From positions 1 to 64,000 of the forward strand of contig JARGXX010000095.1 in NCBI GenBank assembly GCA_030374765.1: a stretch of DNA of 64,000 bases. Reading direction: 5' to 3'. Shown here in pieces: positions 1 to 64,000 of this stretch (its first letter is position 1; each line of letters starts with the position of its first letter). The notes below the pieces were generated by a model. It saw nothing but the letters and a program-made list of their open reading frames with translations, was not told the origin of the DNA and did not search any database. The position numbers were made by a program, and so were the translations under genes. Origin of the DNA: Agarophyton chilense. Lineage: Eukaryota > Rhodophyta > Florideophyceae > Gracilariales > Gracilariaceae.

Positions 1-2133
1 AAACCCCTAAAAACCCCTAAAACCCTAAAACCCCTAAAAAACTAATAAAAAACCCCTAAAACCCTAAAACCCCTAAACCCCTAAACCCCTACCCCTAAAC
101 CCCTAAAACCCCTAAAACCCCTAAAACCCCTAAAACCCTAAACCCCCTAAAACCCCTAAAGCCCTAAAACCCCTAAACCCCTAAACCCCTAAAACCCCTA
201 AAACCCTTAAACCCCTAAACCCCTAAACCCCTAAACCCCTAAAACCCTAAAACCCCCTAAACCCCTAAACCCCTAAAACCCCTAAAACCCCCTAAACCCC
301 TAAAAACCCCTAAAAACCCCTAAACCCCTAAAACCCCTAAACCCCTAACCCCTAAAACCCCTAAAACCCCTAAACCCCTAAAACCCCTAAAACGCCCTAA
401 ACCCCTAAACCCTAAAACGCCCTAAAACGCCCTAAAACCCCTAAACCCCTAAAACCCCTAAAACCCCTAAAACCCCTAAACCCCTAAACCCCTAAAACCC
501 CTAAACCCCTAAACCCCTAAACCCCTAAACCCCTAAAACCCCTAAACCCCTAAACCCCTAAACGCCCTAAACCCCTAAACCCCTAAAACCCCTAAACCCC
601 TAAAACCCCTAAACCCCTAAAAACCCCTAAACCCCTAAAACCCCTAAAACCCCTAAACCCTAAAACCCCTAAACCCCTAAAACCCCTAAAACCCCTAAAC
701 CCCTAAAGCCCTAAAACCCCTAAACCCCTAAAACCCCTAAAACCCCTAAACGCCCTAAAACCCCTAAACCCCTAAACCCCTAAACCCCTAAACCCCTAAA
801 CCCCTTAAACCCCTAAACCCCTAAACCCCTAAAACCCCTACGCCCTAAAACCCCTAAAACCCCTAAAACCCCTAAACCCCTAAAACCCCTAAAACCCCTA
901 AACCCCTAAACCCCTAAAACGCCCTAAACCCCTAAACCCCGCGCCCTAAACCCCTAAAACCCCTAAAACCCCTAAAACCCCTAAACGCCCTAAACCCCTA
1001 AACCCCTAAAACCCCTAAAACCCCCTAAGCCCTAAACCCCTAAAACCCCTAAACCCCTAAACCCCTAAAACCCCTAAACCCCTAAACCCCTAAACCCCTA
1101 AACCCCTAAAACCCCTAAACCCCTAAACCCCTAAACCCCTAAACCCCTAAACCCCTAAAGCCCTAAAACGCCCTAAACGCCCTAAAGCCCTAAAACCCCT
1201 AAACCCCTAAACCCCTACTCCCCCTAAACCCCTAAACCCCTAAACGCCCTAAACCCCTAAAACCCCTAAACCCCTAAACCCCTAAAACCCCTAAACCCCT
1301 AAAGCCCTAAACCCCTAAAACCCCTAAAACCCCTAAACCCCTAAACCCCTAAACCCCTAAACCCCTAAACCCCTAAAACGCCCTAAACCCCTAAAACCCC
1401 TAAACCCCTAAACCCCTAAACCCCTAAAACCCCTAAAACCCCTAAACCCCTAAACCCCTAAACCCCTAAACCCCTAAAACCCCTAAACCCCTAAACCCCT
1501 AAACCCCTAAACCCCTAAACCCCTAAACCCCTAAACCCCTAAACCCCTAAACCCCTAAGCCCTAAACCCCTAAACCCCTAAACCCCTAAACCCCTAAACC
1601 CCTAAACCCCTAAACCCCTAAAACCCCTAAACCCCTAAACCCCTAAACCCCTAAAACCCCTAAAACCCCTAAACCCCTAAACCCCTAAACCCCTAAACCC
1701 CTAAACCCCTAAAACCCCTAAAGCCCTAAAACCCCTAAACCCCTAAACCCCTAAACCCCTAAAACCCCTAAAACGCCCTAAACCCCTAAACCCCTAAAAC
1801 CCCTAAACCCCTAAACCCCTAAAACCCCTAAACCCCTAAAACCCCTAAAAACCCCTAAACCCCTAAAACCCCTAAACCCCTAAACCCCTAAAGCCCTAAA
1901 CCCCTAAACCCCTAAACCCCTAAAACCCCTAAAACCCCTAAAACCCCTAAACCCCTAAACCCCTAAAACCCTAAAACCCCTAAACCCCTAAAACCCCTAA
2001 AACCCCTAAACCCCTAAACCCTAAACCCCTAAACCCCTAAACCCCTAAACCCCTAAAACCCCTAAACCCCTAAAACCCCTAAAACCCCTAAAACCCCTAA
2101 ACCCCTAAAACCCCTAAACCCCTAAAACCCCTA
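1..2133. repeat. Terminal telomeric repeat tract
   Basis: Uninterrupted tract of C-rich telomeric repeats on the + strand. CCCCTAAA and CCCCTAAAA dominate, with scattered CCCTAAA, CCCCCTAAA and CGCCCTAAA/GCCCTAAA variants, so the G-strand is mainly TTTAGGGG/TTTTAGGGG. C-rich 5'->3' orientation at the left edge is what a left chromosome end should show. The variants are mixed through the whole tract, as expected from a telomerase that slips on its template; long-read homopolymer error could add to it. The tract stops abruptly at the first 773-bp subtelomeric repeat. Confidence 0.97.
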
Positions 2134-3177
2134 CAGCAGCTATGGCCATGGTACGGCGCCTGGTAGGAGGGAAACGAGTTTGCTCACATTGAGTGAAATT
2201 GCCTGCGGGCACTTTTGGTCAACTGCGAATTACGGCTCATAATTTGCACCCCGAAAGTGCGAAATAATAATGCAAATCAACAATCGGGGTGCAAATTATG
2301 AGCCGTAATTCGCAGTTGAAATTTATTGCCTGCAGGCAATCCCAATCGCTCTTTTTGACTACGTCTGCCCACATCCAAAAACACCCCCCTGGGCCCCCAA
2401 CACCCCGTTTTTCGCCTTCGCCCACACGCCTCTCCCTACATTTGCGCCACACTCCTAAACTCTCACCACACCCCTCGTCTCTCGCATACGCCTCTGTAGA
2501 CCCATTTCAAGCCCCATTGCAAAACCGAAAGCCTAATGATGTTTCACTAAACCCCTTCACTCGGGCACAGCGCTTCTTCTCCACTGCACCGTGTCACACC
2601 TAATATACATTCAACTTTTCAATTTCAACCAAGTACTCTAAAACACCAAACCTTTTCACCACTCTCCTCTTTATACATATGCTACTACTTCTCGGAAGTG
2701 CACCATAACATGTCTTTCCACAAACATGTCTGTCGACACCGTTTACGCGAGCTCGTTCACCTTTCACATTCGACAGTATTCGCCTGTGGTAGTCTAAGGT
2801 TGGGCGCCGCTAGAAAAGACGTTCAGCCCCAACCGGTTCAATAACCGTCGTTACCGCCGGTATAAAGCCGTTAGAGGGAGACACAGGCATGGGAATCGGC
2901 TCTATACAGCAGCTATGGCCTTGGTACGGCGCCTGGTAGAAGGGAAACGAGTTTGCTCACATTGAGTGAAATTGCCTGCGGGCACTTTTGGTCAACTGCG
3001 AATTACGGCTCATAATTTGCACCCCGAAAGTGCGAAATAATAATGCAAATCAACAATCGGGGTGCAAATTATGAGCCGTAATTCGCAGTTGAAATTTATT
3101 GCCTGCAGGCAATCCCAATCCCCCTTTTTGACTACGTCTGCCCACATCCTAAAACACCCCCCTGGGCCCCCCACACG
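2134..3177. repeat. 773-bp subtelomeric repeat: one full unit and one truncated unit
   Basis: Unit 1 (2134-2906) directly abuts the telomere and unit 2 begins at 2907. Unit 2 breaks off near 3177, about 271 bp in, where unrelated sequence leading to the dioxygenase-like gene begins. Each unit starts with CAGCAGCTATGGCC or a variant and carries a large inverted repeat about 85 bp in. Short ORFs of 71 and 104 codons inside the unit follow the repeat, start inside the inverted repeat and show no domain, so I do not call them genes. Similar units resume at 8182. Confidence 0.93.
2220..2318. repeat. Perfect 33-bp inverted repeat (hairpin) in the 773-bp unit
   Basis: Arms at 2220-2252 and 2286-2318 are perfect reverse complements separated by 33 nt. 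Pairing continues imperfectly outward into ATTGCCTGCGGGCA on the left and ATTGCCTGCAGGCAAT on the right; the latter is itself a 16-bp palindrome. Seven copies are present: 2220-2318, 2993-3091, 8205-8303, 8978-9076, 9751-9849, 10523-10621 and 11296-11394. The cores look unchanged in all copies, including truncated units, whereas the rest of the unit carries substitutions. It could be a foldback element, a recombination or replication hairpin, or a terminus of a mobile element. Confidence 0.93.
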
Positions 3178-3851
3178 CCATATTACGTCTTCAACCAAGT
3201 ATTCTAAAACACATAGCCTTCACAGCACATGGTAAACATCACGCGCTAGGGTGCCACCGCGCATTCAAGTGGCCGTTACTTTACATATGCACGCACGTGC
3301 TTGCATTACTTTTACGCAGAGCTGCAGTACGTCGACTTACCTCAATACGCGTGTACGCTGTGATGTCTTTACCGTTAAATACAATCATCACGGAAAAGTA
3401 CGGGTAACTTTCGATATAAGATACCTTTTTGAAAACCACATTTACGCCTGCAATCGTCAAATGGCCCCATTTCGTAACACTTCTATATTCCTCACAACAC
3501 AAAACCGCCTCCTTGACTGGTCCCCCCCCGTTGCAATCGCGTGTACTCATCGTACGGTTTTATACTGCATACAGTGGCGCCGTTGCAAGCGCCAAATCTA
3601 CTTGGAATACCGTATTCAGAAAATGTTCTACGTATGACTAAAACAACCACTGATGTAGTACTATGTGTGTTACTACCTCTTACTTATGCTGATTACCAAT
3701 AGTTTTAGTAGCACATATACTTGTACTACCAGAATTACTAGTACAAGTAGAGGAAGAAGCACGATGAAAGGTTAGGTTTTGAGGATAGAAACGAGTACTT
3801 TATTCCAAGGTATCTAGATATGCTACTGTTCCAACAGACCGCATCGGTGCA
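3178..3851. other. Gene-free stretch downstream of the dioxygenase-like gene
   Basis: No supportable gene. Overlapping ORFs of 70-128 codons on both strands have no recognisable domain. The stretch contains the 3' flank of the minus-strand gene and a short perfect stem-loop at 3719-3748. Confidence 0.6.
3719..3748. other. 10-bp perfect stem-loop 3' of the dioxygenase-like gene
   Basis: ACTTGTACTA (3719-3728) and TAGTACAAGT (3739-3748) are perfect reverse complements with a 10-nt loop. It lies about 100 nt beyond the stop codon of the minus-strand gene, so it would fall in its 3' UTR or 3' flank. Function is unknown; it could affect mRNA 3' end formation or be chance. Confidence 0.45.
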
Positions 3852-6800
3852 TCATGCGTTATTGGCTTCAGATTCATCACTGACGACCCAGTCAGACTCA
3901 TGAATGCCATCGCTATCAGCCCCTGCATAGCCGTTGTTGTCCCCTCCCACCAATTGCAAAATCTCCGCGTCTAAATCCGATTCGTCGTTGGCCACCTCCA
4001 TCGCTTCTATCTCGTCTGCTTCTATCGGCGACTGCGCATCGTCCTCTCCGGAGTTATTCTTGGTCCCTTGTTCCCCCAGTCCTTCATATTCCTCTTCGGC
4101 TTGTAGGTCCACGTCATCATTGGACACAAACCGCGGAGTGAATCCCTGTTGCCGGTGAACTGCATCAGGGAGCTGATATCCGTCAGGCACCATGTACATG
4201 TGGTAGCGGACCAGCTCACGCTCCATGTACCCGTCTTCGTAAGAAGCTCCAGCGTGGAACACGTCTCCCCTGCCAATGAAAACAGAGAACGGTGGCACTC
4301 GCAACTTTTTCACCTCCATGCTCTTCGAAAGCTGCTTCAGGCGCTGCAAGCTTCCGAATACCGTGCGGTGCGAATCTTCGCACACCCATATGGGGAACGA
4401 AAACTGCCCAGAAACCATCATAAAGTACCCCGGGTTCCCTCCGGCCTCCCTTTCTTCGTGCGTCAGCCCTCGAAAGTCGGTGTGAAGAGCTTGCCGCCGG
4501 CATTCCAAGCTCGTGCACAAAACTCTGCCTCCTGTCACCGGCCCATGCATCTTGATGCTGTTGCTGAGGTTGTTGTTCAATCGCAACGCACACAAGATCT
4601 GGCCCAGCCGCGCATCCAACAATGCCCGACGCCGAACAAGCCACTCCAATTGCGGGTCGCGTTCTACTGCATCCACCATCCCGGCTCGGGTCGTCATAAA
4701 CCTTCCAACTCCTACATTCCGATCCTTCCCATCCACCGCCGATCCGGCGTTGATAATCGGGTTCCATCTTATGCGGTTCGATTCAATCCGCAAGTCGGGC
4801 TGCTGCTTGAAGTTGTCTTCAAACCATTGCAGCATTTTCCCAGACACATCCCCACCATTCAAACATTTCGGCGCACCCTCATCGGTTGCAAACGATTCCA
4901 AAATGCAGAACCCTTGGTGTTGCAGCTCCCTGCGCTTTTCACCGAAGAACTCCAACGCCAACTCATCCCGCTCCATCGCTGCCATCCACAGGCGCTCCTC
5001 TTCACTTTTCGGATTGCCGCTCGTCGGTAGCACTTGTCCAAACACCGGAACCTTGGTAGATTCTAGCGCCGCATGCTTCTCCTTCGCGGCGTGCCAAAAC
5101 ACCAGATGGTGGACCAGCTTCAGCTCTTCCGCCGTCAGGCATTCAGCTCGGTGCTTGGACGCCATATGGATGGTGTCCAGCCAAGGATGCACGTGTTCAA
5201 TCACGTTAACATCCTTTGGCAACATGCTCGGCGGCACATTTGCCCAATTACACCATGCCGGCGATGAAGCCCCTTTGTAAGTTTCTGGCAGCCTCATCCA
5301 TTGCGGCGGTCCATCGGGAGGGTTAGAGTCGTCAAATGGGCGCTCAATGTCAGCATCTCTCATCGACCCCTCCCCACCCTGCTGCACACCTTCACCCACT
5401 GCATCGTCCGTCACGAATGCCTCATTACCCTCGCCGTCTGAGAAGTTCTCGGCGCGGATTCCCAGGTTCCCCAACAGTTCAAACAGAGTATCTCTCCGCA
5501 ACTGCTTCATCCGCTGCAACAACTCCCTTTCCTGTGCCAGTTGGGTTCTCTTCGACCGGCGACTGGGTGGAGACAGTCTCGTGTCAGGAGCTTTTCGCTT
5601 CACACCCCTTGCACGCCCAACCGGCACCTCTTCCACCCTTGGAACAGTTCTTTTTCCTTTCCCCTTACGCGTGCTCACCCTTGGACGCGACTCGTTGTAG
5701 TTCATGTCGTCGTCCAAGTCCAACACAGCCACCTCCGGCGACGGCGCCACAGTCTTCACCTTCGCCCGTCCCGGAGCGCTCCGACTTTGATGCTGCCCCG
5801 AGGGCTCGCTGGAGACCCTTTCCCTACTCCTCTCCTCACTCCCTACTTCAAACAACCCCTCCATCCTGTCCGTTACTTCCTTCATTTTGCGCTCCAGCTT
5901 CCTTTCCCACTGCCGGTCGCTCCCGGAGTTCTCCATCTTCGACACAATCATGACGAGGAAGTTCCGCACGGTGGACGTTTCCACTCCGCCAATGCTCATT
6001 TGGGTGTCGAGCACGGCGGCAACCGTCACGTCCTTCTTCTCTGCCACTTGTCGGCAAAAGAAGTACACCTGCAGCGCAAACTTGAAAAAGTAATACCGCA
6101 TATCCTCGAACCGGCCCCTTCTCCCCCCTTCGAAACCCCCGCGGGTACCCAGTAAAGCCTTCACACACTCCACGCAAAACAAAAAACCGCCTTCATCGAG
6201 TGTGTACAACCGGTCGTCCGACAAATGCGACAGACCCAACTTCGGCGCCTCTTTGCACACCTTCTCAAAGTTGCTCAGCAACTCCGGGCTCCTTACAAGA
6301 GCAAGGGCAATGTCGGCGTAGCGCCGAAGTTGCGTCGTTTCCAATGTGCCGAGTAGCATAAACTCTTGCATCGCTACTGCCACCGCATATGACGTCAGTG
6401 ACTTGACCTTCACTTTGTCATCCAACACTGACGCCATTATGAACGACACGGTGGTGTGCACGCGGTCTGCAAACGACATCGCCAACACGTTGCTTGCCAT
6501 GATGTTCAGCTTACAACCGATGCTCAACCGCTCCTTCCTTGTGAGGTCCTTCCCGTCCGGTCGCAACCACAGAACGACGTCCAGCACTTGGGTCATGCTT
6601 TTCCACCTCTGGGACGTGTTCCTCAGGTCTTGGTACACCACCAAACGATGAAGCCCATCCACCAACAGACACTCACAGGTAATTGAATTGCCTTGAAGAA
6701 CCTCATCCACTGATCTGCCGCCGAGCACGATTGCAACGCTGACCCGCCCAACCGCTCCCAAAACACCTTGCTGCTCCATCATAACCTTCAAATTCTCCCT

Positions 6801-7745
6801 GTGCTGCCCATTCAATGCCCGCACTTGATGCTCCCCGTAGCGAATTCTGCCGATATCCACCGTAGCATTCACCTGCCTATAGTGGTTCAGCTCAATCTTG
6901 CTATCGGTGGGGATCGCAACAGCCTGTTTCGGAGGCTCCATCGCTTGTGACAATGACCGGGTGTTCGACGGGCCCGACCTCATACCCGTGAAAATGACGT
7001 CCTCATCCACCTCCATTGCCTTGGCGGCCGAAGTACCCACTTCAATCGTTCCGCCCGGTGGCGTACGAGGGCGTGGCGTTACTGCGCGTGAAACGGATGT
7101 GCCCCTGCGCGGCGTTGGTTGAGACCTCAGACGAGGTCGCCCAGTGCGTCGAATTGTACCAGGAGAAACGGTGGCAACAGTTGCCCCAGCACCAGTTGCA
7201 GTCGAACCAGATGCATTCGAGCGCTGCGATGCGCGCCCTTGGCGGCTCTGGGACCTCGTCTTACGACTTCCCGTTCGGGGCGTCGTAGGTGGACGCCGTT
7301 GTACGTCGGGAGTACCCTTCGACGGGGGTGGGGACTTTCTCCTCCTCTTTCCGACCGCATCAGCGGATTCATCTGAATCCACCTCAACCACCTCCCCTGT
7401 TGTTTCCATCGCCTCCATCATACCGAGGTCCCACGAATAAAAAGAATTCGGTAACACCCCACCCAGTGTTGCAGGCGGTTCTTCCACACCACCAAATCGG
7501 TACGGGTACCTAATGTCGTCAAACCCCGGCAGGATCTTAACACTGCGAACTTTCACCAAATCCTCACCTTCCGCCTCAAAGCTCTTTAGGCTAGATCCAT
7601 GCATATCCCTGGACAATTCCCCCTCCTTCCTACCAGGCATCAACACAGCCGTTCCGACGCGCCGGCGGTTTCCCCCTTCGCCTTTCGCCAAAAGAAACAC
7701 GACGTCGGCTGCTTTCATGTGTTGATGTTTTCCACGCGATGGCAT
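3852..7745 (-). CDS. AT-hook / ParB-like / 2OG-Fe(II) dioxygenase-like protein (1297 aa)
   Basis: Intronless minus-strand gene. The frame is open 32 codons further upstream, but the first ATG is at 7745 (MPSRGKHQHM), which I take as the start. Seen in order: a serine/arginine/proline-rich basic region containing an AT-hook-like GRPR core near residue 204; a ParB/sulfiredoxin-like segment with VDGLHRL around residues 362-368; a basic disordered middle; and a C-terminal part with the signature of 2-oxoglutarate/Fe(II) dioxygenases. That signature is H1088-x-D1090, distal H1164 in GDVFHAG, and R1180 in LVRYHMYM for 2-oxoglutarate binding. The last about 100 residues are acidic. Enzymes of this fold oxidise nucleic-acid bases, histones or small molecules; the AT-hook makes a DNA or chromatin substrate plausible, which is inference. 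It is flanked on both sides by the 773-bp-unit hairpin and lies next to a DNA methyltransferase-SET gene. Subfamily not assigned. Confidence 0.8.
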   Translation of the reverse strand: MPSRGKHQHMKAADVVFLLAKGEGGNRRRVGTAVLMPGRKEGELSRDMHGSSLKSFEAEGEDLVKVRSVKILPGFDDIRYPYRFGGVEEPPATLGGVLPNSFYSWDLGMMEAMETTGEVVEVDSDESADAVGKRRRKSPPPSKGTPDVQRRPPTTPRTGSRKTRSQSRQGRASQRSNASGSTATGAGATVATVSPGTIRRTGRPRLRSQPTPRRGTSVSRAVTPRPRTPPGGTIEVGTSAAKAMEVDEDVIFTGMRSGPSNTRSLSQAMEPPKQAVAIPTDSKIELNHYRQVNATVDIGRIRYGEHQVRALNGQHRENLKVMMEQQGVLGAVGRVSVAIVLGGRSVDEVLQGNSITCECLLVDGLHRLVVYQDLRNTSQRWKSMTQVLDVVLWLRPDGKDLTRKERLSIGCKLNIMASNVLAMSFADRVHTTVSFIMASVLDDKVKVKSLTSYAVAVAMQEFMLLGTLETTQLRRYADIALALVRSPELLSNFEKVCKEAPKLGLSHLSDDRLYTLDEGGFLFCVECVKALLGTRGGFEGGRRGRFEDMRYYFFKFALQVYFFCRQVAEKKDVTVAAVLDTQMSIGGVETSTVRNFLVMIVSKMENSGSDRQWERKLERKMKEVTDRMEGLFEVGSEERSRERVSSEPSGQHQSRSAPGRAKVKTVAPSPEVAVLDLDDDMNYNESRPRVSTRKGKGKRTVPRVEEVPVGRARGVKRKAPDTRLSPPSRRSKRTQLAQERELLQRMKQLRRDTLFELLGNLGIRAENFSDGEGNEAFVTDDAVGEGVQQGGEGSMRDADIERPFDDSNPPDGPPQWMRLPETYKGASSPAWCNWANVPPSMLPKDVNVIEHVHPWLDTIHMASKHRAECLTAEELKLVHHLVFWHAAKEKHAALESTKVPVFGQVLPTSGNPKSEEERLWMAAMERDELALEFFGEKRRELQHQGFCILESFATDEGAPKCLNGGDVSGKMLQWFEDNFKQQPDLRIESNRIRWNPIINAGSAVDGKDRNVGVGRFMTTRAGMVDAVERDPQLEWLVRRRALLDARLGQILCALRLNNNLSNSIKMHGPVTGGRVLCTSLECRRQALHTDFRGLTHEEREAGGNPGYFMMVSGQFSFPIWVCEDSHRTVFGSLQRLKQLSKSMEVKKLRVPPFSVFIGRGDVFHAGASYEDGYMERELVRYHMYMVPDGYQLPDAVHRQQGFTPRFVSNDDVDLQAEEEYEGLGEQGTKNNSGEDDAQSPIEADEIEAMEVANDESDLDAEILQLVGGDNNGYAGADSDGIHESDWVVSDESEANNA

Positions 7746-8181
7746 TGCAATACACACAATATGAACCGGGGAGATGCGCGCAGAAGAGCGTGACAACAAA
7801 AAACTATGACACGGGCGAATGAAGGCGGAACACAAAGCCAAATACGGCAGATCCGAAACTCAGGCCCGCGGGGAGATGATTCAAGTAAAAGTGCAGACTT
7901 GATGCGAACTTTGATGGCGCCCGCTTGATCCGTTTACAAAACAAGACAGAGGCTGCAGTTCGGGAAAGGGAAGGAATGTGACGGCGGGGAAAACGGGTGT
8001 AAACGGGTGTACTTCGACTCCGTCCTTTCCGCGAAAAACTAAAAAGGGCTCCTAGTGGTTGTGTAGTGGCAACCTGAACCCCAACGACGCGTGACACGCG
8101 TCACAGCAATCGCGATCCGTTCCAAAAAAACCGCTGCACAGACACCAAATTTTATAAGTTTTAGGGGGGTTGTGTGTGGCA
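7746..8181. other. 5' flank of the dioxygenase-like gene
   Basis: About 435 bp between the start codon of the minus-strand gene and the resumption of the 773-bp repeat. It would hold the promoter and 5' UTR. No TATA-like element or other site can be assigned with confidence. Confidence 0.5.
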
Positions 8182-11100
8182 AATTGCCTGCGGGCACTTT
8201 TGGTCAACTGCGAATTACGGCTCATAATTTGCACCCCGAAAGTGCGAAATAATAATGCAAATCAACAATCGGGGTGCAAATTATGAGCCGTAATTCGCAG
8301 TTGAAATTTATTGCCTGCAGGCAATCCCAATCGCTCTTTTTGACTACGTCTGCCCACATCCAAAAACACCCCCCTGGGCCCCCAACACCCCGTTTTTCGC
8401 CTTCGCCCACACGCCCCTCCCTACATTTGCGCCACACTCGTAAACTCTCACCACACCCCTCATATCTCGCATACGCCTGCTTAAACCCATATCAAGCGTC
8501 ATTGCAAAACCGAAAGCCTAATGATGTTTCACTAAACACCTTCACTCGCCCACAACGCTTCTTCTTCACTGCACCGTGTCACAACTCATGTACATTCAAC
8601 TTTTCAATTTCAACCAAGTACTCTAAAAAACCAAACTTTCTCACCACTCTCCTTTCTATACAGATGCTACTAATTCTCGGAAGTGCACCAAAACATGTCT
8701 TTCCACAAACATGTCTGTCGGCACCCTTTACGCGAGCTCGTTCACCATTCACATTCGACAGTATTCGCCTGTGGTAGTCTAAGGTTGGGCGCCGCTAGAA
8801 AAGACGTTCAGCCCCAACCGGTTCAATAACCGTCGTTACCGCCGGTATAAAGCCGTGAGAGGGAGACACAGGCATGGGAATCGGCTCTATACAGCGTCTA
8901 CGGCCTTGGTACGGCGCCTGGTAGAAGGGAAACGAGTTTGCTCACATTGAGTGAAATTGCCTGCGGGCACTTTTGGTCAACTGCGAATTACGGCTCATAA
9001 TTTGCACCCCGAAAGTGCGAAATAATAATGCAAATCAACAATCGGGGTGCAAATTATGAGCCGTAATTCGCAGTTGAAATTTATTGCCTGCAGGCAATCC
9101 CAATCCCCCTTTTTGACTACGTCTGCCCACATCCAAAAACACCCCCCTGGGCCCCCAACACCCCGTTTTTCGCCTTCGCCCACACGCCTCTCCCTACATT
9201 TGCGCCACACTCCTAAACTCTCACCACACCCCTCGTCTCTCGCATACGCCTCTGTAGACCCATATCAAGCGTCATTGCAAAACCGAAAGCCTAATGATGT
9301 TTCACTAAACCCCTTCACTCGGGCACAGCGCTTCTTCTCCACTGCACCGTGTCACACCTAATTTACATTCAACTTTTCAATTTCAACCAAGTACTGTAAA
9401 ACACCAAACTTTCTCACCACTCTCCTCTTTATACATATGCTACTACTTCTCGGAAGTGCACCAAAACATGTCTTTCCACAAACATGTCTGTCGACACCGT
9501 TTACGCGAGCTCGTTCACCTTTCACATTCGACAGTATTCGCCTGTGGTAGTCTAAGGTTGGGCGCCGCTAGAAAAGACGTTCAGCCCCAACCGGTTCAAT
9601 AACCGTCGTTACCGCCGGTATAAAGCCGTGAGAGGGAGACACAGGCATGGGAATCGGCTCTATACAGCAGCTATGGCCTTGGTACGGCGCCTGGTAGAAG
9701 GGAAACGAGTTTGCTCACATTGAGTGAAATTGCCTGCGGGCACTTTTGGTCAACTGCGAATTACGGCTCATAATTTGCACCCCGAAAGTGCGAAATAATA
9801 ATGCAAATCAACAATCGGGGTGCAAATTATGAGCCGTAATTCGCAGTTGAAATTTATTGCCTGCAGGCAATCCCAATCCCCCTTTTTGACTACGTCTGCC
9901 CACATCCAAAAACACCCCCCTGGGCCCCCAACACCCCGTTTTTCGCCTTCGCCCACACGCCTCTCCCTACATTTGCGCCACACTCCTAAACTCTCACCAC
10001 ACCCCTCGCCTCTCGCATACGCCTCTGTAGACCCATATCAAGCGTCATTGCAAAACCGAAAGCCTAATGATGTTTCACTAAACCCCTTCACTCGGGCACA
10101 GCGCTTCTTCTCCACTGCACCGTGTCACACCTAATTTACATTCAACTTTTCAATTTCAACCAAGTACTCTAAAACACCAAACTTTTCACCACTCTCCTCT
10201 TTATACATATGCTACTACTTCTCGGAAGTGCACCATAACATGTCTTTCCACAAACATGTCTGTCGGCACCCTTTACGCGAGCTCGTTCACCTTTCACATT
10301 CGACAGTATTCGCCTGTGATAGTCTAAGGTTGGGCGACGCTAGAAAAGACGTTCAGCCCCAACCGGTTCAATAACCGTCGTTACCGCCGGTATGAAGCCA
10401 TGAGAGGGAGACACAGGCATGGGAATCGGCTCTATACAGCAGCTATGGCCTTGGTACGGCGCCTGGTAGAAGGGAAACGAGTTTGCTCACATTGAGTGAA
10501 ATTGCCTGCGGGCACTTTTGGTCAACTGCGAATTACGGCTCATAATTTGCACCCCGAAAGTGCGAAATAATAATGCAAATCAACAATCGGGGTGCAAATT
10601 ATGAGCCGTAATTCGCAGTTGAAATTTATTGCCTGCAGGCAATCCCAATCCCCCTTTTTGACTACGTCTGCCCACATCCAAAAACACCCCCCTGGGCCCC
10701 CAACACCCCGTTTTTCGCCTTCGCCCACACGCCTCTCCCTACATTTGCGCCACACTCCTAAACTCTCACCACACCCCTCGCCTCTCGCATACGCCTCTGT
10801 AGACCCATATCAAGCGTCATTGCAAAACCGAAAGCCTAATGATGTTTCACTAAACCCCTTCACTCGCCCACAGCGCTTCTTCTCCACTGCACCGTGTCAC
10901 AACTCATGTACATTCAACTTTTCAATTTCAACCAAGTACTCTAAAAAACCAAACTTTCTCACCACTCTCCTTTCTATACAGATGCTACTAATTCTCGGAA
11001 GTGCACCAAAACATGTCTTTCCACAAACATGTCTGTCGGCACCCTTTACGCAAGCTCGTTCACCTTTCACATTCGACAGTATTCGCCTGTGGTAGTCTAA

Positions 11101-11420
11101 GGTTGGGCGCCGCTAGAAAAGACGTTCAGCCCCAACCGGTTCAATAACCTTCGTTACCGCCGGTATAAAGCCGTTAGAGGGAGACACAGGCATTGGAATC
11201 GGCTCTATAGAGCGTCTATGGCCTTGGTACGGCGCCTGGTAGAAGAGAAACGAGTTTGCTCACATTGAGTGAAATTGCCTGCGGGCACTTTTGGTCAACT
11301 GCGAATTACGGCTCATAATTTGCACCCCGAAAGTGCGAAATAATAATGCAAATCAACAATCGGGGTGCAAATTATGAGCCGTAATTCGCAGTTGAAATTT
11401 ATTGCCTGCAGGCAATCCCC
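8182..11420. repeat. 773-bp subtelomeric repeat array, second block
   Basis: A 5'-truncated unit (8182-8891) is followed by three full units (8892-9664, 9665-10436, 10437-11209) and a 3'-truncated unit (11210-11420). The block resumes at unit offset about 62, whereas the block on the other side of the dioxygenase-like gene stops at offset about 270. The hairpin segment (about 208 bp) is therefore duplicated in direct orientation on both sides of the gene block. Units differ by scattered substitutions and one-base length changes. The last unit ends just after the hairpin and runs into the upstream region of the methyltransferase-SET gene. Confidence 0.93.
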
Positions 11421-11859
11421 CTTTTGCTCCCTCAAACTGCATCTCACGTTAACCGACCCCGACCGTATTTGAGCTGTCGGCTATCGCTCTTCTGCAGTCC
11501 TCTCCGCTTGGCAACGTTCGCCTTTCGAAACTTTGTCGTTGTTTCAGCGGTGTTGCTTGTTTTGGATTCTTGCGCCCGCTGCGGTATCGAGTTACGATCA
11601 AGAACGGCTTTGACGTACACGCACCCGCTAAAGCCCAAGACCTCACCATTGCGCAAACCCCTACACGGCCCCGCTCTTTGAACCCCTAAACCCCACGACC
11701 CCTTCAATCAAGACGCCCTTGCACAACTTCAGCCCCCGAATTCCCCTTCAAAAGAACAAGTCTCTCTTCGTTCAATCACCCCCCCTTCTATCTCTCTATC
11801 TCCGCCCCCAGCCTTCTCCACCGACACTTCGAATATCTCTCCAAGTTCCGTCTTACAAG
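11421..11859 (+). other. 5' flank of the methyltransferase-SET gene
   Basis: Pyrimidine-rich leader-like sequence between the last subtelomeric unit and the start codon. It includes a short telomere-like AACCCCTAAACCCC near 11680. The downstream frame is open from 11719 but has no ATG until 11860. No promoter motif is assigned. Confidence 0.5.
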
Positions 11860-14800
11860 ATGGTCACCACCGAAGGTCTCATTGGTTTGTTCTTGCCGCT
11901 GCGCGACGCGTACGCCCGCATGCGCCCCGATGATCCCAACGCCCGCGCGCTCCAGTACCTGGACTTGGTCTACTTCGCAGTTCAGAACCGAGGCTCTGTG
12001 CCAGCTGCAGAGGAAGTTTGCTCCTTGGTCGTGCCATCTGAAAAGCACGGCAAGTACACCAACACGGAGATACAACACAGCCTCCTCAAAAACAACTACT
12101 TTTCTCAGGTGTACCTCATGGCCAGATGTGTGGACCTCGACGATGGTAGCAACGACCGGCGTCTCAGGGACTTGTACCAGCTCTACCTCCAAATCCAAGC
12201 TTCAAGCAATACTTCTGAGCAGCAACCGTCTTCTGCTGCTGGTAATGGTACCACCCGTGCAAGTGCTCGTTCTTCCAATGCGCCTACAAATCGCCGCCGC
12301 CCCAGCCGTCAAGTCGACTTGCTCATTCCGAAAACGGCTCTCTTGTCGTCCTTCCTCAAATCGCGCATTCTGCCTCCACAGTCGCAAACTTCCAAGGACA
12401 GTCGCTCACGATTCTCCACTACCGTTGAGGCATCTCGTTTTGAAATGGTTTTGTATCTGTCGATGATCTACACTCTCAAACGCGAGAAACTCAAATCGCG
12501 CCAGACCAAGAAACAACGCCTCAATACCGGCGTTGCAACCGCGACCTCTATGTTGCCTTCGTTGCAAAACTTTAAGCACGAAACGTGCGAGCGAATTTCA
12601 TTTGTCGTGCACAAGCTTGTGACCTCTTGGAATGTGTTCTGCCGCCATCTTGGGTATGACTCACTGGAGCACATGCTCGCTCCGTACATCTTGTTCGACA
12701 GCAACACCCTAACCTACCACGCTCTCGAACGCCGCGGCGAAGGCTACGCCCCTTTATCGCAAACTACCACATTTGCCAAGAACGCACAGCCTTCCAAAGT
12801 CCAATCTGAAGTGGACAGCGTCGCCTGGTCCCACACCGACGAGGTTGACCGCAATCTACGCGTGCTAGCTTCCGAATTTTTGAACGACCTTCACCGCCTG
12901 CTTTTCAACGACTTCCTATACGAAATGGATGAAACCGCTCGCTGGCAATCTTTGACGCAATTCGAGTATAACTCGACCGTCGACGTGTACCCTCACCGCT
13001 TCACGACGTTCGGTCTGCCACTTTGGACCCCGATTCGAATGGCCATGGTCGGTCCTATTCCAGGCCAACCCCTCAACCCGGTCGTGGAGATAGCCAAAAA
13101 AGAAGCCGAGTTGGTGGACATCATTATGAACGAGTCACAGCAGCAACTTCCGCCTGATCCAGGAGCGCCACTACCGTCGTCGTCGGAACGCGCCAACGCC
13201 GCTGGTCCCTCACCTCCTCCCCAACCCCCAAATCTTCCCTACAACGTCAACGAAACTCGCGTCCTCCCGCCGCACTCCTTCACCCAAACTACTACTCTCA
13301 ACGCTCTACAAGAGGCGGAGGACGAAATGGAAAAGCATATTCGCCTCTACGGTGTCGATTTCAAAGAATTCGTACAGGTGGATATTATCAAACGAACTAC
13401 CGCCTCATCTCCAGTCGGAGCAGTGCAACTGGTCCTCACCGACCCGCCTTACAACATTCGGTCCTTAGCTGGCCGCCACAACAGCAACCACGACGCCATT
13501 TCCCAAGACGATATGAAGCGCACGGCGCAGGTTATTGGCGAGCTGTTGTGCCCTGGCGGCCACTTTATTCTCTTTTGCTCCATTCGCCAGTTCAGGCCGT
13601 GGTTGTCGTGCTTCAAGAGCATTTCCGAGTCCCATACTGCGCTGTTCAAGGTGGACCCTGTGCCGTTGGTTTTCGTCCGCGCCGCCTCCCATCCTACTGG
13701 GAGCCACCGCGGGCTGCGAACGTCGCCGTTGCCCATCACCGAGTACGCCATTCACGGCATCAAAACGGGGCTCACTCACGATGAAAACCTGGCTCGCGTA
13801 AACCTCGTCAACTACAACTACGTTCCTTCTCGCTACCCGGCTTACAAGAACGTGATTGATAACGTGCCGGGACTAGCCGCTGGCGAGACCCTGCGTTGGA
13901 ATCGCCTGCATTCTGTCACCAACAATCACAACGCCGTCACTGAAAAAGTACGCCCGGAGCAGAAGAGTCGTGCTCTACTCAAGGAACTCATAAGCCGCTA
14001 TTCTCAGCCTGGCGACATGGTGGTGGATTTATTTGCCGGAACGGGTTCCACCGCTTTGGCGTGCATGGAGCTCCCAGGTCACAGACGCTTTTTGGGGTGC
14101 GAGAAAGACGCAGTGTGTTACGCTCACGCAAAACACAATGCTGTCGTTCACTTTATCAAAACCGTTTTACAGAACAGCACCGACATTGAAGTGCCGCACC
14201 ATCTCATCGCCAAGTTCAGTCGCCTAGTTCGCTCACTACCGAACACGGACCTGCGATCGAAATACCTTTGGACCGCGCCTCCCGGTCTGCCACAGTACCA
14301 AATTTTTCCTGCGCCGCTCGCTTCCTTTCTCTGCAACTTGTGGAAAGACCGTGAGTTTGCAGCCGTTTGCCGCACTAAACCGGTGCATGAATGGCCGCGA
14401 GAGAAACAGGGCCTTCTCACTCAGATTGATCCGGCTACGTTACTTGCCATAGAAGGGTATGCCCATGGAGTGTATACCAAAAAGTCCGACATCCGACACC
14501 CCTTGGCGGGAGACGGGGTCTTTGCCGCACGCCAGTTTAATGAAGGCGACACCGTGTGCTACTTTTATGGAACTCTCGTCTACCACGACCTCTCCAAACG
14601 CTCCGCCACACAGTCTTCGTATGCCAACGGTTTGCTCGCCGTCACCGTGGAGCGCTTCAACTCCACTTCCATGGAAATCCGAGTGACAGGTCCGGACTTT
14701 GTCAGACTGCCCACCCCGGGAGACCGTGGAACCCACTCCATGTGGATCACGCCTGCCCCGTTCTGTGTTGGCGGAATCATCAATGATGCCCAATACCGCC

Positions 14801-15057
14801 CAGAGGACCTCGACATTCAGGCCTTACGGGACAAGGTACTCCCCAACCCTCGCACACCAAATGTAGTAGCGCGCCTTTCGTCTACTTTGAAAAACTCAAA
14901 GTCAGGAATCCAAGACTACCACCTTATCACAATAGTAGCCACCCGAACCATCGAGCGAGAAGAAGAAGTGCTAATAGACTATGGAAACGACTACGCTCAT
15001 TGGCCCAGGGTTCCAAAACCACAAACACACACCTTTCATGTGGATCTTGTAGATTAG
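11860..15057 (+). CDS. Beta-class amino-DNA methyltransferase fused to a SET domain (1065 aa)
   Basis: Start chosen at ATG 11860 (AAGATGG, strong eukaryotic context). Residues 1-500 have no recognised domain. The middle is an N6-adenine/N4-cytosine DNA methyltransferase: catalytic motif IV DPPYN at D528, then motif I LFAGTGST with F725 for S-adenosylmethionine binding. This IV-before-I order defines the beta class (CcrM/HinfI type), and DPPY rather than SPPY favours adenine as target. The C-terminus (about 870-1060) is SET-like: GDG at 884-886, a YFYG stretch, GGIIND in place of the usual NHS motif, and IDYGNDY at 1039-1045. SET domains methylate protein lysines. The protein would thus couple DNA and histone methylation in the nucleus (inference). 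It is intronless, follows the subtelomeric repeat directly, and the helicase gene follows on the same strand. The altered NHS motif leaves SET activity uncertain. Confidence 0.88.
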   Translation: MVTTEGLIGLFLPLRDAYARMRPDDPNARALQYLDLVYFAVQNRGSVPAAEEVCSLVVPSEKHGKYTNTEIQHSLLKNNYFSQVYLMARCVDLDDGSNDRRLRDLYQLYLQIQASSNTSEQQPSSAAGNGTTRASARSSNAPTNRRRPSRQVDLLIPKTALLSSFLKSRILPPQSQTSKDSRSRFSTTVEASRFEMVLYLSMIYTLKREKLKSRQTKKQRLNTGVATATSMLPSLQNFKHETCERISFVVHKLVTSWNVFCRHLGYDSLEHMLAPYILFDSNTLTYHALERRGEGYAPLSQTTTFAKNAQPSKVQSEVDSVAWSHTDEVDRNLRVLASEFLNDLHRLLFNDFLYEMDETARWQSLTQFEYNSTVDVYPHRFTTFGLPLWTPIRMAMVGPIPGQPLNPVVEIAKKEAELVDIIMNESQQQLPPDPGAPLPSSSERANAAGPSPPPQPPNLPYNVNETRVLPPHSFTQTTTLNALQEAEDEMEKHIRLYGVDFKEFVQVDIIKRTTASSPVGAVQLVLTDPPYNIRSLAGRHNSNHDAISQDDMKRTAQVIGELLCPGGHFILFCSIRQFRPWLSCFKSISESHTALFKVDPVPLVFVRAASHPTGSHRGLRTSPLPITEYAIHGIKTGLTHDENLARVNLVNYNYVPSRYPAYKNVIDNVPGLAAGETLRWNRLHSVTNNHNAVTEKVRPEQKSRALLKELISRYSQPGDMVVDLFAGTGSTALACMELPGHRRFLGCEKDAVCYAHAKHNAVVHFIKTVLQNSTDIEVPHHLIAKFSRLVRSLPNTDLRSKYLWTAPPGLPQYQIFPAPLASFLCNLWKDREFAAVCRTKPVHEWPREKQGLLTQIDPATLLAIEGYAHGVYTKKSDIRHPLAGDGVFAARQFNEGDTVCYFYGTLVYHDLSKRSATQSSYANGLLAVTVERFNSTSMEIRVTGPDFVRLPTPGDRGTHSMWITPAPFCVGGIINDAQYRPEDLDIQALRDKVLPNPRTPNVVARLSSTLKNSKSGIQDYHLITIVATRTIEREEEVLIDYGNDYAHWPRVPKPQTHTFHVDLVD

Positions 15058-16026
15058 TTGTTTCTTTTCTTTCTCAGTAGAACACAACTAAAAACTAAAC
15101 CTTCTCTCCTAAGAACAACCACGCGCAAACTCTCTTCCTTCATTCGTTTTAAAAACAGAAAACCTATAACCTTCTTCTTCGGCCCCCACTGCCACGCCCC
15201 GCAACATCTCACTTCTTTTGCCAAACACCATCATAACGTTACACAGTGCGCATACTGTAACACATAGCACCCCTCCTACCCACGTCACATGTAGCACCAT
15301 TTTTCCAAAATCAACGGTCAAACATGTCGCATATGCATATATGAGCTCAACCGCGGTGCAGCACCGCTTGTGCTCAAACTAATACGTGTGTACGATACGC
15401 CACCACCGCCACTAGTTAGCCGTTCTGAAAACGTCATGCTTCACAACAAGTTGCCACATTGCCGCACAACATCCGCTGGCGCACCCGATCGCGCGCCAGC
15501 TCGTTCTAAACCTCCGTCCATTTACACACAAGTCCGAACCCACCCTGAAAACTTCTGCCCTCCCCCAACCCGACTCCACCACCGCGCAGCCCCATCTCTT
15601 CTCTGTGCTGCCCTTTTTCCCCTTCCCGCTCCCCCCCTGCACGGAAACCACGCCCCTTACACAAAATCACTCTCCTCAATGGGGCGGAGGCCAATGAGCT
15701 TTATTGTGACACACTCCTCCCCACAACCCCACAGTCATACACCGGGAATGAATGACCTGCAATACCAAATAGTATCGTGAAGGTTCCCTTGTACAGTATG
15801 CCATTTGCTCAAGCCAGCCACACGCGCCCTCCCCCAAAACACCAAACCGCCTTTCTCCAATTACCCTCGCCCCACCTATTTACTACTTATACTGCTATAT
15901 CGGCAGTGAACCCGTCCATTTCGCTGATGCTCCCAAACTCGATTGTGTTTGTTTGTGTGTGTCTTTCTTTGCGTCTTCAAAAACAATCCTCCCAAGCGTC
16001 TTCTTCTCTCTCTTACACGTTCAGTT
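15058..16026 (+). other. Intergenic region between methyltransferase-SET and helicase genes
   Basis: About 970 bp without a supportable gene. It contains the 3' flank of the upstream gene and a pyrimidine-rich leader before the helicase start. Short ORFs on both strands show no domain. No tRNA, hairpin repeat or telomeric tract is visible here. Confidence 0.55.
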
Positions 16027-19000
16027 ATGTCGCAAAACAGCTTATCCTCCGCCGGCGAACATGGCTTGCCCGTGTTCATCCCCTCTTCGGTGCACAGCCC
16101 ACCGAGGGCTGCGGTGAACATCTCACCGCCCACTCCCCCTAATCCCCTGCTCCCCCCACCGCCTCCGCCCGTGGCGCGTGACGCCCATGCTCAACCCCAT
16201 TCCGACTTACCCGTTACCGACGCAAATGCAGCCGACGATTCTTCCTCTTTTATCATGGCACTCGGTACCATTGTGAATATGGGTATTCATTCTATTGGGT
16301 TCTTTCCGTTGTGCGTCAACTGCCAGTGTGGGCTGCCGTCTGCCCGCGCAATCCAACATCACTTGCGCAAACAGCACTCCATCCCTTTGGAAATTGCAAG
16401 TCCCATGTCAATGGCAATCCTGCACGAGGTGCACACCTTGCGCAACAACTCTAACGTTGCCCCCGTGTGGCAAAAGTATCGCCCCCAACACAACGCTCAA
16501 TTTGTGTCCGGGCCCTCTACGTTCCTCACGCCCCTGGCACACATTGCCATTCACAATGGCTATCAGTGCCCGCTCTGCAAATTCTGCTACCTCGACCCCG
16601 TTCGTTTGCAAGCGCATCTGATCGAATGCCACAATATGTCGCCTGCGGTTGCCCAGCCACACCTTGACCGTACCGTCTCGTCGGGCCGTATTGCCTTGCA
16701 GACAGTGTACGGCGGCGTTCGTCGCCGTTTATTCCCCGTTACCAATGCTCAACCCATAGGCTGCTTGTCCAAAACTTTCCAGGTTCCGCAGGCGCCTGCG
16801 GCACGGCCTGATACCCCCCCGGCGCAGCCTGTTTGTCTCCAACCACCCCATCGTCCAGTGGCAACGACTGCCAAAGGCATCGAGCCCCCGCTTCAACACA
16901 TTAACCACTTTTTACAAAAGTTCAACACCGGCGCTCCTTGTTCGCAATCAGACCCTTTGCTTCGTCACCACTCGGAGAAGAATTCTTTCATCACCTTTTC
17001 CAAGTTTGACATCGTTCTTCACTCGCTTCATGTTCATCTGGATGTGGCGGCTCAACTATCCAGAACTGGCACAACGCCCACATCCGCTGAAAGCACCATC
17101 ACCCACCACATCTTCGACTACCTCTCTCAGGTGAACATTTTGGTTAGTAAGACCTCCCTGGCTTTCTTGGACCGCCTCAACAAGCGCACCGACACAGCTT
17201 TTAAAACTGTCTCCACTGAAACCCTCAAGCGTTACGCTTCACACATTTCCCGTTTGCTTGTGTTTACTCACAGGACAAGGGCAAACCTCCCTCATCTCGT
17301 ACCCGACTCAGACCTCATGTACTGCTACACTACTTCCGTGTTGGATGCCATTCGCATGTCTTCCTCTGGTGAGCTCCCCGCTCCCTTTCCTCCAACCCAA
17401 CATGGCCCAGCGGTCCATAGCGCGCTCAAGCCCTTCTTGCTTCAATCTTTAGCGCCATACCACTCTTTGGATCTCCTCTCCGTTCGCAACTTCATTGCTT
17501 GCGCAAGCGTGATAAGCACCGACCCCAACCCGCCTATCGCTGCCCCCTTGCCGTCTGACCGCACGCCTGAGCCTTACGACACGGTCATTTCTCACGACCC
17601 CAACAATACCTCCTTTCGTTTTGCAGCCGCCTCAGATGTGACGCACCTCCTCGCCGCTCTTCAATATGGCATCTGTGCCTGCGCCATACACGAACTGCAC
17701 GTGCTCTCCAAATCTTCTCCCCTGTTGCAACCTGCCACCCCTGCTTCCGAACGCCCAGTTCACGTTCAAGAACGCATGCGTACCATCGACGCGGCAATCG
17801 ACGCTGATTCCAACAACGCCCTTTCGTTTGTCAGAAAGACACTCACGCTTGCAATGTCCATATCCTCTCGCGAGGAAATGTTCGTTTCTTTCCACAATTG
17901 TGATGTTCACCCGTCCTGCGGCATAGTGCGTGACACTCACCTCGCCCTCTCAGAAGTCGGCTCTTTGGTTTTAACTCTACACAAAGAAATACAACATACT
18001 CTTCACAACGACCTGCTTCTTGGCCACGCTCTGCCAACCGGTTTCACAAACGCGCTACACTCACTTCAGGACGACTCCTTCAACAAAAGCCCAGGCTTTT
18101 CTTTCCTTACCAACCTCAACAACCGCCCATTTATCGAACAAAACATGGCTTTCGTTTTCACTTGTCTCACGTCTTCCATGCCCCACAACTCCAACACCGA
18201 CCACACTCCGTTTCTTCCGCAACGCAAGCAAAACGGTACCTTTCCCCGCACACAACTGCCCACAACCGACATTTTGGGCACCGATATGTTCACGCATGCG
18301 TTGTCGAGGTGGCTCTCATGTGCACAGAAAATCCAAGAACGCCTGTTGGTTGCGCTACACCTTTCGTCGGGCTCTCCTGCGCGCGGCACAGAGATTGAGA
18401 CATACCGTATCCACAACGACCAACACTTTCAACGTTGTCTCATGCTCATCGACAAATCGCCTGTCCTCATTTGCCGGTACATGAAAACGCGAAACAGCAA
18501 AGGGGCCGCCACTCCGATTGCTCGCTTTCCCGATGCCCAAACATCCCGTCTTCTGCTCATGTACTTGACTCTGATACGTCCGTTTGAAGCATATATCGTC
18601 CGCTGCCTACACGGAGAAAACTGTTTCCAGATGCATTGGAAAATGCTGTTCGCCAACTGCGGAATTCCGTATGCCGCAAACACCATCCGCTCGATAATCA
18701 GCTCTCACTTGAGCAAACGCGGTTTCCCGATATCCTTCAACGACTATAGAAACTTCACCGTGGGAATGACCAACACAGTTTCCAATGTCACCGCATCTTC
18801 TGTAGCCGATCACATCTTGGAAGAGCTATTGACCACTGCCCATGGCCAGGCGGGCCACTCTGCGCACACCGCCGCTTTTCTTTACGCTCGTACACCACAT
18901 GACATATCCGGTTTGCAGCACTCTCAACTTTCCAAATATCGCGAGTGGTCCAGCAAATGGCACCAGTATCTCGGTCTTCTTCTTAATGCTCCCCTCACCC

Positions 19001-21570
19001 AACAACAACAACAACAACAACACCACAGAAAACGTCCGGTTACTGACACAGTTCTACCTACACCTGAACCAAAGCGCTCCATCCATACATCGCAGCCAAC
19101 CCCGTCCCCTCCCACTGACCGCTCTGCGATCCCCCATTCTCAAATCAACCTAAACCTGGCCGCCTCTCATCCTTTCAATCCACATCCGCCTGCTTTTATG
19201 GCAGCCGCCATACCGCGCGGTGGAGCTTCTCTCTTACAACAACCGCTTGTGACCTACGAACATATTACATCAGAAATGCTCCGAGCACTAAGACAGGCAC
19301 TTTCCAACGACTCCGCTTTATTCAAGTCCCACCAACAATTTGTGAACACAGCGGCCGTGTACAACAGGCTGTCCAACATGCTACTACTCCAGCCGACTGG
19401 ATCTGGAAAAACACTATCTCTTCTGCTCCCCGTCTTCATGGAAAAGGGCAAATACTCCACCGTTCTCATCACCCCTCTCACAGCCTTGCTCAGTGAATAC
19501 GAACTGCGCGCTCAGCTCTTCGGCCTTCGTGCTTCTCGTACACCCACCCCTCCCGGATCGCACTCCTTTGCCGACATTTACATCTTTTCCGCTGAAAGAC
19601 TTTCTCTTCCTTCTTTTACAGAGTTCACCACGCGACTGATCGCCGCCGACCGCCTCGCCCGCATTGCCATCGATGAATGTCACTTATTTCTTTTATGGCA
19701 ACACTTTCGCCCGTGCTTGGCCAACCTCCACAACTGCTTCGGCCATATTCCCACAAAGATCCCTCGCGTGCTTTTAAGCGCGACAGTGCCGCCGCGCGAC
19801 CGCCCCCTTCTTCTGTCGCAGCTGCATATCCCGAACGCGCATGTGTACGCTTCTTCGACTGCAAGAAACAACATTTCTTTTGTCGTGTATCAGCTAAGCT
19901 CAGCCCCCAGCACTTCGCGTGCCACACGCTTTCGCGCCGCTCATGGCCACTTTCAGGATGTGTTTGGATACCTGCTTCAGCTGGGCGTCTCAATCATGCA
20001 AGAGCATGTGGCTCGATTGCTTCACTCGTCGGCTGACACAACCCTAGCTCGCGTTCTTATATTCTCGTTAACACGCCCGGCTGCCGAAGCTGTCCATGAA
20101 GCTCTCGCCGCTTCGCGTTCTTCTTTTGGTGCCCTTAAACAATCCACTACTGTCACGGTTCTCCTGTACCATTCTGGTCTCTCCGATGTTCGTAAACGCC
20201 GGGCTCACACCCTTTGGAACTCTCCGCCTTCTTCCAGCGCACCCACAACCAACCACATTCTCTTCATGGTTTGCACCTCTTCTTTTGGTACGGGCATCGA
20301 CGTTCCCAACGTTCGCCTGGTTTTCAACTTTGGTGGAGTAGCGAGTCTTTGCGACCTCGCGCAACAGGCCGGCAGGGCCGGCCGCGATGGAAACCCATCC
20401 ACTTGCGTCACCATTTATTTCCAGCCCTACTTCAAACTCGTTACGGAAACTCTTTCTTCGTCCTCATCCAACACAAATGCGTTTGAGGAGCCCAATCGCA
20501 TATACAACCAAGCACTTTCCACGGAGCGTTGGTTGGAAGCGCAGCATTGGGTCGAATGCAAATCTGTTTGTCGAAGGAACGCCCTCTATTTCCACATGGA
20601 CGGAAAAGAACCAGGCATCTGTCTCTTCTCTCCTTCGGTTCTTAATTGCGATATTTGCAATAGCATCGCAGCTGTCTCCCCCTCTCCCACCCCGGAACGA
20701 AGCTCCGTTTCCGCTACCCCTTCTGCCTCTCAGCACGCCCAATCCATTTCACCGTCACCCAGCGCTTCCCCACAAACGCCCACGCCGCCAAAAAACCGTG
20801 CCAATCAATCAAACAGAACATCCTTAAACAACCAAAACACCAACACCAACGGCGGCCCAACACAAAGCCCCAAACCCCACGCCAGTCGTCCACCACGACC
20901 CCCCACCTCCACTCCATCGCCGTTGCTGACAACCACGCATCCATCCGCAGCGACCCAATCGCCCACTGTCGCTCATTCTCAATCTCAGTCGCACTCTGCC
21001 ACCTTCTTTTACACCTTGGAACGAAAAACACCGCAACAAATCGTGTCACACTTCGAGGAGCTCTCCCGCCGACTTGCCCCTCTCTGTGTGCCATGCTTGC
21101 TGCACGAAAAAACGCAAGTGCACTTGACGGACACTCATGCATGCCCCCATTCCCGTCAACGATGCTTCAGATGCTTTTCGCCGCACCATATATCGCGCAA
21201 CTGCAGGTTCGATAAATCACCTCAAGGAACCTGCTACCGTTGCCATCTCGGATTCTGCAAGGGACTCAAAACTCATTCTCAACCGCACACTTTTGGAACA
21301 AGACACTGCATCTTCATTTCGCTCTATCAACTGGCATGGGTCTTGTGGCGAACATGCTCCAAAACTCGCTCCGAAATTGCACTCCACCTCTTTGACGGCC
21401 GCATGCAATCCAAGTTCAACTCCATTTCCCAATCCTCCCAAGATTCCTCACCCCTCCACCTTGAAATAGACGCCATGTTTCATGATTGGTTAACACACAA
21501 CAACCACTTTGCCGTACCCAACATTCTACGCCTTGCAGCTTGGTGGAAGTCAACCACAACACTCATTTAA
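16027..21570 (+). CDS. Telomere-linked RecQ-type helicase with C2H2 fingers and tyrosine-recombinase-like domain (1847 aa)
   Basis: Start at ATG 16027 (MSQNSLSSAG); the frame is open 28 codons upstream without ATG. Two C2H2-like fingers lie near residues 95-118 and 179-205. Residues about 770-970 match the tyrosine-recombinase layout: R786 in PARGTE, a KTRNSKG strand, N905-x-x-R908, GH944S and Y953, the last two nine residues apart as in Xer and lambda integrases; His of HxxR is Asn. The helicase core follows: Walker A PTGSGKT (K1128), DECH 1216-1219, SAT 1251-1253, GTGIDVPNV and QQAGRAGRDG (1446-1455), typical of RecQ. A Ser/Pro/Gln-rich linker leads to a C-terminal CX2CX4HX4C zinc knuckle near 1712 and a further Cys/His cluster. 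Helicases of this type are known from fungal subtelomeres (tlh/TLH). Likely role: unwinding or recombination at chromosome ends. A truncated copy lies at 43191-45531. Confidence 0.9.
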   Translation: MSQNSLSSAGEHGLPVFIPSSVHSPPRAAVNISPPTPPNPLLPPPPPPVARDAHAQPHSDLPVTDANAADDSSSFIMALGTIVNMGIHSIGFFPLCVNCQCGLPSARAIQHHLRKQHSIPLEIASPMSMAILHEVHTLRNNSNVAPVWQKYRPQHNAQFVSGPSTFLTPLAHIAIHNGYQCPLCKFCYLDPVRLQAHLIECHNMSPAVAQPHLDRTVSSGRIALQTVYGGVRRRLFPVTNAQPIGCLSKTFQVPQAPAARPDTPPAQPVCLQPPHRPVATTAKGIEPPLQHINHFLQKFNTGAPCSQSDPLLRHHSEKNSFITFSKFDIVLHSLHVHLDVAAQLSRTGTTPTSAESTITHHIFDYLSQVNILVSKTSLAFLDRLNKRTDTAFKTVSTETLKRYASHISRLLVFTHRTRANLPHLVPDSDLMYCYTTSVLDAIRMSSSGELPAPFPPTQHGPAVHSALKPFLLQSLAPYHSLDLLSVRNFIACASVISTDPNPPIAAPLPSDRTPEPYDTVISHDPNNTSFRFAAASDVTHLLAALQYGICACAIHELHVLSKSSPLLQPATPASERPVHVQERMRTIDAAIDADSNNALSFVRKTLTLAMSISSREEMFVSFHNCDVHPSCGIVRDTHLALSEVGSLVLTLHKEIQHTLHNDLLLGHALPTGFTNALHSLQDDSFNKSPGFSFLTNLNNRPFIEQNMAFVFTCLTSSMPHNSNTDHTPFLPQRKQNGTFPRTQLPTTDILGTDMFTHALSRWLSCAQKIQERLLVALHLSSGSPARGTEIETYRIHNDQHFQRCLMLIDKSPVLICRYMKTRNSKGAATPIARFPDAQTSRLLLMYLTLIRPFEAYIVRCLHGENCFQMHWKMLFANCGIPYAANTIRSIISSHLSKRGFPISFNDYRNFTVGMTNTVSNVTASSVADHILEELLTTAHGQAGHSAHTAAFLYARTPHDISGLQHSQLSKYREWSSKWHQYLGLLLNAPLTQQQQQQQHHRKRPVTDTVLPTPEPKRSIHTSQPTPSPPTDRSAIPHSQINLNLAASHPFNPHPPAFMAAAIPRGGASLLQQPLVTYEHITSEMLRALRQALSNDSALFKSHQQFVNTAAVYNRLSNMLLLQPTGSGKTLSLLLPVFMEKGKYSTVLITPLTALLSEYELRAQLFGLRASRTPTPPGSHSFADIYIFSAERLSLPSFTEFTTRLIAADRLARIAIDECHLFLLWQHFRPCLANLHNCFGHIPTKIPRVLLSATVPPRDRPLLLSQLHIPNAHVYASSTARNNISFVVYQLSSAPSTSRATRFRAAHGHFQDVFGYLLQLGVSIMQEHVARLLHSSADTTLARVLIFSLTRPAAEAVHEALAASRSSFGALKQSTTVTVLLYHSGLSDVRKRRAHTLWNSPPSSSAPTTNHILFMVCTSSFGTGIDVPNVRLVFNFGGVASLCDLAQQAGRAGRDGNPSTCVTIYFQPYFKLVTETLSSSSSNTNAFEEPNRIYNQALSTERWLEAQHWVECKSVCRRNALYFHMDGKEPGICLFSPSVLNCDICNSIAAVSPSPTPERSSVSATPSASQHAQSISPSPSASPQTPTPPKNRANQSNRTSLNNQNTNTNGGPTQSPKPHASRPPRPPTSTPSPLLTTTHPSAATQSPTVAHSQSQSHSATFFYTLERKTPQQIVSHFEELSRRLAPLCVPCLLHEKTQVHLTDTHACPHSRQRCFRCFSPHHISRNCRFDKSPQGTCYRCHLGFCKGLKTHSQPHTFGTRHCIFISLYQLAWVLWRTCSKTRSEIALHLFDGRMQSKFNSISQSSQDSSPLHLEIDAMFHDWLTHNNHFAVPNILRLAAWWKSTTTLI

Positions 21571-21597
21571 GCACGATTTTAGATTCCAACCCGGTAC

Positions 21598-21603
21598 AAT
21601 AAA
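21598..21603 (+). terminator. Probable polyadenylation signal of the helicase gene
   Basis: AATAAA 28 nt after the helicase stop codon, conserved in the truncated copy at 45559-45564. Position and sequence fit a eukaryotic poly(A) signal; the distance from the stop is unusually short. Confidence 0.5.
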
Positions 21604-21989
21604 CACCCATTCTTCTTTCTCCATTTTGCTTTCAACTCTCTTCCTTGCCACAGAAAACCACATTTCCTACTCTTTATACTTAAGTATAACGCCAAACACC
21701 CCATATTCGACCGTTACATTACACCCAACCCAGCAACAAGCGTTATTCAAACGACTCTATCTCCAGCTCAACCTCAGCCCCTAAATACCCCAACTCCGCC
21801 TCAAAAATACAGTGTAACGAAACAACCTACACTCTATATCAGTCCTACACATAAAGCCCAGTACACTTATCGAATGCAGGTCGCTCAACACAGAACTTTA
21901 TCCAACCACCGCAGATATCGAGTACACCCTCAAACAATCTGTTCACCACGCATTCGTACTATAATGGAACTTGACGTCTCGACTCTAGA

Positions 21990-22265
21990 CTCCTAAAACC
22001 CCTAAAATCCAATAAACGCAAAGCTTCCCCTAAAACCCCTAAAGCCCTCCAGCCCCTAAACAATGTTTTCCTCTCCGTAAATAAAAAATCCCATAAAGGT
22101 AAAGTTTCCCCTAAACCCCCTGAACCCCTGAACCCCTGAACCTCTAAAACCCCTAAAACCCCTACACAATGTTTTCCTCTCCGTAACTTCAAAATCCCAT
22201 AAAGGTAAAGCTTCTCCTAAAACCCCTAAACCCCTCAACCCCTAAACCCCTAAACCCCTGAAACC
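21990..22265. repeat. Interstitial telomeric tract with short embedded elements, copy A
   Basis: CCCCTAAA-type repeats in the same orientation as the terminal telomere, with decayed forms such as CCCCTGAA. They are split by two copies of a roughly 60-bp non-telomeric motif (about 22062-22120 and 22168-22226) beginning GTTTTCCTCTCCGTAA and ending in CCCCTAAA or CTCCTAAA. The arrangement reads as telomere, short insertion, telomere, short insertion, telomere. A decayed duplicate is at 45949-46210. Confidence 0.85.
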
Positions 22266-22566
22266 TGTAAAAGCCCGTACACAATGGTTTCCTCTACGAA
22301 AACGTAAACTCCCGTAGGCCCTGACCGATAGCTACTTAGTGGCGATGCCACTGTTGGACAAACCTTAACGTCATAAGAATCTACCTGTCATCGTTAAGCA
22401 TACGTCATCCCTACCTCACTAAACGCACTGCACGCGTCTTCTTTAGCTGAGAGTGTGGCGCCAGCACTCGCGTGACCTACTACTCACCACACTCAACCTA
22501 CATTGAACTTGGCAATACCATCGAATATCGACCCCCAGTGTTGCCGGATATGAAAACCATCCTAGA

Positions 22567-23143
22567 ACCAAGCGCAAACGCACCTTTTTCAGCCGCGTAC
22601 ACGACCCCAAAAACGCACATACAAAACGCCTGACAATGTGCCATCTGCCTCCACGAAATAGCCACAGAACCAAGCGCAAACGCATAACACAACCCTTTCT
22701 TTTGATAAAAATTTCGCACATTATCCAGCTTACAACACAGCTCGACTGTGCAGCGGAGATGTGGCTGAAACCAAGCGCCTTTGAGTGCCACACTCGACGC
22801 ACGCCTCCACGTTGTGCAGCAAAAATGTTACAATAAAACATGTGCAAACGCAGGATTTGGCAGAAAGCCCAGCGCACCTAAAATTTATGATTTTTTCAAA
22901 AGCAAATATTGCGAAAATGGGTGCTGCGCGCCAACATCTGGCAATTCGCGCGCTACGTTACCCGAACGAAGCGCCTGAGCGCAATTAGCCACGATTTTTT
23001 GAGCGTGCCAATGTGTCATACGCGCTCTCCAGCACAACGTTTTCCATCCAGGGGGTCAAAATCGCACATACGTCGAATGCAGCGCGTGGCGCTTGGTGTA
23101 TGTAATTACCAAGCGCTACTGACAACCGCGTTTTACCAAGCGC
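22567..23143. promoter_or_regulatory. Cluster of ACCAAGCGC motifs
   Basis: ACCAAGCGC occurs at 22567, 22669, 22770, 23108 and 23135, and inverted at 23089-23097. The first three are spaced 102 and 101 bp apart. The inverted copy and the one at 23108 form a 9-bp dyad with a 10-nt spacer. All are conserved in the duplicate near 46500-47085. No gene overlaps them. They could be protein-binding sites; this is inference from repetition and spacing only. Confidence 0.5.
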
Positions 23144-23174
23144 CAGCCCACACTTACAACCTGTAATATATATA

Positions 23175-26100
23175 GGCCTGCTATTCGGTAGATTTAATCA
23201 AAATACATGTCTGGCTGCTTGACCTGCGCCACAGCATAATTTTTACAATTTTTTGTCTGGCCGGCCCTGTTTTCAACTCAGACACAGACATCAAAAAATT
23301 CATTGATTTTTCAGCATGCCAAAACACCAATATATTCAGGGGTTTAGAATTCAATGCCTTTTCAGCTTACTAAAACACCATTATATTGAAGATTGTTTTC
23401 CTTACTGCAAATATAAAACCCCGTAATGGTGCATCTTCCCCTAAACCCACCTCTTTTCTCAAGGGACTGCAAGTCATTCAAACATTTTTCGGCATGCTAA
23501 AACGCCAATCATCACACGGTTTTTGTGTCCAACTCGGTCCCTCTTCAGCACTCTTACACATCATTCACATCCAACACACTCTCCTCAGCCCTACTTGTGC
23601 GTGTCCACAGTTCGGTGAATCACGAGCTAGTCATCTGCCGTCTACCGCACACACGGCAAAGACCTTTTCTCAGATTGTAAAACCCCTCCCAAACACACCC
23701 AAATCCGAAGCTTTTCGAAAATTAGATCAGATCATCTAGCGGCCACCATGTTCAACTGTACACTTTGGATTTCTCTAAGATCCTCCCTCACACGTCTTCC
23801 TACGTGTTTAGCCGCGTTACATGCCCGTGCAACGTGTAGTCCAGTGCCCAGAGATGAGTTTGGTATGGCAACTGTCACAAGTTCATACACACCCGTGGTG
23901 TCTCAGACACCCGTTTTGTCTCAGACACCCGTTTTGTCTCGGACAACCTCCATTTTTGGCACCTTCTATCGCGCTTTTCTAGTCTCGATCAGACTTGCAT
24001 TTGCGGTGTACTGAGGCCTGCTATTCGGTAGATTTAATCAAAATACATGTCTGGCTGCTTGACCTGCGCCACAGCATAATTTTTACAATTTTTTGTCTGG
24101 CCGGCCCTGTTTTCAACTCAGACACAGACATCAAAAAATTCATTGATTTTTCAGCATGCCAAAACACCAATATATTCAGGGGTTTAGAATTCAATGCCTT
24201 TTCAGCTTACTAAAACACCATTATATTGAAGATTGTTTTCCTTACTGCAAATATAAAACCCCGTAATGGTGCATCTTCCCCTAAACCCACCTCTTTTCTC
24301 AAGGGACTGCAAGTCATTCAAACATTTTTCGGCATGCTAAAACGCCAATCATCACACGGTTTTTGTGTCCAACTCGGTCCCTCTTCAGCACTCTTACACA
24401 TCATTCACATCCAACACACTCTCCTCAGCCCTACTTGTGCGTGTCCACAGTTCGGTGAATCACGAGCTAGTCATCTGCCGTCTACCGCACACACGGCAAA
24501 GACCTTTTCTCAGATTGTAAAACCCCTCCCAAACACACCCAAATCCGAAGCTTTTCGAAAATTAGATCAGATCATCTAGCGGCCACCATGTTCAACTGTA
24601 CACTTTGGATTTCTCTAAGATCCTCCCTCACACGTCTTCCTACGTGTTTAGCCGCGTTACATGCCCGTGCAACGTGTAGTCCAGTGCCCAGAGATGAGTT
24701 TGGTATGGCAACTGTCACAAGTTCATACACACCCGTGGTGTCTCAGACACCCGTTTTGTCTCAGACACCCGTTTTGTCTCGGACAACCTCCATTTTTGGC
24801 ACCTTCTATCGCGCTTTTCTAGTCTCGATCAGACTTGCATTTGCGGTGTACTGAGGCCTGCTATTCGGTAGATTTAATCAAAATACATGTCTGGCTGCTT
24901 GACCTGCGCCACAGCATAATTTTTACAATTTTTTGTCTGGCCGGCCCTGTTTTCAACTCAGACACAGACATCAAAAAATTCATTGATTTTTCAGCATGCC
25001 AAAACACCAATATATTCAGGGGTTTAGAATTCAATGCCTTTTCAGCTTACTAAAACACCATTATATTGAAGATTGTTTTCCTTACTGCAAATATAAAACC
25101 CCGTAATGGTGCATCTTCCCCTAAACCCACCTCTTTTCTCAAGGGACTGCAAGTCATTCAAACATTTTTCGGCATGCTAAAACGCCAATCATCACACGGT
25201 TTTTGTGTCCAACTCGGTCCCTCTTCAGCACTCTTACACATCATTCACATCCAACACACTCTCCTCAGCCCTACTTGTGCGTGTCCACAGTTCGGTGAAT
25301 CACGAGCTAGTCATCTGCCGTCTACCGCACACACGGCAAAGACCTTTTCTCAGATTGTAAAACCCCTCCCAAACACACCCAAATCCGAAGCTTTTCGAAA
25401 ATTAGATCAGATCATCTAGCGGCCACCATGTTCAACTGTACACTTTGGATTTCTCTAAGATCCTCCCTCACACGTCTTCCTACGTGTTTAGCCGCGTTAC
25501 ATGCCCGTGCAACGTGTAGTCCAGTGCCCAGAGATGAGTTTGGTATGGCAACTGTCACAAGTTCATACACACCCGTGGTGTCTCAGACACCCGTTTTGTC
25601 TCAGACACCCGTTTTGTCTCGGACAACCTCCATTTTTGGCACCTTCTATCGCGCTTTTCTAGTCTCGATCAGACTTGCATTTGCGGTGTACTGAGGCCTG
25701 CTATTCGGTAGATTTAATCAAAATACATGTCTGGCTGCTTGACCTGCGCCACAGCATAATTTTTACAATTTTTTGTCTGGCCGGCCCTGTTTTCAACTCA
25801 GACACAGACATCAAAAAATTCATTGATTTTTCAGCATGCCAAAACACCAATATATTCAGGGGTTTAGAATTCAATGCCTTTTCAGCTTACTAAAACACCA
25901 TTATATTGAAGATTGTTTTCCTTACTGCAAATATAAAACCCCGTAATGGTGCATCTTCCCCTAAACCCACCTCTTTTCTCAAGGGACTGCAAGTCATTCA
26001 AACATTTTTCGGCATGCTAAAACGCCAATCATCACACGGTTTTTGTGTCCAACTCGGTCCCTCTTCAGCACTCTTACACATCATTCACATCCAACACACT

Positions 26101-29100
26101 CTCCTCAGCCCTACTTGTGCGTGTCCACAGTTCGGTGAATCACGAGCTAGTCATCTGCCGTCTACCGCACACACGGCAAAGACCTTTTCTCAGATTGTAA
26201 AACCCCTCCCAAACACACCCAAATCCGAAGCTTTTCGAAAATTAGATCAGATCATCTAGCGGCCACCATGTTCAACTGTACACTTTGGATTTCTCTAAGA
26301 TCCTCCCTCACACGTCTTCCTACGTGTTTAGCCGCGTTACATGCCCGTGCAACGTGTAGTCCAGTGCCCAGAGATGAGTTTGGTATGGCAACTGTCACAA
26401 GTTCATACACACCCGTGGTGTCTCAGACACCCGTTTTGTCTCAGACACCCGTTTTGTCTCGGACAACCTCCATTTTTGGCACCTTCTATCGCGCTTTTCT
26501 AGTCTCGATCAGACTTGCATTTGCGGTGTACTGAGGCCTGCTATTCGGTAGATTTAATCAAAATACATGTCTGGCTGCTTGACCTGCGCCACAGCATAAT
26601 TTTTACAATTTTTTGTCTGGCCGGCCCTGTTTTCAACTCAGACACAGACATCAAAAAATTCATTGATTTTTCAGCATGCCAAAACACCAATATATTCAGG
26701 GGTTTAGAATTCAATGCCTTTTCAGCTTACTAAAACACCATTATATTGAAGATTGTTTTCCTTACTGCAAATATAAAACCCCGTAATGGTGCATCTTCCC
26801 CTAAACCCACCTCTTTTCTCAAGGGACTGCAAGTCATTCAAACATTTTTCGGCATGCTAAAACGCCAATCATCACACGGTTTTTGTGTCCAACTCGGTCC
26901 CTCTTCAGCACTCTTACACATCATTCACATCCAACACACTCTCCTCAGCCCTACTTGTGCGTGTCCACAGTTCGGTGAATCACGAGCTAGTCATCTGCCG
27001 TCTACCGCACACACGGCAAAGACCTTTTCTCAGATTGTAAAACCCCTCCCAAACACACCCAAATCCGAAGCTTTTCGAAAATTAGATCAGATCATCTAGC
27101 GGCCACCATGTTCAACTGTACACTTTGGATTTCTCTAAGATCCTCCCTCACACGTCTTCCTACGTGTTTAGCCGCGTTACATGCCCGTGCAACGTGTAGT
27201 CCAGTGCCCAGAGATGAGTTTGGTATGGCAACTGTCACAAGTTCATACACACCCGTGGTGTCTCAGACACCCGTTTTGTCTCAGACACCCGTTTTGTCTC
27301 GGACAACCTCCATTTTTGGCACCTTCTATCGCGCTTTTCTAGTCTCGATCAGACTTGCATTTGCGGTGTACTGAGGCCTGCTATTCGGTAGATTTAATCA
27401 AAATACATGTCTGGCTGCTTGACCTGCGCCACAGCATAATTTTTACAATTTTTTGTCTGGCCGGCCCTGTTTTCAACTCAGACACAGACATCAAAAAATT
27501 CATTGATTTTTCAGCATGCCAAAACACCAATATATTCAGGGGTTTAGAATTCAATGCCTTTTCAGCTTACTAAAACACCATTATATTGAAGATTGTTTTC
27601 CTTACTGCAAATATAAAACCCCGTAATGGTGCATCTTCCCCTAAACCCACCTCTTTTCTCAAGGGACTGCAAGTCATTCAAACATTTTTCGGCATGCTAA
27701 AACGCCAATCATCACACGGTTTTTGTGTCCAACTCGGTCCCTCTTCAGCACTCTTACACATCATTCACATCCAACACACTCTCCTCAGCCCTACTTGTGC
27801 GTGTCCACAGTTCGGTGAATCACGAGCTAGTCATCTGCCGTCTACCGCACACACGGCAAAGACCTTTTCTCAGATTGTAAAACCCCTCCCAAACACACCC
27901 AAATCCGAAGCTTTTCGAAAATTAGATCAGATCATCTAGCGGCCACCATGTTCAACTGTACACTTTGGATTTCTCTAAGATCCTCCCTCACACGTCTTCC
28001 TACGTGTTTAGCCGCGTTACATGCCCGTGCAACGTGTAGTCCAGTGCCCAGAGATGAGTTTGGTATGGCAACTGTCACAAGTTCATACACACCCGTGGTG
28101 TCTCAGACACCCGTTTTGTCTCAGACACCCGTTTTGTCTCGGACAACCTCCATTTTTGGCACCTTCTATCGCGCTTTTCTAGTCTCGATCAGACTTGCAT
28201 TTGCGGTGTACTGAGGCCTGCTATTCGGTAGATTTAATCAAAATACATGTCTGGCTGCTTGACCTGCGCCACAGCATAATTTTTACAATTTTTTGTCTGG
28301 CCGGCCCTGTTTTCAACTCAGACACAGACATCAAAAAATTCATTGATTTTTCAGCATGCCAAAACACCAATATATTCAGGGGTTTAGAATTCAATGCCTT
28401 TTCAGCTTACTAAAACACCATTATATTGAAGATTGTTTTCCTTACTGCAAATATAAAACCCCGTAATGGTGCATCTTCCCCTAAACCCACCTCTTTTCTC
28501 AAGGGACTGCAAGTCATTCAAACATTTTTCGGCATGCTAAAACGCCAATCATCACACGGTTTTTGTGTCCAACTCGGTCCCTCTTCAGCACTCTTACACA
28601 TCATTCACATCCAACACACTCTCCTCAGCCCTACTTGTGCGTGTCCACAGTTCGGTGAATCACGAGCTAGTCATCTGCCGTCTACCGCACACACGGCAAA
28701 GACCTTTTCTCAGATTGTAAAACCCCTCCCAAACACACCCAAATCCGAAGCTTTTCGAAAATTAGATCAGATCATCTAGCGGCCACCATGTTCAACTGTA
28801 CACTTTGGATTTCTCTAAGATCCTCCCTCACACGTCTTCCTACGTGTTTAGCCGCGTTACATGCCCGTGCAACGTGTAGTCCAGTGCCCAGAGATGAGTT
28901 TGGTATGGCAACTGTCACAAGTTCATACACACCCGTGGTGTCTCAGACACCCGTTTTGTCTCAGACACCCGTTTTGTCTCGGACAACCTCCATTTTTGGC
29001 ACCTTCTATCGCGCTTTTCTAGTCTCGATCAGACTTGCATTTGCGGTGTACTGAGGCCTGCTATTCGGTAGATTTAATCAAAATACATGTCTGGCTGCTT

Positions 29101-32100
29101 GACCTGCGCCACAGCATAATTTTTACAATTTTTTGTCTGGCCGGCCCTGTTTTCAACTCAGACACAGACATCAAAAAATTCATTGATTTTTCAGCATGCC
29201 AAAACACCAATATATTCAGGGGTTTAGAATTCAATGCCTTTTCAGCTTACTAAAACACCATTATATTGAAGATTGTTTTCCTTACTGCAAATATAAAACC
29301 CCGTAATGGTGCATCTTCCCCTAAACCCACCTCTTTTCTCAAGGGACTGCAAGTCATTCAAACATTTTTCGGCATGCTAAAACGCCAATCATCACACGGT
29401 TTTTGTGTCCAACTCGGTCCCTCTTCAGCACTCTTACACATCATTCACATCCAACACACTCTCCTCAGCCCTACTTGTGCGTGTCCACAGTTCGGTGAAT
29501 CACGAGCTAGTCATCTGCCGTCTACCGCACACACGGCAAAGACCTTTTCTCAGATTGTAAAACCCCTCCCAAACACACCCAAATCCGAAGCTTTTCGAAA
29601 ATTAGATCAGATCATCTAGCGGCCACCATGTTCAACTGTACACTTTGGATTTCTCTAAGATCCTCCCTCACACGTCTTCCTACGTGTTTAGCCGCGTTAC
29701 ATGCCCGTGCAACGTGTAGTCCAGTGCCCAGAGATGAGTTTGGTATGGCAACTGTCACAAGTTCATACACACCCGTGGTGTCTCAGACACCCGTTTTGTC
29801 TCAGACACCCGTTTTGTCTCGGACAACCTCCATTTTTGGCACCTTCTATCGCGCTTTTCTAGTCTCGATCAGACTTGCATTTGCGGTGTACTGAGGCCTG
29901 CTATTCGGTAGATTTAATCAAAATACATGTCTGGCTGCTTGACCTGCGCCACAGCATAATTTTTACAATTTTTTGTCTGGCCGGCCCTGTTTTCAACTCA
30001 GACACAGACATCAAAAAATTCATTGATTTTTCAGCATGCCAAAACACCAATATATTCAGGGGTTTAGAATTCAATGCCTTTTCAGCTTACTAAAACACCA
30101 TTATATTGAAGATTGTTTTCCTTACTGCAAATATAAAACCCCGTAATGGTGCATCTTCCCCTAAACCCACCTCTTTTCTCAAGGGACTGCAAGTCATTCA
30201 AACATTTTTCGGCATGCTAAAACGCCAATCATCACACGGTTTTTGTGTCCAACTCGGTCCCTCTTCAGCACTCTTACACATCATTCACATCCAACACACT
30301 CTCCTCAGCCCTACTTGTGCGTGTCCACAGTTCGGTGAATCACGAGCTAGTCATCTGCCGTCTACCGCACACACGGCAAAGACCTTTTCTCAGATTGTAA
30401 AACCCCTCCCAAACACACCCAAATCCGAAGCTTTTCGAAAATTAGATCAGATCATCTAGCGGCCACCATGTTCAACTGTACACTTTGGATTTCTCTAAGA
30501 TCCTCCCTCACACGTCTTCCTACGTGTTTAGCCGCGTTACATGCCCGTGCAACGTGTAGTCCAGTGCCCAGAGATGAGTTTGGTATGGCAACTGTCACAA
30601 GTTCATACACACCCGTGGTGTCTCAGACACCCGTTTTGTCTCAGACACCCGTTTTGTCTCGGACAACCTCCATTTTTGGCACCTTCTATCGCGCTTTTCT
30701 AGTCTCGATCAGACTTGCATTTGCGGTGTACTGAGGCCTGCTATTCGGTAGATTTAATCAAAATACATGTCTGGCTGCTTGACCTGCGCCACAGCATAAT
30801 TTTTACAATTTTTTGTCTGGCCGGCCCTGTTTTCAACTCAGACACAGACATCAAAAAATTCATTGATTTTTCAGCATGCCAAAACACCAATATATTCAGG
30901 GGTTTAGAATTCAATGCCTTTTCAGCTTACTAAAACACCATTATATTGAAGATTGTTTTCCTTACTGCAAATATAAAACCCCGTAATGGTGCATCTTCCC
31001 CTAAACCCACCTCTTTTCTCAAGGGACTGCAAGTCATTCAAACATTTTTCGGCATGCTAAAACGCCAATCATCACACGGTTTTTGTGTCCAACTCGGTCC
31101 CTCTTCAGCACTCTTACACATCATTCACATCCAACACACTCTCCTCAGCCCTACTTGTGCGTGTCCACAGTTCGGTGAATCACGAGCTAGTCATCTGCCG
31201 TCTACCGCACACACGGCAAAGACCTTTTCTCAGATTGTAAAACCCCTCCCAAACACACCCAAATCCGAAGCTTTTCGAAAATTAGATCAGATCATCTAGC
31301 GGCCACCATGTTCAACTGTACACTTTGGATTTCTCTAAGATCCTCCCTCACACGTCTTCCTACGTGTTTAGCCGCGTTACATGCCCGTGCAACGTGTAGT
31401 CCAGTGCCCAGAGATGAGTTTGGTATGGCAACTGTCACAAGTTCATACACACCCGTGGTGTCTCAGACACCCGTTTTGTCTCAGACACCCGTTTTGTCTC
31501 GGACAACCTCCATTTTTGGCACCTTCTATCGCGCTTTTCTAGTCTCGATCAGACTTGCATTTGCGGTGTACTGAGGCCTGCTATTCGGTAGATTTAATCA
31601 AAATACATGTCTGGCTGCTTGACCTGCGCCACAGCATAATTTTTACAATTTTTTGTCTGGCCGGCCCTGTTTTCAACTCAGACACAGACATCAAAAAATT
31701 CATTGATTTTTCAGCATGCCAAAACACCAATATATTCAGGGGTTTAGAATTCAATGCCTTTTCAGCTTACTAAAACACCATTATATTGAAGATTGTTTTC
31801 CTTACTGCAAATATAAAACCCCGTAATGGTGCATCTTCCCCTAAACCCACCTCTTTTCTCAAGGGACTGCAAGTCATTCAAACATTTTTCGGCATGCTAA
31901 AACGCCAATCATCACACGGTTTTTGTGTCCAACTCGGTCCCTCTTCAGCACTCTTACACATCATTCACATCCAACACACTCTCCTCAGCCCTACTTGTGC
32001 GTGTCCACAGTTCGGTGAATCACGAGCTAGTCATCTGCCGTCTACCGCACACACGGCAAAGACCTTTTCTCAGATTGTAAAACCCCTCCCAAACACACCC

Positions 32101-34260
32101 AAATCCGAAGCTTTTCGAAAATTAGATCAGATCATCTAGCGGCCACCATGTTCAACTGTACACTTTGGATTTCTCTAAGATCCTCCCTCACACGTCTTCC
32201 TACGTGTTTAGCCGCGTTACATGCCCGTGCAACGTGTAGTCCAGTGCCCAGAGATGAGTTTGGTATGGCAACTGTCACAAGTTCATACACACCCGTGGTG
32301 TCTCAGACACCCGTTTTGTCTCAGACACCCGTTTTGTCTCGGACAACCTCCATTTTTGGCACCTTCTATCGCGCTTTTCTAGTCTCGATCAGACTTGCAT
32401 TTGCGGTGTACTGAGGCCTGCTATTCGGTAGATTTAATCAAAATACATGTCTGGCTGCTTGACCTGCGCCACAGCATAATTTTTACAATTTTTTGTCTGG
32501 CCGGCCCTGTTTTCAACTCAGACACAGACATCAAAAAATTCATTGATTTTTCAGCATGCCAAAACACCAATATATTCAGGGGTTTAGAATTCAATGCCTT
32601 TTCAGCTTACTAAAACACCATTATATTGAAGATTGTTTTCCTTACTGCAAATATAAAACCCCGTAATGGTGCATCTTCCCCTAAACCCACCTCTTTTCTC
32701 AAGGGACTGCAAGTCATTCAAACATTTTTCGGCATGCTAAAACGCCAATCATCACACGGTTTTTGTGTCCAACTCGGTCCCTCTTCAGCACTCTTACACA
32801 TCATTCACATCCAACACACTCTCCTCAGCCCTACTTGTGCGTGTCCACAGTTCGGTGAATCACGAGCTAGTCATCTGCCGTCTACCGCACACACGGCAAA
32901 GACCTTTTCTCAGATTGTAAAACCCCTCCCAAACACACCCAAATCCGAAGCTTTTCGAAAATTAGATCAGATCATCTAGCGGCCACCATGTTCAACTGTA
33001 CACTTTGGATTTCTCTAAGATCCTCCCTCACACGTCTTCCTACGTGTTTAGCCGCGTTACATGCCCGTGCAACGTGTAGTCCAGTGCCCAGAGATGAGTT
33101 TGGTATGGCAACTGTCACAAGTTCATACACACCCGTGGTGTCTCAGACACCCGTTTTGTCTCAGACACCCGTTTTGTCTCGGACAACCTCCATTTTTGGC
33201 ACCTTCTATCGCGCTTTTCTAGTCTCGATCAGACTTGCATTTGCGGTGTACTGAGGCCTGCTATTCGGTAGATTTAATCAAAATACATGTCTGGCTGCTT
33301 GACCTGCGCCACAGCATAATTTTTACAATTTTTTGTCTGGCCGGCCCTGTTTTCAACTCAGACACAGACATCAAAAAATTCATTGATTTTTCAGCATGCC
33401 AAAACACCAATATATTCAGGGGTTTAGAATTCAATGCCTTTTCAGCTTACTAAAACACCATTATATTGAAGATTGTTTTCCTTACTGCAAATATAAAACC
33501 CCGTAATGGTGCATCTTCCCCTAAACCCACCTCTTTTCTCAAGGGACTGCAAGTCATTCAAACATTTTTCGGCATGCTAAAACGCCAATCATCACACGGT
33601 TTTTGTGTCCAACTCGGTCCCTCTTCAGCACTCTTACACATCATTCACATCCAACACACTCTCCTCAGCCCTACTTGTGCGTGTCCACAGTTCGGTGAAT
33701 CACGAGCTAGTCATCTGCCGTCTACCGCACACACGGCAAAGACCTTTTCTCAGATTGTAAAACCCCTCCCAAACACACCCAAATCCGAAGCTTTTCGAAA
33801 ATTAGATCAGATCATCTAGCGGCCACCATGTTCAACTGTACACTTTGGATTTCTCTAAGATCCTCCCTCACACGTCTTCCTACGTGTTTAGCCGCGTTAC
33901 ATGCCCGTGCAACGTGTAGTCCAGTGCCCAGAGATGAGTTTGGTATGGCAACTGTCACAAGTTCATACACACCCGTGGTGTCTCAGACACCCGTTTTGTC
34001 TCAGACACCCGTTTTGTCTCGGACAACCTCCATTTTTGGCACCTTCTATCGCGCTTTTCTAGTCTCGATCAGACTTGCATTTGCGGTGTACTGAGGCCTG
34101 CTATTCGGTAGATTTAATCAAAATACATGTCTGGCTGCTTGACCTGCGCCACAGCATAATTTTTACAATTTTTTGTCTGGCCGGCCCTGTTTTCAACTCA
34201 GACACAGACATCAAAAAATTCATTGATTTTTCAGCATGCCAAAACACCAATATATTCAGG
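23175..34260. repeat. 840-bp tandem repeat array (13 full units plus a partial unit)
   Basis: Units begin GGCCTGCTATTCGG at 23175 and recur every 840 bp to 34095; the last runs 166 bp and stops at AATATATTCAGG (34260), where retroelement sequence begins. The units appear identical by eye over 11 kb, meaning very recent amplification, strong homogenisation or an assembly effect. Each unit contains a roughly 75-bp segment (23391-23465 in unit 1) resembling the 3' region of the Penelope-like element, and one ATG-started 88-codon ORF in a strong Kozak context. A diverged partial copy lies at 47117-47657 and ends at the same base of the unit. Confidence 0.96.
23748..24014 (+). CDS. Small ORF in each 840-bp unit (88 aa), function unknown
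   Basis: Starts in GCGGCCACCATG, which matches the ideal eukaryotic initiation context. It encodes an 88-residue Ser/Thr-rich protein with short repeats of VLSQTP and a hydrophobic C-terminus (about residues 70-88) that could be membrane-associated. The same ORF recurs every 840 bp (24588, 25428, and so on to 33828). The diverged copy at 47206-47490 keeps the frame with one more six-residue repeat. No family recognised. Comparison of the two versions shows about three replacement and two silent changes besides the 18-bp insertion, so there is no clear sign of protein constraint. Other ORFs in the unit lack ATG starts. Confidence 0.35.
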   Translation: MFNCTLWISLRSSLTRLPTCLAALHARATCSPVPRDEFGMATVTSSYTPVVSQTPVLSQTPVLSRTTSIFGTFYRAFLVSIRLAFAVY

Positions 34261-34261
34261 G

Positions 34262-34393
34262 AAGAACAGTAAAGGTCAACAAAACCGCCCGAAAAGCCAT
34301 CTACAGCAGGGAGGCAAGTCCAAGAAACCCGTGAAGCCAAAGCCGAAAAACGGGAAGCCAGGCGCCGCCGGACGGGGCGCCAAGCAAAACTAA
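34262..34393 (+). pseudogene. Retroelement ORF1, 3' fragment only
   Basis: The last 43 codons and stop of ORF1 remain after 5' truncation of the leftmost unit. This is the basic Lys/Pro/Gly-rich tail (KPVKPKPKNGKPGAAG). There is no start codon, so the RT downstream in this unit probably cannot be made as an ORF1 fusion. Confidence 0.85.
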
Positions 34394-34437
34394 ACCGTTC
34401 ACGGCGAAGGAAACCCCGTTGCTTCAAGGTTAAAGAG

Positions 34438-36249
34438 TTGAAGTACAATCCACCAATTGGAATAGCCGACAAAGAACTTCCGTTTGAAGTCAAAAAAGTT
34501 CTCTCAGTTGGTGGAGGATTTGTATTACGCACTCCACTTAAAGTCTGCCTGCAAGAGACTGTGGATCAACTCTTTTCCGAACTAGTAACGGGTCGAAGGA
34601 AGGTCGATCTCCCAACAGCTCTCCGGGTGAAAGGAAAGTTTGAGAGAGATATATCCGATATGAGCATCGATCGACCCTCCACCTTGCATCTTACATTGAT
34701 GCGAGGAATCAAGTACATAAAGACGAAAGGCTGGATCGTCAAACAAGCCGATAAGAATCTTGGACTCACATTGATGAGCCGAGAAGTCTATGACGAGATG
34801 GTTAAGAAGGAGATCCATGAGGGTGTATTCTCCACGGTTGATTTCTTCCCCCATGAAGTGCTCCGTGGTAACCTCTTTGGAATCCTCGAGAAATGCCGGA
34901 TTGAACGCGAGTTTAAAGAAGGTGTTTTGGAATACGCATTGAAAGCCGACAAACCAGCCCCGTTTTATGTACTACCGAAGATCCACAAGCCTACGATTAA
35001 GTCGAGACCGATAACTGCATCGCATTCGTATATCACTGCGAATCTATCGAGACAGTTAAGTGCTATCCTCAATAGAGTGGTGGCAAAGATCCCGGCAATC
35101 ACAGTTAACAGCTGGGAGACCGTACGGCAGCTGGAACACATACATCTTCCCACGGACTGTATCTTTCTTACTTACGACGTGGAGAGATGCTACCCATCCA
35201 TCGACATCAGAGATGCCATCCGATTGTTGGTGCGTGAACTTCCTCGTATATTCATGCCCAACAAAGGCTTTTGGTGTCGAGTTCTACAATTCATCATGTT
35301 CAATAACTACGTCACAGATGGACATGGGTTGCACAAACAGGAAGAAGGAACGGCAACCGGGACAGCAGTGGCGCCCGCATTTGCTAACCTTTACTTGTTT
35401 TTTAAGTTCCGGAAGATCTTCAGGGACGCAGTCAAGGATATCATACTGAACCGTCGCTATATCGATGACGGTTTAGTAGTGCTCCGAAACAGAAAAGCTG
35501 CCGAGAAGCTGATGGTGAAGCTAAACGCTTGTTCAAGCCTTAGTCTCACGTGGGATATCAGCGATAAGAAAGCAGTGTACCTGGATCTGGAGATTTACAA
35601 AGGACAGAGATTTTTCTTCGATAACATCGTTGACTTAAGGGTGTACACAAAGCCCATCTCGAAGTTTCTTTACCTCCATGGCAAGTCCAATCATCCCACT
35701 CATACGTTCACTGGAGTGGTGAAGGGAGAGATGATTCGCTACCTTCGAAACACCAGCGATGAACGGACGTGGAAGGCCAAGGTGAACTTCCTTTTCAAAA
35801 TGCTGTCACAGCGTGGGTACACCGGTAACTACCTACGAACGGCATTGGAATACGTTAGCTTTCGAGAAAGAGCCAAATATCTCGAACGTTCTACAAGGAA
35901 GAAGCCACCCCTCGATGGTATGGTGAAATGCTTATTCCATCCCAATATGAAACGGTACTGGCGTCATTTGGAACAATGGATTGACGGCCAATTGCCCTAT
36001 CACGGAATAAGAGTCAAATGGCCTCGTGTCCTCATCTTCAAAAGAGGAAACACGGTGAAGAGCCATATCATAAGTGCGATTCCCTGCAAGGAGTCTATCA
36101 ACTCCAGGCAGCGCACTACTGGCCATAAGCGACATCAACCTGCTCGCCGAGTAAATACACGGATCCGCAAGAAACGGCAGGTTCAGGTATATACTCGATA
36201 CTGGAACGACTTCTGGAAAAACCAGGAGCGAGACAGGAATAAGGATTAG
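34438..36249 (+). CDS. Penelope-like reverse transcriptase, copy 1
   Basis: The listed start is a TTG; the frame is open back to 34273 and the first ATG is only at codon 75, inside the conserved N-terminal region, so direct initiation is unlikely. Numbering from 34438: DKNLG at 105-109, VLPKIHKP at 178-185 with RPITAS, motif A LTYDVERCYPSID (D247), motif B EEGTATGTAVAP (302-313), motif C YIDD (341-344), and a downstream FLYLHGKSNHP block typical of Penelope RTs. Residues about 470-603 are basic and lack a GIY-YIG nuclease or CxxC zinc motif. These RTs are relatives of telomerase reverse transcriptase. The function would be copying element RNA onto chromosome 3' ends. The ORF is intact, but its unit lacks most of ORF1. 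Confidence 0.9.
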   Translation: MKYNPPIGIADKELPFEVKKVLSVGGGFVLRTPLKVCLQETVDQLFSELVTGRRKVDLPTALRVKGKFERDISDMSIDRPSTLHLTLMRGIKYIKTKGWIVKQADKNLGLTLMSREVYDEMVKKEIHEGVFSTVDFFPHEVLRGNLFGILEKCRIEREFKEGVLEYALKADKPAPFYVLPKIHKPTIKSRPITASHSYITANLSRQLSAILNRVVAKIPAITVNSWETVRQLEHIHLPTDCIFLTYDVERCYPSIDIRDAIRLLVRELPRIFMPNKGFWCRVLQFIMFNNYVTDGHGLHKQEEGTATGTAVAPAFANLYLFFKFRKIFRDAVKDIILNRRYIDDGLVVLRNRKAAEKLMVKLNACSSLSLTWDISDKKAVYLDLEIYKGQRFFFDNIVDLRVYTKPISKFLYLHGKSNHPTHTFTGVVKGEMIRYLRNTSDERTWKAKVNFLFKMLSQRGYTGNYLRTALEYVSFRERAKYLERSTRKKPPLDGMVKCLFHPNMKRYWRHLEQWIDGQLPYHGIRVKWPRVLIFKRGNTVKSHIISAIPCKESINSRQRTTGHKRHQPARRVNTRIRKKRQVQVYTRYWNDFWKNQERDRNKD

Positions 36250-36381
36250 TTCTAATTTAGAGCATAAGATGCCCATTTAGAGAGTAAGGTAGTAGCATGA
36301 CAGTGCAGTGGGATTTGAGATAGGATATAAGAGCTCAGTAGGCCCCGCCTGCTACTCATAATTCTTCTCATCCCACCACAC

Positions 36382-36418
36382 GGCACTGAAGAGTCAATAA
36401 AGACGAAAGCGCTCTGCC
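36382..36418 (+). ncRNA. Hammerhead ribozyme (type I, minimal), copy 1
   Basis: All core elements are present in order: stem I strand GGCA, core CTGAAGA, stem II GTC-AATAAA-GAC, core GAAA, a stem III formed by GCGC inside the palindrome AGCGCT, cleavage triplet ending TC (cut after 36414), then TGCC, the exact complement of GGCA. Stem III has no loop, so a dimeric fold is expected, as reported for hammerheads of Penelope-like elements. Cleavage would cut tandem transcripts into 3232-nt monomers. The AATAAA in loop II could also act as a poly(A)-like signal. Activity is predicted, not shown. Confidence 0.85.
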
Positions 36419-36516
36419 CTACGCGAATCGCCCCTGTTCTTCGCCCCTTTCTCTCTACATCCCTTTTCTCCCAGAGCGGGGTGCAGTACCCTGCTGTGGG
36501 AGCAGCCCCTAGAGGA

Positions 36517-36591
36517 GGATTGTTTTCCTTACGCAAAAATAAATCCCCGTAAAGGTAAAACTTCCCCTAAATCCTCCTCTTTTTCTAAGGG
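36517..36591 (+). repeat. Segment shared by the retroelement 3' region and telomere-associated repeats
   Basis: About 75 bp beginning GGATTGTTTTCCTTACG and ending in CTTCCCCTAAATCC and TCTAAGGG. It aligns by eye to the 840-bp unit (23391-23465) and, over about 60 bp, to the short elements inside old telomere tracts (22062-22120, 22168-22226 and their copies near 46025 and 46130). Other retroelement copies are at 39749-39823 and 42981-43055. Shared landmarks are GTTTTCCT, a CCGTAA or GCAAA step, a CC(G/A)TAA-GGT core and TTCCCCTAAA. Confidence 0.7.
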
Positions 36592-36707
36592 CTTCCCCTA
36601 AGCCCTTCTCTCTCTCCCCTAGCGACGCCGCACACCTTCAATATCTCCTACCTAAAACCTCTAGTACGCGAGGTAGTAGCCGTCGCCGAGCAGATATCTC
36701 TCTCACT

Positions 36708-37625
36708 ATGCAAACACGTAGCATGGCCTCCAACATTGAACACGACACATCGGTTCATGAGGAGGAAGCTGCTGTTCTTCAAGAAAACAATCCGATTCAG
36801 GAAAACGATGCTCAAGTTAATGAGCAAGAACTTCCTGATTTTGAGATTTTGAAGATGGTGAAGCCACAGCTGAATAAACTAGTCGCTTTACACCGCAAGC
36901 GCGTTCTTACTGTGGACGAAAAGATAGCTCGCAGGGTCGATCTCCTTGATGAGCTGGAAAAGCACAAAGACGATGGAACCTTTCCAAAGTCTATTGCGGT
37001 ACCCCGAATGCCGCAGATGTCCAGTTCAATGAAGGAGAAGCATGGTGCTGAGTTTAAAGCCATGTCAGAGAAGTTTGCACAGGACTCTCTGGACTTCCTC
37101 ATAAAAGTCAGGAAGGATGAACTTGAATTCCTGACTGATGAGCGAAAGAAGCTTCTCAACGAAGCCATGGTTAAGGTGAAAGAAGCACTAAATCGCGTCT
37201 ACCGAAAGACGAGTCACATCTCCAAGGATCAGATTCTTGCAACGTTTGCAAGTTACCGATCGGTGTTTGTGGAAGAGCTGCAATCAGCTAAGCTTCGAAT
37301 GGAACTTAAGAACACCATTGGACAAGTCATTGACGATGAGAAACGGAATGCTACTCTCCTAAAAGAATCCGCTGCCGAGGCCGATGAAGCTGAGGCTTCA
37401 GACGAAGTCGATCGGCTGCGGAAGGAGATGGAAGCACTTAGGAAGGAAGTTTCCTCTCTTAAAGTTTCTCAAGCCCCCCTGAAGGCTAAAGGGAAGAACA
37501 GTAAAGGTCAACAAAACCGCCCGAAAAGCCATCTACAGCAGGGAGGCAAGTCCAAGAAACCCGTGAAGCCAAAGCCGAAAAACGGGAAGCCAGGCGCCGC
37601 CGGACGGGGCGCCAAGCAAAACTAA
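36708..37625 (+). CDS. Retroelement ORF1: coiled-coil, basic-tailed protein (305 aa), unit 2
   Basis: ATG at 36708, about 290 nt after the ribozyme cleavage site. It encodes a highly charged, mostly helical protein. An acidic N-terminus is followed by long Lys/Glu helices and a heptad-like coiled coil around residues 227-252 (VDRLRKEMEALRKEV). The C-terminus from about residue 258 is very basic (Lys, Gln, Pro, Gly), suited to binding RNA. Its place upstream of the RT and its composition fit a nucleic-acid-binding, oligomerising ORF1 protein, as in many non-LTR and Penelope-like elements. It overlaps the open RT frame (RT open from 37505) in the -1 frame. Confidence 0.82.
   Translation: MQTRSMASNIEHDTSVHEEEAAVLQENNPIQENDAQVNEQELPDFEILKMVKPQLNKLVALHRKRVLTVDEKIARRVDLLDELEKHKDDGTFPKSIAVPRMPQMSSSMKEKHGAEFKAMSEKFAQDSLDFLIKVRKDELEFLTDERKKLLNEAMVKVKEALNRVYRKTSHISKDQILATFASYRSVFVEELQSAKLRMELKNTIGQVIDDEKRNATLLKESAAEADEAEASDEVDRLRKEMEALRKEVSSLKVSQAPLKAKGKNSKGQQNRPKSHLQQGGKSKKPVKPKPKNGKPGAAGRGAKQN
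37577..37613 (+). promoter_or_regulatory. Candidate -1 ribosomal frameshift signal between ORF1 and RT
   Basis: In the ORF1 frame the sequence reads G-AAA-AAC (37577-37583), then a 9-nt spacer, then a GC-rich stem formed by GGCGCC (37593-37598) and GGCGCC (37608-37613), with two further inner pairs around a GGAC loop. The RT frame is -1 relative to ORF1, is open from 37505, and has no usable ATG. The heptamer departs from X-XXY-YYZ at its first base, so efficiency is doubtful; slippage elsewhere in 37505-37622 is possible. Equivalent sites are at 34345-34381 and 40809-40845. Confidence 0.45.
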
Positions 37626-37669
37626 ACCGTTCACGGCGAAGGAAACCCCGTTGCTTCAAGGTTAAAGAG

Positions 37670-39481
37670 TTGAAGTACAATCCACCAATTGGAATAGCCG
37701 ACAAAGAACTTCCGTTTGAAGTCAAAAAAGTTCTCTCAGTTGGTGGAGGATTTGTATTACGCACTCCACTTAAAGTCTGCCTGCAAGAGACTGTGGATCA
37801 ACTCTTTTCCGAACTAGTAACGGGTCGAAGGAAGGTCGATCTCCCAACAGCTCTCCGGGTGAAAGGAAAGTTTGAGAGAGATATATCCGATATGAGCATC
37901 GATCGACCCTCCACCTTGCATCTTACATTGATGCGAGGAATCAAGTACATAAAGACGAAAGGCTGGATCGTCAAACAAGCCGATAAGAATCTTGGACTCA
38001 CATTGATGAGCCGAGAAGTCTATGACGAGATGGTTAAGAAGGAGATCCATGAGGGTGTATTCTCCACGGTTGATTTCTTCCCCCATGAAGTGCTCCGTGG
38101 TAACCTCTTTGGAATCCTCGAGAAATGCCGGATTGAACGCGAGTTTAAAGAAGGTGTTTTGGAATACGCATTGAAAGCCGACAAACCAGCCCCGTTTTAT
38201 GTACTACCGAAGATCCACAAGCCTACGATTAAGTCGAGACCGATAACTGCATCGCATTCGTATATCACTGCGAATCTATCGAGACAGTTAAGTGCTATCC
38301 TCAATAGAGTGGTGGCAAAGATCCCGGCAATCACAGTTAACAGCTGGGAGACCGTACGGCAGCTGGAACACATACATCTTCCCACGGACTGTATCTTTCT
38401 TACTTACGACGTGGAGAGATGCTACCCATCCATCGACATCAGAGATGCCATCCGATTGTTGGTGCGTGAACTTCCTCGTATATTCATGCCCAACAAAGGC
38501 TTTTGGTGTCGAGTTCTACAATTCATCATGTTCAATAACTACGTGACAGATGGACATGGGTTGCACAAACAGGAAGAAGGAACGGCAACCGGGACAGCAG
38601 TGGCGCCCGCATTTGCTAACCTTTACTTGTTTTTTAAGTTCCGGAAGATCTTCAGGGACGCAGTCAAGGATATCATACTGAACCGTCGCTATATCGATGA
38701 CGGTTTAGTAGTGCTCCGAAACAGAAAAGCTGCCGAGAAGCTGATGGTGAAGCTAAACGCTTGTTCAAGCCTTAGTCTCACGTGGGATATCAGCGATAAG
38801 AAAGCAGTGTACCTGGATCTGGAGATTTACAAAGGACAGAGATTTTTCTTCGATAACATCGTTGACTTAAGGGTGTACACAAAGCCCATCTCGAAGTTTC
38901 TTTACCTCCATGGCAAGTCCAATCATCCCACTCATACGTTCACTGGAGTGGTGAAGGGAGAGATGATTCGCTACCTTCGAAACACCAGCGATGAACGGAC
39001 GTGGAAGGCCAAGGTGAACTTCCTTTTCAAAATGCTGTCACAGCGTGGGTACACCGGTAACTACCTACGAACGGCATTGGAATACGTTAGCTTTCGAGAA
39101 AGAGCCAAATATCTCGAACGTTCTACAAGGAAGAAGCCACCCCTCGATGGTATGGTGAAATGCTTATTCCATCCCAATATGAAACGGTACTGGCGTCATT
39201 TGGAACAATGGATTGACGGCCAATTGCCCTATCACGGAATAAGAGTCAAATGGCCTCGTGTCCTCATCTTCAAAAGAGGAAACACGGTGAAGAGCCATAT
39301 CATAAGTGCGATTCCCTGCAAGGAGTCTATCAACTCCAGGCAGCGCACTACTGGCCATAAGCGACATCAACCTGCTCGCCGAGTAAATACACGGATCCGC
39401 AAGAAACGGCAGGTTCAGGTATATACTCGATACTGGAACGACTTCTGGAAAAACCAGGAGCGAGACAGGAATAAGGATTAG
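37670..39481 (+). CDS. Penelope-like reverse transcriptase, copy 2
   Basis: Intact 603-codon frame with the same protein sequence as copy 1; at least one silent difference (GTC/GTG near 38545). It is preceded by a complete ORF1 in the other frame, so this is a structurally complete unit able to produce an ORF1-RT fusion if frameshifting works. YIDD catalytic box present, no endonuclease domain. Confidence 0.9.
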   Translation: MKYNPPIGIADKELPFEVKKVLSVGGGFVLRTPLKVCLQETVDQLFSELVTGRRKVDLPTALRVKGKFERDISDMSIDRPSTLHLTLMRGIKYIKTKGWIVKQADKNLGLTLMSREVYDEMVKKEIHEGVFSTVDFFPHEVLRGNLFGILEKCRIEREFKEGVLEYALKADKPAPFYVLPKIHKPTIKSRPITASHSYITANLSRQLSAILNRVVAKIPAITVNSWETVRQLEHIHLPTDCIFLTYDVERCYPSIDIRDAIRLLVRELPRIFMPNKGFWCRVLQFIMFNNYVTDGHGLHKQEEGTATGTAVAPAFANLYLFFKFRKIFRDAVKDIILNRRYIDDGLVVLRNRKAAEKLMVKLNACSSLSLTWDISDKKAVYLDLEIYKGQRFFFDNIVDLRVYTKPISKFLYLHGKSNHPTHTFTGVVKGEMIRYLRNTSDERTWKAKVNFLFKMLSQRGYTGNYLRTALEYVSFRERAKYLERSTRKKPPLDGMVKCLFHPNMKRYWRHLEQWIDGQLPYHGIRVKWPRVLIFKRGNTVKSHIISAIPCKESINSRQRTTGHKRHQPARRVNTRIRKKRQVQVYTRYWNDFWKNQERDRNKD

Positions 39482-39613
39482 TTCTAATTTAGAGCATAAG
39501 ATGCCCATTTAGAGAGTAAGGTAGTAGCATGACAGTGCAGTGGGATTTGAGATAGGATATAAGAGCTCAGTAGGCCCCGCCTGCTACTCATAATTCTTCT
39601 CATCCCACCACAC

Positions 39614-39650
39614 GGCACTGAAGAGTCAATAAAGACGAAAGCGCTCTGCC
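39614..39650 (+). ncRNA. Hammerhead ribozyme, copy 2
   Basis: Same sequence as the copy at 36382-36418, exactly 3232 bp downstream. Predicted cut after 39646. Confidence 0.85.
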
Positions 39651-39939
39651 CTACGCGAATCGCCCCTGTTCTTCGCCCCTTTCTCTCTACATCCCTTTTC
39701 TCCCAGAGCGGGGTGCAGTACCCTGCTGTGGGAGCAGCCCCTAGAGGAGGATTGTTTTCCTTACGCAAAAATAAATCCCCGTAAAGGTAAAACTTCCCCT
39801 AAATCCTCCTCTTTTTCTAAGGGCTTCCCCTAAGCCCTTCTCTCTCTCCCCTAGCGACGCCGCACACCTTCAATATCTCCTACCTAAAACCTCTAGTACG
39901 CGAGGTAGTAGCCGTCGCCGAGCAGATATCTCTCTCACT

Positions 39940-40857
39940 ATGCAAACACGTAGCATGGCCTCCAACATTGAACACGACACATCGGTTCATGAGGAGGAAG
40001 CTGCTGTTCTTCAAGAAAACAATCTGATTCAGGAAAACGATGCTCAAGTTAATGAGCAAGAACTTCCTGATTTTGAGATTTTGAAGATGGTGAAGCCACA
40101 GCTGAATAAACTAGTCGCTTTACACCGCAAGCGCGTTCTTACTGTGGACGAAAAGATAGCTCGCAGGGTCGATCTCCTTGATGAGCTGGAAAAGCACAAA
40201 GACGATGGAACCTTTCCAAAGTCTATTGCGGTACCCCGAATGCCGCAGATGTCCAGTTCAATGAAGGAGAAGCATGGTGCTGAGTTTAAAGCCATGTCAG
40301 AGAAGTTTGCACAGGACTCTCTGGACTTCCTCATAAAAGTCAGGAAGGATGAACTTGAATTCCTGACTGATGAGCGAAAGAAGCTTCTCAACGAAGCCAT
40401 GGTTAAGGTGAAAGAAGCACTAAATCGCGTCTACCGAAAGACGAGTCACATCTCCAAGGATCAGATTCTTGCAACGTTTGCAAGTTACCGATCGGTGTTT
40501 GTGGAAGAGCTGCAATCAGCTAAGCTTCGAATGGAACTCAAGAACACCATTGGACAAGTCATTGACGATGAGAAACGGAATGCTACTCTCCTAAAAGAAT
40601 CCGCTGCCGAGGCCGATGAAGCTGAGGCTTCAGACGAAGTCGATCGGCTGCGGAAGGAGATGGAAGCACTTAGGAAGGAAGTTTCCTCTCTTAAAGTTTC
40701 TCAAGCCCCCCTGAAGGCTAAAGGGAAGAACAGTAAAGGTCAACAAAACCGCCCGAAAAGCCATCTACAGCAGGGAGGCAAGTCCAAGAAACCCGTGAAG
40801 CCAAAGCCGAAAAACAGGAAGCCAGGCGCCGCCGGACGGGGCGCCAAGCAAAACTAA
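39940..40857 (+). CDS. Retroelement ORF1, unit 3 (305 aa)
   Basis: Same as the ORF1 at 36708 apart from a Pro-to-Leu change in the acidic N-terminus (ENNLIQ), a Gly-to-Arg change in the basic tail (PKNRKPG) and at least one silent change. Intact from ATG to TAA. Confidence 0.82.
   Translation: MQTRSMASNIEHDTSVHEEEAAVLQENNLIQENDAQVNEQELPDFEILKMVKPQLNKLVALHRKRVLTVDEKIARRVDLLDELEKHKDDGTFPKSIAVPRMPQMSSSMKEKHGAEFKAMSEKFAQDSLDFLIKVRKDELEFLTDERKKLLNEAMVKVKEALNRVYRKTSHISKDQILATFASYRSVFVEELQSAKLRMELKNTIGQVIDDEKRNATLLKESAAEADEAEASDEVDRLRKEMEALRKEVSSLKVSQAPLKAKGKNSKGQQNRPKSHLQQGGKSKKPVKPKPKNRKPGAAGRGAKQN
40809..40845 (+). promoter_or_regulatory. Candidate -1 frameshift signal, unit 3
   Basis: GAAAAAC at 40809-40815 and the GGCGCC/GGCGCC stem are kept; the only change is G to A in the spacer just after the heptamer. 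Confidence 0.42.
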
Positions 40858-40901
40858 ACCGTTCACGGCGAAGGAAACCCCGTTGCTTCAAGGTTAAAGA
40901 G

Positions 40902-42713
40902 TTGAAGTACAATCCACCAATTGGAATAGCCGACAAAGAACTTCCGTTTGAAGTCAAAAAAGTTCTCTCAGTTGGTGGAGGATTTGTATTACGCACTCCA
41001 CTTAAAGTCTGCCTGCAAGAGACTGTGGATCAACTCTTTTCCGAACTAGTAACGGGTCGAAGGAAGGTCGATCTCCCAACAGCTCTCCGGGTGAAAGGAA
41101 AGTTTGAGAGAGATATATCCGATATGAGCATCGATCGACCCTCCACCTTGCATCTTACATTGATGCGAGGAATCAAGTACATAAAGACGAAAGGCTGGAT
41201 CGTCAAACAAGCCGATAAGAATCTTGGACTCACATTGATGAGCCGAGAAGTCTATGACGAGATGGTTAAGAAGGAGATCCATGAGGGTGTATTCTCCACG
41301 GTTGATTTCTTCCCCCATGAAGTGCTCCGTGGTTACCTCTTTGGAATCCTCGAGAAATGCCGGATTGAACGCGAGTTTAAAGAAGGTGTTTTGGAATACG
41401 CATTGAAAGCCGACAAACCAGCCCCGTTTTATGTACTACCGAAGATCCACAAGCCTACGATTAAGTCGAGACCGATAACTGCATCGCATTCGTATATCAC
41501 TGCGAATCTATCGAGACAGTTAAGTGCTATCCTCAATAGAGTGGTGGCAAAGATCCCGGCAATCACAGTTAACAGCTGGGAGACCGTACGGCAGCTGGAA
41601 CACATACATCTTCCCACGGACTGTATCTTTCTTACTTACGACGTGGAGAGATGCTACCCATCCATCGACATCAGAGATGCCATCCGATTGTTGGTGCGTG
41701 AACTTCCTCGTATATTCATGCCCAACAAAGGCTTTTGGTGTCGAGTTCTACAATTCATCATGTTCAATAACTACGTGACAGATGGACATGGGTTGCACAA
41801 ACAGGAAGAAGGAACGGCAACCGGGACAGCAGTGGCGCCCGCATTTGCTAACCTTTACTTGTTTTTTAAGTTCCGGAAGATCTTCAGGGACGCAGTCAAG
41901 GATATCATACTGAACCGTCGCTATATCGATGACGGTTTAGTAGTGCTCCGAAACAGAAAAGCTGCCGAGAAGCTGATGGTGAAGCTAAACGCTTGTTCAA
42001 GCCTTAGTCTCACGTGGGATATCAGCGATAAGAAAGCAGTGTACCTGGATCTGGAGATTTACAAAGGACAGAGATTTTTCTTCGATAACATCGTTGACTT
42101 AAGGGTGTACACAAAGCCCATCTCGAAGTTTCTTTACCTCCATGGCAAGTCCAATCATCCCACTCATACGTTCACTGGAGTGGTGAAGGGAGAGATGATT
42201 CGCTACCTTCGAAACACCAGCGATGAACGGACGTGGAAGGCCAAGGTGAACTTCCTTTTCAAAATGCTGTCACAGCGTGGGTACACCGGTAACTACCTAC
42301 GAACGGCATTGGAATACGTTAGCTTTCGAGAAAGAGCCAAATATCTCGAACGTTCTACAAGGAAGAAGCCACCCCTCGATGGTATGGTGAAATGCTTATT
42401 CCATCCCAATATGAAACGGTACTGGCGTCATTTGGAACAATGGATTGACGGCCAATTGCCCTATCACGGAATAAGAGTCAAATGGCCTCGTGTCCTCATC
42501 TTCAAAAGAGGAAACACGGTGAAGAGCCATATCATAAGTGCGATTCCCTGCAAGGAGTCTATCAACTCCAGGCAGCGCACTACTGGCCATAAGCGACATC
42601 AACCTGCTCGCCGAGTAAATACACGGATCCGCAAGAAACGGCAGGTTCAGGTATATACTCGATACTGGAACGACTTCTGGAAAAACCAGGAGCGAGACAG
42701 GAATAAGGATTAG
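40902..42713 (+). CDS. Penelope-like reverse transcriptase, copy 3
   Basis: Intact 603-codon frame; one visible replacement (Asn to Tyr at about residue 145, RGYLFGIL). This is the unit nearest the telomeric junction and so the first to have been attached. YIDD box present. Confidence 0.9.
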   Translation: MKYNPPIGIADKELPFEVKKVLSVGGGFVLRTPLKVCLQETVDQLFSELVTGRRKVDLPTALRVKGKFERDISDMSIDRPSTLHLTLMRGIKYIKTKGWIVKQADKNLGLTLMSREVYDEMVKKEIHEGVFSTVDFFPHEVLRGYLFGILEKCRIEREFKEGVLEYALKADKPAPFYVLPKIHKPTIKSRPITASHSYITANLSRQLSAILNRVVAKIPAITVNSWETVRQLEHIHLPTDCIFLTYDVERCYPSIDIRDAIRLLVRELPRIFMPNKGFWCRVLQFIMFNNYVTDGHGLHKQEEGTATGTAVAPAFANLYLFFKFRKIFRDAVKDIILNRRYIDDGLVVLRNRKAAEKLMVKLNACSSLSLTWDISDKKAVYLDLEIYKGQRFFFDNIVDLRVYTKPISKFLYLHGKSNHPTHTFTGVVKGEMIRYLRNTSDERTWKAKVNFLFKMLSQRGYTGNYLRTALEYVSFRERAKYLERSTRKKPPLDGMVKCLFHPNMKRYWRHLEQWIDGQLPYHGIRVKWPRVLIFKRGNTVKSHIISAIPCKESINSRQRTTGHKRHQPARRVNTRIRKKRQVQVYTRYWNDFWKNQERDRNKD

Positions 42714-42845
42714 TTCTAATTTAGAGCATAAGATGCCCATTTAGAGAGTAAGGTAGTAGCATGACAGTGCAGTGGGATTTGAGATAGGATATAAGAGCTC
42801 AGTAGGCCCCGCCTGCTACTCATAATTCTTCTCATCCCACCACAC

Positions 42846-42882
42846 GGCACTGAAGAGTCAATAAAGACGAAAGCGCTCTGCC
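42846..42882 (+). ncRNA. Hammerhead ribozyme, copy 3
   Basis: Same core and stems as the other copies; cut predicted after 42878. The element continues about 245 nt past the cut to the telomeric junction, so the RNA that was attached extended past this ribozyme or escaped cleavage there. Confidence 0.84.
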
Positions 42883-43113
42883 CTACGCGAATCGCCCCTG
42901 TTCTTCGCCCCTTTCTCTCTACATCCCTTTTCTCCCAGAGCGGGGTGCAGTACCCTGCTGTGGGAGCAGCCCCTAGAGGAGGATTGTTTTCCTTACGCAA
43001 AAATAAATCCCCGTAAAGGTAAAACTTCCCCTAAATCCTCCTCTTTTTCTAAGGGCTTCCCCTAAGCCCTTCTCTCTCTCCCCTAGCGACGCCGCACACC
43101 TTCAATATCTCCT

Positions 43114-43190
43114 ACCTAAAACCCCTAAAACCCCTAAACCCCTAAACCCCTAAACCCCTAAACCCCTAAACCCCTAAAACCCCTAAACCC
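43114..43190. repeat. Interstitial telomeric tract at the retroelement/helicase junction
   Basis: About nine CCCCTAAA/CCCCTAAAA repeats oriented like the terminal telomere. The retroelement matches its other copies through CCTACCTAAAACC (43111-43123) and then changes to telomeric repeats; on the other side the truncated helicase begins at about 43190. The junction signature is element 3' end, telomere, broken gene. Confidence 0.93.
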
Positions 43191-45531
43191 TCTCTTACAA
43201 CAACCGCTTGTGACCTACGAACATATTACATCAGAAATGCTCCGAGCACTAAGACATGCACTTTCCAACGACTCCGCTTTATTCAAGTCCCACCAACAAT
43301 TTGTGAACACAGCGGCCGTGTACAACAGGCTTTCCAACATGCTACTACTCCAGCCGACTGGATCTGGAAAAACACTATCTCTTCTGCTCCCCGTCTTCAT
43401 GGAAAAGGGCAAATACTCCACCGTTCTCATCACCCCTCTCACAGCCTTGCTCAGTGAATACGAACTGCGCGCTCAGCTCTTCGGCCTTCGTGCTTCTCGT
43501 ACACCCACCCCTCCCGGATCGCACTCCTTTGCCGACATTTACATCTTTTCCGCTGAAAGACTTTCTCTTCCTTCTTTTACAGAGTTCACCACGCGACTGA
43601 TCGCCGCTGACCGCCTCGCCCGCATTGCCATCGATGAATGTCACTTATTTCTTTTATGGCAACACTTTCGCCCGTGCTTGGCCAACCTCCACAACTGCTT
43701 CGGCCATATTCCCACAAAGATCCCTCGCGTGCTTTTAAGCGCGACAGTGCCGCCGCGCGACCGCCCCCTTCTTCTGTCGCAGCTGCACATCCCGAACGCG
43801 CATGTGTACGCTTCTTCGACTGCAAGAAACAACATTTCTTTTGTCGTGTATCACCTAAGCTCAGCCCCCAGCACTTCGCGTGCCACACGCTTTCGCGCCG
43901 CTCATGGCCACTTTCAGGATGTGTTTGGATACCTGCTTCAGCTGGGCGTCTCAATCATGCAAGAGCATGTGGCTCGATTGCTTCACTCGTCGGGTGACAC
44001 AACCCTAGCTCGCGTTCTTATATTCTCGTTAACACGCCCGGCTGCCGAAGCTGTCCATGAAGCTCTCGCCGCTTCGCGTTCTTCTTTTGGTGCCCTTAAA
44101 CAATCCACTACTGTCACGGTTCTCCTGTACCATTCTGGTCTCTCTGATGTTCGTAAACGCCGGGTTCACACCCTTTGGAACTCTCCGCCTTCTTCCAGCG
44201 CACCCACAACCAACCACATTCTCTTCATGGTTTGCACCTCTTCTTTTGGTACGGGCATCGACGTTCCCAATGTTCGCCTGGTTTTCAACTTTGGTGGAGT
44301 AGCGAGTCTTTGCGACCTTGCGCAACAGGCCGGCAGGGCCGGCCGCGATGGAAACCCATCCACTTGCGTCACCATTTATTTCCAGCCCTACTTCAAACTC
44401 GTCACGGAACCTCTTTCTTCGTCCTCATCCAACACAAATGCGTTTGAGGAGCCCAATCGCATATACAACCAAGCATTTTCCACGGAGCGTTGGTTGGAAG
44501 CGCAGCATTGGGTCGAATGCAAATCTGTTTGTCGAAGGAACGCCCTCTATTTCCACATGGACGGAAAAGAACCAGGCATCTGTCTCTTCTCTCCTTCGGT
44601 TCTTAATTGCGATATTTGCAATAGCATCGCAGCTGTCTCCCCCTCTCCCACCCCGGAACGAAGCTCCGTTTCCGCTACCCCTTCTGCCTCTCAGCACGCC
44701 CAATCCATTTCACCGTCTCCCAGCGCTTCCCCACAAACGCCCACGCCGCCAAAAAACGGTCCCAATCAATCAAACAGAACATCCTTAAACAACCAAAACA
44801 TCAACAACAACGGCGGCCCAACACAAAGCCCCAAACCCCACGCCAGTCGTCCACCACGATCCCCCACCTCCACCCCATCGCCGTTGCTGACAACCACGCA
44901 TCCATCCGCTGCAACTCAATCCCCCACTGTCGCTCCTTCTCAATCTCAGTCGCACTCTGCCACCTTCTTTTACACCTTGGAACGAAAAACACCGCAACAA
45001 ATCGTGTCACACTTCGAGGAGCTCTCCCGCCGACTTGCCCCTCTCTGTGTGCCATGCTTGCTGCACGAAAAAACGCAAGTGCACTTGACGGACGATCATT
45101 CATGCCCCCATTCCCGTCAACGTTGCTTCAGATGCTTTTCGCCGCACCATATATCGCGCAACTGCAGGTTCGATAAATCACCTCAAGGAACCTGCTACCG
45201 ATGCCATCTCGGATTCTGCAAGGGACTCAAAACTCATTCTCAACCGCACACTTTTGGAACAAGACACTGCATCTTCATTTCGCTCTATCAACTGGCATGG
45301 GTCTTGTTGCGAACATGCTCCAAAACTCGCTCCGAAATTGCACTCCACCTCTTCGACGGCCGCATGCAATCCAAGTTCAACTCCATTTCCCAATCCTCCC
45401 AAGATTCCTCACCCCCCCACCTTGAAATAGACGCCATGTTTCATGATTGGTTAACACACAACAACCACTTTGCCGTACCCAACATTCTACGCCTTGCAGC
45501 TTGGTGGAAGTCAACCACAACACTCATTTAG
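43191..45531 (+). pseudogene. 5'-truncated telomere-linked RecQ helicase (copy B)
   Basis: Homologous to copy A from 19230 onward and open to the same stop, but the first 1068 or so codons (fingers and recombinase-like domain) are missing. It is replaced upstream by telomeric repeats. The first in-frame ATG is at 43237. All helicase motifs (PTGSGKT, DECH, SAT, QQAGRAGRDG) and the zinc knuckle are kept. Scattered replacements relative to copy A lie mostly in the Ser/Pro-rich linker. The lack of any stop suggests recent truncation; a helicase-only protein from the internal ATG cannot be excluded, but no promoter is evident. Confidence 0.88.
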
Positions 45532-45948
45532 GCACGATTTTAGATTCCAACCCGGTACAATAAACACCCATTCTTCTTCCTCCATTTTGCTTTCAACTCT
45601 CTTCCTTGCCACAGAAAAACACATGTCCTCCTCTTTATACTTAAGTATAACGCCAAACACCCCATATTCGACCGTTACATTACACCCAATCCAGCAACAA
45701 GCATTTTTCAAACGTCTCTATTTCCAGCTCAACCTCAGCCCCTGAATACGCCAACTCCGCCTCAAAAATACAGTGTAACGAAACAACCTACTCTCTCTAT
45801 CAGTTACACACATAAAGCCCAGTACACTTATCGAATGCAGGTCACTCAAAACAGAACTTTATCCAACCACCACAGATATCGAGTACACCCTCAAACAATC
45901 TGTACACCACGCATTCGTACTATACTGGAACTTGATGTCTCGACTCTA

Positions 45949-46210
45949 GACCCCTAAAACCCCTAAAATTCAATAAACGTGAAGCTTCCCCTAAAACCCC
46001 TAAAGCCCTCCAACCCCTAAACAATGATTTCCTCTCCGTAAATAAAAATCCCATAAAGGTAAAGTTTCCCCTAAAACCCCTAAGCCTCTGAGCCCCTGAA
46101 CCTCTAAAACCCCTAAAACCTCTAAACAAAGTTTTCCTCTCCGTAAATTCAAAATCCCATAAAGGTAAAGCTTCCCCTAAAACCCCTAAACCCCTAAACC
46201 CCTGAAACCT
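45949..46210. repeat. Interstitial telomeric tract, copy B
   Basis: Duplicate of the tract at 21990-22265, with the two short GTTTTCCT...TTCCCCTAAA elements near 46025-46080 and 46130-46185. Its telomeric repeats have diverged independently (CCCCTGAA, CCTCTAAA), which shows that the tract predates the duplication. Confidence 0.83.
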
Positions 46211-47116
46211 GTAAAAGCCCGTACACACTGGTATCCTCTACGAAAACGTAAACTCCTGTAGGCCCTGACCGATAGCTACTTAGTGGCGATGCCACTGTTG
46301 GACAAACCTTAACGTCATAAGAATCTACCTGTCATCGTTAAGCATACGTCATCCCTACCTCACTAAACGCACTGCATGCATCCTCTTTAGCTGAGAGTGT
46401 GGCGCCAGCACTCGCGTGACCTACTACTCACCACACTCAACCTACATTGGACTTGACAATACCAACGAATATCGACCCCCAGTGTTGCCGGATATGGAAA
46501 CCATCCTAGAACCAAGCGCAAACGCACCTTTTTCAGCCGCGTACACGACCCCAAAAACGCACATACAAAACGCCTGACAATGTGCCAACTGCCTCCACGA
46601 AATCGCCACAGAACCAAGCGCAAACGCATACCCTAACCCTTTCTTTTGATAAAATTTTCGCACATTATCCAGCTTACAACACAGCTCGACTGTGCAGCGG
46701 AGATGTGGCTGAAACCAAGCGCCTTTGAGTGCCACACTCGACGCACGCCTCCACGTTGTGCAGCAAAAATGTTACAATAAAACATGTGCAAACGCAGGAT
46801 TTGGCAGGAAGCCCAGCGCGCCTAAAATTTATGATTTTTTCAAAAGCAAAAATTGCGAAAATGGGTGCTGCGCCCCAACATCTGGCAAGTCGCGCGCTAC
46901 GTTACCCGAACGAAGCGCCTGAGCGCAATTAGCCACGATTTTTTGAGCGTGCCAATGTGTCACACGCGCTCTCCAGCACAACGTTTTCCATCCAGGGGGT
47001 CAAAATCGCACATACGTCGAATGCAGCGCGTGGCGCTTGGTGTATGTAATTACCAAGCGCTACTGACAACCGCGTTTTACCAAGCGCCAGCCCACACTTA
47101 CAACCTGTAATATATA

Positions 47117-47657
47117 TAGACCTTTTCTCAGATTGTAAAACCCCTCCCAAACACACCCAAATCCGAAGCTTTTCGAAAATTAGATCAGATCATCTGGCGG
47201 CCACCATGTTCAACTGTACACTTTGGATTTCTCTAAGATCCTCCCTCACACGTCTTTCTACGTGTTTAGCCGCGTTACAGGCCCGTGCAACGTGTAGCCC
47301 AGTGCCCAGAGATGAGTTTGGTATGGCAACTGTCACAAGTTCATACACACCCGTGGTGTCTCAGACACCCGTTTTGTCTCAGACACCCGTTTTGTCTCAG
47401 ACACCCGTTTTGTCTCGGACAACCTCCATTTTCGGCACCTTCTATCGCGTTTTTCTAGTCTCGATCAGACTTGCATTTGCGGTGTACTGAGGCATGCTAT
47501 TCGGTAGATTTAATCAAAATACATGTCTGGCTGCTTGACCTGCGCCACAGCATAATTTTTACAATTTTTTGTCTGGCCGGCCCTGTTTTCAACTCAGACA
47601 CAGACATCAAAAAATTCATTGATTTTACAGCATGCCAAAACACCAATATATTCAGGA
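47117..47657. repeat. Diverged partial 840-bp-family unit
   Basis: Begins at unit phase about 487 (ACCTTTTCTCAG), runs through the unit start (GGCATGCTATTCGG, near 47492) and ends after AATATATTCAGG at 47657. That is the same unit base at which the 11-kb array ends at 34260. It has one more 18-bp TCTCAGACACCCGTTTTG repeat than the array units. Confidence 0.9.
47206..47490 (+). CDS. 94-aa homolog of the 840-bp unit ORF, function unknown
   Basis: Same GCGGCCACCATG start and same frame as the 88-codon ORF at 23748, longer by one six-residue VLSQTP repeat from an in-frame 18-bp insertion. Replacements include Pro/Ser, His/Gln and Ala/Val. No domain recognised. Confidence 0.33.
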   Translation: MFNCTLWISLRSSLTRLSTCLAALQARATCSPVPRDEFGMATVTSSYTPVVSQTPVLSQTPVLSQTPVLSRTTSIFGTFYRVFLVSIRLAFAVY

Positions 47658-50116
47658 GCTTCAAGTGCAAGATGCCGCCTGGCAACCCAAGAAAGCAGGT
47701 ATCTGTATCATTAAAAATTTCCAATACCACTCTTAATGTCGTGGCCAACAACGGGGGACACTATGTGTACATGAACGTATGAGTGGCGAAAAATCTACAA
47801 GATAAGAATGTCAGCGAAGTACAACACTGGCTATCTGAAGCTGCACCAAGATGACCGTTTTTAATTTGAAACTATGAGCCTATCAGTCTTCGGTGGGATG
47901 CTCTCCGTTCCAGACGTTCACTATCGAAAAACCTATCTTTTCTGATCTCCCTCGTGCGGTCATGATCAGCTGCTTTCGCACGGGTGCGTCTGTCGCTCTT
48001 TTAGAATGTTTGCAGTTTTCGTAACAAGGTCAATAGTGTGTTCTGTGTCCCCTCCTGTGTCATTCTCATCGTCCGGACACCACTGTAGGAAACACACCAC
48101 GATAGGAAATTTCCTGTGTCGTTTAGGACGCTAGATTTTCATGTAAACTAAACTTCCTACTAGTTTCGGAGTGCTCTTCAGGGCCAATCTTTTTGTTAGC
48201 TTTCACGAACAATATCACCCATAGTCGTATTCGTGACTGACTAGTTTTGCCTCACAGAAGTTGTAAAGCTCCCTGTTGCCATCGCGTGATGTTTCCCAAA
48301 GTAGAAAGAACCGATTTGTGTTATGAGGCAAATGCGCCAGGGCATCAGCACTTGCTTCGTATCTGAATCGATTCCGCCAGAGAGGTGCGCGTTACATGTA
48401 TCCTTAGAAGGAAATGCATCCCAAACTGGTTCTTAAAGGCATGAATGGCTCTACTCAGCAGTCCCACGATCTTTAACGCCCAGGTCGAGGTATATAAGCC
48501 GCCCTCGACATGCACAATGCTTCCTGATTGACCTCAAGTCATCTCCATCATCTAGCTGCATTACTTTAAATGCATTCATCTAAGTAAATGCAGTCTTGTA
48601 GTGTCTTCCTCTGCATCTCTCACATTTCACTCACACAACTGTAATAACTCACATTTCAACACATGAACTTTCTCCGTATACTTTCCGTGAACCGCACCAG
48701 GTAGCGCGCCCTGAACCTCATCATGAGCCGCACCATGAACATCATCATGAACCTCACCATGATCATCACGGAAGCCACGCGCACGCTGGAGGCGTCCCAT
48801 TTGCCATCAATGCGGCCCCCCACCCCCCCGAACCCGCGCCAGCTCTGGCGCTGGTTGCAGCAGCGGGTGATGCTGCACTCCACGTCATCGGCGACCACCG
48901 GCAGCGACGTTTTCGTGGACCCGCGCAACAAGGATTCGAGCGATTGCCGCGAGCCCAAAGAAGGCGGCGCCGCAAGTGACGGCGGCTGTGGCAATGGCGG
49001 CAGTGAAGGTGGCAGTGAAGCGGAGGCAGGGGGGTGAAGGCGGTAGAGGAAGTGAAGACGATAGAGGAGGTGAAGGTGGCAACGATGTGGACACGGCGAA
49101 GGCTTCATAATAAACGGTAGAGCAACGTGTATAGACTTTATCTACTATAGAGTCTGTAGTACAGTACAGAAATGAACGAATAAAACGAGCTGGCGCACAC
49201 TCGCGCCATGTGCGTCTCGAGGGAGTGCATTGCGTCGCAATTACGGCTGGAGCGGGTGTGCGCCCAGCTGCCGCCCGTCAATAGCTATTTTGAAAGCTAC
49301 GGCAGGTCTTGTAGGGGTTTGGAAGATCTTGCTGAAGCTTCGTGCATTCAAGGGAAATGCATTAAAAGTAGAACGAGACGTAGAAGGGTTTTGGATGGAT
49401 AGGTTCCCTTCAATAGATAGTGAGCAGAACTCGTATGACAATTCACAAGGAACAACAAAGCACAGAAAATCAAGACGGAATCCTCTGCATCCGAAATCTG
49501 AATAGTCTGGTGCTACAAGCGATGAAGTCATTGAAGAAAGTAATACGAAAAAGCACAGGACCAAAGCCTATAGAATTCGTGACCAGAGCAATGAACCTTC
49601 TAGAATACCTTTGGGCGACGGAGTCTTTATGCGTTCCTTCGCGAAATGGTATTAAATGAATGGGGTTCACGACATCGAGCAACGTGCTCTCCCGGAGTCC
49701 TTTTCTGGAAGGTATGCATCGAAGAATCAAGATTCTTACAGAGTGATCTAGAATTTTCTCATTTGCACATTGCGGAAGGTTCCCATCGAGTCACTCTCCG
49801 GTACTGGAGCCAGAATTTATCTATCCGGTGAGTCGTGCTCCATCTTGCGAGTGCACGGATTCCTGAAACAATGCGGTTTGATATACTATGCATCTTTTCC
49901 ATTTTTTAACCCACCCCCTCGCTCTCTTCCTGTATTTAACCGGAATCTCCGGGATGAGAAATCTGGCATTTAGATGCTGCTTCTCGATGACGGGGGTAGA
50001 GCTGATTTAGTGGATGACAAGATTCCAAAACGCGATCGTAGTGCTGCTCTGTGAGTTCCGACACTTGGAAATGTTGCCCTCACGATTCAGGCCTTGACGC
50101 GAAACCCAACCTTGCT
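47658..50116. other. Gene-poor region inside the repeat boundary
   Basis: The dense repeat structure ends at 47657. I see no supportable gene here. 48700-49100 is GC-rich with simple imperfect repeats (CATCATGAACCTCACCATGA-like, and GGTGAAGGC-like) that open ORFs on both strands by composition alone. 49640-50116 could hold the decayed upstream part of the isoamylase remnant, but I cannot align it with confidence. Confidence 0.5.
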
Positions 50117-50705
50117 TGGGAGGATTCTATCATATTCGATATTCATGGACGAAGCTTTTCAAGAAGGGCGGTGAATATGTGAAAAAGGCGGGTAGCTTTT
50201 CAGCAGTTCTGGATCGCCATCCAATACCTAAAAAAATTGGGCGTGTGATTCGGTACAGGACAAATTGTAGCTCAGCAGCTTCAGTCAAGGGACAGTTTCG
50301 AACAATGGTGAGGGCACTTCATCCAGAAATATTGAGGTGACTCTGAACTTGGTGCAAAACCACATGGATAAAATGGATTAGAACTATGTTTGACACGGTT
50401 TTTGTGGCATGGAGAAATTGGCACCCACGACGTACTACATTACGGAAGATAACTGCAAGGCGCTTGTGAATAACTCGGGGTGTGGAAATACGCTTAATTG
50501 TAACAATACTATTGTGCGAAACCTTTTCTGTGACATTGTTTCGTACAGGGCGCACGAAATGGGCGTGGATGGGTTTCGATTCGACCTGGAGTCGGTGCTC
50601 CGTCGCGATACAAACCGCAATTTGATGGATAAGCCGCCAGTGATTGATCCGATCACGACATTAGGCAATTGCTGCTTCAGTTCTTGTCAAGAAGTTCGGT
50701 CATAG
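50117..50705 (+). pseudogene. Isoamylase / glycogen-debranching (GH13) gene remnant
   Basis: Decayed pieces of an isoamylase in several frames. One frame gives EDSIIFDIHGRSF, then IQYLKKLGV; another gives FRTMVRALHPE, then NIEVTLNLVQNHMD; a third, from about 50409, gives TTYYITEDN, NNSGCGNTLNCNN and MGVDGFRFDLESVLRRD. These are the hallmark blocks of plant/bacterial isoamylases, in the right order, and the last includes the GH13 region-II nucleophile aspartate (GFRFD). Stops and frame changes separate the blocks, so it is a pseudogene unless introns are unusually short. Isoamylases cut alpha-1,6 branches in starch or glycogen. It suggests a starch-making lineage. Confidence 0.8.
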
Positions 50706-51057
50706 TCACTCTTGTACCAATGGAGCCGTTCAATAACTTTGTTCCACTTTAACGAATTACGGTGTTGTGAAGAAACAAAAGCTGATCACACTTCAAAAAG
50801 AGCTTGGAGAACCATCTGGACCTTGTCTTTGTTAACTTCAAGAGCTGACCGGGTTCGCTTAATGATAATTAAAACTCTTTGGAAGAACAAAAAACCTGCC
50901 AAAAAGCCCTTTTCTGGACTCCCCGTAATGGTTATACTGCAGGGCATTATCGAGAAGTCTTTGAGTTCAAATTGAATCATTGCGGAAATCTACCTATATC
51001 ATTCACACTTTGATATGACTACAAATCACAACCAAATGGAACATATTCCGATGACCT
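50706..51057. other. Gap between isoamylase remnant and charged-protein gene
   Basis: No gene supported. A stretch near 50920-50960 (RNGYTAGHYREVF in one frame) could be a far-decayed continuation of the isoamylase, but the match is too weak to call. Confidence 0.4.
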
Positions 51058-52260
51058 CTAATCATTTTTCGATGTTGCACCGTGTTTGGAGTGCTTTGAG
51101 TGAGCAACATGTTGTCCTTTCCTTCTCTTTCGATGTGTTTCTGTCAGCAATCTTTTGCTCGATTTCTCTTCAGTTGCAGCAGCTCTTAGAAGGGAAGGTC
51201 TTGGCTTCTTCACGGCAGGCTTTATCTTTTTTATCTCCGGCGCTTTTTCGATGATATCATCCTCTTGAAGAACCGCATCGCTTGTTTCGGTGCTGTGGTG
51301 TTCTTCCCCTTCAGCACTAATAGCTTTCTTCACAGTACTGATAGGCGTCTTAAGAGTTACAATTTCTCTAACCGAGGACTGATTTTCATCATCTGTGCCT
51401 TCATCACTGGAGTTATCAGACAATACTGGATTACCTCTAAGGTAAAACCGATCTGACACAGAAGTAGAGATTGAATTTGAACTTTCAAGTTGGCGACTCC
51501 CAATCTTTCTTGTCTGCTTGTGCCTTTTACGTCTCTGCTGTTTCGTAGATCGATCATCACGAATGGGTTTCTGAAGACGGCGCTTCATATGCCCCTCCGT
51601 AACTTCATGACGCGGAAATGAAACAACAGAACTCTCATGCTCTCCGTGCGACGCAGAGGGCTCATCCTCATTCAACAAGTTCAAATGCATGCTGGAAGAG
51701 TTTCTGCGATGCTTAGCTTTCTCCTTCTGAGCAGCAATCATTCGTTCCACTCGTGCTCTGTTTGTTTCTCTCTTATCAATATCACGCGCACTGGGTTCCG
51801 CTTCGATACCATTCCTGATGTCTTTCTCTCTACGGCGGTCTCGTTCAGACCTCACCGTGGCGAACTTTTTGTTTACCAGCTTTGTCTTGATTGCTTCATG
51901 CGCACCCCACAGGCACGTTGTTGTGTGCAGATGCTCAATTCGACCAGCGAGTGCTCCCATCATGCGTCTCAACTCGGTTTGGAGTTCATGCTTCCTCTTA
52001 GAGAACAGTTGCTCAATCTCTTGCAGAGTGTACTTTCCATAGTATCGATGGAGAACATCAGACGCTTAAAGCTTCACACTGGCAGCATTCCACACGCGAT
52101 ACGAATAGGCTCTTCCGGAGCAAGGCAGATGTGGGATAGTTTCTTCTCCAGATCGTGAGTGGGAGTTAAAATCTTCAATCGCTTGTTCCAACGCCTCTAA
52201 GACGTAAACTTTTTCTCGGCATCCATTTTCGTGAGGATGCTTAAGAAATTCACGTGGCAT
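51058..52260 (-). pseudogene. Charged, probably nuclear protein gene with one in-frame stop
   Basis: From ATG at 52260 (MPREFLKHPH) the frame runs 64 codons to a TAA at 52066-52068. It continues in the same frame for 31 codons and then 304 codons to a stop at 51058. The piece after the TAA (SDVLHRYYGKYTLQEIEQL) reads as real protein rather than noise, which argues for one 401-codon frame broken by a single stop. Features: a helical Lys/Glu/Arg region, Ser-rich acidic stretches and several basic clusters resembling nuclear localisation signals. No family recognised. Alternatives are a short intron spanning the stop or a shorter protein from an internal ATG (51972). It is divergent from the transposase remnant 700 bp away. 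Confidence 0.5.
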
Positions 52261-52961
52261 GGTGTTAGAAAGAAGAATGAAATTGAGTTGAGAAAGTTAG
52301 GAAGTCCAAATAGAGATCTGCTGATATCCCTAGTGAGATACTCTCGGGTTTTTTGGAGATGGCGACTTCGAGGATTTGACGACAAGATCATGGAAATCAA
52401 CTGAAGAGCAGTACTACCGAACTGAAAAGTGCAGATCACGACCATGCTGGAATCACCGAACCGAAAAGTGGGAAAGTTTCCTGACTTTCGATCGCGTGCT
52501 CGTGAACGCTATGTGAATGAACTCTATTAAATTTTCTTTTCAATCGTGCATCGACCCTATTCTCTCATCACCGTTCCAACCGGTTCAAATTGTGAACAGA
52601 TGTCTTCTACTGGCTACCGTTTCTCAGAGCTAAGTCCTTGTCGGTGTAATTTCGGGAAAGTCATTAGTCGCCTGACCGCTTTCTGGCACTACCGCGAATC
52701 TCTTCGACTGGAGTCCCAATTGAAAAGCCGAGCGCCACGAGCGATTCCACCACCACAGAGAGCTAATAGTATCAGCACATCCACCTCTTCTTCTGAAAAC
52801 AGTTTGAGTTCCTCTCGCACTTCATGAACGCCACCGGCCCAGATTGCTCAGGACAGTTTGAAACGTTCGACTACAAAACAATTCGAACAGGGACATATTA
52901 GCAACCTCCGAAGATCAATCTCTGATACTCAGAAGTGCCATTTGGATGACATGCCGCAGCC
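52261..52961. other. Divergent intergenic region upstream of the transposase remnant
   Basis: Two short + strand ORFs (52546-52827 and 52858-53058) could be decayed N-terminal coding sequence of the transposase, but they have no recognisable motif. A promoter region for both flanking genes would lie here. Terminal inverted repeats of a CACTA element were not found by eye. Confidence 0.4.
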
Positions 52962-55641
52962 ATGCAGTTCAATAGATTCGGCAGTGGCCAACCAGAGTTA
53001 TCGTACTCGTGCTCCATACGTTCGGATTCATATAGGTCAGGAAGTGTGCCAATCATGAAAGCCCCAGAGGTGGAAACGTCAAATGACGTCAACGAAACTG
53101 AAATCTTTCCTTTACAAAACCAATCAGACGATAGGAAGGCCATGAAAAGCTTTCCAGAATACCGGCTCCTTGAGTTTATGGAGAATCATTCTTTCGTCGT
53201 GGCTTTTGCTTTGAAATATGGAAGAAATTCTGTTTCCGTGATGAATGATATGTTGCGTGATCAAGATGCCTCTTTTGCATCTTGGGACGGATTACGAAAG
53301 GCCTTAGTCCTTGAGTCATTCTTACAGTTTGATCTCCTGCCGTTTTGGTCAGAAGAGCATGAAGCGATACATACTACTGATCACGGAACCGAACGTTCCT
53401 GTCAACATAAGCGGTGTCTAGTGCATCCAGCACCTGCGTCGCAATACTGCTACATTACAATATGGGATCCTCTTCGCGCCCAAGTAATGAGTAATATGTG
53501 GGGTCCTGTGCTGTTTTGTTACTTTCAGAATGCGTTGGAAAGAAGCAAAAGTCAAGACCCGTCAAAGAAACACTTCGACGACTTTGTTTCTGGGAAGATT
53601 TTCCAAGAGGCAGTGGTAGAGCTTTGTGGTACGGATATGGTTAAGCACGACATTTTTCTATCTTTGTCGACTGATGGAGTATCTGCATTCAAAAACAGTG
53701 AGTATAGCTATGGGCCTGTCGTACTTTTGATTCTTAATCTGCCACCCTCCGAACGTTTGAAGGTTAGTAACATGCTTCCAGTGTCTGCAATACCTGGTCC
53801 AAACGCACCAGAGAATCTTGTATCTTTCTTGCGACCACTTTTAATGGAGTTAGAGGACTTGGCGAGAGGCAAAAACGTGAAAATGTGGGACGGTGTCGAG
53901 CGCGAAATACAGGTTCACCTTCTCTTCGTTCAAGGAGACCTGGCTGCGTTTACCAATTTGACGAACCTCCGTGGCTACAATGCTCTCGTACCTTGCAGGT
54001 TCTGCACGATCAAAGCTACCTTTGATACCAAACGAAATCATGTCTACTACCCCACTGAAGTTTTCCCAAACGACAGAGTAAAGCGAAAGAAAGAAAATGT
54101 GGCATCCAAGGTTATTGCCTACTCATGACCCAGAAAAGTTTCTTACGTCAATGAAAGACTTACAGAATCAGTCTGAGCACTTGAAAAAGCTCGAAATCAA
54201 TCTCCGATGGAAAGATATCGGGGTTCAATCTGCTTCTATCAGCCCTTTGATAGAGCGTATGCCGCTCATCTCTCCATTCAGAAGTTTCCCAATTGAAACT
54301 ATGCATGTTTTGTTTGAAAACATTGCCCTAGACGTGGTATCCATTTGGCTCGGTGAGAAGACAAAGGAACGCTCTCCGATGTTCGCCCTGCAAAACAAAA
54401 ACAATCTTAAAACACTGAATGAGAGGTTGCTCAACGCAGGGCGTTGTTTTGATGATCGATTCAGATGCCCAAGAGGTCTGGAAGACTGCAAGATGTGGAA
54501 AGAAACAGAATGGAAGGCATTTGTGATTCAACTGAGCCTCGTAGTCCTTGTCGGCATTCTTCCTTCGAATCTTTTGACGGGATGGAAGCTTTTCGTGGAT
54601 CTCTGCCAGATTCTTTCCAAGTGGATTTTGTCCCAAAAGGACGTAGCTAGGGTAGGGTCGCTTGCTCGCCGAAATTTCCACCACTTTGAGCAATCTCACT
54701 TCCAGTACAAACCAGGAAGACAACACCTCTGCAAATATGTACATCATCTTCTCCTGCACTTTGAGGAATCTGTCAGATCTTGTGGACCTCTTGCGCTAGT
54801 GTCACAATGGAGTATCGAGAACTTTGTTGGCTGTATAAATAGTAGCTGTAACTCTACGTACAGGTTTGCTTCGTCTGTCGTCGAGAACGTGAATCTGAAG
54901 GAGGCGGTGAAACTTTACTGTCATAGATATGGCCTTGAAATTCCTCTCCTTAAAGCTAATGTACGTCGAAGACAGAGTCTTATGCGAAAAAGTTCAGCTC
55001 CCGAAGTCGTAGGATTTACACTCTGTCACCCTCAGAAGTATTTCAAGTATTCTTCCATTTCAAAATCCATCAATCATAGCACCCAAGGGCTGTTACTGAG
55101 CTACTTTGAAAGAAGTGGAAAAGGTCTGGGGGACGCCGTAGCATCCCGAGCCACAATTACTTTGGAGATTGGGAGACATGACGGTGTTAAAGCATCGGAA
55201 CGACTTCTTGATGAAAAAGCAAATGACTAGTACGTCACCAGATACAGCTGCAGTTTTATGCGTCAGTTGCATGAGAGCACTAGATCCTCTTGCTTTTGTG
55301 CCGCACACTTTCAGGGATCCGAGGAAAACGAGGTCTTTGTGTACTACGGGAAATTTTTGCTTTTCTTTGAGCATGTGTTTTTAGGGGAGAACAATCTCCT
55401 TTGCCTGATTCAATGGGCAACAAAGAAATTGAAAAAGGGCAAGCAAGGACAGATATTTGCAAGAGGTTATCAAAGCGAAGGACAAGTGTTCCGTGGACTT
55501 TCGATAGAGGATGTATCTGCGTTGTCGAACCAGATATCGGTTTTAAAACAGATCGTGCAGAAAAAGAAGAGAAAGGAGAAACGAACCTACTTTGTTGATG
55601 CACTACCGAATTCTCATTACCTTACGAAACCAACAACATAA
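52962..55641 (+). pseudogene. Tnp2/CACTA-type transposase remnant
   Basis: First part 52962-54128 has the Tnp2 core: DIFLSLSTDGVSAF, YGPVVLLILNLPPSER, IPGPNAPENLVSFL with RPLLMELEDL, then a CRFC box and YYPTE. About 54090 the frame must move +1 into the ORF beginning at 54097 (HPRLLPTHDP, FPIETMHVLFENI), which continues through a DUF4218-like block (LLHFEESVRSCGPL). It stops at TAG 55228-55230. The same frame continues to 55641 with a plausible C-terminus (FVYYGKFLLFFEHVF). One frameshift plus one stop make an inactive DDE-type transposase most likely; introns that would repair either break are not evident. Family known from plants, fungi and algae. Element ends not found. Confidence 0.8.
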
Positions 55642-58600
55642 ACCTCTCTGTCAAATATTTATCTTCTCCAAGGACTTGGTCAGACCTATGATATCTACAA
55701 CTTTCGCGGGATGCACTTTCTTTTGAAACCTGGAAAATTTTTAGAATTCCTATCCAAAACTCCCTCGCGCTTCAATGGAAACACGAACCAAGAAGTTGAG
55801 CTTCTACGATTTCTTACACGTGCGCGTAGGCCACGAGCTGCCCTATTATCTTACTTCTCCCAGACTGCTGCTCTACCTTCTCTGGGGAGGCGCAGAAAAT
55901 CGTACTGCTGCACCCCCATATCCTTTGGCTACCCCTGGATCGATTCTTAGGTGAGATTTCAAGTATCAAGGTATATTTTCTTACATCACGGTCTGTTGAC
56001 TGAGAGCTAACTTTCTTCTTGTGGAGCTTCACATCTGTGCTATAATGTTCTTGTATCGTTGGAAATGCGATCTCAATGTGATTTGGAATCCATCTCCGCC
56101 ACAACTATCATGAATTCACGATCTCGTTGCAACGCCGAAGCGTTGAGCACTTTGCACGTCCAACTATGCATATCCAACGTTGTTATTGATGCATTTGTTT
56201 TGAACACCTCCTTTTCGCAACTACTTAGTTTCTCTCCGTGTGGTGGTATACAGAGATATATTCATTCCCTACAGTCTTTGGTATCTTTTTCAAAACATCT
56301 GAAGGCTGTAGACGGAACCAAGACCTAAAAGTTTACATCGACAGCTTTTTCAAACTTTTCATTCTGGGCTACTTTAATCTCGGCAAAAATTTCTTCAGTG
56401 GGAGTGTATGGTGCAAGGAATACCATTCTCGTACGACTATATTCACGATTCTGTGTCTGTGAGTTTCCTCTCGTTTAACAATTGCCGTGATCCCTCACGC
56501 CAACTTCCCGTTGATTCCGGTTCAGGTTGTCACCAGAGTTCGAATTATGAGCATTGGCTTTCATCTGCGTTCGATGAACCACCGTTGTGTTTCAAAGAGG
56601 TTGTGCGGAATGCTTTTGGAAGGTGAGTCTTGGTTTCATGAACTTTCTAGAATACATGTTGCATGCGATGCTGGTTTGTTAAACTCCTATTTCGTTTTTC
56701 TGCTGATCCTTCAGATCAGGGATACAGATACTGTTAAGCTATCCAGCTCTCTTATGTCTCCAGTGAGTCACGACCTTTTCAGTACGCCCTGCTCCGAGGG
56801 ATTCAGTTCTTCACCAAATCAATCTTTGACTTTCACCTCAGTTCATTCTGTCTACGGGTTCTTTGCTCTGATTTGATGCTAGTCTTCAACTCTACATTCT
56901 GTGTTTCCAGGTATTGTGTCATTGTTCGTGGGATGAATATGAACAGTATACTTCCCGATTTGTACAGGTATCCTTCTTCTTGTATAAGCTTGTTTCACAA
57001 AAGCACCAAAACATGTACTGCTGGCTAATGATCATCGTTTTTCTACCTCAGGTTTTCATTTCAATACATGCACTATGTTAGGACCGAGTACATCTGGGAA
57101 CTGTGCTCCACGGCAACCAATTTCGTTCTTACTTTTCTTTCGTAGCTCTCTCAAAAACTAATCGAAAGCTTTCCGTTGAATGAATACTGTGACACTGGAC
57201 ATGTATTTATTGCTTACCATATTCTGAAGCTCAAATACGTTCTCCGTCTTGTACTCTTATGGAAATCACTACATCGTTACACATTCCGCGCTACTCAGCC
57301 AACCTCTCGTACTGTATGGCCTGTGAGTTATATTATCAAGTTAGGCTTTGGTTCATTTCAGGTTTCGTTTTTTTTTTTGATTCAATATATTCCTCATCTC
57401 ATGATCAAATGAAACTGAGGTCAAATAGAGCTGTGTGGGTGGTGCGCAGAAGAAGGAAGTGGAGGCTGTCGCAGAAAATAATGGGCGCGACTACGGGTAC
57501 CTGTACAGATTCTTAGTCGAAGCGAGGTGTTCTGCATTCAATTGAGTGATTTGCAGAGCTGTTGTGAGCATTGATCTCGCCGGTCGCCGATCATGTCCTC
57601 GCTTCGGTCACGAGTACGACGCTGACGCGAGCACAACGCCAGAAGAAGTGTTGGGTGACACCGCCAAGGCCATGAGCGCCGTCAGCAGTAATCACAGGAT
57701 TGGGTCGTCGTGCAACATCTGGTGCCCGGTTCGCCACAGCTGCGCCACCTCGTCGCTACAAAAGGAGACTTCGTCACAACGCAAGTTGTTGCTGGCGCTT
57801 TATCGCCCGAAAGCCAGTTGCGGTTCGAAATGTTACAAACGCCCGTAGAAACTCTGGCCTTTTCTTGTGGGGCCCACGAATAGTTCTTGGGATTGCCATC
57901 GAGTCTTCTTTCCGTTTCTTGTTGCCAACTTTAATTCTGCTCATGAATGTGAATGTTCTTTCGATGGAAAACCACTCACGGTGCAACTTGACAAGAAGTT
58001 CTCTATGGTTTCAAAGTTTAATCTGGTTTCCACGTTGTACTATCCGTCATATGTCGTTCATCGCTCATGTCATCTCTCCGACCTCTTGAACTTCATGATC
58101 GTGAAAGACAAATGAACGTTCTCAGAAGTGCTCCGTGTTGATTTCGAGTGCTATTCTCTCTTGCTTTGACGCAGGAGCCTACGCCTGCAGATTTGGCTGA
58201 CCCCCTGCCACAAGTGCGCCGGAATCAGCTCTGTGATTACCAACATTATGAAGAACAATCGCAATTTTCACCGAGGGAGCTAACCAGGAGGGGCACTGTC
58301 TTCGAAGAAAGGGCAGGTTCAATGGAAGTCACCGAAGAAGAACTCCACAAGTGTTTCGAATTCAGTCTGAGAAACTAAAAGTCGCAAATTGACGTGCAGT
58401 AGAACCCACAACACTCAAAAGATGTAGACATCTGCTGTGACATGAAGGCGTCTGAGGCATTTGAGAATAGAGCGACGAGGAGCAAGTTGGCCATTGGTCT
58501 GAGCCCTGCGTTTGCAGCTCATGCAGATGAAACTGAGGATATATGCGCTCGGAAGAAGAAATGGAAGTGGACTTGAAACCCTGCCTTTCTCATGGAATGC

Positions 58601-60790
58601 CGTAGACCGCAAATGAAACCCAACACCTCTTTCACTAGAAAGGTTACGGAACATTGGCCGCGCAGCTCCACACATGAGTGCGACACGCCCTTCCAGCACG
58701 CTTCTCGTTTCAGTAGCGAAGCTGGTGTTGCGAAACCACGTTTGCAGCCAACCTAAGCGTAAAACCGCAACGCAGCGATGCATGCAAGGCAATGCCTGCC
58801 ATTATGACCAGTTTCCAACCACTCGTACTGGAAGACACCACGCGAGTCGAAAACGAGGCAGCCTCTGCTGTTACCGGCGACAGGGTGGTGAGGGGGGATG
58901 GCTTCGGCGAGAGGGCGGTGGTAGAGCCCCCCACGGGCGACAGGCGGCCCAGGCGATACGTGCTTGGCCAAAATCTACGGGGATCGGCAGTGGGGCCACG
59001 CAGACCCACGCTCATCGGCGATCTACCACTTGGGCATGCACCATGGCCTCTGCGGCTGCTGGTGAACGGGTTGAGCCCTTATTGTGTGGTGTTCAAGGAC
59101 AGGATGCTGCGGATGTGGTACGGGTGAAGCAGTGAATAACCTATCCGCCAGCACACAGGGTGGCAGGGGGATGGGTTCTCTCAAGTTCCGAAGATAGTTG
59201 TCGTGACGTATCGGGGTTGAAAAACGGAACAGCAGGGGTGTAAGACGGAACAGCGGGAGTGTGAGAATCTCGAAATCGTAAGGCGGAACGTCTGTGGATG
59301 AGCCCCTCTGCGGCCACACCTATGAAATGTGTTGCGTTGGACTGGGCGCGAATGGCGGCCCTCTGTCTTGGTCGCCAGACAGTAGCGTGCCAGTCTAGGA
59401 TGAGTGGTTAGTAAGGGCAGTGGGCGAGCCTCTCCGCGGTCAGTGTGCACACTGGTACACTGAGCTCATTAATGCAGTCCTCCTTTCTTCTTCGTTAAGT
59501 TTTCTATTCTTCTGCAGCGAATGTTGCGCAACTGCTTTTTGTTTTGTAATTAAATCTGCTGTATGTGCCTTGCAGAACGATGTAATGCTCATGTGAAGCT
59601 CGTTAGCTCCTTAGTTAAAGTCATAAGTCGTACAGCTTTCAATTCATATTCAATGTTGTGGAAATCGCTGGTCATTGTCTTGGGTGCATTTGAAAATCAT
59701 TTGGAAATTATTTGAACACTTTATCGGAAATCTAATTAAAACTATTTTACTGCATGAAGGCACTTTTATTACCATGCAGTTATGACTACTTGAAAAATTC
59801 AATTAAAAAATAAATTGAGCCGGTTTTGCCAGGGTTTTTTTTGCGTCAATACTGTTTGCCGGTATGCAACGAACGCTTTCCATGGAATCTGCTGAACTTT
59901 TTCGCATGTCATTCGTTAAGATGTGTCTTCTACTAGTCTTGGAATTATTGGAGGTGTTGGTTGTTCGGGCGTCTGAGATCGTTTCCTTTGTCAAACTTCA
60001 GCCTGCGATCCAAGCAAAACTTCAGTGGCTGAATTAGATACCGTTACCTCCTTGTATATTTGTCTGTGGTAGTCCACTGAACACTGCAGAGGTCTCGGTG
60101 CAGTGGGTATCCACAGAAATAACCGCGCCGAGCGGGTGTCGCCTTGCGAGTGACGGTTCTTAGATAAGAAGAGAGTGTGCGGAAAGCAGCCAGGTGTGCC
60201 TGAACAATGGCGATAATACGTGTATTCTCGAGGCGGATGTCAAGATGCGGCGGTGCGTAATGCACACGAGATCGGCTCGACAACCTTTGTGACAACACAA
60301 TTCGCCAGGTAACAGTAATGAAAACAACAAAGAAACAACACACACACACACACACACACAGAAAGCTGTAGAAAGAGAGCTGTAAATGCGCAACAGTAGA
60401 GGGTATCCTCGTAACAAGAGGTATAGCTCAGAACGGTTAAGAACTGATACTATAGGTGCCCTTTTGCGGTAAACTACATTAGGATTTTTAGGACTCACCA
60501 AGCTGGTGTTTTTGGGTTTGTTGGTTGTCGGTTGGCCTTCGCCGTCCTCACCTGGGCCTTGCACCCTTTATTATGCCAAGAAGCAAAGCAAGTACTGTGC
60601 AGTATGGCATACAAGTGGCGTGCTACTACATAATTATCTAAATAATACCAAGTATAGAATTTTGGTGATGGCACCTTACAGTGTACACTAAAAACAGTAC
60701 TTCTCAATTTAATTTCTCCAGTCAAAACCTTTCCATGAAGTAATTCTTCTCGACACTTCTCGTAATCGAGTTTAGCCCAAGCGATAGCTT
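55642..60790. other. Low-density region, no gene confidently identified
   Basis: Many short ORFs on both strands, none with a domain I recognise. GTGAGT- and GTAAGT-like donors and pyrimidine-AG acceptors near 56460-57360 hint that a spliced gene could lie on the + strand, but I cannot build a convincing model. 57560-57850 and 58680-59130 are GC-rich patches with overlapping ORFs on both strands. 59600-59820 is AT-rich. Confidence 0.4.
60338..60360. repeat. (CA)n microsatellite
   Basis: About 11-12 CA dinucleotides in an otherwise unremarkable stretch. Confidence 0.9.
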
Positions 60791-61034
60791 ATGAATGCCG
60801 TATCGCGACTTTGTAGTATTTCGAACGGTCGAACTCAGGTGCATCCAGAATGCTACATATCCCCCCCGTTAAGAGCGGAGCACCCGCGACGCATTGTATG
60901 TAAAAGCAATCCCAGCGCGCTTTTCGAACATTTCGATTCTTATTTTCGTATCACAACCATGTGTTTTCCCAATCCACCTTTCGATCATCTCGCTATTCCA
61001 TCCTTCAAACTTTTCTTGTATCTGACATCTCGTG

Positions 61035-62451
61035 ATGAGCAACCTTCCGTCTTACGTGGTCAATCCACCTACGTCCTATGAAGATCTCGACAACTCCCCG
61101 ATTCAGCAGACTTCTGCAACGCCCAGAGGTTCCGCTCCAATCACCCTAACTGCCCCTTTGCCGCAATCGGCTTCCAGTCCTGGTCCTGCATACCTTTCTT
61201 CCACAGCAGCTGTTCTGCAACCTGCGTCCTCCTCCGTACAGAGGTTCCCACATTACGCGGACTTCGTCGAACGAAAACCCCTGCAGCACTCTGCATTATA
61301 TGCGCGAGCGCCTTGGTTTTTCCCTGCGGCGGTCCGCGGCGAGGCTCTGATGAATCAGTAGGTGGTCGCCGGTCGCCTTCTCGATGGTATCCGATGGCAT
61401 CCCTTGTTTAAAACAGATTTGCTGAGCCATTGCACCCTTCCAAACAGTGCGAACAGTCGCTTCGGAAACGAGAGCTTGCTCGATGCGCGCGAACGATTCA
61501 CCCGTCTGGTGTACCAGCGACTACGTCGCATTATCGGCTCTGTGCCTCTCAATGAGGATGGGCAAGTCGATACCTGGTGTGCCAGAAACAATGGCGAGGC
61601 CTACTCGTATGTCGAGAACCTAGTGGCTTTGGATGTCCAAAAGTGGCGCGGTGTTCGTGGAGTATCCAACGTGGCCCTCTGTTCCGACAGTCCTCAATTA
61701 CGCGCGGACTTCCGCTATCTCTGCAAACGGGATAATCCGTATTGGGAATTCGCCAGGTGGGAACGCCGTACCAGATCTCGACTGGGATACTTGGTTCCAT
61801 ACCAGATGCTCGAAATATACCGAATTCGGTATATCTCGCGCGTCGGGCGCTAAGTGCCGATTCCTCGACACTGACATGAGATTGAGAGTCCTCGTGGCTG
61901 TCTTTGTGGAGCTCAATTCTTCAATCACCTACGCAGATTCCATACTGGCGAATGATTCGTTTTCCGGTGTTTGGGTAGTCATATACAGTGAATTCATCGC
62001 GAAGATGGCCGTGTTCATCCTTTGGGGTGTGTTCGGCTCATATCTTTTGCGGTGTATGAGCCCGATTGCTCGACAAATTGCAAGAGAACTCGATCTATCA
62101 ACCGTCCTGGGCTATCGTGGCAATCACTAAGAATTTTTGCACCTGATGAAAGTCATTGACCAGATTGACTGGACCCTTGTTCCTTCTAAACAGAAAGCTA
62201 GAGGACATCCTCGGCGCGACTATTCACCGGGAAGAACCGGTCCCGGCGGTGACTTTGTCTGGTACGACCCCTGGACTAACCAGCATATCGACGGCGATCA
62301 CGCCAAAGTTCTGCGGGAAACTCCGCCAGCAATGCCTCCAATTCAGCCGACTGGCTACATACACGAGCCAACTGCTCAAAATTCAGACGCACTCGTTGAC
62401 GAGATGCACGAAATCGATTACGAAGAAGAGCCAGAAGAGGTCATCCTCTAG
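61035..62451 (+). pseudogene. Chain of degraded ORFs, unknown product
   Basis: From ATG 61035 (GTGATGA context) the frame runs 108 codons to TAG at 61359-61361 and continues in the same frame to 61853. A second frame then runs to TAA at 62128-62130 and continues to 62451 (VWYDPWTNQHIDGDH, ending in an acidic DYEEEPEEVIL). The N-terminal part is Ser/Pro/Thr-rich and likely disordered. The second frame contains a hydrophobic segment (MAVFILWGVFGSYLL). The consistent run of plausible coding sequence broken by two stops and one frame change suggests one decayed or spliced gene. A retroelement gag-like origin is possible but unsupported. Confidence 0.4.
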
Positions 62452-62460
62452 GATCCCGCT

Positions 62461-63481
62461 TTAGGTGAGAACTACGGCATAGAGCCAGTGGTCCCTGCAG
62501 CGATGCAGAACGCTGTGCTTGGGCCTGTTTGACCCGCAGTGGCTTCCCACGATGCTGAGCTTGGCAATCTGAGGCAGTTCTTCGAAGACGCTGGGATTGC
62601 TCCCCACCTTGTTCAAGGAAATCAATAGCGGATGATGAATCTCTCGCACTCCTCGATGGGTATCAACTCGGATAACCCGAATCCCTAACTTCTTGCCTGA
62701 GCGCACTGTAACAAACAGATTACCGATACTCTTGAGATAACCAAAACAAAACACTTTGACCTTCTGCAACTTCTTTGCTTCTTCTTCTTTCTGCGAGGCC
62801 TCTCCTCTTCTGGCTTCACTTCCAACTTTTTGCAGACCTCCACTTCATTCTTCTTCTTCCTGGAGTTAGGGGTCAGATTCGATCAGGCTCTCCTGACGCA
62901 ACCAAACCGATGAGAGCGTTATCAATATTGTCTGGGACATCCAGTTTAGCACTTCGGCAGTACGCGAGCACGTGTGATCGTGGTAGATTGTGTATGGGCT
63001 CCCATGTATCGTCTTCGTGTTGATACCCGTACCAACACCTTTTAAACAGTAAACTGTTTTCCTTTGCATGCCATCCATGATCTAGAATGCGTTCGATGAT
63101 GTATTGCATCTCCTCAGTTGAAGACTCCTCCTTCGGGGTGACACTCCGGTCACCAGGTTCCGTAGCGTTCGCTGAAGCGTTCGGAATCATGTCATCTCGT
63201 ACTGTCGTCTCATCGACCTCCGGGGTTCTCAAAGCCAGTCGTCTGGTTTCCCTATATCTTTCCGGTCTGGGCGGTGCTTCCAACTTCCTTCTCGGTTGTT
63301 CCGAACCTTGCGGCGAAAATGCGACTTCAATGGCCATTGTACGCCTCAGGCTTGCCCCGTTGTGCTTCTTCTCTTCCGAATTTAAGGTATCCGGGTGTTC
63401 TGGGGGTCGCCAGAACAACTTTTCTCTGTGGTGCCAAAACACCAAGGTAAGAACGCCTATCGTCGTACTTTCACATTGCAT
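62461..63481 (-). CDS. Chromodomain protein, possibly HP1-like, frame-interrupted
   Basis: The first ORF (63481 down to 62873) has an N-terminal basic and acidic linker, then a clear chromodomain around residues 124-175 (YIIERILDHGW, LLFKRCWYGYQHEDDTWEP). Chromodomains bind methylated histone tails. Beyond its stop a Lys/Glu-rich hinge-like stretch appears in another frame. A third frame (62769 down to 62461) reads KVKVFCFGYLKSIGNLFVTV, VIRVDTHRG and HHPLLISL, which could be a chromo-shadow domain. The order chromodomain, basic hinge and shadow-like region is that of HP1. The breaks could be introns or decay. The 5' part before the chromodomain may also contain an intron. Alternative: the C-terminal chromodomain of a Ty3/Gypsy integrase, but no integrase is seen upstream. 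Confidence 0.6.
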
Positions 63482-64000
63482 GTCGCAGGTACAACACTAC
63501 GTCCCAATCTTTGCTCCCTTTATTCCCTTCTGCGATCTGTAGCAGATGCCTTCTTGACCCCTGCAGTTCTACTAAACTTCCTGTAGGACAACGCTTGGAG
63601 CGGAGACACCACGAAGATGTTCGGGATCTTCTTCTCTTGAGAGACACGCCTCAGGTGGAGGAGATGCGTCCCAGCGGAGCACAGAAACAGAGCCACACTG
63701 GAAAGGCACGACGTAGTCGGGTGTAAGACCGAGGCCAGTCCGGCGGGATATACCTAGAGTGTTTAGGTGAGCACGGCACAGTCCGGGGAGTGACCAATCC
63801 TAGACGGAGCGGTATCACGGCGATTGTCGGAAAAGAAGTGAGGAAACACTCGTATGAGGGGGACGAGCGGGGTGAGTGAGGCGGCCACTCACGAAAGCCA
63901 AAAAGGAGAACAAGAGGAAAACTGGGGCGAAACCCTATACAGGGGCGAGACTACGACAAGTGTCGGCGACTAAATATGAACCCACGGTGGTGGTAGCACT
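63482..64000. other. Right edge of window, no gene identified
   Basis: No supported gene. A short perfect stem, GTGAGTG (63872-63878) with CACTCAC (63886-63892), lies in a GC-rich stretch. ORFs here are short and without motifs; a gene continuing past the window cannot be excluded. Confidence 0.4.

Follow-up and report, generated by a model that had tools for sequence, protein, structure and literature searches.

Telomere-joined tandem arrays of a probable Penelope-like element in the genome of a red alga

Introduction

The reverse transcriptases (RTs) of Penelope-like elements (PLEs) are regarded as related to telomerase RT, and the Coprina elements of fungi are endonuclease-deficient PLEs with a telomeric location. 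In the accessible portions of two reports (PMC3846280, PMC6431247), priming at chromosome ends is described for PLEs that lack an endonuclease, together with truncation, telomeric caps, tandem arrays, and hammerhead ribozymes accompanied by reverse-complement telomeric repeats; fungal and protist members of this group are mentioned without detail in the available text of the first (PMC3846280). For Poseidon of Anolis, the available part of PMC11167929 reports that, in vitro, copying begins at an internal position of the RNA, within a stem-loop that lies below the hammerhead. A minimal form of the hammerhead has been described for PLEs, and its cleavage as a dimer has been suggested, in the part of PMC7761336 that is covered here.

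Here we describe an element from Agarophyton chilense, found in a stretch of 64,000 nucleotides (hereafter, the window; contig JARGXX010000095.1, positions 1 to 64,000). So far as the Athena elements and Terminons of bdelloid rotifers are covered in these sources, the algal element shares with them an endonuclease-less RT, two ORFs, head-to-tail arrays, a 3’ end on reverse-complement telomeric repeats, telomere-capped 5’ truncation, and a hammerhead, or hammerhead-like motif, near the 3’ end. It differs from these elements, as they are described there, in the unit size (3.06-3.23 kb versus 4-6 kb or up to 40 kb), in the probable use of a -1 frameshift, in its red algal host, and in the placement of the telomere-like motif, which lies 164-245 nt below the hammerhead-like motif, at the unit junction, rather than immediately below the ribozyme. 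Going by the general description of Coprina, the lack of an endonuclease and the telomeric location are common to that group as well. Tandem units and a hammerhead within the repeat are also found in Poseidon, and the start of reverse transcription inside the RNA that was described for it has a candidate counterpart in the algal element. According to the same partial account, Poseidon differs in that it possesses a GIY-YIG domain and targets AT-rich DNA, and its start site is non-homologous to the target, unlike the candidate start site of the algal element, which is telomere-complementary. The likeness to telomerase consists in the proposed use of the chromosome 3’ end as the primer and in a candidate template, 13 nt long in one of the two element families, that is complementary to the telomere; the difference is that the algal RNA would be that of an entire mobile element, with the RT encoded in it and a long stretch of it copied, and that no recycling of the template is implied.

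The best reading of the sequence is that the algal element works like the telomere-attached PLEs, a known kind. What may be newer, compared to the telomeric PLEs described in these sources, is a candidate start site that is both internal to a multi-unit RNA and complementary to the telomere. Telomere-associated PLEs may thereby extend to red algae; we found no earlier report of such an element in the searched literature, which covers part of the PLE field. A living host that combines telomerase RT (TERT) with a compact PLE that attaches to the same ends, and whose RNA has a telomere-like motif at a fixed place, would offer a simple natural setting in which to study how the RNA of a retroelement might turn into a telomerase RNA, and in what way chromosome ends are shared between telomerase and retroelements.

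An array of three element copies in the window

Positions 34258-43123 of the window contain three head-to-tail copies of an RT element, all on the plus strand, with a spacing of exactly 3232 bp. The first-pass annotation reported three 3232-bp units; the spacing stands, but copy 1 (34258-36659) falls short of full length, starting at unit position 831, and only copy 2 (36660-39891) and copy 3 (39892-43123) are full units. Similarly, the reported near-identity of the units is borne out by pairwise differences of only 2-3 nt over the parts compared, and the RT ORF is open in all three copies, but the units are not all intact given the truncation of copy 1. This RT ORF (ORF2; 34438-36249, 37670-39481, and 40902-42713) encodes 603 aa from a TTG codon; in copy 1, the frame is open further upstream of the TTG, and in copy 2, it is in the -1 frame relative to ORF1 and is open from unit position 846. 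ORF1, which encodes a 305-aa protein that appears coiled-coil-like by eye, is incomplete in copy 1 and complete in copies 2 and 3 (36708-37625 and 39940-40857).

The last unit terminates in ...CTACCTAAAACC, which is joined to a 72-bp tract of CCCCTAAA/CCCCTAAAA repeats on the plus strand (43119-43190). Thus, the 3’ end lies directly on CCCCTAAA repeats, as previously noted, even if this proximal tract is short. The sense strand of the array runs away from the telomeric tract at the contig start (1-2133), which lies on the 5’ side of the array, also in agreement with the initial description. The claim that the array is attached to a telomere today, in contrast, does not hold: it is now subtelomeric, 34-43 kb inside, and its 5’ flank at unit position 831 is an 840-bp satellite instead of a telomere.

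Distribution of two element families across the genome

The genome searched comprises 79.8 Mb in 135 contigs. It contains light-harvesting genes (9 matches) together with nuclear phycobilisome linker domains (13 matches, each scoring over the cut-off), a pairing that very probably marks a red alga, and the rRNA also appears red algal by eye. A TERT RNA-binding domain (107.8 bits) lies within a 1158-aa open frame. Judging by this gene, telomerase is very probably present in the host, in line with the suggestion that it is retained beside the element. RT matches number at least 75 across the genome; among the matches listed, 12 belong to the family of the window array (family A, 3232-bp unit) at ~100% identity. 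A second family, B, has a 3060-bp unit and a protein that is 70% identical to that of family A, and forms many-unit arrays in contigs C87, C127, C32, C63, C89, C1, and C135; the matches in C127 follow at 3060-bp steps, so that the exact unit length is kept in a long array.

Telomeric tracts are listed for at least 30 contigs (C111 is absent from the listing), and 17 of the 30 listed carry an A or B 3’ junction. All 17 3’ ends that were read abut CCCCTAAA repeats (eight loci of family A, in C95, C9, C97, C28, C68, C92, C12, and C31, and nine of family B, in C1, C32, C63, C64, C76, C87, C89, C127, and C135), as found by scans that tolerated three (A) or four (B) substitutions in the 3’ motif, such that more diverged ends would escape, and without counting relics that lack a readable 3’ end (C68:81490, C97:275627, C111, and other pieces in C98). 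The 3’ flank is identical in C87 and C135, leaving at most 16 independent telomeric 3’ ends. The 5’ end faces the nearest contig end in each of the 15 contigs with decidable orientation, a count that leaves aside C87, where the two ends are about equidistant, and C127, which is filled by its array. Readable 5’ ends lie at unit positions 273, 652, 785, 831, 2856, 2925, 2971, and about 3140 in family A, and at 574, 743, 1229, and about 920 in family B. Among these 12, 11 are truncated and telomere-capped, the exception being the array in the window itself, and among the 11, the telomeric repeats adjoining the 5’ end in C127 are somewhat scrambled; arrays that reach or nearly reach contig ends (C63, C64, C32, and C135) and the outer end in C89 were not counted. 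The genome-wide tabulation proposed in the first-pass annotation thus gave the predicted junctions at all A and B 3’ ends read and the predicted orientation in all decidable contigs, and taken together with the capped 5’ ends, it upholds the view that the element attaches at telomeric 3’ ends. A preponderance of non-telomeric 3’ flanks was sought and not found, and the exceptions are old relics.

One such relic, in C98 near 1.04 Mb, has a 3’ terminus that matches that of family B within 2 nt and a non-telomeric flank. This is what could be left by repair of internal breaks with RT cDNA, without any preference for telomeres, in which case the telomeric association would reflect survival only; given that 17 of 17 A and B 3’ ends are telomeric, all at the same end point of the element, such an origin is highly improbable. 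An A-like relic in C80 (83%), ~356 kb from the contig end and outside the 17 counted 3’ ends, stops at unit position 3144 in decayed CCCCTAAA-like repeats.

Coding capacity and identity of the reverse transcriptase

ORF2 of copy 1 matches the RVT_1 family of Pfam (E 4.5e-8), and a group II RT profile gives a weak match to the element RT, whereas ORF1 matches no Pfam family at E<=0.001. At Pfam E<=5, RVT_1 was the only match in the three RT ORFs and GIY-YIG was not detected, which agrees with the annotation of the element as endonuclease-less; the single GIY-YIG match in the genome is in an unrelated place, away from the elements. Searches of the PDB for relatives of the RT (phmmer with a single sequence and hmmsearch with a profile) yielded none at E<=10, and those of viral contigs and GTDB genomes yielded pattern matches but no confirmed relative; the AlphaFold model of the RT ORF alone had a pLDDT of 34. 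We take the RT motifs of the element to resemble those of PLE RTs, and the tandem or partial-tandem arrangement, a PLE trait, is present. The PLE label, which was set from general knowledge of RT features, the architecture, and the ribozyme-like motif rather than from PLE reference sequences, is probably correct jointly with telomere attachment.

Both ORFs are under purifying selection, as judged from the comparison of the two families, with dN 0.248 and dS 1.80 for the RT ORF (a ratio of about 0.14) and dN 0.623 and dS 2.00 for ORF1 (about 0.31), dS being near saturation in each case. Relative to ORF1, the reading frame of ORF2 is shifted by -1, and it lacks an ATG ahead of its conserved start. 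In family B, ORF2 opens 9 nt before the heptamer GAAAAAC, and the similarity between the A and B proteins in the -1 frame begins at this heptamer, with AEKR..RRRRTGRQAKLNRSR common to both. Probably, ORF2 is expressed from ORF1 by -1 frameshifting. The proposed signal (37577-37613 on the plus strand in copy 2) consists of GAAAAAC (unit 918-924), a 9-nt spacer, and a GGCGCC/GGCGCC hairpin; the heptamer is non-canonical as a slippery sequence, and the GGCGCC stem is present in the fold of A and absent from the minimum-energy fold of B.

The unit junction and the hammerhead-like motif

A telomere-complementary motif is located exactly at the 3’ end of the element and at the unit-unit junctions. 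In family B, it extends over 13 nt (CCCTAAAACCCCT), a match reached by 0 of 300 surrogates; in family A, it is 9 nt long, and 45 of 300 surrogates reach this length, so that the length alone is unremarkable and it is the position at the 3’ end that is notable. Within arrays, this motif is where successive units meet, and none of the junctions read contains intervening telomeric repeats; a separate telomere-primed insertion of each unit was rejected on these grounds. At the telomeric junctions of family A, the first repeat is of the AAAA form in eight of eight cases, as in the motif of the A unit, compared to 36-39% of the telomeric repeats counted (P 0.0003-0.0006); CCTAAAA at these junctions is therefore probably copied from the RNA. 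In family B, whose motif also has AAAA, the first repeats at the nine loci are mixed (AAAA in four, AAA in four, and AAG in one), suggesting that the chromosome’s own repeats start within or just after CCCTAA.

Comparison of the two families gives a weak indication of a stem-loop across the unit junction. In the window, it would span 36622-36686 between copies 1 and 2, with the telomere-like motif CCTAAAACC at 36651-36659, and 39854-39918 between copies 2 and 3, both on the plus strand. The outer stem pairs GCGACG with CGTCGC, and the inner one pairs CTACCT with AGGTAG in A and CTTACTC with GAGTAGG in B; by eye, three of the six inner pairs differ between A and B, with both bases changed in two of them and a single base in the third, and pairing is kept in all three. 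The proposed fold is weaker than the minimum-energy fold. Segments containing the hammerhead-like motif and the junction stem-loop showed no folding advantage over shuffled sequences (z -0.04, -0.69, -1.06, -0.24, and 0.59), nor did a cut stretch (z 0.20).

The hammerhead-like motif, with the pattern GGCA-CTGARGA-stem II-GAAA-GCGCT-C-TGCC, occurs once per unit in both families. It is of the minimal, type-I-like form, with stem III formed by the palindrome AGCGCU only, and is found on the plus strand of the window at 36382-36418, 39614-39650, and 42846-42882, in copies 1 to 3, respectively. The pattern, with its 3-bp palindromic stem III, had no matches in 60 surrogate windows. Beyond unit 907-2458, blastn aligns the two families over a single block (55 nt, 91% identity), which contains this motif, and the C98 relic carries it as well, with a different loop II. 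Rfam hammerhead models remained below threshold (HH9, 10.5 bits, E 7.3, against a cut-off of 52, in 141 bases), and over 34000-47700, Rfam at E<=5 gave chance-level matches only and no hammerhead. Shortly upstream of the motif, there is a TATA-like box (unit 2899; 36326-36331 on the plus strand in copy 1).

Probable priming at telomeres and the origin of the arrays

The junctions, the orientation, the 5’ truncation, the telomeric caps, purifying selection, the undetected endonuclease, and the TERT gene can all be read from the sequence, and they make it probable that the element is an endonuclease-less, telomere-attaching PLE primed by telomeric 3’ ends. The RT would use the G-rich 3’ end of the chromosome, (TTTAGGGG)n, as the primer, with the element RNA held at the telomere-complementary motif of its 3’ end; copying would proceed outward, such that the sense strand would come to run inward, with its 3’ end lying on CCCCTAAA. 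We infer that copying starts at the junction motif, on a template RNA that is circular or spans several units; this would account for the lack of telomeric spacers in the arrays. Since the hammerhead is predicted to cut 245 nt (A) or 164 nt (B) before the 3’ end, reverse transcription from the junction motif could not yield a whole unit if the template were a cut linear monomer, whereas uncut multimers or circles would allow it. In its strongest form, this scheme would make the element RNA akin to a giant telomerase RNA, with a stem-loop template that exists only at the junction, a multimeric RNA or a circle made by the ribozyme, many perfect units made per event, and an ORF1-RT fusion produced by -1 frameshifting; we regard this form as doubtful.

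A more plausible rival, to which we give somewhat less than an even chance, is a linear read-through RNA of an existing array that starts at the TATA-like box, passes through several units, and runs into C-rich telomeric repeats. The C-rich 3’ tail of this RNA would pair with the G-overhang, and neither an internal template nor a circle would be needed. The array in C9, made up of two units and a further 308 nt, stops at unit 2925, 26 nt downstream of the TATA-like box, as would a copy that reached the 5’ end of the RNA, and four of the eight family A 5’ ends fall within unit 2850-3145 (P 0.004, for a region picked after inspection of the data). A multi-copy unprocessed RNA is also the substrate in Poseidon, according to the available part of PMC11167929. 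Read-through alone, however, leaves unexplained the exact 13-nt telomere match at the B unit junction.

Full units are nearly identical within each family, which implies recent copying or homogenisation. Some arrays are internally uniform and carry variants that other arrays lack (648T>C and 2467C>A in both full units of C9 and in all three full units of C92). Such uniformity, along with the single hammerhead-like motif per unit and the exact unit length kept in the long array of C127, is what a rolling circle would produce, that is, hammerhead self-cleavage, ligation into unit-length circles, and continuous copying of the circle by the RT, started at the telomere-primed junction motif, to give perfect tandems. 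The position of the junction motif, which in a hammerhead-cut linear monomer is only 245 nt from the 5’ end (A), also speaks for a circle. Nevertheless, the units differ among themselves in C95 and in C1, the proximal and distal units in C89 carry different variants, and ribozyme cleavage is dispensable for the transposition of Poseidon in vitro (PMC11167929, in the part available), so we consider the circle unlikely. No more likely is a single insertion followed by expansion into arrays through unequal exchange or break-induced replication between subtelomeres. Long blocks have indeed been swapped between such regions (19229-23179 and 43190-47123 of the window are 97.2% identical), and the 3’ flank common to C87 and C135 is of the same kind, but the distinct telomeric 3’ flanks, at most 16, together with the many 5’ truncation points, point to many separate attachments. 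The variant patterns, uniform in C9 and C92 and mixed in C95, C1, and C89, do not decide among a circle, a read-through RNA, and recombination. Priming at the telomeric 3’ end remains our preferred account of attachment.

The subtelomere around the array

The telomeric repeats at the 3’ end of the array lie directly against a break in a helicase gene at 43190. The broken ORF (43191-45531, plus strand) starts at codon 1103 of the 1875 codons in an unbroken copy located at 15943-21570, to which it is 97% identical and which contains DEAD helicase, Helicase_C, and OrsD domains (Pfam). This arrangement suggests that an old chromosome breakpoint lies beneath the 72-bp telomeric tract. The chromosome would have broken inside the helicase gene, and telomerase would have healed the end with a telomere of ~72 bp; the healed end would then have received the element copy, and another subtelomeric block, with a further helicase copy, telomere-like repeats, and the 840-bp satellite, would have arrived distal to the array afterwards.

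The 840-bp satellite forms 13 nearly identical copies at 23174-34261, with a single copy near 47118-47664, and is also present at loci L058 and L053. In the window, the PLE abuts the satellite end ..CACCAATATATTCAG, and an identical or closely similar end of the satellite adjoins PLE relics in C98, where it is inverted, and in C111. The recurrence of this end at PLE junctions suggests that the satellite is a mobile or recombining unit. In C98, at 1.36-1.44 Mb (L058-L060), decayed PLE copies with stop codons lie inside the contig, mixed with the satellite; this cluster may mark an earlier chromosome end or a heterochromatic region of another kind.

A 106-bp subtelomeric repeat at 22027-22265 and 45988-46220 includes a stretch of ~55 bp that resembles positions 3085-3144 of the family A unit. 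This A-like piece ends in TTCCCCTAAA, between telomeric repeats; it possibly stems from short ends of the element, for which a second site of attachment would exist, or from subtelomeric DNA that was captured. Closer to the telomere, a 1112-aa ORF at 11719-15057 encodes N6/N4 DNA methylase and SET domains (Pfam), and a subtelomeric repeat block with ~773-bp steps, the copies of which are 96-98% identical, occupies 8181-11419 and 2132-3192.
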